Shown here in pieces: positions 1 through 64,000 of a stretch of DNA of 64,000 nt; positions within the stretch are counted from its first letter, which is position 1; the number at the start of each line of letters is the position of its first letter. The stretch is from positions 34,177,406 through 34,241,405 of the forward strand of contig CM017561.1 in NCBI GenBank assembly GCA_007844125.1, written 5' to 3'. The DNA is from Sinonovacula constricta (Eukaryota; Mollusca; Bivalvia; Cardiida; Solecurtidae). A program made the translations under genes and the position numbers. A model generated the notes under the pieces. That model saw only the letters and a program-made list of their open reading frames with translations, did no database searches and was not told the DNA's origin.

Positions 1-203
1 GGATCACGTTCTTGTATTGACCCTCCCTCTTCATCCAAGTCATCATCCTCAATGTTACTAAGAGCAGTATCTGATGCAGAGTCATAATGATCAGATTGTT
101 CCTCATCAAGATCAGACAAATCATCCACAGGTTCCAGAGTTCCTGGCGGGAGTCTCAGTGGGCCGGGACTCACGGCGGACAAAGACTGTGTAGATCCAGT
201 CAT
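1..203 (-). CDS. N-terminal coding exon of an unidentified acidic protein (partial)
   Basis: On the minus strand an ATG at 201-203 opens a frame of 67 codons that runs off the left edge without a stop. The encoded N-terminus is Ser/Pro-rich for about 25 residues and then strongly acidic, with clusters such as DDLSDLDEEQSD and IEDDDLDEEGG. This composition is typical of disordered regulatory N-termini. No domain is visible and I do not recognise the protein. The AT-rich sequence to the right would be promoter or 5' UTR. It could be a chance open frame, but the sustained acidic and Ser bias and the absence of stops over 200 bases argue for a real exon. Confidence 0.5.
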   Translation of the reverse strand, partial: MTGSTQSLSAVSPGPLRLPPGTLEPVDDLSDLDEEQSDHYDSASDTALSNIEDDDLDEEGGSIQERD

Positions 204-617
204 CTTATACACATGCTCTTACTTCTACAGATATGTTTGTCATATTACTGAGCACCTGAAAAGAAAATAAGGTAGCGGCTAGGTTTTGTAACCTGTATCA
301 TGCTACATTAGATAATATTCCAGTCTAATAACCTTCTAGGAGCTGGCTGATCTTGTTCTTCACTATTTGCCTAAACCTGATCAATTTGTGCTTAGCAGTT
401 TACAATCTTTCACAAGCAAAAGTATTTACATATTTTATGTTACTGTTATCAATGCCCTTCAAGCTTTTTTTGAAGTATTGTGGCATTGTTTTATGTGTCC
501 AAGCTTTACAAAAATAAGGTTTTACACTTTTATTTATGTTGGGGAGAACACTCCAGTGATATCAAGCAGACCTGGGTTGACCAGTATTACGAATTGATTT
601 TAAACTTTTTGTTTAAA

Positions 618-709
<92 letters not shown>

Positions 710-2861
710 ATTAGATAGAATATTATGATTAGATAGATAGATTTGCAAACTCCAAATATATATATATATACACAATCATTCTTTTGAATTAATTATCTCT
801 CATTTGTATTTATTTGATAGCAAATAGGTTTGGTATTTTTTATGTTAAAGTTTGTCTTCTTAACTGGTATAAAAACATGTTACCTGAAGAATAAGTGACA
901 ACCAGGCCAATATACATCAATCTTCTAAATTATAAGGTGAATGACAACATCAGATAACTGGATGTTAAGCAGACCTGTAGACACCAAGCTATGTGAAGGT
1001 TGGTCTCTATCTATATATTGACTATTGACTCTGACCAGCATCATCCAAATTAATGACAAGGTGAGAAGGCTGCAGTCCAAGTAAACACGACTGTAGTGAC
1101 TTCCTGGCCAATTTTAAAAGTGGCTTGAAGTTTTAGTATTAAAATAAGTTTTGAAAATAGTGTTAGTGAATGGAAATAACTGCATGACAATCAATGCGCT
1201 CAGAAGCGCTGTTTGGGAAGTGTAGGCTTGAACCTGTATGCATCTGTATGCAAACAATGGTCAAAATTACTCTATAGTAAATCAAAAAGACAATGCATTA
1301 GAAATTGGAAAGCAGGCAAGTCTTCAGCGGCAAATATGCACCTCTTCTAAAATAGACAGATCGCCATCGAGCTTCTGTCATCCAAACAACTGTTGTCATT
1401 ACAAATTGAGAATGGTTATAGCCTCATTCATCAATAAATATACACCAGTCTGAATGACTTGTTCTGTTACAGGTCCCCTTCATTAGGAAAATATTTTTGC
1501 AGAAACATTCAAGTTCTGCTTACTTATTACATAAAGTATATGTTTATGTAGGGAGACAACTATTGCCCTTTCCCATAACTTGTCCAGTCAGCTTCTAACC
1601 ACAAATGACACAGGAAAAGATTAAAACATTTTCAAGGAAAATAATGAATAACAAGCCACAACACCCATTGTTAAGAAACTTTCATTAATTCCAGACAAAA
1701 TGTTTGATTTTCATGTCTAACAAGCTGGCAAAATGTAGATCTATATGTATAGCACATCAAAAGATATACACATTTGCAGAAAAAGTAAACAAAATAAAAG
1801 AGTGTTAAGTACAGGAGTATTATGGGTGTAAATAAACTAGATCTATAGCAAATAGTTATTAATTATTAAAAGCACAGTAAGCAGAACAAATTGTCTATAA
1901 ACAAACCAAAGGAAATTGCCACCAGCATCCATGAAAAAATATACTTTAAAAGAGGTCTCCAATCAATCAACTATAGATGATGCTAGAAATTAGCAAACCG
2001 TAAGTCATTTCCTTTGTCTGCTGTAACTCAGCTGCTTCTTCCCTGTCAGCCTATACTACAAGAACTTGTATGTTACAGCCCATGGTAAATTGTTACAATT
2101 GTCGACCATACGATCATTGAAACTGATATTTTGCTAATAAGGGTTCGAATCTGTTCGTTCGATTCTAGTTGATTAGAATATGGGACCATAAATTTGAAAA
2201 TGTTTTAATTTTACCCAAATCTAGCTAAATACAGTAAATGTACTACCACCCTGCAGAAGTATTTAAATGAACTAATTATGTAGACATGTGAATGTATTAC
2301 ACATTTTCACTTGGGTATTTTACTACAAACAACATTATTACCAAAGACCTGCGAGTGTGTCATTTAATATACATGAAATAATGTTGCTTATTACTTTTAC
2401 AAATGTTACAAATTATCCATATGACATTCAATATAATTAGATCTATTAGCACACTTGTTTCAGGCACAGTAAAAATGAATCGAATGCCAACAATTAAAGA
2501 AGCCATGACATCACTGAGGTAATGGACTGAAAGGGTAATATTGATAAGCTATACATGTATGCCACTTAACTTTAGGACCCTGAAACTTTTATTGCCCTGA
2601 TTAATAAAGTGGCACTAATGGGAGGTCAACCTAATTAATTCTAATTAGCGAACTTAACTGGTCATGGGAATGTGTACAGATCATACTAAATGACATCTTA
2701 CAAAATAAATGTTTAACACTAAGTGTGATATGTCTATATTCTTTATTCTTATTCTTGCATACATATTTGTTATAATGAGTAATGAATAGAAAAATGTATA
2801 TAATAATTTATTAAATTAATGATATATAATTATTTTATTATTTAACAAGCTTATACCAAAA
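204..2861. other. non-coding stretch, AT-rich
   Basis: No convincing coding region is visible. Open frames here are short and lack domain features. The stretch holds a (TA)n microsatellite (listed separately) and otherwise ordinary intergenic or intronic AT-rich DNA. Confidence 0.6.
619..707. repeat. (TA)n microsatellite
   Basis: An uninterrupted TA dinucleotide run of nearly 90 bp is seen directly. The Ile-Tyr repeat frames across it on both strands are artefacts of the dinucleotide. Confidence 0.97.
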
Positions 2862-3066
2862 ATCACAATTAAATATTTTAAACTACATTTTCTAACTTTT
2901 CTTTGAAGTGTTAATTAATATTGTTTGCAATTTACCATAAATACCTACAATTATAATGTGCCAAACATCACAATTAAATATTTTAAACTACATTTTCTAA
3001 CTTTTCTTTGAAGTGTTAATTAATATTGTTTGCAATTTACCATAAATACCTACAATTGTAATGTGC
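2862..3066. repeat. tandem duplication, 105-bp unit, two copies
   Basis: The block beginning ATCACAATTAAATATTTT at 2862 recurs at 2967 with near-perfect identity, giving a 105-bp direct tandem duplication. The copies differ at only a few bases, so the duplication is young. It has no coding content. Confidence 0.93.
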
Positions 3067-3163
3067 TCATAGTAAATCACATTAAATTTTAGATTAATAA
3101 GTTATCTGTATAATTAGTAATTCAATATATGGGATTTAGACAGCTGTGACCATTTTTGAGCAG

Positions 3164-3278
3164 GAGGCTAGGTTACTTTGTTTTTATCTAATTATCATAT
3201 GACTTAGAGTAAAATATATTAAAACGTCATTTTATAGTTTATTTATACATGATCTGATTTCTTACAACTTTGCGTTGT
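3164..3278. repeat. first copy of a ~157-bp tandem duplication, interrupted by the hAT element
   Basis: Sequence from GGAGGCTAGGTTACTTTG to the hAT insertion point matches 6681-6800. The rest of this copy continues on the far side of the transposon at 6641-6680. Removing the transposon leaves two adjacent ~157-bp repeats. Confidence 0.88.
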
Positions 3279-3586
3279 CAGGGGCGTAGCTTCCATTAGG
3301 CACTGTAGTGCCTACACTTTTTTCTCAGAAATGAAAAAAAAAAAATGTCAAAAATGTCAAAAATGCAATAAAAATTGAAGGGTAAGGGGGTATAGACTAG
3401 CAGCAAACAGCTAATTGATCGATCATCTTATTTAAAAAAAGTCCAGAGAATCTAAACGAGTTTTATCTCTATAAATGTGACTTTCTTGATATTTGTACGA
3501 AAGTTCAGCGCAGCGCTCTATTAAAGACTATCAGGAACCGATGACGTCACATTAAAGTTTCTTGTAAATAGACCTCTACTGAAAAT

Positions 3587-6373
3587 ATGGCCGACCAGGA
3601 TCCGCCATGTCCAGATATCGGTGGTGCTAGCTTTTGTATTAATGATGAGGAAACGAAGCGATGCCTCCTGAATGAAGCATGGACATCTTGTCTGTCATTC
3701 CCATTTCCTTTGAGGTATGCATGCTTTAAATATTTGTACTTTTTGGGGTTAAAATGCACCCCATTATCCGACATATTTTTAGCTACTTGTTACCAGTATT
3801 GGTCCCCAGAACTATTTAACTTTGAACAAAAAACCCAGCCCAGTCCATCATGACATGTTCACGAAGGCAACTAGGAATAAATGTTAGTATGAAACAATTA
3901 CAAAGTAGGAAATAGGATATTTTTAGTAGGAAATAGAAGCCAATGAATCTATCGACAGAATGAAATCTACCTACTTATACAATTAAAATCAATGCCGTCA
4001 AGTGGTTGTGGAATTAGCGCAGTGGTTCAAGCGTTTGCCTCATGATCCAGATATGTGAGTTCGATGCTCGGTGACGGAATTTTTTTTAGAAAAAATCCTA
4101 ATGCTACTCTGCTAACATTTTTTTAAGTTATTTCAATCGCTTTTGAAACATTATCGCGCAAAATTTATTTAATATTGTGTTACTGAAATGATCAATTTTC
4201 GGTACTTCATCATACTGCCTTATTTTTCGTGTCATGCTATCGTGTCTCCTTATCTAAATATCACACTTAATACTTACACTTGTGCATCTATATAAAGGCT
4301 TATTTGCTACCAATTTGTTTAGTGACTTACTCTAAATATTTTGTTCAACAGGACGTTCGGAAGCAAACAACGTAAACTGAATGGCAAATGGTTATTGGAG
4401 AAGAAATGGTTGCGGTATTCGAAGTCAAAAGATGCAGTTTACTGTGTTAACTGTTGTTTGTTTGGAGGTAATGATGGTCGTGAAAAGACATTTACATCTA
4501 GCACAATCGACTGGAAAAATCTTTCATCGTTACTGAAACGTCATGAATTTGAAACCTGTCACACAAATGCTTCTGCGAGAGCTGAAAGTTATCAAGATAT
4601 CCAGTCAGGAAAATGTGAGTCAATCAATAAGAAATTGTCTGAATCTTCTAGGATAACAGTAAATAACAACAGACATATCTTGCAACAAATAATTGAAGTT
4701 ATAGTTCTTTGTGCAAAACAAAACATACCACTTAGAGGCCATACTTCTGAAAATAGCAACTTCAATGTAATACTCAATGCGTTTGCAAAGAACAACGAAA
4801 TACTATCTGAACATTTGGCTAGTGCACATTATAACGCCAAGTATACTTCTCCTGATGTTCAAAATGAACTAATAAGTATTTGCGCTGAACAAGTCTAGGA
4901 AAAGATTACCAGCAGCTGTTGAAACTGTCCTTTCTTTGCAATAATTGTTGATGAAGCTATGGACAAATCAACTAAGGAACAATTGTCGCTCTGTGTAAGA
5001 TTTGTTGATGACAACTGTTGTGTAAAAGAGGAGTTTTGGGGTTTCGTTGAGTGTCCTTCAGTTAAAGGTGCCGACATTTGCTCAAGCATTTTGTCATTTC
5101 TTCAAGATGTAGACCTTGATATTTTGAAAATCCGTGCGCAATGCTATGACGGGGCATCAAATATGGCAGGCAAATATCGAGGTGTTCAAGCACTGGTTCG
5201 TGAAATATCCCCACACGCCACACTTAGTCCACGGCAAAGCCCATTGCTTGAATCTTGCGTTGGTACATAGTTCAAACATCCCGTGTGTGCGCACGATGAT
5301 GTCTACTGTTCAAGATGTCAGTTTCATGTTCGATTACTCTGCTAAACATCTGACTGCCTTCTGTAATGAGTTATCTCAAGATGCTACAACAAGAGCAGAA
5401 ATGGAACAGAGAACCAAACTGCGAACCTTATGTGAAACAAGATGGTCAAGTCGCGCAGATGCCCTAGCAACGCTTAAGAATGCCTTTCCCATTATTGTTC
5501 ATGCCCTTGAAACACTGCAAGATGACAAAGCAGAGGCAATATTTGAGAGGGATTCTCAGATTTGATTTCATAATATCTTTAATCGATGCTGAACATTTGT
5601 TAAGTTCAACTGTCGCCCTTACTAACCTATTGCAAAAAGAAGATAAGGACTTGCTGCATGCAACAGAAGAAACCAAAGTCGTTATATAGCTACTGCACAA
5701 TGAGCGGAACGACACTAACGTATGGGACGCACTCTTTGACAAAGCTCCAGCTATCGCTGCAGAATTCGACATTCAACCATCAAGACCTAGAACAGCTGCC
5801 AGGCAAAATCACCGAGCCAACCGGAATATTCAAACATTGTCAGATTATTGGAAAGTCACCTTGTTCTATGTATTCCTTGATCATTTGGTACAGGAAATTG
5901 AATCCCGCATCTTGAATAACCAAGATCGTTTTGCGGCACAGTATCTTCTTCCAAACAGATTACCAGGATTACAGGATGAAATGCTGCCAGCCATATATGC
6001 TGCTTATGCTCCAGATCTCAGCCATACATTTGAAGCTTTCGAAAATGAAATAGCGAGGTGGAGAGTTCGTTGGAATATAGCTGAAAACACCCCGGTTCGA
6101 CTACAAGAAACGCTTCAGAAAACCAACAAAGTCTTGTATCCCTGTGTTCACACTATTCTCACAGTTCTTTTAACAATTCCGCCGACATCAGCATCATGTG
6201 AACGATCGTTTAGCGCAATGAAGCGAATCAAGAATTATTTACGGTCGACTATGGCAACTGAGAGAATGTCATCATTAGCAATCCTCCATATTCACAAAGA
6301 AATGGAAGTTGAAATCAGCAAAATTATCAATACTTTCGCCTCTAAGAAAGGAAGAAAACTTGACTTTTTCTAA
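3587..6373 (+). pseudogene. hAT transposase (TTF/ZMYM-type, DUF4371-like), broken
   Basis: The gene would cut and paste the surrounding element in the nucleus. Exon 1 runs from the ATG at 3587 to a GTATGC donor at 3715; exon 2 follows an AACAG acceptor at 4351. Splicing restores an uninterrupted TTF-type zinc-finger start containing RTFGSKQRK, WLRYSKSKDAVYC and NCCLFGG. DUF4371-like RNase-H core blocks follow (IIVDEAMDKST and RAQCYDGASNMAGKY), with GKAHCLNLALVHS after a frame change. The C-terminal hAT dimerisation domain is clear at about 6180-6310 (IPPTSASCERSFSAMKRIK). Lesions: stops at 4896 and 4920, a frameshift near 5210, another near 5540 and a stop at 5687. It is inactive, but one frame stays readable from 5690 to 6373, so decay is recent. 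A domesticated ZMYM gene is excluded by the intact transposon ends. Confidence 0.9.
4008..4075 (+). repeat. degenerate tRNA-like sequence (SINE head) in the hAT intron
   Basis: The stretch contains an A-box-like TAGCGCAGTGGTTCAAG and a B-box-like GAGTTCGATGC spaced as in a tRNA, followed by a T run. It does not fold into a convincing cloverleaf, so it is called a decayed tRNA-derived SINE head rather than a working tRNA gene. It lies between the two transposase exons. Confidence 0.45.
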
Positions 6374-6640
6374 AAGAATGTCGTACTCTTACTTACAATA
6401 ATGTTGTATAAACTAAACTTCTTATGTATGAAATTTCGAATTTCTGTTGAAAATCATTTTTCATTGCAGCAAAAATGCTATAAAATTGTGTTTTTTCTTT
6501 TTTTCTAAAAATGACTCAAAATGCCTCAGAATGCAGCAAATGCAATTTAGATTTTCAAAATTTTCCGGGGAAGCATGCCCCCGGACCCCCCTAAAATGGT
6601 GCCTACACTTTGATTTCTTCCAAGCTATGCCCCTGGTTGT

Positions 6641-6840
6641 GTGGAAAGTTTACAGCAACAATCCTAGTAGCTGGATTTACAGGAGGCTAAGTTACTTTGT
6701 TTTTATCTAATTATCATATGACTTAAGGTAAAATATATTAAAACATCATTTACATGTATATTTATATATGATCTAATTTCTAACAACTTTGCGTTGTGTG
6801 GAAAGTTTACAGCAACATCCTAGTAGCTGGATTTACATTA
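6641..6840. repeat. second, uninterrupted copy of the ~157-bp duplication (empty hAT site)
   Basis: Sequence 6681-6838 repeats 3164-3278 plus 6636-6680 and contains an uninterrupted TTTGCGTTGTGTGG junction at about 6789-6802. This is the pre-insertion form of the hAT target site within the same window. A few substitutions separate the copies. Confidence 0.88.
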
Positions 6841-7162
6841 ATCTTTGGTATGTGGCAAAAAATTCATACTGAAATAGCTTACCCACACTTTGTAGGCAAT
6901 GTAAAACAAAAGGCTGCCTCATCTCCTCATCTAATACAAAGAAAAAATTGTGATAAATTGATAAATGGACAAAAACATCTTTGATGCCAAGCTCAATGGA
7001 GACTAAAAACTTTTGAATTCTTATTCCCATGTTTATCTACATTCTACTGCCTACTATTTACAGAATAAGCACTGTACAGACCTACACAGCCACTGAATGG
7101 TGGATGGTCTTGTGATAATACAATGGCAGTCTCAAATGAATTAAAAATAGCATTGTCTAATT

Positions 7163-7240
<78 letters not shown>

Positions 7241-7263
7241 ATGTATATATATATATATATATA
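7163..7263. repeat. (TA)n microsatellite, left part
   Basis: A TA-rich run with occasional interruptions abuts the left end of the 7264-8186 element. A shorter TA run continues at 8187-8204, so the element appears to have inserted into the microsatellite. Confidence 0.9.
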
Positions 7264-8186
7264 CAGTAAAACCTCTCGAAGCGGCACCTCTATGCAGCGG
7301 CTACCTCTAAGCAGCAGGCAGTTAAATTCCCCCCCAGTAGTTTTCAGCGCATTTTAACCTCTAAGCAGCAACTCCTCCGCGAAGCGGTAAGCGGCCGTAT
7401 AATTGTCTTCCCTGAGGCTAGTTTAACCTCTGCGTAGCAACGCCAGTGCAGCTATTTTTAGATCAGTCTGTCGCGTACACCAGAAATGTCACGCGGTCGG
7501 CTAATCACTGCTTGTACCCTGTTGAGAAGGTGTTAATTGGAATCAAGTTACAGTTGGACGGGAAACCAGCTGCATGCTATAAACATGCCATCGTAGATCT
7601 AGGGTATTGCGGGAACGTGTGAAAGTAGTGTCAACTATTGATGCTGTTAACAGTAGGTTTGTTTTCTTTAAATGATCGGAAGATTAAAAGATATCACTGT
7701 ATTGATTGCTTACTTAAAAAGATGTTTACGTTAGTGCTAAATGCAAACTGCCATTGTTTTAGGATATCTGACTATAAATTCAACAACGAAATGGTGCAAA
7801 ACAACTAAATAATACTGAACTTACATATACAGTATGAGTGTACATGTACATACGTTTACAAGTTTTTTCTATGTTCAACAGCTTGCGTTTTCATTATGTA
7901 CATACATTTTTAAATTTTTTGTGTTATACAACTTGTTTTTTTCATCATCAATAAATTATTTAAAAAATCATCTTCTGTTACCTCTTATAACAATATATTG
8001 CATTTTCATTACCAAAGTAAAATTAACTAAAACATATATTCTTAGGAAAATCTAACATCAGTACAAAACTATTAATTTTTTTTATTTTTTTCTCGTCTTA
8101 TTGAAACCTCTGAGCAGCAACACCTCTGAGCAGCAACACTTTTTCGTGCCTCCGCCAGCAGATGTTGCTGTGGAGAGGTTTTACTG
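7264..8186. mobile_element. pogo/Tc1-mariner-like non-autonomous element
   Basis: The ends are inverted: CAGTAAAACCTCTC at 7264 and GAGAGGTTTTACTG ending at 8186, each flanked by TA (7262-7263 and 8187-8188), the target duplication of the Tc1/mariner superfamily. The internal motif CCTCTAAGCAGC and related CTCT..GCAGC repeats occur near both ends. Ends of the form CAGTAAAACCTC are typical of pogo/Tigger elements. The 923-bp body has no transposase frame, only short chance frames, so it depends on an enzyme encoded elsewhere. Confidence 0.85.
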
Positions 8187-8204
8187 TATATATATATATA
8201 TATA

Positions 8205-9055
8205 CAGAATAATATATATTTAAAATGATAAAACTTAAAATTTAAAATTACAAAAATGGCAAGAATTAAGAATTATATCAAGCATTGAACATACATAGAA
8301 TGAGCTATATCATTACATAACCTGGTAACCTGGTTCTAACCCACAGAAGGCAATGAAGCCCCATGCAGGTTAGCGCATATATCTTGACCTAGTAGATAAT
8401 TCATAGTCAGTGGAACACTCGTTCTAATAGCAGTTTGCACCCCATTTGAATGTAAGCAGGATTGTTCATGAATTGTTCATTAATAAATCTGCATTTCATG
8501 TATATCTGAATTAGACAATATAACAATCTTCCAAATTGAAGCATGCCTGGACACAATTAATGTGTATAGCATCTTTAGACATACATATTTTCCCTGTACT
8601 TGCACTTCTTTCCAGGCATGAATAACTGACTGTGAATGATAAAGGTCATGCAGTGTATATCCTATGTGCTTCCAAAATCCATTTTTCTCATAAGTCTAGA
8701 CTGTGTGGCAAGTGACACTGCCTAAAAGAGACCTCTTTTAAAAGTAAAGGTGTAAGGATTTAGATATTTTATTATTTCATAAATGAAAAGCAGCACATGC
8801 AATGCTGTGGCAGAAATGGCATTCTTTTCAACTCAAACATATGTGTTGATAGTATTTTACCAGAACATTAGGCAGTGGTCATCCTAGAGGAACTTCATGG
8901 CAGAAAAGCTTTTAAATATATCAACATATGTGTTGTGTCATGATATTATAAGGACCCATGGTTGTTATGTTTCTACTCTCTGAAAAGGAAAATTTGAATA
9001 AGGAGTATTGTTCTACATGTAACAGAGAACTATGGATGTGATAGGGTATCTCTGT
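8205..9055. other. non-coding stretch
   Basis: AT-rich sequence with no convincing gene or RNA; nothing identifiable is seen. Confidence 0.5.
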
Positions 9056-9059
9056 GTAG

Positions 9060-9375
9060 CATAGAGATAATCCAAGATTTAATGCAGACATTCTGGCCAA
9101 GATTGGTGAAGATTAGGCCATAAATGTGGAACTAGCAATTTCACAAGGATTTTCTAAGGTATATCCTTGTGACCTACTTGTTGACCCCACGTGACCCAGT
9201 TATAAACTAATCCAAGATTTCATGCAGGCAGACATTCTGACCAAGTTTGATGACGATTGGATAGCCTCTAGTACGTTGAAAAGCAAATTGTGATGCTGTT
9301 TAACCATGTCACACAACGGACATAGCGGTGTCATAAAAGCTTATCTTGAGCATGTTGTGCTCAGGTGAGCTAATA
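9060..9375 (+). repeat. truncated copy of the bivalve-type 146-bp-subrepeat element
   Basis: Blocks such as CTTGTGACCTACTTGTTGAC, CCACGTGACCCAGTTATAA and AAGATTTCATGCAGGCAGAC match the element at 57370-58275. This copy ends in the same TCAGGTGAGC terminus (9361-9370), preceded by GAGCATGTTGTGC. It lacks the left terminus and most internal repeats. Confidence 0.85.
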
Positions 9376-11090
9376 AAAAAGATAAAAGGTAAGACATATT
9401 GCTAAGTTGATGATAATTTTATGGTAAGTCTGCAGCTGTAGAATCTCCATATATAGCAATAATAACTGTTTGTGTAGTTTTGGTTGACTCATAAATCTTG
9501 CTGAAGAAAATTAAAAAAATATCTGTTAATATGTTAACTGAAAAGGGCACATATTTTAAAATATTTAATTATATTTTGTTTGGCCCAAAGTATATAAGTA
9601 AACAGGTAAAATGTAGCCTATTTGTCAACATTGAACATAGTTAAACTTTCCTTATCTAATAAAATCTGTTGCAATGGCAATTGTAGTGAAGATATGTTGG
9701 GATTTTTTCTAAAATCCAAACAGTGCCCTGAAACATGACGGTTGCTCTATAATTGTGCAGAATCTGTTAGGTTTTGGTCCAAATTTAAATAAACACTTGG
9801 CTTGGAAATCAATTTAATAATATGTTATTGTGCCGCAACTGCAATGTATAGTTTAGAGAAAATTCTAAATTTGAACAAGTTTAGTTATATTTTATTTTGC
9901 CATACATTGAACACGGAAGAATCCACAGGATATTTTATTATATGATGAGTTTAAGTTGTTACTTGTTACCATAAAAACTCTACTGTGACATGTTCAACAC
10001 ATTATTTAATACCCAACCAAAATGTCAATTGTCAATATAAATGTATACTCATTAAGCAAAAAATCTGAAGATACTCCAATGCTGAAAAATTGCTTAAAGA
10101 AAGGAAGATTGTTTTTATAATTTTCTATTTTAATATAAAACAATGATCAATGAGACAACAGAGCTGAAAATGTAACCTAGCTACATGTTATTGTCCAGTT
10201 TAATTTGAAGTATGTGTCTGACGGTTTCGGCATTTTTTTTAAGAACTTGAACCAATTATTAACAACAAACTTATATTGCCGAAGGTTGATTTAGCCTCTT
10301 TTCTCAGAGTACACTTAAGAATCATTCTCCAAAAAATCTAGAAACATTCTTTTTTCTTTCAGTGGGAGTATCCCATCATACGAATGTCAAATTCGGTCTA
10401 TGCCTACCGACCTCCAACCGAACCCCTATCCGCCCCAAACCCATCCCCTCCACACACACCTTTGAAAGGTTCTGCACCCGTGCACGAGTAATATGGTAAT
10501 AAAGTTGATAGTGTCCAACATATTTGCAAATATCTTCCCATTCTACATAACTATTTTCTCTGAGTGAGTTTGTACAAGACACTGTGCCGATAAACTTAGA
10601 TTTAATAAGTTCATTATCAAACTTTCCAAACTTTGAATATTTTTTCAACCAATGTCAAAGAGCGAATGACTCGTCAAACAAGTGTCACACAAGTTTAAGC
10701 GATTATTAATAAATAACTTATCCAAAGTCACGAAAGTCAGGAAGCTAAAACAATTCTTTACCTCCCATCGAGAAATAAATTGACAGTGTACAATTCTCAT
10801 ATTCTCTTTTTAAGCTCACTTGTTTACAGTTAGCAACGACAGGTGCGAATTCGAGGGGCGATAATTTAGGTTAGCACTAAATAGCAGACAATCGACTGAT
10901 TTCACAGGAAGCAGACAAAGATACATTTAACACACAAATGCACATTTTGAGGCAAATATTTATACTTTCTTTGGTTGAATTACTATGAAATCAAATACTA
11001 TACATATATTTCGTGCTTTTAAAACGCACATGATCCAATTTAATAAAGAAAATACATGTCTTTTCTACGGTTCAATAAAATTATTGCCAG
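9376..11090. other. non-coding stretch
   Basis: AT-rich with no supported gene. A minus-strand frame of 90 codons at 10376-10648 has no recognisable domain and ends in a low-complexity pyrimidine-rich patch, so it is not called. Nothing else is identifiable. Confidence 0.5.
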
Positions 11091-11094
11091 ATAG

Positions 11095-11800
11095 CTTTTA
11101 AACTCGGTCTACTTTTTTTGTACATTTTTAAAATATATATCTAACTCTATAGCCTCTAATGTACATGGCTAATTTTGGCTGCATTCTTAGATTTTGTTAA
11201 AAAAATATAGGGTCTATACTACATTGTAAAGACCTAAATGAACATTGATTGTTTTATATAATTTTTTGATATATTAACTCTACCATAAATTTATAGCCAT
11301 TTAGTTTTGTCTGCTTTTTTACTGCATTTTTTTAATATAAACTTTAAAGCCCTTAATTTAACCTGGCTAATATTGTCTGTTTAATGACTTTTAACTAGAT
11401 AATACATTTTATGGTCCTTAGTGTATCTAGATAGTTTTGTCAGCTATTTTGAGCTTTTTAAACTAAAAAAGTGTGTAGCTCATTTATTATACTTGTCTAG
11501 TTTCGTCTGTTGTTTTAGGATTAAAATATATTAAGACAAAATTTTAGAGTTTTAAGTCTAATAAAGTGTTGTTTCTGCTCTTTAGTGTTTTTTTAAAGTA
11601 CAATGTAGTTAAATATTCCGTTCCATTCTAATAAAGTGTTGTTTCTGCTCTTTAGTGGGGTTTTTTAAAGTACAATGTAGTTAAATATTCCGTTAGTTCA
11701 TAGTAGATCTATCTTGGTTGTACATTTTTAAAGCAATTCAATTTACCTGAATAATTTTTCTGCTTTTTAGTGCATTAATTATTAAAATATTATTATGTTA
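11095..11800. repeat. decayed tandem repeat with ~65-80 bp unit
   Basis: A recurring pattern built on TAGTTTTGTCTGCT, TTTAGTGCA and TTTTTAAA, then a CTTAATTTA..TGG-like block, is visible about ten times with heavy divergence. Two adjacent units at 11557-11626 and 11627-11696 are nearly identical (70-bp period), showing recent local duplication within an old array. Confidence 0.7.
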
Positions 11801-12179
11801 CCTTATTTATATTTTATATTACAAAGTTTAAATTCATTAACAATCCCTGGCAGTTGTATCCGCTCTTTCGTGCAACAAAAAGTTAAATTACTTTCATTGC
11901 ATGCTTAGTTTCGCAAGCCTTTTAAATAAATTATTAAAGAAAATGTTTTATGTTTTATGTTAAGAAAGAATTAAATTGCATGAGGTATCGTTTTGTATGC
12001 TTGTTTGATAATCATAAATATATCCTGTTGTGTTTTTGGTAGGTTTTCTTTATGGCATTTTCTTCTTTGTATTTTTTTCTTCTTATTTTTCAGAAAAAAT
12101 ATTTTTAAGGTGTTTTTAATGTTGCTTATTAGGTTTCTCGTTTAATGGCTTAGCAGAAGGTGGCTCCAGCGTAACAGTT

Positions 12180-12370
12180 CGCCCGATATTTTAGCCAATA
12201 ACTCAACGAAAAAAAGCCCCCCCCCCCCCCCCCCCCCCCGAGAATCGGGCCTCCGTGCCAATTCTCCGGATCTTTTTGCCAATAAATCAACGAAAAAAGC
12301 TTCCAAGAGAGCCGGACCAGTATACCAACTTCGTCGGATCTTTTAGCCAATAGATCGAAGAAAAAATGGC
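12180..12370. repeat. three-copy ~70-85 bp repeat with a C23 tract, at the left edge of the viral block
   Basis: The motif GATCTTTTAGCCAATA(G/A)(A/C)TC(A/G)A(C/A)GAAAAAA occurs near 12185, 12269 and 12339. A run of 23 C residues (12217-12239) interrupts the first unit. The repeats lie where the AT-rich host sequence changes to the GC-richer viral block, so they may be remnants of a viral terminal or promoter repeat. Confidence 0.6.
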
Positions 12371-12447
12371 CACAATCCTGACCCTAGGAGACGGCCCACC
12401 ACCCCTGCCGGCCCAGAGTGGCTGTGCTTTCCAAAGCCTCGCGGGAA

Positions 12448-12558
12448 TCAGTCCTCGGCTTTCTCTCGGAGAAAATATCGTTTTGCGGTGTCTTCGTTAG
12501 ACTGTTCAAGCCGATGCGTCATATAGGCCACCAGAATGAGCATGGCGACAGGGGTAAT
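12448..12558 (-). pseudogene. fragment of a small viral membrane protein
   Basis: A minus-strand frame ending at the stop 12448-12450 encodes a hydrophobic segment (MLILVAYM in its core) followed by a charged tail ending REKAED. This looks like a single-pass membrane protein. An in-frame stop lies just upstream (TAA near 12556), so only the C-terminal part is readable. No family can be named; its place beside other viral frames is the main support. Confidence 0.4.
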
Positions 12559-12678
12559 GATCTGGAAAAGATCGATGATTTAATACAACTTTGTTCCTGG
12601 TATGCTGGAGGGTGATCACAGTGTGTAGTACACACGTGGCTCGGAGAGATTGAGTATTCAACTGTTTGGAAAGCTCGG

Positions 12679-13235
12679 CTAGCCTTCTTTGCGACCGTCT
12701 TCTAGGATTTTTTTAAGCTCCTCCATGTTCTCCTGAGGTGCCTTTTCATCACTGACCTTCCGATTCAGGTCGTCGAACTTCTGAAGCTCATCTAGAATAA
12801 GCCTATACTCGACATCGGAACTATTCCCGTCAGCTCACGATGTCGGAGATGGTATTCAGCTTTGCTCGGACTATCGCCTCGATGCACCGATGCTTAACGA
12901 GTTTATGGGTTAGCGCTCCCAGCCATCTTGCCAATAACAGAGAGACCCGCACAACTAAGAGACCCAATCTCAAGCCCTACAGCGATCGGAAGGGCTACAA
13001 CCGTCGATATGAGAAATACACCTCCGATTCTAAGCCCAGCGCCAACGGTCGCCAAAGCAGCGTCGGCGCCATCTACGGAATTCAACGCCCTCGTGTATTT
13101 CTTGCTGAGGCTTGCCATTTTTTCGGCTTCTTGCATTAACTCTGCCTGGATTCGGATTATCTGCTGAAGACGGTAAGCGTGCCCATCACCCTCAGTTGGC
13201 AGGGTGGGATATATTGGAATCACTCCGTCTTTCAT
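12679..13235 (-). pseudogene. small viral protein with a glycine-rich hydrophobic core, frameshifted
   Basis: The start is the ATG at 13233-13235, which overlaps the stop of the upstream frame as ATGA. The N-terminal ~60 residues form an amphipathic helix-rich region (LQQIIRIQAELMQEAEKM), then comes a hydrophobic Gly/Ala/Val segment at about residues 62-100. The frame breaks near 12905, continues in another frame (AIVRAKLNTISDI) and again downstream to a lysine/glutamate-rich end with a stop at 12679-12681. I have seen similar small proteins in invertebrate Polinton-like elements; the function is unknown, possibly membrane-associated. At least two frameshifts make it non-functional. Confidence 0.5.
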
Positions 13236-13239
13236 GTCT

Positions 13240-13824
13240 CGGTTCGATTTTTACCCCAACACATCTCTACTTCAATTAGCAGAGCAACCACTCTCGAAGC
13301 ATTAGTCCGACTCGAGTCCCGCGTCAGAAAGTTGATAATATCACCCTTTTCAACTTCTAGCTGTTGTTGGAAAGTTTTCTCATCGGAAAAATAGCCTGGA
13401 TTCTAAGTTATATCATAACCGTCTTGATACTTGTCACCTACTATAACGCCCCCCCCCCCCCACCCACCCACACACACTCTTCTGAGTTTCCATTACATTG
13501 AGCCGCAGACAAAGACATAGCCAGTATCTTTCCTCTTTTCATAATGACGTAGCCCACTTTACTATGGCTATTACCATCCAAGTTTGAGAATTTGGGAACT
13601 TGCATGTCAACGTAGTGTTTGTTTGCAGCATCGTTCGAATGAAATGGAAGAGACAAATTCACTGTCCGGTGATTGTTAAGATTAATATGACCTTCCATAG
13701 TCGTGTCACCGTTTTTCATGAGGACTTCTCCCTTTAAGAACTTCAAACCTTGCTCGACTATTCTCGCCGAAACCGCATCCTTAGGCAGTTCGATGTCGCC
13801 GAGGTTCATGATCCGACTCCTCAT
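13240..13824 (-). pseudogene. viral fibre-like structural protein, broken at a poly-C tract
   Basis: The frame opens at 13822-13824. Residues ~35-75 carry a tail-fibre/attachment-like pattern: GDTTMEGHINLNNHRTVNL followed by DAANKHYVD, in which a repeated 'change, then keep the element indexed' motif resembles the N-terminal part of phage and virus fibre proteins. The frame runs into a C-run (G on the coding strand) at about 13449-13461 and dissolves into Gly. A second minus-strand frame then runs to 13240 with one internal stop near 13391 and ends overlapping the next gene's ATG. The slip at the homopolymer may be a true mutation or an assembly error. Confidence 0.5.
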
Positions 13825-13847
13825 TAGGTCTACATCACCATCCTGAT

Positions 13848-13853
13848 CCTTTA
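13848..13853 (-). promoter_or_regulatory. possible TATA box of the fibre-like gene
   Basis: On the minus strand TATAAAGG lies about 25 bases upstream of the ATG at 13822-13824, a plausible distance only if the mRNA leader is very short. It is a weak call from motif and position alone. Confidence 0.25.
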
Positions 13854-13904
13854 TATGTAGTGGGTCAGATCAGGCGCACTCTCTATTGAAGCAACTGCAT
13901 CGAC

Positions 13905-14822
13905 GTGAGCCCGAGTAGTGTAGTCTGCATTGGGTTTCCACCCCCACTCCCCACCACTCTTTTCACCTTAAGGACGACAATCACTGGCAAACCGTGGTTA
14001 TCTATTCTGCTACTACGCTCGTCTCTAACAGATATTGTGAGCTCAGAGATAGTTCCCTGTCTCAGAAGCTTGAGCCCGGGATTAGGAAATACGGACGATT
14101 TGATCTCCCCGTACGACCAGCCGCCGACAGCGACAACAGCGATCAGAGTACTGGGGGGCCCCGTTCAAGGCTTTCTCAGCGTTGTTCATCTCTTCTAGGT
14201 GGACAAACAACAACCTGTGCGGGCTGAAATTTACAGGACGGTCACCTAGGTCACCTACACCTGGTTGGAAAGAACGACGGTACTGTTCGAAGCCTAGAAG
14301 CTCCTGCAACCCTTTCGAGATACGAAGGGACCCTGTCGAAAAATGAACATCGGGATTGAGTATTCCGGTAGTTTCATAAAGATTATGGATTAGGCCGCTC
14401 CGCGAGGCTCTGAGATATTCTTGCAACTGCTAAAAGGTCCAAAGGTCCGGGGCACAGAGGTTATCTCATTGGATGAGGTTACATACTCGGCGTTCATAAT
14501 GTTATACCAGCCAACGGTGTACGTGATCGACCTCAGACCGAATTCAAACTTCCATCCCTGTTGTCTATGGGCTGTTGAAGACAGGTTGGGCATGTAGTGA
14601 TATCGGTGATAGTTTGAAACATCTTGCACGATCTGCATCGAGACCTTTACCACCAATAGCGGCGTAAAGTAAAAAGCCGGGGGGGGGGGGGTACCCACGA
14701 CATCTTAACACCGGAACCATGTCCAAGTTAAAGATCACGACAGGCCCAAACCAGTCCTGCTCCGCCAGCCTGCCCGATATCTGGAAACTGTACCGACTGC
14801 CCAAGATCACAATAGAGGCCAC
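13905..14822 (-). pseudogene. degenerate viral structural protein (minor capsid or penton candidate)
   Basis: Several minus-strand frames join end to end across this interval. One at 14390-14698 holds MPNLSSTAHRQQGW and a Tyr/Asn-rich stretch; one at 14082-14426 holds YETTGILNPDVHF and FSPHRLLFVHLEEMN; a third continues into ISELTISVRDE and DNHGLPVIVVLKV near 14000. The alternation of short beta-like hydrophobic strands and polar loops suggests a jelly-roll structural protein, but this is inference. At least two frameshifts and a G-run at 14681-14691 break it. The 5' part near 14720-14822 reads open in three frames, so its coding strand is uncertain. Confidence 0.4.
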
Positions 14823-15015
14823 GGTTCAAGATTGGACCAATAGCCCGATAAATTTCTGGCAGAACCAGAACCGGAACTTCGCGTGTGGTGCGCAACAGCA
14901 GGCTGCGGGTCTCATTCAACGACCACCTGAACGGACCAGGGGCGTGCCGCTTCCCTTTCATTCTGCCTATCTGCCTCTTCCATCTCTACTACACCACCCG
15001 TCGCATTCTAACGGA

Positions 15016-15924
15016 AATGAAATGCGCCCTTTCTCAGGATTCGTCCTGGGATTCCCGTGAACAATACTTACGACTGAAGAGCATATCAACGGCTTTGCCA
15101 GGAATTCGGGGCCGACCCCCAGACAGACTGGCGCCAGAAACAGTACCCCAACAACCGAAGCCTGGAGGACTTCCACACCAGAGGGCACGTTGCGTGGACT
15201 CAGACAGAATTCCGACACGACGGCGAGGAAAAACACGTCGCCAGCCAGAACGCCGGAAGCCTAGATCCCGAGCACATCACGTTCGGGTCGGAGGTCTCTG
15301 GAGGTCGTCATTGCGGGGTTCCGTCTTGCGACTGGCGATCACATAAAAAGGCCCACATTGAGTTCATCGAGCAAGATCCAAGAGTTGATGGCTCTTGGAG
15401 CACGTTCGTGTCTCAAAAGGCTTCACTCAGGCCGGCTTGGAGCGAATCAACGACTCTATCCGGACCTACGTGTGGGCTCTGCTCGGGGCCTAGGCCCAAA
15501 CCAAGTCTCGGATCGCAGTCGGCTTCGAGGCGCAAAAGCAGTTCCTAGCCTTAGTGGCGGATGCGATCAACTTTCTGGTCGACAATCAGGCCGCTATCAC
15601 CCGTTACCAAAGCGTTCTGCAGTACGCCGGGGCGAGCTCAACGTGGTCTTCGGAACAGGAATGTACATGGCTCCGAGTGACATGCTCCTAAACATCAATC
15701 CCGACATTGCGGGCTACAACAACAAAATAATAATAGCTACAGCAGACCTACTAATCGGTGTAGTGGTTGGGGTTAACTTTCTTCCGGTGCAGCCTCTGGT
15801 ATATGGCAGCTTCAATGACGGTAAAATCGCCGGGACGCCGCTGGTGGCCCCGCCGACAGTAAAACCACATGACAGCAGTGAAGCGGTATTTACTGCGCCA
15901 ACGGGCAGCAGCGAAGCTGCGTGA
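15016..15924 (+). pseudogene. viral protein with C-terminal hydrophobic segment, frameshifted
   Basis: A plus-strand frame is readable from about 15016: it includes LCQEFGADP, then a Trp- and His-containing hydrophilic region (WRQKQYPNN, EEKHVASQNAG, CDWRSHKKAH), a one-base slip near 15414, an in-frame TAG near 15490, and a helix-rich stretch (AQKQFLALVADAINFL-like). A second frame change near 15630 leads into an open C-terminal part containing MYMAPSDMLLNINPD, a hydrophobic segment at about 15720-15790 and the stop at 15922-15924. I associate this type of protein with the same class of viral elements, but its role is unknown. It is the only plus-strand gene to the left of the capsid/ATPase pair. 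Confidence 0.5.
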
Positions 15925-15975
15925 GCACAATCCGAGGAAAAGAAGGCTCTGGTTGTGGGTGGGGTTGCAGTAGGG

Positions 15976-16927
15976 CTAAATGCCCTTTGGCTTGTGCTCC
16001 GCTAGCCACTCTTGGGCCCAATTGTGTTTGGCAAGCCATCCGACTGCCTTGCCTGCGGCCGACAACAGCCATGAAACCACGCTGCCAATGATACCAGGAA
16101 TTGCGGCCGCGGCCTTCTCCGCTGGTTTCGCGAGAAGAGCGCAATGGGCTTGCAGCTGTTTTAATCCACTCTTGAATGCTTCCCTTACCTGGTTACCGGG
16201 TGGCTAGGGGAGAGGGGACAGAGCCACTGGTTAGTGCTAGGACGAGCGTGCTGATGGTCATCCCGATTGCGGTGAGGATGAATACGACGGTGATCCCTTG
16301 CTCTCGGAAGAGAGTCTTGATCCGGTCAGCCAGCGTGGTGTCTTCATTTAGGATTCGCCGCAAGGTTTCCCGAACACGACTGATCTACGATCTGAGAGCT
16401 TCTCGGTTGGCTGAAGCCGCCTTTAGCCGTGCGGCCCGTTCTTCCTCGATGTTTCTTATTCTCTCCGTGATACGCCGCTTCATGTCGGGGTCATCCGTCT
16501 CTCTTAGTTTTTCATTCTCTCGATTGTCTGCCGTGGTCGGAGAGACTGGGTTCTCCTCGTTGGGTTTGCATGGCCTTGTCGAGCCCTTTGAGTTCGTGTA
16601 ACCGGATATAGAGCTTGGAATCGTACAATTGTTCCGATTGTTTTCAACGCAGTCTCCTCTATTTCAGACAAGGTCGGAGGCTGTTCTGTTGAAATCTGCT
16701 ACCTCAACGTTTCTGCCAGCACTAGCACTCAGCACTTTATCCAGTTCTCTATCAGTACGCTGTATTTGGGCGACATTTTGGGCGGGTAGCCTATTGCGAA
16801 ACCCCCGGTCCGAGAAACCGAGTTCATCCTGGACAATGGCCCCAATGCCTCCCCTACTTGCTATAGTGGATAACGCTAGGGTTCTTCTAGTATTTCTGCT
16901 GACAAGATCAATATCTGGGAAGGCCTT
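15976..16927 (-). pseudogene. viral coiled-coil and membrane protein, broken
   Basis: The minus-strand frame ends at the stop 15976-15978. Reading back from it are an amphipathic C-terminal region (AVGWLAKHNWAQEWLAEH), a Gly/Ala helix, a clear transmembrane segment (VVFILTAIGMTISTLVLAL) and a charged coiled-coil-like stretch rich in Arg/Glu (ERIRNIEEERAARLK). The upstream part to 16927 is a hydrophilic region containing ASRGGIGAIVQDELGF. Lesions include an in-frame TAG at 16385-16387, a frame change near 16210 and a break near 16680. The layout resembles a virion membrane or minor capsid protein; no family can be named. Confidence 0.45.
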
Positions 16928-17140
16928 CAGGTGGAGCTGACCCTTTCGTCGGTCATAAATGTTTGGTAGTACCGACCCGCAGGAGGCTGACCCTTACCCA
17001 ATCCTTTGTAAAAGCCATCAGCAGTTACCGTAAGTAATTCAGTGGAGAGCGAGGTAGTTGCAATATCGTCCCTGGCCGAATCCAAAAGCGCCAGCCGGTC
17101 ACCGAAGTCTTGCAGCGGGATGCCCTCGTCAGACAATGTA
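16927..17140 (-). pseudogene. minus-strand viral coding fragment
   Basis: A minus-strand open stretch encodes LQDFGDRLALLDSARDD and a following hydrophilic region, apparently in front of the 15976-16927 gene. It may be that gene's N-terminal part or a separate small gene lying divergently from the capsid-like gene that starts at 17173. The plus strand has stops here. Low certainty. Confidence 0.3.
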
Positions 17141-17172
17141 TTGAAGACACGGGTGGATGGGTTCAATACAAG

Positions 17173-18322
17173 ATGTTTCAAAACACTAACGGTCGAAAGC
17201 TCAATCCGCACCAGCGCCTGAGAGAGCCCCTAGGGGCCAAGGGCATCCGCCAGTCAGTCGTGATCACGAACAACCCATCCACGATCGACCAAAACCAGCA
17301 TCTGTTAGTGCGGTTCCCGAATCTCGGCACCAACGATGTCATTGTTCTAGGAACAACCCGATTAGCTTTCTAAATCAAGCTGGTCTCAACCGACGCTAAT
17401 CGCTCAGTGGTCAACAATCTGTGCCGGGCGATCGTTAAGAAAACCACGATCAAGATCTCCGAGAACGAGGTCTCTCCGAGTCTCGACGACAGTGATATGT
17501 TCGGATGTTATATGGACATCTGGAAAACGGAAAACGAGCGGCTAATGCCCAATACCAGGGTATTGACATCACGAATGAAAGAAACGTAACTCGAATAAGA
17601 CTTGATGCCGGAAACAAGACTGCTCAAGCGAAGGATGTTGCTATCGCCAAGGCTTTCGACAACAGTTTCTCAATCCCACTCGATTTCGAACCCTTGAAGA
17701 GTTCTTTCAATCCGCTTTCGGCGATAGACAAGAGTACGAATTTCAATGATTGTGGGCACGTTGTCAGGGCTACCGGCGATGATAATGCTAAATACTCAAT
17801 CAAGGGCATTTCGTTGGATCTCGAGATGGTGACCAATAGGGAGTTGGCCGAAAATATCCGCAACCAGTACGCAGGGATGAATGCGATCCTCTACGACCGG
17901 GTCCTCTTGCACCTCAGGATAGTGACGGATAATTCTGAAACATCACCGCTCGTTCGAGGTCTCTGTTGAGGTCAGTGGAGGTCACTGCCGAGGACAATGG
18001 CGAATGTTCAAGGCATGCGCCCTTACCAGGCATAGGACGGGGTCAGAAAACTGATAAAGTGGCTATGGTGGCCAAGGACCTCGGGCTCCACGCCTGCAAA
18101 CTAGGTTAATACCCCACAGACCAGTTCGCTCTCTGGCTGGACTTAAGGTCCAGCGATGACGACGGCTTGCATGGCAACGACCGCCGGATCGAAAACGCCA
18201 GCGAAGGGATCTCAATTCAGCTCGCCAAGTAAGGGGAAGCTCGGGGAGCATTAAACATATACATCATCGTCCTCATGGACACGCAGCTCAACATCGAGAA
18301 TGGACAATTCGCATCGGCTTTT
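17173..18322 (+). pseudogene. major capsid-like protein of a Polinton/adintovirus-like element
   Basis: From the ATG at 17173 the plus strand encodes a protein whose blocks (NNPSTIDQNQHLLVRFPNLG, AIVKKTTIKISENEV, ENIRNQYAGMNAILYDRVLL) I recognise as those of the abundant capsid-like ORFs in invertebrate Polinton-type elements. By that family's role it would form the capsid shell with a double jelly-roll fold. Lesions: an in-frame TAA at 17371-17373, a frame change near 17535, another near 17945 and further stops in the C-terminal third. The last part overlaps the ATPase frame near 18304-18322, close to where an intact gene should end. The ~380-codon length is near the low end of the class. 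Assignment rests on remembered similarity, not on a search. Confidence 0.6.
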
Positions 18323-18846
18323 TTACTGAAGTGCCTCACTCGGCTATCATTTGCGGCATGACTGGCTGCAGGAAAACGCAATTAGAACTCGACCTCCTCT
18401 AGGGCCCATTTTGCGGCCGTTTCGATCACGTCGTAATCATGAGTCCCACGACCAGGCATAATGGGACCTACCAGGAGCGCCCGTGTGTGTAAACAGACGA
18501 GGAGGTTTGCGTTCTAGATCAAAATGAACGGTTTCAAGACGTGTTGCGAGCTCTCTATCTATTGTTTCAGGGTCAGCCGACGTTGTATGTCATTGACGAC
18601 ATGGCCGCCAGCAAACAGCTCACCAAGAAAAAGTACATGCTCTCCGGGCTTGCAGATAGCGGCCGCCATGACAACCAACCGATCTGGGCCCTGGCTCAGA
18701 GGTACAACGCCGTCCTCAAAGATCTCCGAGAGCAAACGCATTGGGCCGCTCTCTTCCACTGCAAGGATCGGGATAGTCTCGCAAAACATGAAGGAAAACA
18801 GGAGACATGCCCACCCGGAATAATATTTGTAGGCACTTTGCAGTAG
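18304..18846 (+). pseudogene. viral genome-packaging ATPase (A32/FtsK-HerA-like), broken
   Basis: This protein would pump viral DNA into the capsid using ATP. A P-loop is present at about 18340-18366 (ICGMTGCRKTQ), but the glycine before the lysine is replaced by arginine, which should abolish nucleotide binding. Downstream lie HVVIMSPTTRHNGTYQERP and a Walker B strand with paired aspartates (LYVIDDMAASKQ, 18583-18618), then SGLADSGRHDNQPIWALAQR, a sensor-like region. In-frame stops occur at 18400-18402 and 18490-18492; from 18541 to 18780 the frame is open and well preserved, then it degrades. It sits directly after the capsid-like gene on the same strand, the usual pairing in this virus class. 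Confidence 0.75.
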
Positions 18847-18849
18847 GGA

Positions 18850-19415
18850 GGCGCAACAAAAAGAATATACTGTACTGTTGCTTTCCGACGAAGAACACGA
18901 CGACGTCCGTGTATACGGCTACTTCTTGGACCAGGCATACCGCTTGTTAGGCTACCTTGTTGGATGGTAGACACCAAGCAGACATGAATAGGTAGGGACA
19001 CACACGGACAGAGTAGAGACACACATAGACAAACGTAACCCATGGTCAAGACCACCTATACAAACGCAACCACTATAGACACGGACCTTTACATAGACAA
19101 AGTAGCCCAAGAGGTATAGAGCCACCAAGCAAATAGACAACTCAAAGTAGTGCTACCAAGCAAAACTAAGGGGCACACAGATATAGACTCCAAACCCACA
19201 ATGGTTCCTACAAATAGGCTGCGTAGAAGGGGTCCTTCGGTTTCGCGCTTTCTGCCTTTTGCGGTGTAGGCGCGCGCCCCAGTTTCCCATTTTCTACCGT
19301 TGGCGTTGGAGGCGTGCGCCGTTTCCAGGCCCTCGCGACAACTTTCCAGACAAGCACCACAGCTATGGAAATTGCTGTTGAAAGTTGCTTGCATCTGTTT
19401 GGCATGTGTTGTGTA
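18850..19415. other. GC-rich decayed viral or flanking sequence without a supported gene
   Basis: Short open frames occur on both strands, the longest a minus-strand frame at 19208-19459 that is Lys/Arg- and Pro-rich with no domain I know. Its C-terminal part may be the remnant of a small basic protein. Repeated ACACATAGACAAA-like purine-rich patches lie at 19010-19100. Confidence 0.3.
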
Positions 19416-19419
19416 TTTG

Positions 19420-19485
19420 CTTGCGAGCTATAGCCAAAACAGCTGCGAGCTATAGCCAAGATAGCTGCGAGCTATAGCCAAGAGA
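19420..19485. repeat. three tandem copies of a 22-bp unit
   Basis: The unit GCTGCGAGCTATAGCCAAGA recurs three times with one or two substitutions. It contains the near-palindrome GAGCTATAGC. It lies inside the viral block, possibly a regulatory repeat. Confidence 0.85.
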
Positions 19486-19602
19486 GAGTTGGGGAAGTAT
19501 AGGACATAGCCTCTTTGTTGGAAAAATCCTACTCCTGCGGGGTTAGGGATATTAGTAATACACTCGGCACATTTTCCTATATGCCTTGGTTTGGGTTCCG
19601 GC

Positions 19603-19680
19603 GTACAACTATTCGAAGCCGTCCAGAAGACGGCGTATTCTGTACAACTATTCGAAGCCGTCCAGAAGATGGGCGAAAGT
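19603..19680. repeat. two direct copies of a 39-bp unit
   Basis: TACAACTATTCGAAGCCGTC followed by CAGAAGA occurs at 19603 and again at 19642, a 39-bp period. TTCGAA and the surrounding symmetry make each copy partly palindromic. Confidence 0.88.
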
Positions 19681-19856
19681 CGTATGGTTGGTGTTAGTGG
19701 ACAAAGTCCAGTACCCTACCTTTTCGTATTTCTCTAGATAAGACCAGTGTGTATATTTCGATAAACTGTCTAGGGATTTCGTGCCGCTCGTAGAACGTGT
19801 ACCCAGCCTGTTCTAGTATTTGTTTTTCTTCATCGGTGAGGAATATATGCGGAAGT

Positions 19857-20290
19857 CTACAAAGCAGCTCCATTCGGCTTCTCTTTCTTTTTCGGTTTCT
19901 TCTTGGGCACTATGGTCTTCCTCCTTTCTTTCTTTTGTAGTATCTCCTTCTTGGGCACTATGGTCTTCCTCCTTTCTTTCTTTTGCAGTATCTTTTTCGG
20001 CGACATAGCCTTCGTCTGCAGCCTGGCCCTCTGGGGCGCCGCCGGGAATTCGATACTATTTCCTTTAGGCGATGTGGTACTTCTCTTTCGCCTCCCGTAT
20101 AGACAGCTCGCCGGACCGTATTTTGGCGTAGACTTCTCGCGATAGGATTGCACCTGGCATATTTTCTGTATCCACTCCTCGGGCCGCGAGGTATATATTC
20201 TATCTGTATCGATATTTCTCTAAATAGAAGTTCGAAGGGTGCTGCTCCAGGCTGGGAGATACAAATTTGGTAAAAAGGGCGGGTACACAA
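19857..20290 (-). pseudogene. minus-strand viral coding remnant with an acidic 16-residue tandem repeat
   Basis: The minus strand carries an N-terminal segment with a helix-turn-helix flavour (IRSGELSIREAKEKYHIA) followed after two stops by an acidic region in which KERKEEDHSAQE occurs twice; the underlying DNA repeat has a 48-bp period (19903 and 19951), exactly 16 codons. A second frame over the same DNA is Lys/Arg-rich (ILQKKERRKTIVPKK twice), so which frame was coding is a judgement. A nucleic-acid-binding role is possible but unproved. Confidence 0.4.
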
Positions 20291-20319
20291 TATACTTTTT
20301 TACCCCATCATGTATACTA

Positions 20320-20845
20320 GGGGCTTTCTTGGTATCTTTTGGATCTTAAAAAGATGGTTGTACTCGTACCCTGTGTCACGATTTCTTCAGGAAAAAATGT
20401 TGGAAGCTTTCTTTGTGTCTTTTGGATCTTAAAAAGATGGTTGTGCTTGCGCCATGTGCCTGGTGTTCTAGTTGGAAAGGATGCTGGGAGCTTTCTTGGG
20501 TATCTTTTGGACCTTAAATAGATAGTTGTGCGGAAAAGATGCTGGGAGCTTTCTTGGTATTTTTTGGATCCTAAAAAGATGGTTGTTAATAGGTACATAA
20601 TCTACCGTTATGCCAGGTGTTCTAGTAAAGAAAGATGCTGGGAGCTTTCTTGGGTATCTTTTGGATCTTAAAAAGATAATTGTGCAGAAAAAATGCTGGA
20701 AGCTTTCTTGGGTTTCTTTTGGATCTTAAAAGATGGTTGTTAGTGGGTACATAACCTCCGGAAAGGGTGTTGTGGGCTTCCTTGGGATCTTTTGAACCTT
20801 ATGAAAGGGGTGGGTACAAAACCTCTTTTTACCCCATCATGTATT
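20320..20845. repeat. decayed tandem repeat, about seven units
   Basis: Units of the form GAGCTTTCTTGGGTATCTTT followed by TGGATCTTAAAAAGATGGTTGT occur near 20324, 20406, 20490, 20545, 20640, 20699 and 20773. Spacing alternates between about 55 and 95 bp, suggesting two unit lengths. The array separates the viral block from the 190-bp satellite arm. Confidence 0.8.
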
Positions 20846-22738
20846 CTACTAATGCCGACATAGAGAAAAGGTGAAAAAACTTCTTGATATGCATCTGAGA
20901 GAGGATTGAAGCAGCTTTCGAGTCCTGGCGAGCTTTAGACTCTATCTTGGGGCTGACTGCCTGAAAATGTCAAAGTGTTTGGAAGGAAATCCGACAATAG
21001 CGGATTTGTAATCACGGAAAGACCTCTTTTAGACCTCGAAACGGCCGACATGGAGGAAATGTGACACAAATTCTTCATAAGAATCCGAAGGAAGACAAAA
21101 CAAGCTTTGAAGTCCTGACCAGATTTGGGCTCTATCTTGGGACTTACTGCCTGAAAAATGTCTACGTATTTGGAAGAAATCCGACAATAGCAGGTTTTTA
21201 ATCACGAATAGGCCTCTTTCTGACCCCGAAAAAGCCGACATAGAGGAAATGTGATGTGTCATTTAGCAATAAGAGCAAACCCGACAGTTACCGCCTTGGA
21301 ACGGTCAGTCGGCATTATGTACCGACTGAGGTGCTTTAACCGGTTTAACAGAGCTCTAACCTCGCACTTCCTGATGGGTTTCTCAAATGCAAGCAATGAA
21401 TGAAAAGAAAACAGATCCATTTGAATAAATGTCCAAGTGCTGACGTTTTGCTTGACAAGTTTTGACGAAAGTAGTGAAGTCATTGAAAAATAATATCCAC
21501 ATAGTTTTTTAGAAGAGAGATAGGTATTATTTCGATTAGAAGACCTACAAAAACGTTAATAGTAAACGAAATTAACTTTTTTGTAATCAAGAAAAAATGA
21601 CCAGAGAAGAGTAAATGGTTGTAGTATCCTGTTCATGCGGAGATGGAATTGAGGAACGAAAGTCCAATGTCCATCAAAGGAAATACACGTAACAATCCTT
21701 ATAGGATGAATTGAATGACAACATAGATTACATGAACGGGGAGATCTTTTACGACTGCCACACTGCACAAGTAACATTGTTGTGATCATGAATATATGAC
21801 ACCAATTCTTTATATACATCTGCAAGAAGATCGATCCAGCTTTCAAGTCCTGACAAGCTTAGGGCTCTATCTTGGGACTGACTGCCTGAAAAATGTCTCC
21901 ATAATTAGTAAAAAATTCCGACCCCGACAAGGCCGACATAGAGGAAATGTGACACACGTTCTTTATATGCATTTAAAAAGAAGATCGAACAAGCTTTCAC
22001 GTTCTAAGAAGCTTTATGACTCTATTTTGGGTCTCACTGCCTGAATTATCACCGTAATTGGTAAAAATCTGCAAAAGAAAACGATTTTTGGTCGCAGATA
22101 GGTCTCAATGGGACACCGACAAGGCCGAAATAGATGAAATGTAACACCACTTCTTCACGTGCATCTGAAAGAGGATTGAACCATCTTTTGAGTCCTGACA
22201 AGCTTTGTGCTGTATCTTGGGGCTGACATCCTGAAAAATGTCTCCGTAATTGGTAGAAACATCTGCAAACAGGTTAGCGGATTTTTCTTAGCAAATAGGC
22301 CTCTTTTCGACCCCGAAAAGGCCAACATAGAGAAAATGTGACATCACTTCTTCATATGCATCTGAGAGAGAATGGAACCAGCTTTCATGTCCTTTAAAAG
22401 CTTTGGGCTCTATCTTTGGACTGACAGCCTGAAAATGTCTACGTATTTGGTAAAAGAATCTGCAAAGAAAGCGGATGTTTGATCGCGGAAAAGCCTCTCT
22501 TCCACCAAGACAAGGCCGACATAGAGGAAATGTGACATAACTTCTTCATAAGCATTCGAGAGAGGATCAAAGCAGCTTCCGGATCCTGAAAAGCTTTTGA
22601 CTCCTGACTGCCTGAAAAATTTCTACGTATTTGGAAGAAAATCAGTCAAGAGCGGAATTTTGGTCAGGGATATGCCTCTTTCTGACGCCGAAACGGCCGG
22701 CATAGAGAAAATGTGACACCAATTCTTCATATGCATCT
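20845..22738 (+). repeat. left arm: ~190-bp satellite units
   Basis: The landmark GCCGACATAGAGGAAATGTGA recurs near 20852, 21042, 21233, 21929, 22127, 22318, 22512 and 22696, followed each time by a TTCATATGCATCTGA-like block and GGCTCTATCTTGGGACTGAC. The spacing is 182-198 bp except where 21253-21795 is inserted. Confidence 0.9.
21253..21795 (-). mobile_element. insertion in the left satellite arm carrying a long minus-strand frame
   Basis: The satellite is interrupted after GAGGAAATGTGA and resumes with CACCAATTCTTTATAT near 21799; the ~540-bp insert is unrelated to the satellite. On its minus strand a frame stays open for roughly 180 codons with a single TAA near 21556, encoding SRKRSPRSCNLCCHSIHPIR, DGHWTFVPQFHLRMN and, after the stop, MTSLLSSKLVKQNVSTWTF. 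I do not recognise it. TGTGA/TATGA at the junctions could be a decayed target duplication. It may be a fragment of a transposon gene. Confidence 0.45.
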
Positions 22739-24004
22739 TCATCATATGTCTAAAATTAACTCATCTGCCCATAAGTTAAGGATTAAAACGCCTGTAGAAT
22801 TATTATTTTGTCTTATTTTGTTCATTTTCTCAGAATTTATATTTGTTAAATTGGAAAGTTTTATTAGGTTTTATCATTGCACACATTCGTTGTAAAATCG
22901 GAATAACTTAGCAAATAAATAATCCATATTATTTTAACTATTATAATTTATCTTAATTAAATTGTTAAATTCCCATTCCACACACTTGGTATTTTACCTT
23001 AAATTACGTTCAATTACCTTATTATATTTTTTTAAATAATATGAAACTTAATTGTTGTTAATTTGAATGTGAACACATGTATTTAACAACAATTTGTGAC
23101 TATTGGTTGCAGTGTCTATTGTTAGAAAACCCTACAATATTTATTGTACTTTTAAGTCAAACGTTAGCGTCTTATGATATAAAAACAACTAGCAAACAAA
23201 CATAGTTACTTGTTCTAAAAATTATATCATGTAAATTTGTCAATAACAGTTTGCTCTTAACTTTGATGTTTTCCTAAATCGAAGCAAAATAGTTTTCTAT
23301 GCATATCCACTACAAGATATTTGCATGTACAAATTTCTGAGCGGCTTCTTAATTTGATTGTCTTCAAAATGAAATATGGTTTTAGAAATATCGAAAAATA
23401 CCATCTCTGACCTTTACCTTTACTTTTACCATAGACCCATATATCTATGCTTTTAAGAGACTTTTAAAGACAAATCAGATATGCTAGAAATTCAATGTAA
23501 CATCGAAGAAAATGCAAACACGATATTGTTCGCTTGAAAGGTCTTTTAGATTTGTGATGGATTTGTAGTCCTAAGAAATGTGATTTAAATAGAATGAATA
23601 ATATCGCTTCATCTGCAGCATAGTAATCTATTTTTTTTTTTTTTTTGGAAACATACAATCGGAGTTTGCCAAGAAGATAGAGGCTGAACAATCAAAGGAT
23701 TTTATCGGCGACTCTACCACGTGCCCACCGGGGCATCCAAGGCTTGCAGTGATTGTTCAGTGACTTGGACACGTGATACCCGAAATAGGAATGATGTGGT
23801 GAACTTGCAAGGATAATTAGACATATTACAAACGTAAAGTGGGTTAAAGTTTTGAGGCGTTGCCCATCAGAAACAGGCGCAAAACGTCACCTAAACAATT
23901 TGTCTTTAGGGTATATAGTAAGTATTTTTTAATTAAATATTCGGAAAAAATCTGACGAAAACATAAAGAAAACGCACGGATAGAGCTTCGTAAGAGGAGA
24001 CGCC
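22739..24004. other. spacer between the inverted arms
   Basis: AT-rich, no gene recognisable. It holds a T-run at 23631-23646 and short chance frames. Nothing else is identifiable. Confidence 0.5.
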
Positions 24005-25522
24005 TGCTTCAAGCTTCTTTCGAAGGCATTTAGAAAAGGGCTGTCACATTTTCCACATGTCCCCTTTGTGTGGTTGGAAAACACAGGTCTTTGATGGATT
24101 TCTTGATGGATTTTATTTATACCATATACGGAAACATTTTTTTACAGCAGTCAGCCGAAATATAGAGCCCAAGGCTCGTCAGGATTAGAAAGATAATTAG
24201 ATCCTTTTGGAAATGCATATGGAGAAGTGGTGTAACATTTTTTCTATGTCGGCTTTGCCAGGGTCCGGAAGAGGCCGCCCGCTACCGAAACCCCGTTTTG
24301 TACTTAATTCCGACCAATTACGGAGACATTTCTCAGGCAGGCAGTCCCAGGATAGAGCTAAAAACTCTAAGGAATCGAAAGCTGCTTCGTTCCGCTTTCG
24401 GATGCATATGAAGAAGTGGTGTCACATTTCTTTTATGTTGGCCTTAACTTTGTCGGAAAAAAAGATATATCCGCGACAAAAAAGCCGGGGGTTTTCCCTG
24501 ATTTTGGACTAAATACGAAGACATTTTTTCAGAGAGTCAGTCCCCAATATATAGCCAAAAACTTTTCAGGACCCAAAAGCCGGTTCTTTCTTCTTTCAGA
24601 TGCATATGAAGAGGTCGTATCACATTTCTTCTATAACGGCCTTGTCGGGGCTTATCCGCGATCAAAAACCCCTTTTTGCAGATTTTTTGTCAATTACGGA
24701 AACCTTTTACAAGCAGTCAGCCCCAACCTACATCGCAAGACGTTTTAGGAGTTGAAAGCTGGTTCGATCCTCCTCCATATGTATATTGAGAAGTGGTGTC
24801 ATATTTCGTTTATGTCGGCCTTGTTGGGGCTGGAAATAGGCCTATCCGAAACCAAAAATACGTTTAGCAGTTTATTTTTTACCAATTATGGAGACATTTT
24901 TCAGGCTGACCTCGCCAAGAGAATGCCCAAAGCTTTTCAGAAATTGAAGACTTGTTCGATCCTCTTTAAGATGCATATGAAGAAGAGTGTCACATTGTCT
25001 CTATGTTGGCCTTGTCGGGGTCAGAAAAAGGCCTATTCTAGAAGGAAAACAATCCGTGTATTTACTTTGTTTGCCCCAAGGTAGAGCCTGTTGCTTTCCA
25101 TGAGTCGGAAGTTGATTCGATCCTCTTTCGGATGCATATGAAGAAGTGATGTCACATTTCCTCTATGTCAGACTTGTCGGGGTCGGAAAGAGGACTATAC
25201 GCGACGAAACATTCACTTTCTTTGCAGATCTGTTACCAAATACGGAGACATTTTCGAGGCAGTCAGTACCAATATAGATCCAAAAGCTTTTCAGGAGCTG
25301 AAAGTTGGTTCGATCCTGTTTCAGATTAATAGAAAAAGGTGGTGTCACATTTTGTCTAAGATAAACGAGGCTTATCTGCGACCAAAAATCCTCCTTTTTC
25401 AGGTTTTTTTTTACAAATTACGGAGACATTTTTCAGGAAGTCAGCCCAAAAATAGAGCCATGGGCTCTTCATGTTTCGAAAGCTGGTTCAGTCCTCTTTC
25501 GGTACATATGAAGAAGTGGTGA
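24005..25522 (-). repeat. right arm: ~190-bp satellite units in inverse orientation
   Basis: The complement of the left-arm landmark (TTCTATGTCGGCCTTGTCGG and variants) recurs near 24050, 24243, 24435, 24629, 24810, 25000, 25163 and 25350, again with a ~190-bp period and preceded by ATGCATATGAAGAAGTGGTG. About eight units. Confidence 0.9.
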
Positions 25523-25577
25523 TATAGACGATGTCAGTCCCGGGCTTATCGGGCGCCGCCATATTTGATATCACGTG

Positions 25578-27290
25578 ATGGCCGCCATCATGCTACTGCA
25601 AAACAGACATCCTGGCTCGATAACAACGCTTAAAGATTTTTATGAGATTCCTATCTTCAATGCCCTAATCATATCTTTTTACGAAGCCATACGTAAGTAA
25701 ATTACACATTTTTGTTATATTAGGAAACAGTCAAAGTCGTGTCACTTGACGATGATTTTTAGATTTAATCTCACCCACAATAGTGACATAAATGACTTTG
25801 TGTTACAGGTAGTTGACATTTCCATGGTGTAAAACACGCTGCAACATTATAACTACATGTAATTAACTTTTTTGACTTTATCCTTTTCTGTAGTCAATGT
25901 ATCAGTTTCCTTAATTTGCTGTTTACTTTATTTTTCTCTTTTAATTTCAGAATATCCCCTGATCCTGTAAAGTGGGAGAAGAATGATGCTCGCCACTGGC
26001 CAAACATTAGCTCTAAAGATCTTGTGGATTTCCTCATTTATAAGAAAGCCTATGATGGGAGACAGATAAAAGATTTCCGGGCCATGTAATTAATCATCTA
26101 CGTACAGAACGGTTGGTTAGGGGATGTTTACCATACAGTTAACGGTGATAATCATTTTCTTAAGGCCAAGGTTTCCCCTTCCCAGCCTGGTGTTAGCCGT
26201 ACATATTATGGTGCCTGGGTTGTCATAGATAGAAGTTCAACTGTTTTGACCGGCCATTGTAGTTGTCCAGCAGGTAACGGACAGAGCTGTAGCCACATTT
26301 CTGCTATCCTTTACGCCATAGTCCTCGCCTGGCAACATGGTCTAGCTGGTGAAACATGCACGGACAGAAGAAAATCATCGGGTCAAGGTGCATCTACCGT
26401 TCAAATGCACGGTGAAATTCAGAGCATGGATTTAAAACACCCTAAGATAAGTGACACCTTTATTGAAAAGTATATTAAGCTTCCCTCACTACCCTAGACA
26501 CAACAATTGCTTGATTACTCGGATCTTCTGAAAAAAGTGGCTGAGTCTTGTTCATCAGTGCTATGGAACTGTCAAGGAACAATGTCGAACAAGATCCTTA
26601 CAGCCAAGGAACGACCAACTGTTCAATCTAACCATCAAGAACATGGAAATCATTCCATTGACTGTTCTGTACAAACTGCCCCGTGTGTACCTTGTGATGA
26701 GTATTTCCAGAAATTTGTGAATATCAATCATGTGAAATGTAACGCTATTGAACAAGCCTTCATTAAACAATCTGGTGCTCTGTGGATTGACGCTTGAAAG
26801 CTTAGATTGACAGCCAACAGAATCAATGCCATTCCGAAATCAGAACGAGGCAATGGGGACAAGTTTGTTACCAACCAGATTTATCCCCGATTCAAAGGAA
26901 ATGATGACAAAAGACATGGTCACAAATTTGAGTCCGCTGCTCTATCATGGTTTGGACAAACATCAGGACTTTCAGTGAGACAAAGTGGCCTAGTTGTACA
27001 TCAAAATGAACCGTATGTTGCAGCAAGCCCCGACGGCATCATTGATGATAATACCATCCTTGAGATAAAATGTCCTACTAGGCCATTGAACCAGCTACTG
27101 ACAACAGGTAAATATGGCCTACAGTTAGATGAGAATAGGAAGTATGTACTGTAGCCTAAGGGACGTAATGGTAATTATACACAAGTGCAAATGACAATGT
27201 TCTTAACAGAAAAAAAAAGATGTGTAAATTTGTTGCGTGGACTGAGGGTGAAGTGTCATTGCTGACGTCAACTATGACAGAGACTTTGTA
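25578..27290 (+). pseudogene. SWIM zinc-finger and YqaJ-type nuclease gene of the ISL2EU element
   Basis: The YqaJ-like nuclease probably helps the transposase process element DNA. A candidate exon 1 starts at the ATG 25578 and ends at a strong GTAAGT donor (25693); exon 2 begins after TTTAATTTCAG at 25951, though the joined phase is off by one, suggesting another lesion or a different exon. The protein contains a SWIM-type finger (CSCPAGNGQSCSHISAILYA, near 26264-26325) and a C-terminal YqaJ core with AASPDGI and ILEIKCP, the Asp and Glu-x-Lys of the nuclease site. Four stops (26087, 26495, 26795, 27152) interrupt a single otherwise continuous frame; a frameshift follows near 27217. Confidence 0.82.
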
Positions 27291-27560
27291 AGTGAAATAA
27301 TGCTTAGGGTGCGGAAGCTTTATTTTCAAACTTTGCTTGTTCGATTAACGGATGAATATAGGAACAAGATATTGTGCGCTTAAAACAAACTGGATTAAAT
27401 TAGTTTTTCAGCTGTCAGTTTGTGCAGACTTTAAAAGTCAATATTAAAACTATGTGATAAGTTTTTCTCTAGACAAGAAATAAATATGGTTTAATTTGTG
27501 TTGACAAGTAGATCATTTGTAGCACAAACAAAATAATGTTGTAATTAGCATTCAATAATA

Positions 27561-28322
27561 CCGTGAAAGCATTTTATTTCGTGGGGCAGAAATTTCGTTG
27601 TTTGAAGAGGACGGGCATATTCGTGGGTACTTGATTTCGTAGATTGCCCTTCCCACGAAAAAAAAAATACCTTCGATTTTTGACAGATGCGAAACTGAGG
27701 CCTAACACTGAAACAGGGTCAATTGCGAAACTACGGATTAGCGAGTGACTGCCTATTGTCTTACGTCACGCCTGGTGATATTGATCCACGGCAGCCGGTC
27801 AATGTTTTCACAGCCGAGTCTCATCAGACGACTTTTATGACACCTGTCAATTAGCGTGTCATTTAAGGGATTATATTCATAAAGATGTTAGGGGCGCGGG
27901 TTCTTTTAAGGGTCTAACTTAACGAAGCCATTGACTGTCAATTAACGCCAATTAGCGTACTATGCAAACTGACACAAAACAGACCCTTGAGTAAACACCC
28001 AACACCTATAAAGTGCTCGTGTATATATTACAGTATAAAATTACTTAGCATAGATCGTTTTTTATTGATTAAATGGCTTATGTTCGTTAACATGTTTTAT
28101 CGTTTTATGTCAATACAATGTAAATAAAGTGTGGTGAAATCGTCTGTTTGTTTGAGCTTTATGTCATATTTAGTAAAAATATGTTGACATGATTTACAAG
28201 TAAATCTAGCATTCGAAAGTCTAACCGAGGGGATTTTATATCGTTGGTACTTAAATTCGTGGATTGACTTGCCCACGAATTCCACGAAATTAAATGCCCC
28301 ACGAAATAAAATGCTTTCACTG
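27561..28322. mobile_element. MITE with 26-bp perfect terminal inverted repeats
   Basis: GTGAAAGCATTTTATTTCGT plus GGGGCA at 27563-27588 is the exact complement of 28295-28320. Subterminal TTTCGTGG motifs also recur inverted on both sides. The ~760-bp body has only chance frames. It lies between the two convergent ISL2EU genes. Target duplication is not evident. Confidence 0.85.
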
Positions 28323-28593
28323 TCCAATTCTCTTCACAATATTTCAACAAAACTTGTCAGTATAAATGTCACTTTTGGAGAGATATTTTTTTTCTTTGGT
28401 ATGACTTGAACAACAACTGAGCTTTGTAACCCCTTTTTAATCCGATAGACCGTTCACTGTGCTTATTTATCAATCTTTGTTATGTATACAATTGGCCATG
28501 TTATTGATTTTTAAGTACATATAATTGAATTTGTGAAATTGAGTTATTGTGTTTGTGTATCGGCAGAAGCTACTTTAAGGCTAGAAAAAAGGC

Positions 28594-28763
28594 GTTTGTT
28601 TCCACTAACATGGTCGGGCCTATTTTTATTGCCAGGCCAAAACCTGTTTTCAACCAAATGTCGAAAAACACAAACTTAATTTATGACCAAAATAAGCAAA
28701 ATTAAAAAGTTAAGCTAACCAGGCGGGCCTATTTTTTAGCCATGTTAGTTAATGGAAACAAAC
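28594..28763. repeat. inverted repeat of 170 bp, MITE-like
   Basis: GTTTGTTTCCACTAACATGG at 28594-28613 pairs with the complement at 28740-28763, the right arm having a 4-base TTAA insertion. Inside, GGGCCTATTTTT occurs twice in direct orientation. Confidence 0.7.
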
Positions 28764-28817
28764 AACTTTAAATCTCGTCTTACCAGTCAAATACAGGGAC
28801 AGTTCATTCTCTTATAT

Positions 28818-28941
28818 AAGGTAATACAAGTGTGGACCAATTTATAAATAGATTTTATCAGTTTGGATCTTACATGTACTAGATTAAATGCATTTACTGT
28901 GCTGATAAATCCTATAGACAAATGTTCACTTGTATTACCTT
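28818..28941. repeat. short MITE-like inverted repeat
   Basis: AAGGTAATACAAGTG at 28818-28832 is the exact complement of 28927-28941. The 124-bp interval between the outer ends has no coding potential. Confidence 0.65.
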
Positions 28942-29282
28942 AAAAGTTATTTATGTACAAAAAAGTTATTGAAAAACAATTCATCATTTTACTCTAATAA
29001 ACAATATGAAGCATAGACACAATACATGTGTAATGCACATAAATATAAAACAAAGACACACATTCAACCATAGTCCAAACAGTATTAAAGTTTAAACACA
29101 TTTTATGGAATAAGTCTCAAAACATATTATACAGTATTTATACATTTTACATTTGATACCCCATGAATTCACACAATACTGTTCAGAAGACAATAGCTGA
29201 ATTCACATTTCTTCTGTTTCATTTCAATACAGACATATTTAGGTAAGCCGCTGTCATTCCAAAGTTGGTGATGATCTTCGGT

Positions 29283-31129
29283 TCAATTATCCTGTTTAGT
29301 TTCTTTGATAAGGGAGTCTTGCATGTTGCACAAGTAACAAATAACACGTACTTCTTTGTCAAACTGTTTCAATGACTTTATATTTACTGTTGTTAGGAAG
29401 TTAGATTTCATGCGATTGATTGCCCTTTCCACATGAATGCGCACTGATGCTATTTGTCGAGATTCAATTGTTTCTTCTTCTGATAGTTGTTTTCGACCCT
29501 TAAGAAAAGAAGGAATGTTTAATTTCACTCGCCGTGCACACAAATCTTCAGCAATGGTAAAACCTCGATCCGCCATAACTTCATCTCTAGGAAGCAGATA
29601 TTCCAAGAATCCACTTGATTTTGTTATGTAATTGTCACTTGCTCTTCCACCATAAGAATTTGAAGTAAACATTATGAAACCATTTTGCGCAATCACAACT
29701 AACATATTTGCTGTATTATGGCTTTTATATGTGCTGTAGGTTTGATTTTGTGCTTTTAGTGAGAATTGTCTTTGGATTAAAACTTCAAAACAGTCTATAA
29801 TACACGTTGTTTTTGGATAGAGGTCATGACATGATGATGGCATAGTTCTTCTTTTGGTTTCTCTTGGTAACCAAACGACACAGTCGCTCAATTTTAAGAC
29901 ATTATGTCGATCCATGACCGATACATAGCACTCGCCAAGTTCTGGACACATTTAAACGTCTACCAATGTCATGGAACTTTAGAACAAGTCTTAATCTCAT
30001 AAGCACTGACAATATTTGGTCTAATGCAGGCAACTTACAGGGAAAGTTTTTCCATAAGTACTAAGCATGGTAAATAACGCTGTCAATATAGTTAAATTAA
30101 GACATGTATAGAACCTAGCATCTGAATCAGAAGAAATGTCCAGAAAAGAAAACTCCGCTGTTGAATGCTGTGTTCCTACGCTTTTGGTTGACATTTCATA
30201 AACATACGGACGATCCAGTTTAACAAAATCCTCTCCTCGAGTGCTACAATTAACTTTCAATGTCACATTTCAATGTCACATTATTACACAAATGACATAT
30301 TGCATCACATTGGCCGGAAACAACATAATTATTGTCATTCACTATTTCACTATTAAATACTGGGGTAGCAATAAGTTTGTCATCGAGATTTTCTTCATTG
30401 GTTGGAATGTTTTCCTTGGGCGTAAGTAGAAGCCTTCTGACAAGTTTATGTCTAGGTTTTGGTGTTTCTGTCAGGTTGCATCCCATATTGATGGTTTGAA
30501 TGCAGCAGTTGGTCTTCCATCAGCGAAGTGGTTGGAACACATCTGTAAAACAATCAAGATTGTTAGAATCATAACACTGTTCGTAATACTCCTTTGTTAC
30601 AATTTAATTCATGTCCAGATGTCCCTACAAAGTACCATGAAAAACATCAATAATGTAAAGACATGCTCAATAAGCAGTATTGACAACAATGTTTTTGATA
30701 GGAATATTTTCCCCGGAAATTTAGCAAACAAAAGCAAAACAATACATTTGGATTTCTTGATACTTATAACGCATAAATCAGCTCCGCAAAATAATATCCG
30801 AATTTTTGCTATTCGAAAACTGTTCATCAAGATTAAAGGAAAATTAGGACAAATGTGAATATCGCCAAATTACCAATTGAATTCACGTGACTTACAAGTG
30901 ATTGTGATGCTGGATTGTAGTATTTCCTGTTTATTGCCTTCAACCATGCATTTTTCTTACATTCGTCCTTTGGAAGGCAATGGAATCGAAATGGTTGCAA
31001 ACATAGACAGTCACTGTACTTCTCTTTGTGAATGTCACATATGCTGTTTTTCCCCTTATAAACATCTCTCTGGCTACTACTACATCCAAAAACTATACAT
31101 TGTTTCCCTCTACTACCCTTATAAGGCAT
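29283..31129 (-). pseudogene. THAP and DDE (PIF/Harbinger-like DDE_Tnp_4) transposase of the ISL2EU element
   Basis: The enzyme would bind the element's ends and catalyse its excision and insertion. Exon 1 (31129-30896) encodes a THAP zinc finger: Cys/His ligands in CIVFGCSSSQ, HKEKYSDCLCL and FHCLPKDECKKNAWLKAINR. A GTAAGT donor at 30895 joins exon 2 after TTTTACAG (30542), which supplies the rest of THAP (MCSNHFADGRPT). A stop at 30471-30473 and frame changes near 30265 and 29960 interrupt it. The frame from 29951 keeps the catalytic triad: CIIDCFEV (D53 of that frame), ADRGF (D128) and HVERAIN (E175). Stop at 29283. The catalytic core itself is undamaged. Confidence 0.87.
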
Positions 31130-31419
31130 TGTAACTCTAGTAATAATGTACTTTTTCGGAAAGAATATGCGGTTAAGAGTTTGGCAGTCGTGTAATAGCG
31201 GAAGCGTTATCAGTAAAGGGGAGCAACTCATGACTGCCCTATTTCTGACATCGTCAATAGGATAGAAAAACTGGTGATCATTCAGTGTTACAAGAAAATG
31301 TATGATATTGATAATCTTCCATGGCATGTATTGTAGACATGCACCCATTCAAGTGGGTCCATATTTACAAATATATACTTTTACCTCAAACAGAATAAAT
31401 CAATTCAAATGTTGTTCGT

Positions 31420-31628
31420 ACACTGTTATCTCTCAGCTTTAACAGCCTCTATTACACCCTTCAACCTCTCTGGACCCACCTTCTTTCATATGACTACATA
31501 CACCCTGATTAAACTGAAGTGATCCGAGCTGGCAAAATTACATTACTGGTACAGTGGATAGAGTTCGAACCTACGACCTCCTCGTCCGGAGTCAGGTGCA
31601 CTACCAACTGATCTACCCGGGCAGACAG
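31420..31628 (-). repeat. tRNA-derived SINE, minus strand
   Basis: Read on the minus strand from 31628, the sequence begins with a tRNA-like head: TAGATCAGTTGGTAG (A box) and GGTTCGAACTC (B box) at tRNA spacing, followed by a non-tRNA body to about 31420. The head does not form a clean anticodon stem, so it is a SINE and not a tRNA gene. Confidence 0.6.
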
Positions 31629-32035
31629 CTTTTAACCTTCTTCATTTTAGCCAGGCAACAACTGGTCTGAACCTAGCCTGCTCCTGCTGACGTTCATACA
31701 CTTTAAAATTGACCCTTTTTATACATACTTTATCGTATCCTTATACATAAACGTTTTACTCTCTTTCCGGCTATACCCGACAACTTTCATGTTGTATGTA
31801 CAAAACTGTACTATAAGGAGAATGGTTTAGAGGCGGTCGGGCCTCGGGTGTGCGGACATGATTTAAAGGTACACACGCACAGGACCCCTCCACGCTAAAA
31901 AACATCCCCCCCCAAACCAATGCTAAGAAGGATATGGGCATAGGCAGACACCTTCCAATGACAATATCGTTTCACCAATTTGAAGATGTCAACCTAAAAC
32001 CATACCTTGAAGACAACAGAACACCCAATTAAATA

Positions 32036-32085
32036 CCGACCTGCAAGCCGACGCTCTGCCACTCGAGCTATTGCGGCCGGTAGTA
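32036..32085 (-). repeat. head fragment of the same SINE family as 60911-61193
   Basis: On the minus strand GGCCGCAATAGCTCGAGTGG followed by CAGAGCGTCGGCTTGC matches the tRNA-like head of the complete SINE at 60911-61193. Only the first ~50 bases are present. Confidence 0.75.
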
Positions 32086-33226
32086 AAACAGGGGCTCAGT
32101 GCCGTGCATCCATAATGTGATTCTAGGAAAATGTTAGGCGGTGAAGTTCACAAACTTACATGTTCACCTTATAGTAGGTCCAAAAATACGAAATTATTCA
32201 TCTTTCTAAGCTCTTTAGCTATGTGCATATGTAACCAAAATTGGATGCCTGATAGGAGCCCACTATTTGGCACATTGATCGTAACACTTTAAGTCCTGCT
32301 TGGGCAACATGACGGGGTCACAATAAAATACGAATGTATGTGCTAACCATTAAATAAACTAGTTGTCAGTCAGTCAGTCTGTTCCTGCTCCACTGTTTTT
32401 AAGAACCTCATCTGACGCCATTAAATTAATGTGAGCTGGAAAAATTTCATTACCCAGGTGGTATCATGTCAAGTGTTCATGGCATACCATCACATGGAAA
32501 CGGCATTATGTCTGATTTAAATTGTTCAAGTGAGCAATATTTTCGGATGACTGACAGATTGTTAGTGAGATGATCGACAAATATGAATGAAAATAAGATT
32601 GTTCTTCTATAAACGTCCGACAATTAGTGAATTTATAAGAATTAAAGGTATTTTGAAGAAAAGAACCATCTTATAGAGTAAAATGGCTTACAGACAAACT
32701 GTACACTCTCATAGCAGGCTAGCTGGACAGACTAACCTTAGATTAGCAAGACAATCTCACAGTAGACTAGATGGACAATCTGACAGCTGAAAATATAGAA
32801 AATCTCACATCAGACTAGATAGACAATCTCATAGCAGGCTAGCTGCACAATCTCACTTCAAGCTAGCTGAACAATATTGAAATACACAGTGGAAATCTCG
32901 AAGCAGGCTAGCTAAAAATCTCACATCAAGCTAATTGAGCAAAATCACCGTATACTAACTGGACAATCTCAGGCAATTGACAATATCACAACAGGCTAGC
33001 TGGACAATGTCACAGCAGGCTAACTGGACAATTTCACAGCAGGCTAATGGGACAATCTCAGTGGACAATCTCACTGTACACTAGAAGGCAATCCCACCTC
33101 AGGCTAGCTGAAAAAGCTCAGGGTACACTATCTAGAAAATCTCACTATAAACCTGTTAGACAATTTCACCGTATACTTGCTGGACAATCTCATAGAAGAT
33201 TAGCTGGAAATCTCTCAGAAGTCTAG

Positions 33227-33661
33227 TGTAGCGGGTTAAGTTCCGCTAAGGATCTGAGCTCCAGAGGAAGCTCTGAACCTTTCCGGATTATTTTCTGTGG
33301 AGACCTAATTATTAAAGGGTTTCTATACAGTATTTAATGGAAGGGAAAAGAAAAGTCCAAGTAATTAACGTTTAAAATGAATTTAATTATAAGAACTTGA
33401 CAATGGTGGTTTAAGTGAGAAAAGTTTAGATATTAAGTTAATGGCCTAAAGTAAAGTTAGTAGAAAGTGACTAGTGCAATGCAGTTCAGGTAAACATGGT
33501 ACCTTTTACTCCAGCTGCAAAAGCCCGGTATATGTGTAGCATAGGCTTTATATATAAGTGTAATATTACGAACAAACAGGTATATTAAATTATCCCCCTT
33601 TATCACATAATATTATTCAAAATACATAATAATAACAATAATAATTATAAATTCCACTACA
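33227..33661. mobile_element. 435-bp insertion inside the minisatellite
   Basis: The array is interrupted by unrelated DNA starting TGTAGCGGG and ending CCACTACA, so TGTAG(C/T)GG forms short inverted ends. CTAG flanks both sides (33223-33226 and 33662-33665), consistent with a 4-bp target duplication taken from the unit's own CTAG. No coding capacity; a non-autonomous DNA transposon is the best reading. Confidence 0.7.
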
Positions 33662-36600
33662 CTAGCAGAACAATCTCACAGCAGGCTAGCTGGACATGCT
33701 AGCCTCAACCAAAGTCTAGCTGGACACTCTCACAGTAGAGTAGAACAGCAAGCTAATGGACAATATCACAGCAGTCTAACTGTACAATATACCACGATAT
33801 ACCAGCTGGACAATCTCACAGCAGACCAGCTGGACAATCTCACGGTAAACAAGCTTGGCAATTTCACAAAAGACTAGCTGGACAATCTCACATTAGACTA
33901 GCTGGACATTCTCACATTAGAATAGCCGGACAATCGCACTGTAGAATAGCCGGACAATCTCACTGTAGACGAGCTGGACAATCTCACTGTAGACGAGCTG
34001 GACAATCTCACTGTAGACGAGCCGGACAATCTCACTGTAGACGAGCTGGACAATCTCACTGTAGACGAGCCGGACAATCTCACTGTAGACGAGCCGGACA
34101 ATCTCACTGTAGACGAGCCGGACAATCTCACTGTAGACGAGCTGGACAATCTCACTGTAGACGAGCTGGACAATCTCACTGTAGACGAGCCGGACAATCT
34201 CACTGTAGACGAGCTGGACAATCTCACTGTAGACGAGCCGGACAATCTCACTGTAGACGAGCTGGACAATCTCACTGTAGACGAGCCGGACAATCTCACT
34301 GTAGACGAGCTGGACAATCTCACTGTAGACGAGCCGGACAATCTCACTGTAGACGAGCCGGACAATCTCACTGTAGACGAGCCGGACAATCTCACTGTAG
34401 ACGAGCCGGACAATCTCACTGTAGACGAGCTGGACAATCTCACTGTAGACGAGCCGGACAATCTCACTGTAGACGAGCCGGACAATCTCACTGTAGACGA
34501 GCTGGACAATCTCACTGTAGACGAGCCGGACAATCTCACTGTAGACGAGCCGGACAATCTCACTGTAGACGAGCTGGACAATCTCACTGTAGACGAGCTG
34601 GACAATCTCACTGTAGACGAGCCGGACAATCTCACTGTAGACGAGCTGGACAATCTCACTATAGACTAGCTGGACAATCCCACTATAGACGAGCTGGACA
34701 ATCTCACTATAGACTAGCTGGACAATCTCACTATAGACTAGCTGGACAATCGCACTATAGACTAGCTGGACAATCGCACTATAGACGAGCTGGACAATCT
34801 CACTATAGACGAGCTGGACAATCTCACTGTAGACGAGCTGGACAATCTCACTATAGACGAGCTGGACAATCTCACTATAGACTAGCTAGACAATCTCACT
34901 ATAGACTAGCTGGACAATCTCACTGTAGACGAGCTGGACAATCTCACTGTAGACGAGCTGGACAATCTCACTATAGACGAGCTGGACAATCTCACTATAG
35001 ACTAGCTGGACAATCTCACTATAGACTAGCTGGACAATCTCACTAAAGACTAGCTGGACAATCTCACATTAGACTAGCTGGACAATCTCACTATAGACTA
35101 GCTGGACAATCTCACTATAGACTAGCTGGACAATCTCACGATAGACTAGCTGGACAATCTCACCGTAGAGTAGCCGGACAATCGCACTGTAGACTAGCTG
35201 GACAATCTCACTGTAGACGAGCTGGACAATCTCACTATAGACTAGCTGGACAATCTCACGATAGACTAGCTGGACAATCTCACCGTAGAGTAGCCGGACA
35301 ATCGCACTGTAGACTAGCTGGACAAGCTCACTATAGACTAGCTAGACAATCTCACTATAGACTAGCTAGACAATCTCACGGCAGACTAAATGGACAATCT
35401 CACAGCAGCCTAGCTGGACAATCGCAAAGCAGTCTAGCTGGACAATCTCACTATAGACTAGCCGGACAATCGCACATAAGACTAGATGAGCAAACTCACT
35501 GCAGACTAGCTCGATAGTCTCACTGTAAAGTAGCTGAAAAATCTCACTGTAGACTAGCTACACAAACTCACAGCAGACTAGCAGGACAATCTCACAGCAT
35601 ACTAGCTAGACAATCTCACAGCAGGCTAGCTGGACAATCTCACAGCAAACTAGCTGGACAATCTCACAGCAGTCTAGCTGGACAATCGCACATTAGACTA
35701 GCTGGACAATCTCACTATAGACTAGCTGAACAATCTCAGTGTAGACTAGCTGGACAAGCTCACTATAGACTAGCTGGACAATCTCACTATAGACTAGCTG
35801 GAAAATCTCACAGCAGACTAGCTGGACAATCTCACAGCAGACTAGCTGAACAATCGCACTGTAGACTAGCTGGACAAACTCACGGCAGGCTAGCTAGGCA
35901 ACCGCACTGTAGAATAGCCGGATTATCGCTCATTAGACTAGCTGAGCAATCTCACTGAAGACTATCTGGACAATCTCACTTTAGACTAGCCGGATTATTG
36001 CACATAAGACTAGCTGGGCAATCTCACTGTAGAGTAGCTCGATAATCTCACTGTAGAGTAGCTGAACAATCTCACCTTAGACTTGCTTGAAAATCCAACT
36101 TTATACTAGCTATACAATCTCACAGCAGACTAACTGAACAATCTCACCTAAGACTAGCTGGACAATCTCACTGTAGACTAGCTGGACAATCTCACTGTAG
36201 ACTAGCTGGACAATCTCACTGTAGACTAGCTGGACAATCTCACAGCAGACAACCTGGACAATCCCACAGCAGACTACCTGAACAATCTCACTGTAAAGTA
36301 GCTGGACAATCCCACAGCAGACTAGCTGAACAATCTCACTGTAGACGAGCTGGACAATCTCACTGTAGACTAGCTGGACAATCTCACTATAGACTAGATG
36401 GACAATCTCACTGTAGACTAGCTGGACAATCTCACTATAGACTAACTGGACAATCTCCCTATTGACTAACTGGACAATCTCACTATAGACTAGCTGGACA
36501 AGCTCCTTATAGACTAGCTGGACAATCTCACTATAGACTAGCTGGACAATCTCCCAGTAGACTAGCTGGACAATCTCCCTGTAGACTAGCTGGACAATCT

Positions 36601-37139
36601 CACTATAGACCAGCTGGACAATCTCACAGTAGACCAGCTGGACAATCTCACTGTAGACAAGCAGAACAATCTCACTGTAGATTAGCTGGAAAATCTCACT
36701 TTAGAGTAGCTGCACAATCTCAGTGTAGACTAGCTGGACAATCTCACCTTAGAGTAGCTGAAAATCTCACTGTAGACTAGCTGGACAATCTCACAGCAGA
36801 CCAGCTGGACATTCTCACAGCAGACAACCTGGACAATCCCACAGCAGACTAGCTGAACAATCTCACCTTTAGAGTTGCTGGACAATCCCACTGTATATAA
36901 GCTAGACAATCTCACTTAAGAGTAGCTGAGCAATCTTACTATAGACTAGCTGGACAACCTCACAGCAGACTAGCTGGACAATCTCACTGTAGACTAGCCG
37001 GATTATCGCTCATTAGATTAGCTGAGCAATCTCACTGAAGACTATCTGGACATTCTCACTTTAGACCAGCCGGATTATCGCTCATTAGATTAGCTGAGCA
37101 ATCTCACTGTAGAGTAGCTCGATAATCTCACTGTATAGT

Positions 37140-37500
37140 AGCTGGACAATCTCACCTTAGACTAGCCGGATTATCGCTCATTAGATTAGCTGAGCAATCT
37201 CACTGAAGACTATCTGGACAATCTCACTTTAGACTAGCCGGATTATTGCTCATTAGATTAGCTGAGCAATCTCACTGAAGACTATCTGGACAATCTCACT
37301 TTAGACTAGCCGGATTATCGCACATAAGACTAGCTGAGCAATCTCACTGAAGACTATCTGGACAATCTCACTGTAGACTAGCCGGATTATCGCTCATTAG
37401 ATTAGCTGAGCAATCTCACTGAAGACTATCTGGACAATCTCACTTTAGACTAGCCGGATTATCGCACATAAGACTAGCTGAGCAATCTCACTGTAGAGTA
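37140..37500. repeat. 72-bp higher-order repeat within the minisatellite
   Basis: Three distinct 24-mers follow one another in fixed order: GATTAGCTGAGCAATCTCAC.., GACTATCTGGACAATCTCAC.., GACTAGCCGGATTATCGCTC... The triplet repeats with a 72-bp period at about 37164, 37236, 37308 and 37380, with further copies near 35918, 36983 and 37066. Confidence 0.8.
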
Positions 37501-40500
37501 GCTCGATAATCTCACTGTATAGTAGCTGGACAATCTCACCTTAGACTAGCTTGAAAATCCAACCTTATACTAGCTATACAATCTCACAGCAGACTAGCTG
37601 GACAATCTCACCTTAGACTAGCTGGACAATCTCACAGCAGACTAGCTGGACAATCTCACCGTAGACTAACTGGACAATCACACCTTAGACTAGCTTGAAA
37701 ATCCAACCTTATACTAGCTATACAATCTCACAGCTGACTAGCTGGACAATCTCACCTTAGACTAGCTGGACAATCTAACTATAGACTAGCTGGACAATCG
37801 CACTATAGACTAGCTGGACAATCGCACTATAGACTAGCTGGACAATCGCACTCTAGAGTAGCCGGACAATCGCACTGTAGACGAGCTGAACAACCTCACA
37901 GCAGACTAGCTTGACAATCTCACCTTAGACTAGCTGAACAATCTCACTATAAACTAGCTGGACAATCGCACTCTAGAGTAGTTGGACAATCTCACTATGG
38001 ACTAGCTGGACAATCGCACTCTAGAGTAGTTGGACAATCTCACTATGGACTAGCTGGACAACCTCACTGAAGACTATCTGGACAATCTCAATTTAGAATA
38101 GCCGGATTATCGCACATAAGACTAGCTGAGCAATCTCTCTGTAGAGTAGCTCGATAATCTCACTGTAGAGTAGCTGGATAATCTCACCTTAGACTAACTG
38201 GAAAATCACACCTTAGACTAGCTTGAAAATCCAACCTTATACTAGCTATACAATCTCACAGCAGACTAGCTGGAAAATCTCACCTTATACTAGCTGGACA
38301 ATCTCACTATAGACGAGCTGGACAATCGCACTATAGACTAGTGGACAATCTCACTAAAGACAAGGTGGACAATCTCACTATAGACGAGCTGGACAATCGC
38401 ACAATAGACTAGCTTGACAATCTTACTATAGACAAGCTGGACAATCGCACTATATAGTAGCTGGACAATCTCACACAAGACTAGCTTGGCAATTCCACAG
38501 CAGACTAGCTGAACAATCGCACTGTAGACTAGCTGGACAACCTCACAGCAGACTATCTGGACAATCTCACTTAAGACTAGCCGGATTATCGCACATAAGA
38601 CTAGCTAAGCAATCTCTCTGTAGAGTAGCTCGATAATCTCACTGTAGAGTAGCTGGACAATCTCACCTTAGACTAACTGGACAATCACACCTTAGACTAG
38701 CTTGAAAATCCAACCTTATACTAGCCATACAATCGCACAGCCGACTAGCTGGACAGTCTCACCTTAGACTAGCTGGACAATCTCACTATAAACTAGCTGG
38801 ACAATCGCACTATAGACTAGCTGGACAATCGCACTATAGACTAGCTGGACAATCGTACTCTGGAGTTTTTGGACAATCTCACACAAGACTACCTTGACAA
38901 TCCCACAGCAGACTAGCTGAACAATCGCAATGTAGACTAGCTGGACAACCTCACAGCAGACTAGCTGGACAATATCACCTTAGACTAGCTGAACAATCTC
39001 ACTGTAAACTAGCTGGACAATTTACCTTAGACTAGCTGGACAATCGCAATTTAGAGTAGTTGGACAATCCCACTATGGACTAGCTGAACAATCTCACTGT
39101 AAACTAGCTGGCCAATTTACCTTAGACTAGCTGGACAATCGCAATTTAGAGTAGTTGGACAATCTCACTATAGACTAGCTGGACAATCGCACTCTGGAGT
39201 AGCTGGACAATCTCACACAAGACTAACTGGACAATCCACTATAGACAAGCTGGACAATCTCACACAAGACTAGGTAGACAATCTCACTATAGACAAGCTG
39301 GACAATCTCACACAAGACTAGCTGGATAATCGCACTTTAGACAAGCTGGACAATCTCACTATAGACAAGCTGGACAATCTCACACAAGACTAGCAGGACA
39401 ATCTCACTATAGGCTATCTGGACAATCGCAATCTAGAGTAGCTGGACAATCTCACTATAGACTAGCTGGACAATCTCACGATAGACTAGCTGGACAATCT
39501 CACTATAGACTAGCTGGATTATTGCAATCTAGAGTAGCTGGACAATCTCACTATAGACTAGCTGGACAATCGCACTATAGACTAGCTGGACAATCGCACA
39601 TAAGTCTAGCTGGAGAATCTCACTATAGACTAGCTGAACAATCGCACTGTAGAGTAGCTGGCCAATCTCGATGCAGACTAGCTGGAAAATCTCACCTTTG
39701 ACTAGCTGAACAATCTCACGGCAGGCTAGCTAGGCAATCGCACTGTAGACTAGCTGGAAAGTCTTACAGCAGACTAGCTGGACAATCTCACTATAAAATA
39801 GCTGGACAATCTCACTATAGAATAGCTGGACAATCTAACTATCGACAAGCTGGAAAATCTCACTATAGAATAGCTGGACAATCTAACTATCGACTAGCTG
39901 GACAATCTCACTATAGACTAACTGGACAAGCTCACTATAGACTAGCTGGACAAGCTCACTATAGACTAGCTGGACGATCTCACTATAGCCTAACTGGACA
40001 ATCTCACTATTGACTTGCTGGACAATCTTACTACAGACTAGCTGGACAACCTCACTATTGACTAGCTGGACAATCTCACTATTGACTAGCTGGACAATCT
40101 CACTATTGACTAGCTGGACAAGCTCACTATAGACTAACTGGACAATCTCACTATTGACTAGCTGGACAAGCTCACCTTAGACTAGCTGGACAATCTCACT
40201 ATAGACTAGCTGGACAATCTCACTATTGACTAGATGGACAATCTCACTACAGACTAACTGGAGAAGCTCATTATAGACTAGCTGGACAATCTAACTATAG
40301 ACTAGGTGGACAATCTCACTATAGACTAACTGGACAAGCTCACTATAGACTAACTGGACAATCTCACAGCAGACTAACTGGAGAAGCTCACTATAGACTA
40401 GCTGGACAATCTCACTATAGACTAGCTGGACACTCTCACTATGGACTAGCTGGACAATCTCACAATAGACTAGCTGGACAATCTCACAGCAGACAAGCTG

Positions 40501-43500
40501 GACAATCTCACTGTAGACTAGCTGGACAATCTCACAGCAGACTAACTGGAGAAGCTCACTATAGACTAGCTGGACAATCTCACTATAGACTAGCTGGACA
40601 ATCTCACTATGGACTAGCTGGACAATCTCACTGTAGACTAGCTGGACAATCTCACTATAGACTAGCTGGACAACCTCACTATAGACTAGCTGGACAATCT
40701 CACTATAGACTAGCTGGACATTCTCACTATAGACTAGCTGGACAATCGCACTATAGACTAGCTGGACAATCTCACTAAAGACAAGGTGGACAATCTCACT
40801 ATAGAATAGCTAGACAATCTTACTGTAGATAAGCTGGACATTCTCACTATAGACTAGCTGGACAATCGCACTAAAGACAAGGTGGACAATCTCACTATAG
40901 TATAGCTAGACAATCTTACTGTAGATAAGCTGGACAATCTCACTATAGACTAGCTGGACAATCTCACAGCAGACTAACTGGACAAGCTCACTATAGACTA
41001 GCTGGACAATCTCACTACAGATAAGCTGGACAATCTCACTATAGAATAGCTGGACAATCTAACTATCGACTAGCTGGACAATCTCACTATAAAATAGCTG
41101 GACAATCTCACTATAGAATAGCTGGACAATCTCACTATAGAATAGCTGGACAATCGCACTGTAGAGTAGCTGGACAATCGCACTGTAGAGTAGCTGGACA
41201 ATCTCACTATAGACTAGCTGGACAATCTCACAGTAGACTAGCTGGACAATCTCACAGTAGACAAACTGGACAATCTCACTATAGAATAGCTGGACAATCT
41301 AACTATAGAATAGCTGGACAATCGCACTGTAGAGTAGCTGGACAATCGCACTGTGGAAAAGGTGGACAATGTCACTAAAGGTTACCTGGACAATATCAAT
41401 ATCATAGCAGACTAGCTGGACAATCTCACTACAGACTAGCTAGACAATCTCACAGCAGACTAGCTGGACAATCTCACTATAGACTAGCTTGACAATCTCA
41501 CTATAGACTAGCTGGACAATCTCACTACAGACTAGCTGGACAATCTCACTATTGACTAGCTGGACAATCTAACTATAGACTAGCTGGAAAATCTCACTAT
41601 TTACTAGCTGGACAAGCTCACTATAAACTAGCTGGACAATCTCACAGCAGACTAGCTGGACAATCTCAATATAGACTAACTGGACAAGCTCACTGTAGAC
41701 TAACTGGACAAGCTCACTGTAGACTAGCTGGACAATCTCACTATAGACTAGCTGGCCAATCGCCCTATAGACTAGCTGGACAATCTCACTATTGACTAGC
41801 TGGACAAGCTCGATATAGACTAGCTGGACAATCTCACTATAGACTAGCTGGACAATCTCACTATTGACTAGCTGGACAATTTCACTATAGACTAACTGGC
41901 CAAGCTCACTATTGACTAGCTGGACAATCTCACTATAGACTAGCTGGACAATCTCACTATTGACTAGCTGGACAATCTCACTATTGACTAACTGGACAAG
42001 CTCACTATAGACTAGCTGGACAATTTCACTATAGACTAGCTGGACAATCTCACTATAGACTAGCTGGACAATCTCACCTAAGACTAGCTGGACAATCTTA
42101 CTATAGACTAGCTGGACAATCGCACGCTCGAGTAGCTGGACAATATCACACAAGACTAGCTTGACAATCCCACAGCAGACTAGCTGAACAATCGCACTGT
42201 AGACTAGCTGGACAATCTCCCTATGGACTAGCTGGACAAGCTCACTATAGACTAGCTGGACAATCTCACTATTGACTAACTGGACAATCTCACTATAGAT
42301 AAGCTGGACAATCTCACTATAGACGAGCTGGACAATCTCACTATAGACTAACTGGACAATCTCACTATAGACTAGCTGGACAATCTCACTATTGACTAGC
42401 TGGACAATCTCCCTATGGACTAGCTGGACAAGCTCACTATTGACTAGCTGGACAATCTCACTATTGACTAACTGGACAATACTCACTATAGATAAGCTGG
42501 ACAATTTCACTATTGACTAACTGGACAATCTCACTGTAGACTAGCTGGACAATCTCACTGTAGACTAACTGGACAATCTCACTATAATAAGCTGGACAAT
42601 CTCACTATTGACTAGCTGGACTATCTCACTGTAGACTAGCTGGACAATCTCACTATTGACTAGCTGGACAATCTCCCTATGGACTAGCTGGACAATCTCA
42701 CTATTGACTAGCTGGACAATCTCACTGTAGACTAGCTGGACAATCTCACTATTGACTAACTGGACAATCTCACTGTAGACTAGCTGGACAATCTCACTAT
42801 TGACTAGCTGGACAATCTCATTATGGACTAGCTGGACAAGCTCACTATAGACTAGCTGGACAATCTCACTATTGACTAACTGGACAATCTCACTATAGAT
42901 AAGCTGGACAATCTCACTATAGACTAGCTGGACAATCTCACTATTGACTAACTGGACAATCTCACTATAGATAAGCTGGACAATCTCACTATAGACTAAC
43001 TGGACAATCTCACTATAGACTAACTGGACAATCTCACTATAGACTAGCTGGACAATCTCACTATAGACTAGCTGGACAATCTCACTGTAGACTAGCTGGA
43101 CAATCTCACTATAGACTAGCTGGACAATCTCACTATAGACTAGCTGGACAATCTCACTATAGACTAGCTGGACAATCTCACTATAGACTAGCTGGACAAT
43201 CTCACTATAGACTAGCTGGACAATCTCACTATAGACTAGCTGGACAATCTCACTGTAGACTAGCTGGACAATCTCACTATAGACTAGCTGGACAATCTCA
43301 CTATAGACTAGCTGGACAATCTCACTATAGATAAGCTGGACAATCTCACTATAGACGAGCTGGACAATCTCACTATAGACTAACTGGACAATCTCATTAT
43401 AGACTAGCTGGACAATCTCACTATAGACTAGCTGGACAATCTCACTATTGACTAACTGGACAATCTCACTATTGACTAACTGGACAATCTCACTATAGAC

Positions 43501-45844
43501 TAACTGGACAATCTCACTATAGACTAGCTGGACAATCTCACTATAGACTAGCTGGACAATCTCACTGTAGACTAGCTGGACAATCTCACTATTGACTAAC
43601 TGGACAATCTCACTATAGACTAGCTGGACAATCTCACTATAGACTAGCTGGACAGTCTCACTATTGACTAACTGGACAATCTCACTATTGACTAACTGGA
43701 CAATCTCACTATAGACTAACTGGACAATCTCACTATAGACTAGCTGGTTAATCTCACTATAGACTACCTGGACAATCGCACTGTAGACTAACTGGACAAT
43801 CTCACTATTGACTAACTGGACAATCTCACTATAGACTAGCTGGACAATCTCACTATAGACTAGCTGGACAATCTCACTGTAGACTAGCTGGACAAACTCA
43901 CTATAGATTAGCTGGACAATCTCACTATTGACTAGCTGGACAATCTCACTATAGACTAGCTGGACAATCTCACTATAGATAAGCTGGACAATCTCACTAT
44001 AGACTAACTGGACAATCTCACTATAGACTAACTGGACAATCTCACTATAGACTAGCTGGACAATCTCACATTAGACTAGCTGGACAATCTCACTATTGAC
44101 TAACTGGACAATCTCACTATAGATAAGCTGGACAATCTCACTATAGACTAACTGGACAATCTCACTATAGACTAGCTGGACAATCTCACTATAGACTAGC
44201 TGGACAATCTCACTGTAGACTAGCTGGACAAACTCACTATAGATTAGCTGGACAATCTCACTATTGACTAGCTGGACAAGCTCACTATAGACTAGCTGGA
44301 CAATCTTACTATAGACTAGCTGGACAATCTCACTATTGACTAGCTGGACAATCTCACTATAGACTAGCTGGACAATCTCACTGTAGACTAACTGGACAAG
44401 CTCACTGTAGACTAGCTGGACAATCTCACTATAGACTAGCTGGACAATCTCACTATAGACTAACGGGACAATCTCCCTATAGACTAGCTGGACAACCTCA
44501 CTATAGACTAGCTGGATAATCTCACTATAGACTACCTGAACAAGCTCACTATAGATTAGCTGGACAATCTCACTATTGACTAGCTGGACAAGCTCACTAT
44601 AGACTAGCTGGACAATCTTACTATAGACTAGCTGGACAATCTCACTATTGACTAGCTGGACAATCTCACTATAGACTAACTGGACAAGCTCACTATTGAC
44701 TAGCTGGACAATCTCACTATTGACTACCTGGACAATCTCACTATAGACTAGCTGGACAATCTCACTATTGACTAGCTGGACAATCTCACGATAGACTAGC
44801 TGGACAATCTCACTATAGACTAGCTGGACAATCTCACTATAGACTAGCTGGACAATCTCACTATAGACTAGCTGGACAATCTCCCTATAGACTAGCTGGA
44901 CAATCTCACGATAGACTAGCTGGACAATCTCACTATAGACTAGCTGGACAATCTCACTATAGACTAGCTGGACAATCTCACTATAGACTAGCTGGACAAT
45001 CCCACTATAGACTAACTGGACAATCTCACTATAGATTAGCTGGACAATCGCACTGTAGAGTAGCTGGACAATTTCACTGTAGATAAGCTGGACAATCTAA
45101 CTATTGACTAGCTGGAAATTTCACTATAGACCAGCTGGACAATCGCACTGTAGACTAGCTGGACAATCTCCCTAAAGATTAGCTGGACAATCTGCCTAAA
45201 GACTAGCTGGACAATCTCACTAAAGAGTAGCTGGACAATCTCCCTATAGACTAGCTGGACAATCTCACTATAGACAAGCTGGACAATCTCACAGTAGAGT
45301 TGCTGGACAATCTCACTATAGACTAGCTGGACAATCTCACTATAGACTAGCTGGACAATCGCACTTTAGACAAGCTGGACAATCTCACTATAGACTAGCT
45401 GGACAATCTCACTAAAGAGTTGCTGGACAATCTCCCTAAAGACTAGCTGGACAATCGCACTGTAGAGTAGCAGGACAATCTTACTGTAGACTAACTGGAA
45501 AAGCTCACTATAGACTAGCTGGACAATCGCACTGTAGCGTAGCAGGACAATCTTACTGTAGACAAGCTAGACAATCTCACTATAGACTAGCTGGACAATT
45601 TCACTATAGACTAACTGGACAATCTCCCTAAAGATTAACTGGACAATCGCACTATAGACTAGCTGGTCAATCTCCCTAAAGACTAGCTGGACAATCGCAC
45701 TATAGACTAGCTGGACAATCGCACTATAGACTAGCTGGACAATCTCACTATAGACTAGCTGGACAATCTCACTATAGACTAGCTGGACAAACTCACAGCA
45801 GACAAGCTGGACAATCGCACTGTAGAGTAGCTGGACAATCTCAC

Positions 45845-48800
45845 TGTAGACTAGCTGGAAATCTCTCTGTAGACTACCTGGACAGACCCACAGCAGGCTA
45901 GCTGCACAGGCTCAAAGCAGGCTCGCTGGACGGTCTCACAGCTTGCTAGCTGGAAATCTCCCAGTATACTAGCTAGACAGTCTCACAGCAGGCTAGCTGG
46001 ACTATTTCACAGCCGGCTAGCTGCAGATCCTCACAGCAGGTTAGCTGACCAATGTCCCAGCAGACTAGCTGGACAATCTTACAGCAAGCTAGGTGGACAA
46101 TCTCCCAGTAGACTAGCTGGACAATCTCACAGTAGACTAGCTGGACAATCTTACAGCAAGCTAGGTGGACAATCTCCCAGTAGATTAGCTGGGCAATCTC
46201 ACAGTAGACTAGCTGGACAATGTCACAGTAGACTAGCTGGACAATCTTACAGCAAGCTAGCTGGACAATCTCACAGTAGATTAGCTGGACAATCTCCCAG
46301 TAGACTAGCTGGACAATCTCACAGTAGACTAGCTGGACAATCTCACAGTAGATTAGCTGGACAATCTCACAGTAGACTAGCTGGACAATCTCACAGTAGA
46401 CTAGCTGGACAATCGCACTATAGACTAGCTGGACAATCTCCCAGTAGACTAGCTGGACAATCTCACAGTAGACTAGCTGGACAATCTCCCAGTAGACTAG
46501 CTGGACAATCTCACAGTAGACTAGCTGGACAATCTCACAGTAGACTAGCCGGACAATATCACAGTAGACTAGCTGGACAATCTCACAGTAGACTAGCTGG
46601 ACAATCTCACAGTAGACTAGCTGGACAATCTCACAGTAGACTAGCTGGACAATCTCACAGTAGACTAGCCGGACAATCTCACTATAGACTAGCTGGACAA
46701 TCTCCCAGTAGACTAGCTGGACAATCTCACAGTAGACTAGCTGGACAATCTCACAGTAGACTAGCTGGACAATCTCACAGTAGACTAGCTGGACAATCTC
46801 ACAGTAGACTAGCTGGACAATCTCACAGCAGGCTAGCTGGACAATCTCACAGTAGACTAGCCGGACAATCTCACTATAGACTAGCTGGACAATCTCACAG
46901 TAGACTAGCTGGACAATCTCACTATAGACTAGCTGGACAATCTCACTGTAGACTAGCTGGACAATCTCACAGTAGACTAGCCGGACAATCTCACAGTAGA
47001 CTAGCTGGACAATGTCACAGCAGGCTAGCTGGACAACTCATCTCAGACTGGCTGGAAAATTTCACCGTAGAACAGCTGGGCAATCACACGGCAGGCTAGA
47101 TGGATTGTCTCACAGCAGGCTAGCTGGACAGGCTCACAGCAGGCAAGCTTGACAGGCTCACAAGAGGCTAGCCGGATAATGTCACAGCAGGCTAGCAGAA
47201 AATCTCCCAGTAGACTAGCTGTACATTCTTACCGCAGACTAGTTGGTCAATTTCACAGCAGGTTAGCTGACTAATGTCCTGACAGACTAGCTGGACAATG
47301 TCACAGAACACTGGGTGCACAATCACCCAGCAGACTAGCTGGACAATCTCACAGCATTCTAGCTGGACGACAATTTCACAGCAGTCTAGATGGACAATTT
47401 CACAGCAGTCTAGTTGGACAATCTCACAGCAGGCTAGCTGGAAATCTCTCTGTAGACTACCTGGACAGACCCACAGCAGGCTAGCTGCACAGGCTCAAAG
47501 CAGGCTCGCTGGACGGTCTCACAGCTTGCTAGCTGGAAATCTCCCAGTATACTAGCTAGACAGTCTCACAGCAGGCTAGCTGGACTATTTCACAGCCGGC
47601 TAGCTGCAGATCCTCACAGCAGGTTAGCTGACCAATGTCCCAGCAGACTAGCTGGACAATCTTACAGCAAGCTAGGTGGACAATCTCCCAGTAGACTAGC
47701 TGGACAATCTCACAGTAGACTAGCTGGACAATCTTACAGCAAGCTAGGTGGACAATCTCCCAGTAGATTAGCTGGACAATCTCACAGTAGACTAGCTGGA
47801 CAATGTCACAGTAGACTAGCTGGACAATCTTACAGCAAGCTAGGTGGACAATCTCCCAGTAGATTAGCTGGACAATCTCCCAGTAGACTAGCTGGACAAT
47901 CTCACAGTAGATTAGCTGGACAATCTCACAGTAGACTAGCTGGACAATCTCACAGTAGACTAGCTGGACAATCTCACAGTAGACTAGCTGGACAATCTCA
48001 CAGTAGACTAGCTGGACAATCTCACAGTAGACTAGCTGGACAATCTCACAGTAGATTAGCTGGACAATCTCCCAGTAGACTAGCTGGACAATCTCACAGT
48101 AGACTAGCTGGACAATCTCACAGTAGATTAGCTGGACAATCTCACAGTAGACTAGCTGGACAATCTCACAGTAGACTAGCTGGACAATCGCACTATAGAC
48201 TAGCTGGACAATCTCCCAGTAGACTAGCTGGACAATCTCACAGTAGACTAGCTGGACAATCTCCCAGTAGACTAGCTGGACAATCTCCCAGTAGACTAGC
48301 TGGACAATCTCACAGTAGACTAGCTGGACCATCTCACAGTAGACTAGCTGGACAATCTCACAGTAGACTAGCTGGACAATCTCACAGTAGACTAGCTGGA
48401 CAATCTCCCAGTAGACTAGCTGGACAATCTCACAGTAGACTAGCTGGACAATCTCACAGTAGATTAGCTGGACAATCTCACAGTAGACTAGCTGGACAAT
48501 CTCACAGTAGACTAGCTGGACAATCTCACAGTAGACTAGCTGGACAATCTCACAGTAGACTAGCTGGACAATCTCACAGTAGACTAGCCGGACAATCTCA
48601 CTATAGACTAGCTGGACAATCTCACAGTAGACTAGCTGGACAATCTCACAGTAGACTAGCTGGACAATCTCACAGTAGACTAGCCGGACAATCTCACTAT
48701 AGACTAGCTGGACAATCTCACAGTAGACTAGCTGGACAATCTCACAGTAGACTAGCTGGACAATCTCACAGTAGACTAGCTGGACAATCTCACAGTAGAC

Positions 48801-49865
48801 TAGCCGGACAATCTCACTATAGACTAGCTGGACAATGTCACAGTAGACTAGCTGGCCAATCTCACAGTAGACTAGCTGGACAATCTCACAGTAGACTAGC
48901 TGGACAATCTCACAGTAGACTAGCCGGACAATCTCACTATAGACTAGCTGGACAATCTCCCAGTAGACTAGCTGGACAATCTCACAGTAGACTAGCTGGA
49001 CAATCTCACAGTAGACTAGCTGGACAATCTCACAGTAGACTAGCTGGACAATCTCACAGTAGACCAGCTGGACAATCTCACAGTAGACTAGCTGGACAAT
49101 CTCACAGCAGGCTAGCTGGACAATCTCACAGTAGACTAGCCGGACAATCTCACTATAGACTAGCTGGACAATCTCACTGTAGACTAGCTGGACAATCTCA
49201 CAGTAGACTAGCTGGACAATCTCACAGTAGACTAGCTGGACAATCTCACAGCAGGCTAGCTGGACAATCTCACAGTAGACTAGCCGGACAATCTCACTAT
49301 AGACTAGCTGGACAATCTCACAGTAGACTAGCTGGACAATCTCACTATAGACTAGCTGGACAATCTCACTGTAGACTAGCTGGACAATCTCACAGTAGAC
49401 TAGCCGGACAATCTCACAGTAGACTAGCTGGACAATGTCACAGCAGGCTAGCTGGACAACTCATCTCAGACTGGCTGGAAAATTTCACCGTAGAACAGCT
49501 GGGCAATCACACGGCAGGCTAGATGGATTGTCTCACAGCAGGCTAGCTGGACAGGCTCACAGCAGGCAAGCTTGACAGGCTCACAAGAGGCTAGCCGGAT
49601 AATGTCACAGCAGGCTAGCAGAAAATCTCCCAGTAGACTAGCTGTACATTCTTACCGCAGACTAGTTGGTCAATTTCACAGCAGGTTAGCTGACTAATGT
49701 CCTGACAGACTAGCTGGACAATGTCACAGAACACTGGGTGCACAATCACCCAGCAGACTAGCTGGACAATCTCACAGCATTCTAGCTGGACGACAATTTC
49801 ACAGCAGTCTAGATGGACAATTTCACAGCAGTCTAGTTGGACAATCTCACAGCAGGCTAGCTGGA
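45845..49865. repeat. large tandem duplication in the minisatellite, copies differing by 35 units
   Basis: A distinctive divergent stretch at 45845-46090 recurs at 47428-47670, and another at 47037-47440 recurs at 49460-49865, both nearly base for base. Offsets are 1583 bp for the first pair (45881 to 47464) and 2423 bp for the second (47037 to 49460). The difference of 840 bp is exactly 35 units of 24 bp, so the right copy gained (or the left lost) whole units in the homogeneous CACAGTAGACTAG part. Confidence 0.88.
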
Positions 49866-49965
49866 CAATCTCACAGCAGGCTAGCTGGACAATCTCACCG
49901 CAAACGGGCTGGACAATTTCACCGTAGTACAGCTTGGCAATGACACAGCAGACTAACTGGATAAT

Positions 49966-51025
49966 ATTACTATTGGGCTACTTTATACGTGCCAGCTGAA
50001 AATTTACTTTTACTTAGGAGAGCATTTGTACCTGCCCAATTTAAACACATAATACGTGTTATTTCTTTACGGAAGGGGTCTTAAACTTTGGTTTGTGTTT
50101 TGTGGCAGTATATGATATAAATATAGATGTAACGTTATATTTTATCATTTGCTACATTGCCCTTTGCCATTGTTTTAGAATAGCTCATATTATGTAAACC
50201 TATAAAGGAAAAAAACAAATTAAGGGAAATTATCTATATCGCAGGCCTCTATTTGATTTGAAAGCAGATCAGGTGTAAACAAGACAACATTATGAGTACG
50301 TTTTCGATTTCTTTTTAATAATAACACACCAAATGGCAGTTTATTGGATGACACGAAAAATTCATATCAAAGAAACAACGAAACAAAGCAAATACTGTAT
50401 GTACCTGATAAAGACAACAAAGGTCATAATTTATCTCTTTAGGATGCATTGATGATTTTGATATAAATTTAATACATAATGTTAAATCATCAGCAATGAC
50501 ATGAATTATTGACATCATTTACTGAAATGAAACGTGTAATGAACTCTTTTCTGTTTTATTATAAAAACTATAAAAACCTACAAAAACAATACGAGATATA
50601 TTTAAAATGCTTACAACATTGTATCCAATTTTTTGATATGTCATTTAAATAAGTGCATATTCTTAAGCAGATTTGAACATAGTTACTGATTTGACATACC
50701 AAATGTAAATCATTTAAGGACTACAATCGGATGTCGGAATCTCCAAAATTACTGAACACCATTCAAAATCTTATACAACTGGTAAAGATCTGTCAGAACA
50801 TTGTTCATTTATGAAACAAGCTACCTTTGGGTGTAGTAAAATCGGTCGTTTATAATTAAAGTATTAAATCAAGTTTAAAAAAAAAACTTTGTATCAGAAG
50901 CATTGTTATAAACTGATAATCAGCCTTCGTATTCTTGCAAGTTTAATGTTGGTTTAAAAAATTATCAGTTTAGTTAATCCGACGTCAATACATCATTAAA
51001 TTCATTGCACCCAAAGGAGACGGTA
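49966..51025. other. non-coding stretch downstream of the Mab-21-like gene
   Basis: AT-rich, with no supported gene. It would contain the 3' UTR of the minus-strand gene ending at 51026. An A-run lies at 50879-50886. Confidence 0.5.
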
Positions 51026-52333
51026 TCAAGGATTTATTCCGATTGAGAACAAAAACGAGCTAATATCATACTCTCTCCTTTCCATCTGGTGTGTACTGGC
51101 TAAAAATAAGAGTAGCAATTTCACACGCTCTTTGTACTGTTGTAGCTCAGCTTTGTTTTCTTGTTGAGCGTAGATAGAAAGTAGGTTCACTTCCCCATCG
51201 AATGAAATCAGCTTCCTTCGCCGAAAAGAGTCGAGTAACTCAGACAGAACATTCCCAACGCAGTCTACTAGAGTGGCCCTCTGACATTTAGCAACATGGT
51301 TGAGTACAACTGTTTTCAGGATGTATGTTGGTACTGTTGCATGAGCTCTCACCACTTTGTCCACGGGATCGCAGCGAAGCAAGACCTTCAGTGCCATGTA
51401 GGCGTCTCTGTGTGCCTGCGATGTTTCTCCGAGAACTCTGACCTCATTTTTACTACACGAGATACGGAAACAGGTCCGGTGCCCGCAGTCGGACTTCGGC
51501 AAAAGGTAAATGTCATGTTCTTCCGACTTTTGTTCGTCGATTGTCTTGCACGACATGCCAGCATCGTAATCCTGATATAAAAACACTGGCATGAAGTCTA
51601 CATGAACGGAAACGATCTTTAAAGACTTTTCGTCCATTGCATGGTACATAGAAGGAGCTGTAAAGGCGCCCATTGCTGGCCACAGGAAAGGATACTTGGT
51701 GTCCCATTTCTCACTGACTAGCAAGCAGTTCTGCTGAAATTTTAGACTGGACTTTTCATCTTCGGACATTAACTTTCTCAGAACTTCCTTTCGAAACTTA
51801 GTCCGTAAACATTTTCTACAGAGCAGATTCTTATTTCTCTTTTCATAGATTTCATCGACGCATTCGCAATCAGCACTTTGTTTTATGTGTATGTGACTAA
51901 GAACTAGTCTATGACCTTCGCAGTTCTTAACTGTCTTGGCAATCTTAGTCCTGTCCGGACACACGCAGCCCAGGACATGTGTCCACTCTCTTGCTGGCAT
52001 TTTCAAGACAGCTAGAAAATTGAATTCTATCATTGGCAAGCCCATGTCTATCATATCTCCTGAGTAATCCCAGATTCGCGCATCTTCAGCCATACTGCCT
52101 ACCATAACAATGTCCTCGACCTCCAAACTCGTATCTTTTAAATGTTTCACACTTTTCCATAGCCTCTTTTTCACATGTTTGAAAATATCATACATTTCCG
52201 GATTGTCGAGATCCAATCGGTACATCTTCAGAATGTCTTCAAGGAATCTCTGATCACAGTCCATGTCGTTAAACTCACTCTCTGTTTCAACAACACCAGG
52301 TTGTGCGTCTGCCGATCCAGTGACATTTCCCAT
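51026..52333 (-). CDS. Mab-21/cGAS-like nucleotidyltransferase-fold protein, intact single exon
   Basis: A 435-codon uninterrupted frame from the ATG at 52331-52333. The order of motifs fits the Mab-21/cGAS-like receptor fold: a helical N-terminus, the nucleotidyltransferase VGSMAEDARIW (GS at residues 79-80), a strand pair with IEFNFLAVLK (103-110), a third-acidic-position strand VSVHVDFMPVF (Asp246), and a C-terminal helical region with HRDAYMALKVLLRCD and TYILKTVVLNH. cGAS-like receptors sense nucleic acid and make cyclic dinucleotides for STING. Here the usual E-x-D reads E103-F-N105, so one metal-binding residue may be missing; it could be an inactive relative or a Mab-21-type protein. 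A Cys-rich insert (C156, C158, C172, C175) may bind zinc. Bivalves have many such genes. Confidence 0.7.
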   Translation of the reverse strand: MGNVTGSADAQPGVVETESEFNDMDCDQRFLEDILKMYRLDLDNPEMYDIFKHVKKRLWKSVKHLKDTSLEVEDIVMVGSMAEDARIWDYSGDMIDMGLPMIEFNFLAVLKMPAREWTHVLGCVCPDRTKIAKTVKNCEGHRLVLSHIHIKQSADCECVDEIYEKRNKNLLCRKCLRTKFRKEVLRKLMSEDEKSSLKFQQNCLLVSEKWDTKYPFLWPAMGAFTAPSMYHAMDEKSLKIVSVHVDFMPVFLYQDYDAGMSCKTIDEQKSEEHDIYLLPKSDCGHRTCFRISCSKNEVRVLGETSQAHRDAYMALKVLLRCDPVDKVVRAHATVPTYILKTVVLNHVAKCQRATLVDCVGNVLSELLDSFRRRKLISFDGEVNLLSIYAQQENKAELQQYKERVKLLLLFLASTHQMERREYDISSFLFSIGINP

Positions 52334-52454
52334 TTTTCTTTATTTTCTTCAATAAATTCACATCACATGTACTAAAATGCCGGATATGTAACAATGGGTT
52401 TGCCTTAGCTCTGCTGCAATTCATAAGAATAAAGACATAGGGCTCACACAAAGG

Positions 52455-52608
<154 letters not shown>

Positions 52609-55254
52609 GTGCCTCAAGCATTGATTACTTGTATCGTTGTCCACATCATATCGGTACGCTCAAAATAGCGGTGATAATAGCCACCTTATTTTGTGTCCAT
52701 TTACTCCCGTTGTTAAGTTGTTGTTGTTGTTTTTAGTTTGGATTATAATCGAATTGCGATTTTCAACTAGGATTTTTAGTTAACTGCAGTTTTTGTTTAG
52801 ATATTTTGATAATCAAGACGGGAAAGTTCATTATCTCAATGGTTCATTGTTTTCTAGTCAGAGAGATTGCCAATTGATCAAATGATTTGTTTATCAAATA
52901 TTTTTTTGAAGTTTATGCTAGCTTTTTATTTGTCATTTAAAAGTTGTTGTTAAATAAATATTTAATACATTTCAACTGATAGCAGCGTGACATTCCAACT
53001 ACTTAAAGTGCACGTGCTAATCGAGTTCCATAAAATACATGCAAGTAGCGTTTTACTGGTCAACTCTAATCCTACTGGTGGAACATTATTTAAATTTGTC
53101 AAACAATTCTTGATAAAAGCAATATATGTTAAATGCTGACAGCATTTTAGCAGCGGTTTAACTTTATCAGTTTTTTACTACATACTGAAATTATGCTATT
53201 GTAATAAATTTTTTGTTCATTTTCTTAATTTAAACTGATATTAAAATACATCGCTATCGTCCTTTTTTATCTCCTATTGTCGATATGAGCGTAACTGGTA
53301 AAGTCAGTTGGTATAAAAGAATACCTTATCACGTATGCACATCACTATAATGTATGGGCTATCCAGCACATACAGGGTCGCTATTGAGGGTCTCTGAACG
53401 GATGACATTATCAATGATCAGCATTGAAGAGTATAAAGGTGTATGTTTACCGGATGATAACACATGAAACAATCTTCAATTAATGAATTTGGGGTTGCAA
53501 CAATTAACCTGTTATCCTCCTCCCATGTCGGTTAATCAATCTTACACAGTATATGTTGGATAGCGGTTATATTTATTCGCTATATAAGTGCATATTGCTT
53601 GAAATTTCATGTCATGTTTAATTGACACCCAGCACTCTCAAAGTAAACTACTAGTTATTGTGACATGGGCGCTGGTGTCAGTGTGTGAACCCCAAGATGC
53701 AGTTAACTGAGAAAATACCGTCCATCGTCGCCGCATACTCCTCCCCTCCCTCCTCTGAACAGACATTTTGTTTGTTTGGGTTGCTCGTGAACTAACCGTA
53801 AAATTATTGATCAAGGGATACGTTTACAAAATAACAGTTTACAAGAATGTATAGTCAGGGAGTATTGATCATACATTCGGATATTTTTGAATAACAACGC
53901 AAACCTTTACCATTGATTGTTTGGCGGCTATCTTCAACGTCAGTTGTTTAAGAAAGACCAAACTTTGAGCTGACATACGAGACCCCGGTAAAGTAAATGC
54001 GGCGTTTTTCTTAACATTAATTTGCGCGCCTGTTCTTTATTTTTAAATTTACCCTACTTTAAAATTGCACGAAGCCATAACGATGGTATCAGACAGTTTA
54101 TTCATGTGACCAATTACTTTTGAGATCATATTATAACATTATCAGGATTATCCGCTCTGACATCGATGTCTATTTTTTAGCAGAAATCCCCATCTTCCTT
54201 ATTTATGGATTTGAAAGAAATACAGATAAAGAGCGGTTTATTTTATTGCATTGTCTAACTTAGACTAAAATACGAGTTTATGGAGAAATAATGCCCAAAT
54301 TCCCTAAGGCGGGGGGGGGGGGGGGGGGGGACATGTTACATGTACCATGTGTTTGCAATATGCGAACTGTCAGATACCACCTTTAAAACGGTAGCTTCTG
54401 AAGATTTACAAAACTTTTACTGGAAACGACCATATAATTAAATGGAGGTGTCTTATTCCAAGCACTGAAATATTCGCCTGTCAGGCGATTGAAAATGTTA
54501 ACCGGTGATTGATTTTGTAACCGTTGCCATTCAGAATTATATACAAATGATACCATTACCAATATTATTGTTAAGGTTTAAACACGGCAATGTTACGCCG
54601 TCAAATTCATTATGGTAATACGGAGGCTTATCTAAAGAGATTACCATTGACTGAAAAGTCAAAGTTTTAAAGTATAAACGGTAACTTGTAAGAAGTGGGT
54701 GGGTGGCAGGGAGTGGAGGTGTGATAAAAAATAATGCAACATAGAGGGGTTCTAAACCCTACGCCTAAGACACGACAGATTGTCCTCCACTAAAATACAT
54801 GTAGCTGTACGTCGCATTATAACACAATTGGTCGCTCCGATATATTTAAAACAAACTGGTTCGCATATTATTAATGATAATCCAAGTGTTTGCAAAGTAC
54901 AGTAGTCTTCTATTATCATTAAACATGCGCTCATTATATTTGTCCAAGTTTAAGACAAGAGTTTTGCTTACTGTTAAAATGCAAGTGTTATCAAAATTCA
55001 ACAGTATTTGCAAACACGCACGAAAACTTACTTTCATTCCAGGGCTTTTCGCTATGATACATCTGATGATGTCTGACTAAAAAGTTCGTTTTCGAAAGGA
55101 GAAACGTAAATGTTTTGGAGTGGCCTTTGAAACATACCGTCACAGGAAGGTCATGACCAATACATTACCTGCTTTCTATAAATAGTTTTATCTTTTAAAG
55201 TATAATTTTGAAAAATTTGAATAGTCTGATCTACACAGTTTTCTTTTGTTGTTG
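52609..55254. other. non-coding stretch
   Basis: AT-rich with no supported gene. It includes a G20 run at 54311-54330; open frames near 54750-55080 are short and without domains. Confidence 0.5.
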
Positions 55255-55405
55255 TTTTTGTTACACCGCAGCTAGTTATTGGTGGAGGAAGACCCCAGAC
55301 TTATTCCTGGATAGAACCACCGGTACACTGCAGGTTAGCTGGAAAACCTCCCCACATGAAAGTTCTTGCCCCGACCGGGACTCGAACCCACGCGGTGAGA
55401 GGCTG
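55255..55405 (-). repeat. tRNA-derived SINE fragment, minus strand
   Basis: Read on the minus strand, CCTCTCACCGCGTGGGTTCG followed by AGTCCCGGTCGGGG is the 3' half of a tRNA-like head with a B box. It continues into a non-tRNA body (TCATGTGGGGAGGTTTTCCA, GGTGGTTCTATCCAGG) ending near 55255. The A-box half is missing. Confidence 0.65.
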
Positions 55406-55409
55406 AGGA

Positions 55410-57345
55410 CACGGGTTTTTAATGAAAGATAGGTAACATGTAGAATATAATAACATCAATATATATTAGAATTAACTTGCAGAACTTTAAAACTATAATA
55501 ATCTTCTATATAATAGTTTTTAATTGACAGTAGTTCAAAGATAATTCTAGAATTTTGTTTGTCAATAAATAAAGAAGCTGTTATATGGCAGCTAGTAAAA
55601 AAATCAAGTCAAAACAAAAATATAAGCAGCAAAAAAAAAAAAAGAAAAAAAAAGAAAAAAAAGAAAGAAAAATGCCAATCTATTGCTTGATTCGTACCCA
55701 AGACATTGTTTTTGGCAGTCTTATATACCACTACCATGCCACGTATTCCTTAAACATTATTTGCTTTATGTTATGTATTATGGGACAATATTTACAAACA
55801 TTTACATACATATGATTTTTAATGGATTTTTAACGGTGCTAATCAGTTCATTCGGATTCAAGTTGGGCCCGAGGACATGTAAATTGTTACTATTTTGGTC
55901 AGTCTCCTGTGCCATGAACTTATCGCTTGTAATCGTTAGGAAAATATTACATTTTTTTTACATAAATCAGAATAGCTTTAAACAATTCCTTTACATCTTT
56001 ATATCTATAGCTATTAAAATTTAACTTAAATAAATCAAAGCGCCGATGACACTGTAGTATTTCTTGCAATTTGTTAAATAAAATATAATTAGAATAACCC
56101 AATTATTTAATACTTGTGCCTTAAAGGTATACAATCGTCAGCATTGAGTATAGTTGTTCCTCGTATTTTCAGCCCTTCTCGTATTTTCGTTTCTATATTT
56201 CTTTTCCACATTTCTACAGGATGATATCAAATTTTACAAAATGAATGTGTTTCTCAAGTGTTAAAAACGTCCTGAAATATTTCAGAATTCTCTTGAGAAA
56301 TGGTAAATAACAATACCTGTGTAAACAAATTTCAAATATAATACGACTTCTTTAGTCTTTATGCGCACACCTTTTCCTTTGACAGTATCACAATAGGTTT
56401 AACATGAAAATGCAGATGGTGAATTACTAACTATATACAAAATATTAATGGCAGATATGCAGTTATTGTGAAAAATGGCACTGACAAATCGGAAGGGCCG
56501 AAATAATGAAATATGCATGACATATGCAGAACTATGACACGTGCAGAACTAGTTTAAAAACATTAATGTCATACAAGGTGAGAGCCCCACACACACTTTC
56601 CAAACATAAACAATATGGCAAATTTAATAGGAGTAAGACACAACATGAGGTGACAGTATGCACTGGGTGGGCGCAACCTCTTTAAACGTTTCAATATTTC
56701 ATCAGCTTTAAATGTTTCGTTGTAAGATAATATTGTGCAAGCAACGTACCAATTATACATTAGGTATTGCTAGCTTTTATTGTTAAATTATGTCAGAGGC
56801 AGATAGATAGTAACTATACAGACAGGTTGTAGAAAAACAAATCAATAACGTTATACTTCTAAGATCACTTTGTATTGTCTTATGAACTTTATATAGAAAA
56901 AGCATCAGTGTGTTTTAAGAAATTTATACAAAAGTGTCTCAAATACTAAAAAAAGTTTTAAGGAACTACATATATTGTCAACATTTCATGTACAATGACT
57001 ATGTACTGTTAACTAGATATGTTTGCAACTTCCCGGCCGGGGAGCCATTGCCTCCTGTGGCTGTCAAGTTTACAAAGGGGATTTAGATTCAGATCACAAT
57101 GGCGTAGTGTCGACGAAATAAATATAAGCGATTTACTACGGTAGATCAACTAATAACATGTAGTAACTTTGGAACTCAGTGTCTTTTGGTCGGATATTGT
57201 AGCACTTACCAGCAGTTATTTAAGACATAATTTTAGGCAAAATTCAATCTTTTGGAAAGCATTGTATGTTTAATATACCAGTTTCTATGATCTGTTTTGG
57301 TGACTGTATTATCGCTTTTGTCCCAGTGTAAAATCAATATAACAA
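55410..57345. other. non-coding stretch with an A-rich purine tract
   Basis: No gene is supported. A purine tract of A with scattered G lies at 55629-55671; the Lys-rich frame over it is a composition artefact. Nothing else is identifiable. Confidence 0.5.
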
Positions 57346-57369
57346 AAAGGGTCATGGTGGCCCTTAATC

Positions 57370-58275
57370 GCTCACCTGATTACACAGGCTTTTAGTAGGC
57401 TTAAATCTGGCATCAAGTAATTAAGAGTTATTTACTTTAGCCATAAATGGGACCTCTAGTGTGTTCACAAACATTTTCTAAGACTTGACCTAGTGACCTA
57501 CATTTTGAACCCAAATGACCCAATTATGAACTCGGCCAAGATTTTATGCAGACAAACATTCTGACCAAGTTTTGTGAAGATTGGGCAATAAATGTGGCCT
57601 CTAGTATGTTCACAAGCTTTTTTTTATAAGATTTGACCTACTTATTGACCCCACGTGACCCAGTGATAAACTCATCTAAGATTTCATGCAGGCGAACATT
57701 CTGATCAAGCTTGGTGAAGTTTGGGCCATAAATGGGGCTTCTAGTGTGCTCACAAGCTTTTTCTAAGATTTGACCTAGTGACCTACTTTTTGACCCAACA
57801 TGACCCAGTTATGAACTCGTCCAAGATTTCATGCAAACAAACATTCTGACCAAGTTTAATGAAGATTTGCCTATAAATGTGGCCACTAGTGTGTTCACAA
57901 TTTTTTTTATAAGTTTTGACCTAGTGACCTACTTTTTGACCCCACGTGACCCAGTTACAAACTCATCCAAGATTTCATGCAGACAAACATTTTGACCAAG
58001 TTTGGTGAAAATTGGGTTATGAATGTGGTCTCTACTGACTAGTGAGTTCACAAGTTTTTCCTAAAATTTGACCTCGTTACCTACTTTTTGACCCCAGGTG
58101 ACCCAAAAATGAACTCATACAAGATTTCATGCAGACAAACATTCTGACCACGTTTGATGAAGATTGGATAAAAACTGTGGCCTCTAGTGTGTTAACAAGC
58201 TAAAATGTTGACGATGAACGTCGGACGAAGCGGTATGACAAAAGCTCCCCTTGAGCATGTTGTGCTCAGGTGAGC
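57370..58275 (+). mobile_element. non-autonomous element with 10-bp inverted ends and 146-bp internal tandem repeats
   Basis: GCTCACCTGA at 57370-57379 and its complement TCAGGTGAGC at 58266-58275 form the ends. Between them a ~146-bp unit repeats about six times; the landmark GAAGATTGGGCAATAAATG and variants lies near 57577, 57714, 57861, 58007 and 58160, each followed by TGTGTTCACAAGC-, GACCTA- and GTGACCCAGTT-type blocks. The right part has TTGACGATGAACGTCGGACG and GAGCATGTTGTGC. I recall this repeat as common in bivalve genomes. There is no coding capacity. Confidence 0.83.
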
Positions 58276-59630
58276 TAAAAAGAGGTGGTTGTTTTGCTCC
58301 TGAAGACTGTCCTGCTTCCAAAATTATTTGCATACCTTTAATCCCTTACAAGGTAAAACTTACAATACCCATAGAGCAAGGAAAAACGTACAATACCCAT
58401 AGAGCACCTTTTCAGCGCTTAGATTATAAACGAATGCAGGTAAAGTGAACAACGCGGAAACAAATGCGAATCTATTTTACCGATTTACTGTTCACAATAT
58501 GCTGTTAGTTCCAACTGATTTGTCGACCTCACATGACCAATAGCAGTTGCTTTTGCTTATATCAGCATTCAGCCACATATCTAATTTAAACACATTACAT
58601 ACATTGATGATGCATTTATATTGTACTATTCCACTGTTTGCATTCCTGTACCGCTAAGGAGTAAAACATACACAGCAATAGACATTTCCGAAAAGTGAGT
58701 TACATCCCTTAAATAATTGTCGAACATTCGGAACGCTTCGGCTCTGGGTAGTAAATTTTTTGGCAAGATGGCAGGCGAAAATTATTCAATGATATATCAA
58801 CTTTCGGTAGTCAAATTGGCAGACTATTTGCGTTTTCATAACTAACAAGTGACAGAAAAGAAGGCGAAACTTGTTCTGCGAGCTCAAGGAGTGGGATGGC
58901 GCAGATTGAACTGGTGATTTGTTTTCGTTGCCACCGTTTAGTGATGGTGCCATGTACAATTACTGTGTGCATAAGGAGAAACAAAGAAAGGCAAAGTCAT
59001 ATTATGACGATAAACATGTCGGAAGACAGATGTTTCGCTACCTGATGTTTGGCCACCTAGGTCCATGATGTTAATAAATAAAATTGTCTTTGTTGTCAGT
59101 TTATAACCATGGCCGTTTTGAACTATTAAATCTTAAAAAAGTATTTGTTGTCATTGTTCACCCTTCTTGAACCGTTATTGATATTTAGTATATAAGTTAC
59201 TTAAAAAATCAGAATGTACATGTTATATATTTTAAGTCATTATAAGAATAGCATGGTGAACGAATAAAAGGGAAAACTTTTAAATATAGTGTACAAACAC
59301 ATACACACACAAACGAAAATGTCACTAAAACTAAAGTCTGACTGTTGTTAATTGACGTACACCTTTAAAGTATTTTTAATTGGTGATAAATTTATTTTAA
59401 ACAAGTAAACAGGTGTAACATTAACTACTAATCTGCCGGTATGTTTATGGTTTCGCTAATTGATTTTAACGTCACTTATCAATTAAATATGTAAAGTTTT
59501 CTGGCCATACGTTTACAATGTTTTTTAAAGGTAATTTAATTCATTTAAGAACCATTTTACATGTATATATTTTCAATTTTTGCAAGATGTTCGTGTAATA
59601 AACGTCTAAAAAAGGAATAAATCTCATGTC
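58276..59630. other. non-coding stretch
   Basis: AT-rich with no supported gene. A short direct duplication of ACAATACCCATAGAGCA occurs at about 58361 and 58391. Confidence 0.5.
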
Positions 59631-59635
59631 AGGTA

Positions 59636-60035
59636 TAGAGTTTGAACCCAGAACTCTCCTATCCCCAGGCCATAAACGTCCTATCCCCAGGCCATAAACT
59701 TAACATTTTGACCAAGAACACTTCAACTATGTTGTATATGCTTTCTTTGTGTGCTTCAAACGTTTTTTAATGATCAACCAAATCGTGAATAAGATTTTTG
59801 TTGAACTTGTCATAACGAGTCTAATGTTTGAATTCGGAACCATCTGATCCCGAGACCATAACCTTAACCTCTTGACCTAGAACAAATCAACCGTATTATA
59901 AATACTTTCTTGGTGTTTTGAACGTTTCTCTTATGCAGGTGAATTAGACATCTTTAATAAGTTCCTTTTGAAAATTTGTCGTGATGTGGCTATGGATTGA
60001 ATTTGGAACACTCCGATCCAGAGTGCAAAAACATG
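59636..60035. repeat. decayed three-copy repeat, ~170-186 bp period
   Basis: Blocks of the form GTTTGAACCCAGAACTCTCC followed by ATCCC..GACCATAA(C)..TTGACC(A/T)AGAACA recur near 59636, 59822 and 59993 with strong divergence. The GTTTGAACCC/GTTTGAATTC core resembles a tRNA B box, so the repeat could be a multimer of an old SINE. CCTATCCCCAGGCCATAAAC is itself directly doubled at 59659-59698. Confidence 0.6.
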
Positions 60036-60910
60036 ATCAATCGACCACAAACACTTCAGAGATGCTATAAAATCATTCCTGCACGCTGGCAGCACTGGAA
60101 ATGCTATTTTCATGTTTGCTGGGACCTTACAGATATCGTGAATGTATCTTAAAATGCTGCATAAACGGGAATCTAACGTCAGAATTTACCATGCATACTT
60201 AATAGACCATTCAGAACAAACTTTTTCTGGCTATGGAATGTTTTGTTGCTAATAAGTTACATGCATCTCAATTCGTTAACATTCAGTCCGAACATCTCAG
60301 GACGAACCGAGGAGCATTCCTTTCTTCTTTCGTCAGTAAGGGCGTAGAGAGTATTCATGTACATTTCGGTAAAGTTTTAGAATTTTTAATATAAAAAAGA
60401 AACAAACCAACATCGCTAATTTTTACCATGTTTGCATTAAAGTTACAGACATACAAAAAATAAAAATCTATCAAAGATAGAACGCCGTTTACCGAATTAG
60501 GACCCGTATTTTTTCAGGGTTAGAAAGGGCGGTAAGCGTAAATGTGCAACGGAAGTAGTACCCCTGACAGTTTGTTATTTTTGTTGATAATATTTAAAGA
60601 TTGATTCTTTTGTTTTGACAGATTTGCTATAATGAAGAAAAGCTCGAGCAATTTGGTGCAAAACAAAGCATACACACTGTGAAGTTATAAAAATTCAAAA
60701 TAACTACTGTTTGTTTTTGAAATACATTGCAGCGACCATTTATGATTATTATAGCAACGCCCAGTTTTGCTTTTAAATTGCTTCCAAAGTTGCGACATTT
60801 CTTTATAGTAAAGAACCAATTCATTTAGTACCGTGTAACCTATAAAAGTCCGCAAAACATTTTTTTTCCCATGTGCAATTTCTCGATAAATCAAAGAGTG
60901 TGTTTATTGG

Positions 60911-61193
60911 GATGGGATGGGATGGGATTAGCCGGCATTTTTGCCGATACTGCGCAGCGACATTTCTATCATTACAGCACAGGGGCACTTATGAGGTGCC
61001 CAGGGACTGAACCCGGCCGGTCCATTATACTGACACCGACGAGTCAGGCGTAATGCTGTCCCCGTAGCCCCGAGCGTTAGGAGGGAAGCCACTACTACCA
61101 ACTTTAAAGTCTTTGGTATGACCCGGCCGGGGTTCGAACCCACGACCTCCCGATCCGCAAGCCGACGCTCTACCATCTGAGCTATTGCGGCCG
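60911..61193 (-). mobile_element. complete tRNA-derived SINE with perfect 13-bp target duplication
   Basis: GTGTGTTTATTGG occurs at 60898-60910 and 61194-61206, an exact 13-bp target duplication. Read on the minus strand from 61193, the element begins with a tRNA-like head with A box TAGCTCAGATGG and B box GGTTCGAACCC, the internal polymerase III promoter. A ~200-bp body follows, ending in a (ATCCC)n tail. The perfect duplication implies recent insertion by LINE machinery. The anticodon arm is not tRNA-like, so this is not a working tRNA. A second head fragment lies at 32036-32085. Confidence 0.93.
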
Positions 61194-61206
61194 GTGTGTT
61201 TATTGG

Positions 61207-62850
61207 ACATTTTTATTGGTTCGGTAAATTTCAGAAGGATCAAAGAAAACGCGGCGTCTTTTTTGTCAACCCTTTTAGCCATTTTAACATGGCCGATGTT
61301 TGATTATTCAGAGCTTCACAGTGATATCAGTTAATGATAGCATTTTAGTGCAATTTTAGCGAATCTTATGCATACGTAAAATCAACAAGAATATATCGAC
61401 GAATAAAATGCCGACTATTGACTATACACACGCGCTGTTAAACGAGGTAGCTAAAGATCTGTAAATCAACATGTCCACAGCATAGAACACACCAGCATTG
61501 AAGATAACTTTGAGTACGTAACATGCAAGGTTATACCATCCATTCCCATTGCAAATGTGAGGAAAAAAAAATCCAGATCATGATATCTGGGTATGCCTTT
61601 CCAAAGAGACAGAATCTTTTTTATGCTGCGGACTGATGTTGCATAAACAGGAAACCGATGTATGGAAAGTCTCACCCCATTTATCATTTTACTACGAAGT
61701 TGCCTTTACAAACACAACAGTAATGCGTTTGCCCATTGCCTTTCTTTTCCGATGTATTGCTCATGTCGTCAGTGACTGACGTCAGTCTTTTGACACTTCG
61801 ATTTAAATAAACCGAGTAATCTCGGCGTTCAGATTTGGCTGAGTTTACTACCTGGAAGTAACAGGTGCGCGTTTTCAGGAATTAAATCTCAACTGAAGAG
61901 CAAAATGTAGGGGCGGATAAATCATGTTTTCGGAAACATACACAAACGTTCAGCTTCTCGTTCACAGCCTCCAAATCGCTGTCGATCTACTAGTCGTCTT
62001 CTAGAAATACACCACCCCACCACCGCTTTGGGAACAGCATGAGAGCTTCGAAGGTGTATATCCTTATGCGTTTGACATATTTCCTTGTTATTGTTGCATA
62101 ATATAGCAAAATTATCACAAGTTCTTTTTAGTGAAAATGACTGCAAGTAGTCCCCCGCCCCCTCCCCCGATAATATGGCAATGTATGCACGCTGTACGGT
62201 GAAAACCTCGAAGTCTGTCAGCAACTTTGTAGTGGAAGCATTTCCACACGTTTGTGTTAAAAATAATTCAACTGGGAAAATATGTTTACTAAGGATACAG
62301 TGCTTTCACAATGAATACAATAAAATCAAATCATTTAATAGCAAAATTAGTTACTTTTAAATTTATTAAGTTAAAACTCCGGTTCCTTTTTGAAAAAAGA
62401 CAACTTGTATGTAAACAAGGTTGAGTCATTTTCTTTAGCTGACAATATATTTATACAATATGAGTAAATATACACATGTATTGCTTTATAAATTTGAATT
62501 AAAGTAATGTACTTCAAATTAGTATGTTTCTATTTCATTAATTTCTAAAAACTTAGTAGTATGAAATCACAAAATATAAGTAACAGTTAAAATAGCTTTA
62601 TTCTGAAAAGAACAAAGTTCATTTAATGATCTGATTGTGTTCATAAGAGAGTTACCAACCAAACACTTGTGGTATTATTTGAAACGATTTGAAAACTTAA
62701 AATCATTAATATATGTCAATACTAAACCAAATTTTGTGAAAAAGAAAAGAAAAACACAGCATTATTAATTTTACAGTTTCCTCGTCGGACAGCTTAATTT
62801 TCTTATTTACCTACTTATAATTTGATCACTGTGCCTGAAGTCCTTGACAA
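61207..62850. other. non-coding stretch downstream of APEX2
   Basis: No gene is supported; open frames are short. The part next to 62852 would be the APEX2 3' UTR; a complement AATAAA (TTTATT) lies near 62597 and could be its polyadenylation signal. Confidence 0.45.
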
Positions 62851-62851
62851 A

Positions 62852-63786
62852 TCACAACTTTTTTTTCTCTACCCATTTAAAAAAGTCACACCTGGCCTCT
62901 GGATTGTCTTTATGCCCCTCCCCTCTGGCGCAGGTGTAGAACTGCTTCCCCTTGTTGGGCCCCGCTTTCTTCACTATTCTCAACACACATGGCTCCTGAT
63001 GTCCCTTACATAATGGTGGAGGTCCCAGTCCACCTAGCAGATTCTTCCATGCACTGGCCGTTTGCTTAGAGTTCTCTCTCACTACAGTACAAGAATTAGC
63101 ATCAAGGTCTAGTGTTTTCGATTGACTGGTTGTGCATCTATTCTGACTTTGCTCAACACTTACTTGTCCTGTTTCTGTCTGGCTGCTTTGTTTAACAGCG
63201 AAAGTATTATCACCTGATTGATGAACATACCTGCCGATTTGCTCAGTTCCTTGTGGTTTGGATAAATGGCTTTTAAGAAAAAAGGTTGCAAGACTTTGCT
63301 GTTTGTTTCCTACGCTTGAACCTTTCTTTAGATCTGTTTTCTGTTTCTTCTTTGGAAATGATTTGCCCTTTTCTGACGGTCTCTTAACACTGCTTATTTC
63401 ATTTGTGCACATCCTCTTCTCCACAAAGCTGTCACTTTTACAGTCATTTAACTTTTTATTTTTAGAATCTAGAGCTTCCATTTTTCTAGCCACTGTATCT
63501 TCTCTGTTTACAACTTTTGTAAAGAACATAGACAATTTCTGCTGTGTTCCACTAAACTCTGGCATGAACTTAGTGCACAGTCCAGGACATTTCTGGGCTG
63601 TCACTGGGACACACTGTAGTTCTGCCTTGACTGGACAGTGGTCCGAACCCTCTACTTCCCGCATTATCCATGCCCCAGTCAACTGTGAAGTCACAAGCTC
63701 CACATCTCCCAGAATATAGTCCAGCCGACGGCCAAAGTTACATGCTCGAGCATTTTTCAGTGTGCACCAGTTAGAATATGCATGCT
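62852..63786 (-). CDS. APEX2: APEX2, AP endonuclease 2: C-terminal exon (partial gene)
   Basis: AP endonuclease 2 cleaves DNA at abasic sites and resects 3' ends during base-excision and single-strand break repair in the nucleus. The exon follows a TTTTGTTTCAG acceptor (minus strand, just above 63786) and ends at the stop 62852. It encodes the end of the exonuclease-endonuclease-phosphatase domain, with RRLDYILGD and the catalytic EGSDHCPV (Asp-His). A Lys/Ser-rich linker follows with two PCNA-binding-like motifs, QQKLSMFF and QQSLATFF. The C-terminal GRF zinc finger has Cys and His ligands in PLCKGHQEPC, QFYTCARGEGH and RCDFFKWVE. The order matches animal APEX2. Upstream exons lie beyond the right edge. 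No lesions are seen. Confidence 0.93.
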
Positions 63787-64000
63787 CCTGAAACAAAAGA
63801 AGAAAAACAAAATAAAAATAAGTCGATTCACTTATATATTATTTATCTATTTTAGTTAATCATATCAAAACTTGTTAGCCTCAAAGAATTCATACGATTG
63901 TGTTGATGCTGATTGTATGTAGAAGTTGGAACGACATAAAGCTAAAACAACACACACATGGACACAGCTGCCAGAGAAATACTGAATTTCAATGTTGTGT
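63787..64000 (-). other. APEX2 intron (partial)
   Basis: Sequence to the right of the acceptor is AT-rich and non-coding on the minus strand, consistent with an intron that continues past the window edge. Confidence 0.7.

Follow-up and report, generated by a model that had tools for sequence, protein, structure and literature searches.

The window, a 64,000-nucleotide stretch of the Sinonovacula constricta genome (contig CM017561.1), very probably carries the left half of an endogenous polinton-like virus (PLV), truncated and mutationally decayed. More than 100 relatives of this element are present in the same 1.22-Gb genome, and our literature search found no such mollusc element. We tentatively propose, at a little under even confidence, that marine bivalves harbor an undescribed animal branch of Tlr1-like PLVs, with capsids nearest those of giant viruses and more than 100 endogenous copies here, which was mobile until very recently and gave rise to a non-autonomous, internally deleted form that reached at least five chromosomes, presumably relying on integrase from fuller copies.

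Extent, Composition, and Decay of the Window Element

The virus element spans positions 12,167-18,813 of the window and is a decayed endogenous DNA virus, whose genes lie on both strands and whose reading frames are broken by stops and frame changes:

12,167-12,428, no strand: left terminal repeat region, with three direct copies of a motif of about 45 nt at 12,170-12,366
12,784-13,250, minus: gene A, small protein with a hydrophobic stretch, broken; minus-strand frames kept in three to six of eight copies
13,262-13,869, minus: fibre-like gene, broken
13,961-14,704, minus: gene C, virion-block protein in several broken frames (tblastn of L034:2740-3444 and L035:5404-5892)
15,111-16,002, plus: gene D, broken in three frames (tblastn of L024:2752-3492 and L025:4932-5633, 62-90% identity)
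15,979-17,229, minus: gene E, coiled-coil/hydrophobic protein, broken (tblastn of L021:7389-8558 covers 16,232-17,226)
17,173-18,322, plus: major capsid protein gene (predicted double jelly-roll), broken (tblastn of P0153; three frames, three stops)
18,319-18,813, plus: A32-type packaging ATPase gene (tblastn; two stops; residues 7-171 of 204 matched, C-terminus missing)
18,790-20,290, no strand: non-virus DNA, a mosaic of repeats present elsewhere in the genome (pieces match 38 other rows)

An earlier note on this DNA had let the virus run from 12,130 to 20,300. Its left part stood, with the virus block beginning at 12,167, but the right part did not: the virus DNA of the window copy ends inside the ATPase gene at about 18,781, and DNA homology to the copies read stops at 18,776-18,781 in all eight of them. 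The repeats at 18,790-20,290 gave no match to these eight copies, and no virus pieces were found around matches to such repeats at three other loci (L038-L040). Since the copy breaks off inside the ATPase gene, its right half is missing by truncation. Integrase, palm-like, helicase, and nuclease pieces taken from other copies gave no match in the window; within the window, neither Rfam nor tRNA scanning found anything, and phage and plasmid records gave no match.

The G+C content is 46-55% over 12 to 20 kb; the flanking DNA is poorer, at 26-42% over the preceding 12 kb and 32-43% over the following 4 kb, and the step at about 12,140 is sharp. In a six-frame substitution test (180-base steps, counted by their start within each gene), the steps whose best frame fell on the expected strand numbered 12 of 13 (capsid plus ATPase), 9 of 10 (gene E), 7 of 7 (gene D), 4 of 5 (fibre-like gene), and 3 of 4 (gene A); gene C, with 2 of 6, was not supported by this test. 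The window copy is presumably inert.

At the left end, positions 12,247-12,367 (73% identity) and 12,382-12,428 (87%) align, inverted, with the right end of cp16, another copy; a comparison of the window block's own two ends gave no inverted repeat above chance. Whole-arm comparison revealed clear terminal inverted repeats in two of the eight copies read, where they bound units of 12.9 and 14.7 kb, with no candidate target-site duplication beside either.

Virion Genes

With a 204-aa relative as query, the ATPase gene was recovered at 70% identity (E 3e-73), its Walker A-like and Walker B stretches lying in the frames 18,160-18,399 and 18,493-18,843. We found 114 related proteins, and Pox_A32 matched all 28 of the relatives that were aligned. 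The A32/FtsK-type gene adjoins the capsid gene, as expected of the polinton-like supergroup (Preplasmiviricota).

The capsid gene is 47-70% identical to P0153, with about 80 middle residues lacking a match; the window piece retrieved 22 related proteins, and its relative P0116, used as query, retrieved 5110. Judged on a model of P0153, the intact relative of the broken window gene, the fold is probably a double jelly-roll. The top fold matches of this model, which is of moderate confidence, are the iridovirus, PBCV-1, and Faustovirus capsids, and Capsid_N was found in 30 of 34 capsid relatives at E<=1 (on the first member with 16.4 bits, below the gathering score of 24). Hence, in predicted fold and in Pfam matches, the capsid appears to resemble most those of Nucleocytoviricota. 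Neither IMG/VR, scanned with the ATPase and capsid alignments, nor the GTDB r220 contigs, scanned with the capsid alignment, yielded a confirmed relative, and a PDB sequence search with ATPase and capsid pieces and profiles gave no relevant match.

The fibre-like gene owes its name to the piece 13,444-13,869, which matches a phage tail-fibre PHROG (E 1.1e-6); the gene is present in other copies, and its relative L024:4140-4670 also matches tail/fibre PHROGs (best E 2.8e-4), while PDB sequences gave only a weak tail-fibre gp9 match (E 0.31). Gene A matches a longer open frame (L025:2581-2940), with frame preference at 12,910-13,330. Family searches found nothing below E 0.009 for gene A, 0.02 for gene C (relative of 235 aa), or 0.01 for gene D (relative of 247 aa). 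Gene E, with a relative of 390 aa, weakly matches a PHROG virion structural protein (E 0.0016), and we infer that the piece 15,979-16,203, kept in five of the eight copies, belongs to it. No convincing family match to a minor (penton) single jelly-roll capsid protein was obtained among genes A, C, D, and E.

These results bear out the central claim of the earlier note, the remains of a polinton-like DNA virus carrying capsid and packaging genes: the ATPase with its Walker motifs, the capsid-like gene directly upstream, the fibre-like gene, the small genes, which lie on both strands and are conserved in copies elsewhere in the genome, the G+C-rich block, and the lack of polymerase and integrase were all recovered as described.

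Relatives in the Same Genome

The window copy shares about 69-90% DNA identity with other copies and keeps the order of the virion block. The eight copies read are those of 20 loci, window excluded, whose match had no internal stop. The rve integrase (Pfam rve), absent from the window copy, was matched in seven of them, a count that is not a genome-wide rate because the copies were chosen in this way. Among the matches listed, it lies downstream on the same strand at 72 of 126 ATPase places, and for 52 of the 126 none is listed within 10 kb.

On the opposite strand, six of the eight copies matched a superfamily 1 helicase with an endonuclease VII/HNH tail and polymerase-like motifs. The helicase is recognized by AAA_30/AAA_19 (Pfam) and a Dda-like helicase PHROG, its pieces giving no relevant match to PDB sequences; the nuclease tail, read in L023:5931-6683 and kept in six of eight copies, matches a PHROG endonuclease VII (E 6.5e-12) and HNH families. 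The palm-like motifs lie beside the helicase on the same strand; two of them are conserved between copies, and one frame (L023:4929-5927) contains the second together with the helicase. A further piece of this opposite-strand gene, L023:3099-3845, is matched in six of eight copies. In Tlr1-like PLVs, a protein-primed PolB palm would be expected upstream of the helicase, with TP and vOTU domains before it. Searches of Pfam, PHROG, and PDB sequences with the palm-like pieces gave nothing relevant, and their assignment, made at the level of motifs, is tentative. Presumably, the opposite-strand pieces form one protein, and the replication gene, as read from these relatives, would follow the plan of Tlr1-like PLVs.

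Another five copies, each on a different chromosome, have internal deletions in common, and their sequences are about 93-99% identical. They lack the integrase and helicase pieces and the first part of the capsid gene but retain a match to the presumed N-terminal piece of the polymerase gene, and thus look like deletion derivatives. Their sequences indicate that a defective derivative has spread recently.

Discussion

A bona fide Polinton/Maverick or adintovirus fossil, with an exonuclease-bearing pPolB, an rve integrase, a protease, and an adenovirus-like capsid, seems to us unlikely. Such a virus would share the integrase, the A32 ATPase, and the double jelly-roll capsid, and an Adintovirus sp. 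protein ranks sixth (12% identity) in the viral fold library for the capsid model; moreover, downstream open pieces of copy cp14 (L033:3615-5366) look to us, presumably, like a classical polinton polymerase, with no such Pfam match. However, no match to DNA_pol_B_2 (exonuclease-bearing pPolB) was found in the scanned broken pieces and none to an Ulp1/adenain protease in the scanned pieces, the best capsid matches are to Nucleocytoviricota, and the opposite-strand superfamily 1 helicase with its endonuclease VII/HNH tail shows Tlr1-like features (PMC11071308). The earlier note had called the element Polinton/adintovirus-like; "polinton-like" stands, whereas "adintovirus-like" is too specific, because the capsid is nearest Nucleocytoviricota and the replication protein appears to be of the Tlr1-like plan. 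Adintoviruses are defined by an OTU-PolB and a hexon recognizable by BLASTp (PMC11071296).

The earlier note had also offered two explanations for the missing genes, a partial integration, which our data support, and a lineage truly without polymerase and integrase, for instance a packaging parasite of other viruses, which we consider very improbable. The window indeed shows neither gene, and the description fits the derivative group; for the family it is rejected by the integrase and helicase in relatives, the window copy simply stops inside the ATPase, and the five near-identical copies look like deletion derivatives. No more credible is a piece of giant-virus (Nucleocytoviricota) DNA bearing capsid and A32 ATPase genes. 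Nucleocytoviricota would be expected to have a large genome with other core genes. The Capsid_N matches and top folds point toward such a source, but two copies are discrete units between inverted repeats, the rve integrase accompanies many copies, and no other giant-virus gene was found in the pieces scanned. Least probable is a host-domesticated pair of capsid and ATPase genes: in some of the many copies, the ATPase match lies within an open frame of 150-250 aa, yet the window copy, full of stops and frame changes that contradict its domestication, is one of many at about 69-90% DNA identity and retains the virion block order.

We therefore return to an endogenous PLV, of which other copies suggest a fuller plan: linear DNA of some 13-15 kb, bounded by terminal inverted repeats, that encodes an rve integrase in addition to the virion block (fibre, capsid, packaging ATPase, and small membrane proteins) and, in one large gene on the opposite strand, unites polymerase-like motifs, superfamily 1 helicase, and endonuclease VII/HNH tail. 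The integrase would most likely insert the linear DNA into host chromosomes, the putative polymerase-helicase would copy it, and the ATPase would pump it into a double jelly-roll capsid to form virions. Integration, copying, and packaging together would make movement possible as a transposon or as a virus.

PLVs that encode a polymerase-helicase protein have been described chiefly in protists, transpovirons, and metagenomes. If our proposal is true, a high-copy animal family whose members combine a capsid like that of giant viruses with an rve integrase and a Tlr1-like replication gene would provide a datable fossil record between PLVs and Nucleocytoviricota, and the 99%-identical derivative would allow a direct test of recent mobility in an animal, by presence or absence between individuals. 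PMC10120064 reports that, among metazoan capsid genes, only those of cnidarians fall outside the main Maverick-Polinton cluster.

Among known systems, the Tlr1-like PLVs (Tlr1 of Tetrahymena) share the rve integrase, A32 packaging ATPase, and double jelly-roll capsid, as well as a superfamily 1 helicase followed by an HNH-type nuclease, in their case as pPolB-S1H fusions, and a motif C without the first Asp (PMC11071308). They differ in that the polymerase-helicase fusion is known here from adjoining broken frames only; moreover, our host is an animal and that of Tlr1 a ciliate, and the nuclease tail is endonuclease VII/HNH here but GIY-YIG in Tlr1 (PMC12721341). Polintons/Mavericks and adintoviruses have in common with our family the rve integrase, A32-type ATPase, double jelly-roll capsid, inverted repeats, and animal host; unlike them, it has a helicase-nuclease gene in place of a recognizable exonuclease-bearing pPolB, no protease in the scanned pieces, and a capsid that seems nearer Nucleocytoviricota in fold and Pfam. 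In PMC12721341, OmPLV of Oxyrrhis marina is likewise an endogenous PLV and unites a superfamily 1 helicase and a polymerase in a single protein, as our family presumably does, but its domain order is the opposite, and it has a tyrosine recombinase and lacks an rve integrase; the Tlr1/OmPLV capsids are placed there between PLVs and Nucleocytoviricota. Finally, the endogenous PLVs of stony corals (Stephens 2024, as cited in PMC12220804) are, like the family described here, PLV-type elements in an animal genome.

Results

Decay and right-hand limit of the window copy

With intact relatives as tblastn queries, the window capsid gene is recovered from three frames; it has 3 stops and a stretch of about 80 residues without a match (window 17,942-18,056). 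The ATPase occupies a single frame with 2 stops, and residues 7-171 of 204 are matched. The remaining genes of the window copy are likewise divided among frames. A cross-copy substitution test backed the coding strand of most genes; gene C was not backed.

At least 151 matches to the ATPase piece were found in the genome (a lower bound, since only the best candidates were scored), and some of these are two pieces of one place. Eight of 20 listed loci, the window itself excluded, had a match free of internal stops, and two adjoining stretches of ~10 kb were read for each of these copies. Window 12,431-18,781 is collinear, wholly or partly, in seven of the eight, at ~69-90% DNA identity. The DNA match stops at window 18,776-18,781 in all eight copies; hence, we conclude that the window copy is cut at ~18,781. 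Window 18,790-20,290 is pieced together from repeats that also occur at other genomic places, and no virus pieces were found around repeats of this type in three loci tested. Thus, the left part of the block that the earlier note had placed at 12130..20300 stands, and 18,790-20,290 has to be removed from it. Related capsid proteins are also recorded under Candidatus Thiodiazotropha MAGs; we take these bacteria to be lucinid clam symbionts, and the proteins would presumably represent host DNA in MAG bins, in line with a bivalve host.

The right half missing from the window copy

In most copies, the region past the ATPase encodes two small proteins together with a same-strand rve integrase (Pfam E 1.9e-10); the opposite strand there holds pieces with polymerase-like motifs, with a helicase of superfamily 1 (AAA_30 E 7.3e-11, and a further match to Dda-like helicase) and with a tail of endonuclease VII/HNH type (E 6.5e-12). 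By tblastn, the integrase was detected in seven of the eight copies and the palm-like piece, helicase and nuclease tail in six each, with 0 matches to any of the four in the window, in agreement with the previous statement that no integrase or DNA polymerase frame is seen in the block. Genome-wide, among the matches listed (for the integrase, the best 150 of 1069 candidates scored), an integrase match lies within 10 kb at 74 of 126 ATPase places, where ~0.3 places would be expected by chance; in 72 of these 74 the integrase follows downstream of the ATPase on its own strand, and in 51 of the 72 at a distance of 2-3 kb.

Downstream of copy cp14, the open pieces at L033:3615-5366 resemble what we take to be a classical polinton-type polymerase, and may be a second element that is nested in cp14 or lies next to it; L033:4752-5366 gave only a weak endonuclease VII PHROG match (E 0.008).

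Element ends

A 121-bp inverted repeat (93%) encloses 14.7 kb in cp3, and one of 200 bp (92%) encloses 12.9 kb in cp14; cp5 shows a single weaker inverted match (82 bp, 72%), and none was found in the five other copies of the eight compared. No candidate target-site duplication was found beside cp3 or cp14. Read in inverted orientation, the right end of cp16 matches the left end of the window block.

Five near-identical copies with shared internal deletions

Five ATPase places in the same genome share the same truncated match:

L041-L045, on chromosomes C1, C3, C8, C11 and C18: virus-derived copies with internal deletions in common

All five retain the ATPase, the C-terminal portion of the capsid gene, one small protein and a putative N-terminal piece of the polymerase gene; none gives a match to window 15,699-18,003 or to the integrase, palm or helicase pieces. 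Their mutual identity is ~93-99%, three of them being at 99.2-99.3%. On this sequence evidence, we read them as a recently dispersed defective, apparently non-autonomous derivative. In those three, similarity of the right flanks stops at about the same place (3/3), and that of the left flanks extends through all 1.5 kb compared, with one ~760-base interruption in the C3 copy. Since left similarity reaches the limit of the comparison, the copies may instead have spread by way of a larger repeat or segmental duplication.

Surroundings of the virus block

The window lies at C7:34,177,406-34,241,405 in an assembly of 1,219,916,990 bases (177 contigs). About 19 of the contigs are large, a number again in line with a bivalve. 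Outside the virus block its G+C is low, and it contains microsatellites, hAT and DDE_Tnp_4 type transposase remnants, and the following:

20297-20319 and 20826-20848: 23-nt direct repeat (96%) flanking a minisatellite, which looks as if inserted with a duplicated target
20813-22742 and 24200-25520: several copies of a ~190-197 nt repeat unit, right of the virus block; open frames at 24200-25520 encode similar peptides
33804-49965: 24-nt tandem repeat array, 16 kb, ~673 copies, 85% matches
51029-52339 (-): 437-aa open frame, no Pfam match at E<=0.01
62,855-63,838: GRF zinc finger

The low G+C outside the virus block, the microsatellites, the 16-kb array, the transposase remnants and the GRF zinc finger suggest animal DNA.

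A sequence matching the same integrase family at 78% identity lies 9.3 kb past the window at C7:34250683-34251078 (-), with none of the listed ATPase matches within 10 kb; it may represent a further copy, or else a right half that was displaced.

Discussion

In the literature searched, including the sections consulted of PMC5294986, PMC12220804, PMC10294476 and PMC10120064, we found no mollusc element of this plan, and its novelty is claimed within that literature. Mavericks are listed in every mollusc genome analysed in PMC10294476, whose consulted part gives no such detail of gene plan.

As described in the consulted parts of the following sources, adintoviruses are defined by an OTU-bearing PolB together with BLASTp-recognisable hexons (PMC11071296). 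Tlr1-like helicases of polinton-like viruses comprise, in order, N-terminal domains, a vOTU, a protein-primed palm whose motif C is without the first Asp, a superfamily 1 helicase and, at the C-terminus, a nuclease of HNH or GIY-YIG type (PMC11071308). The rve integrase is absent from polinton-like viruses with a single exception (PMC4642659), and is present in Tlr1 itself (PMC11071308, PMC4642659); Tlr1-type capsids sit between polinton-like viruses and Nucleocytoviricota (PMC12721341). Compared with Tlr1-like polinton-like viruses as portrayed there, the genomic copies described here, in which a putative palm is seen at motif level, agree in integrase, helicase, nuclease, motif C (ATDS) and capsid type.
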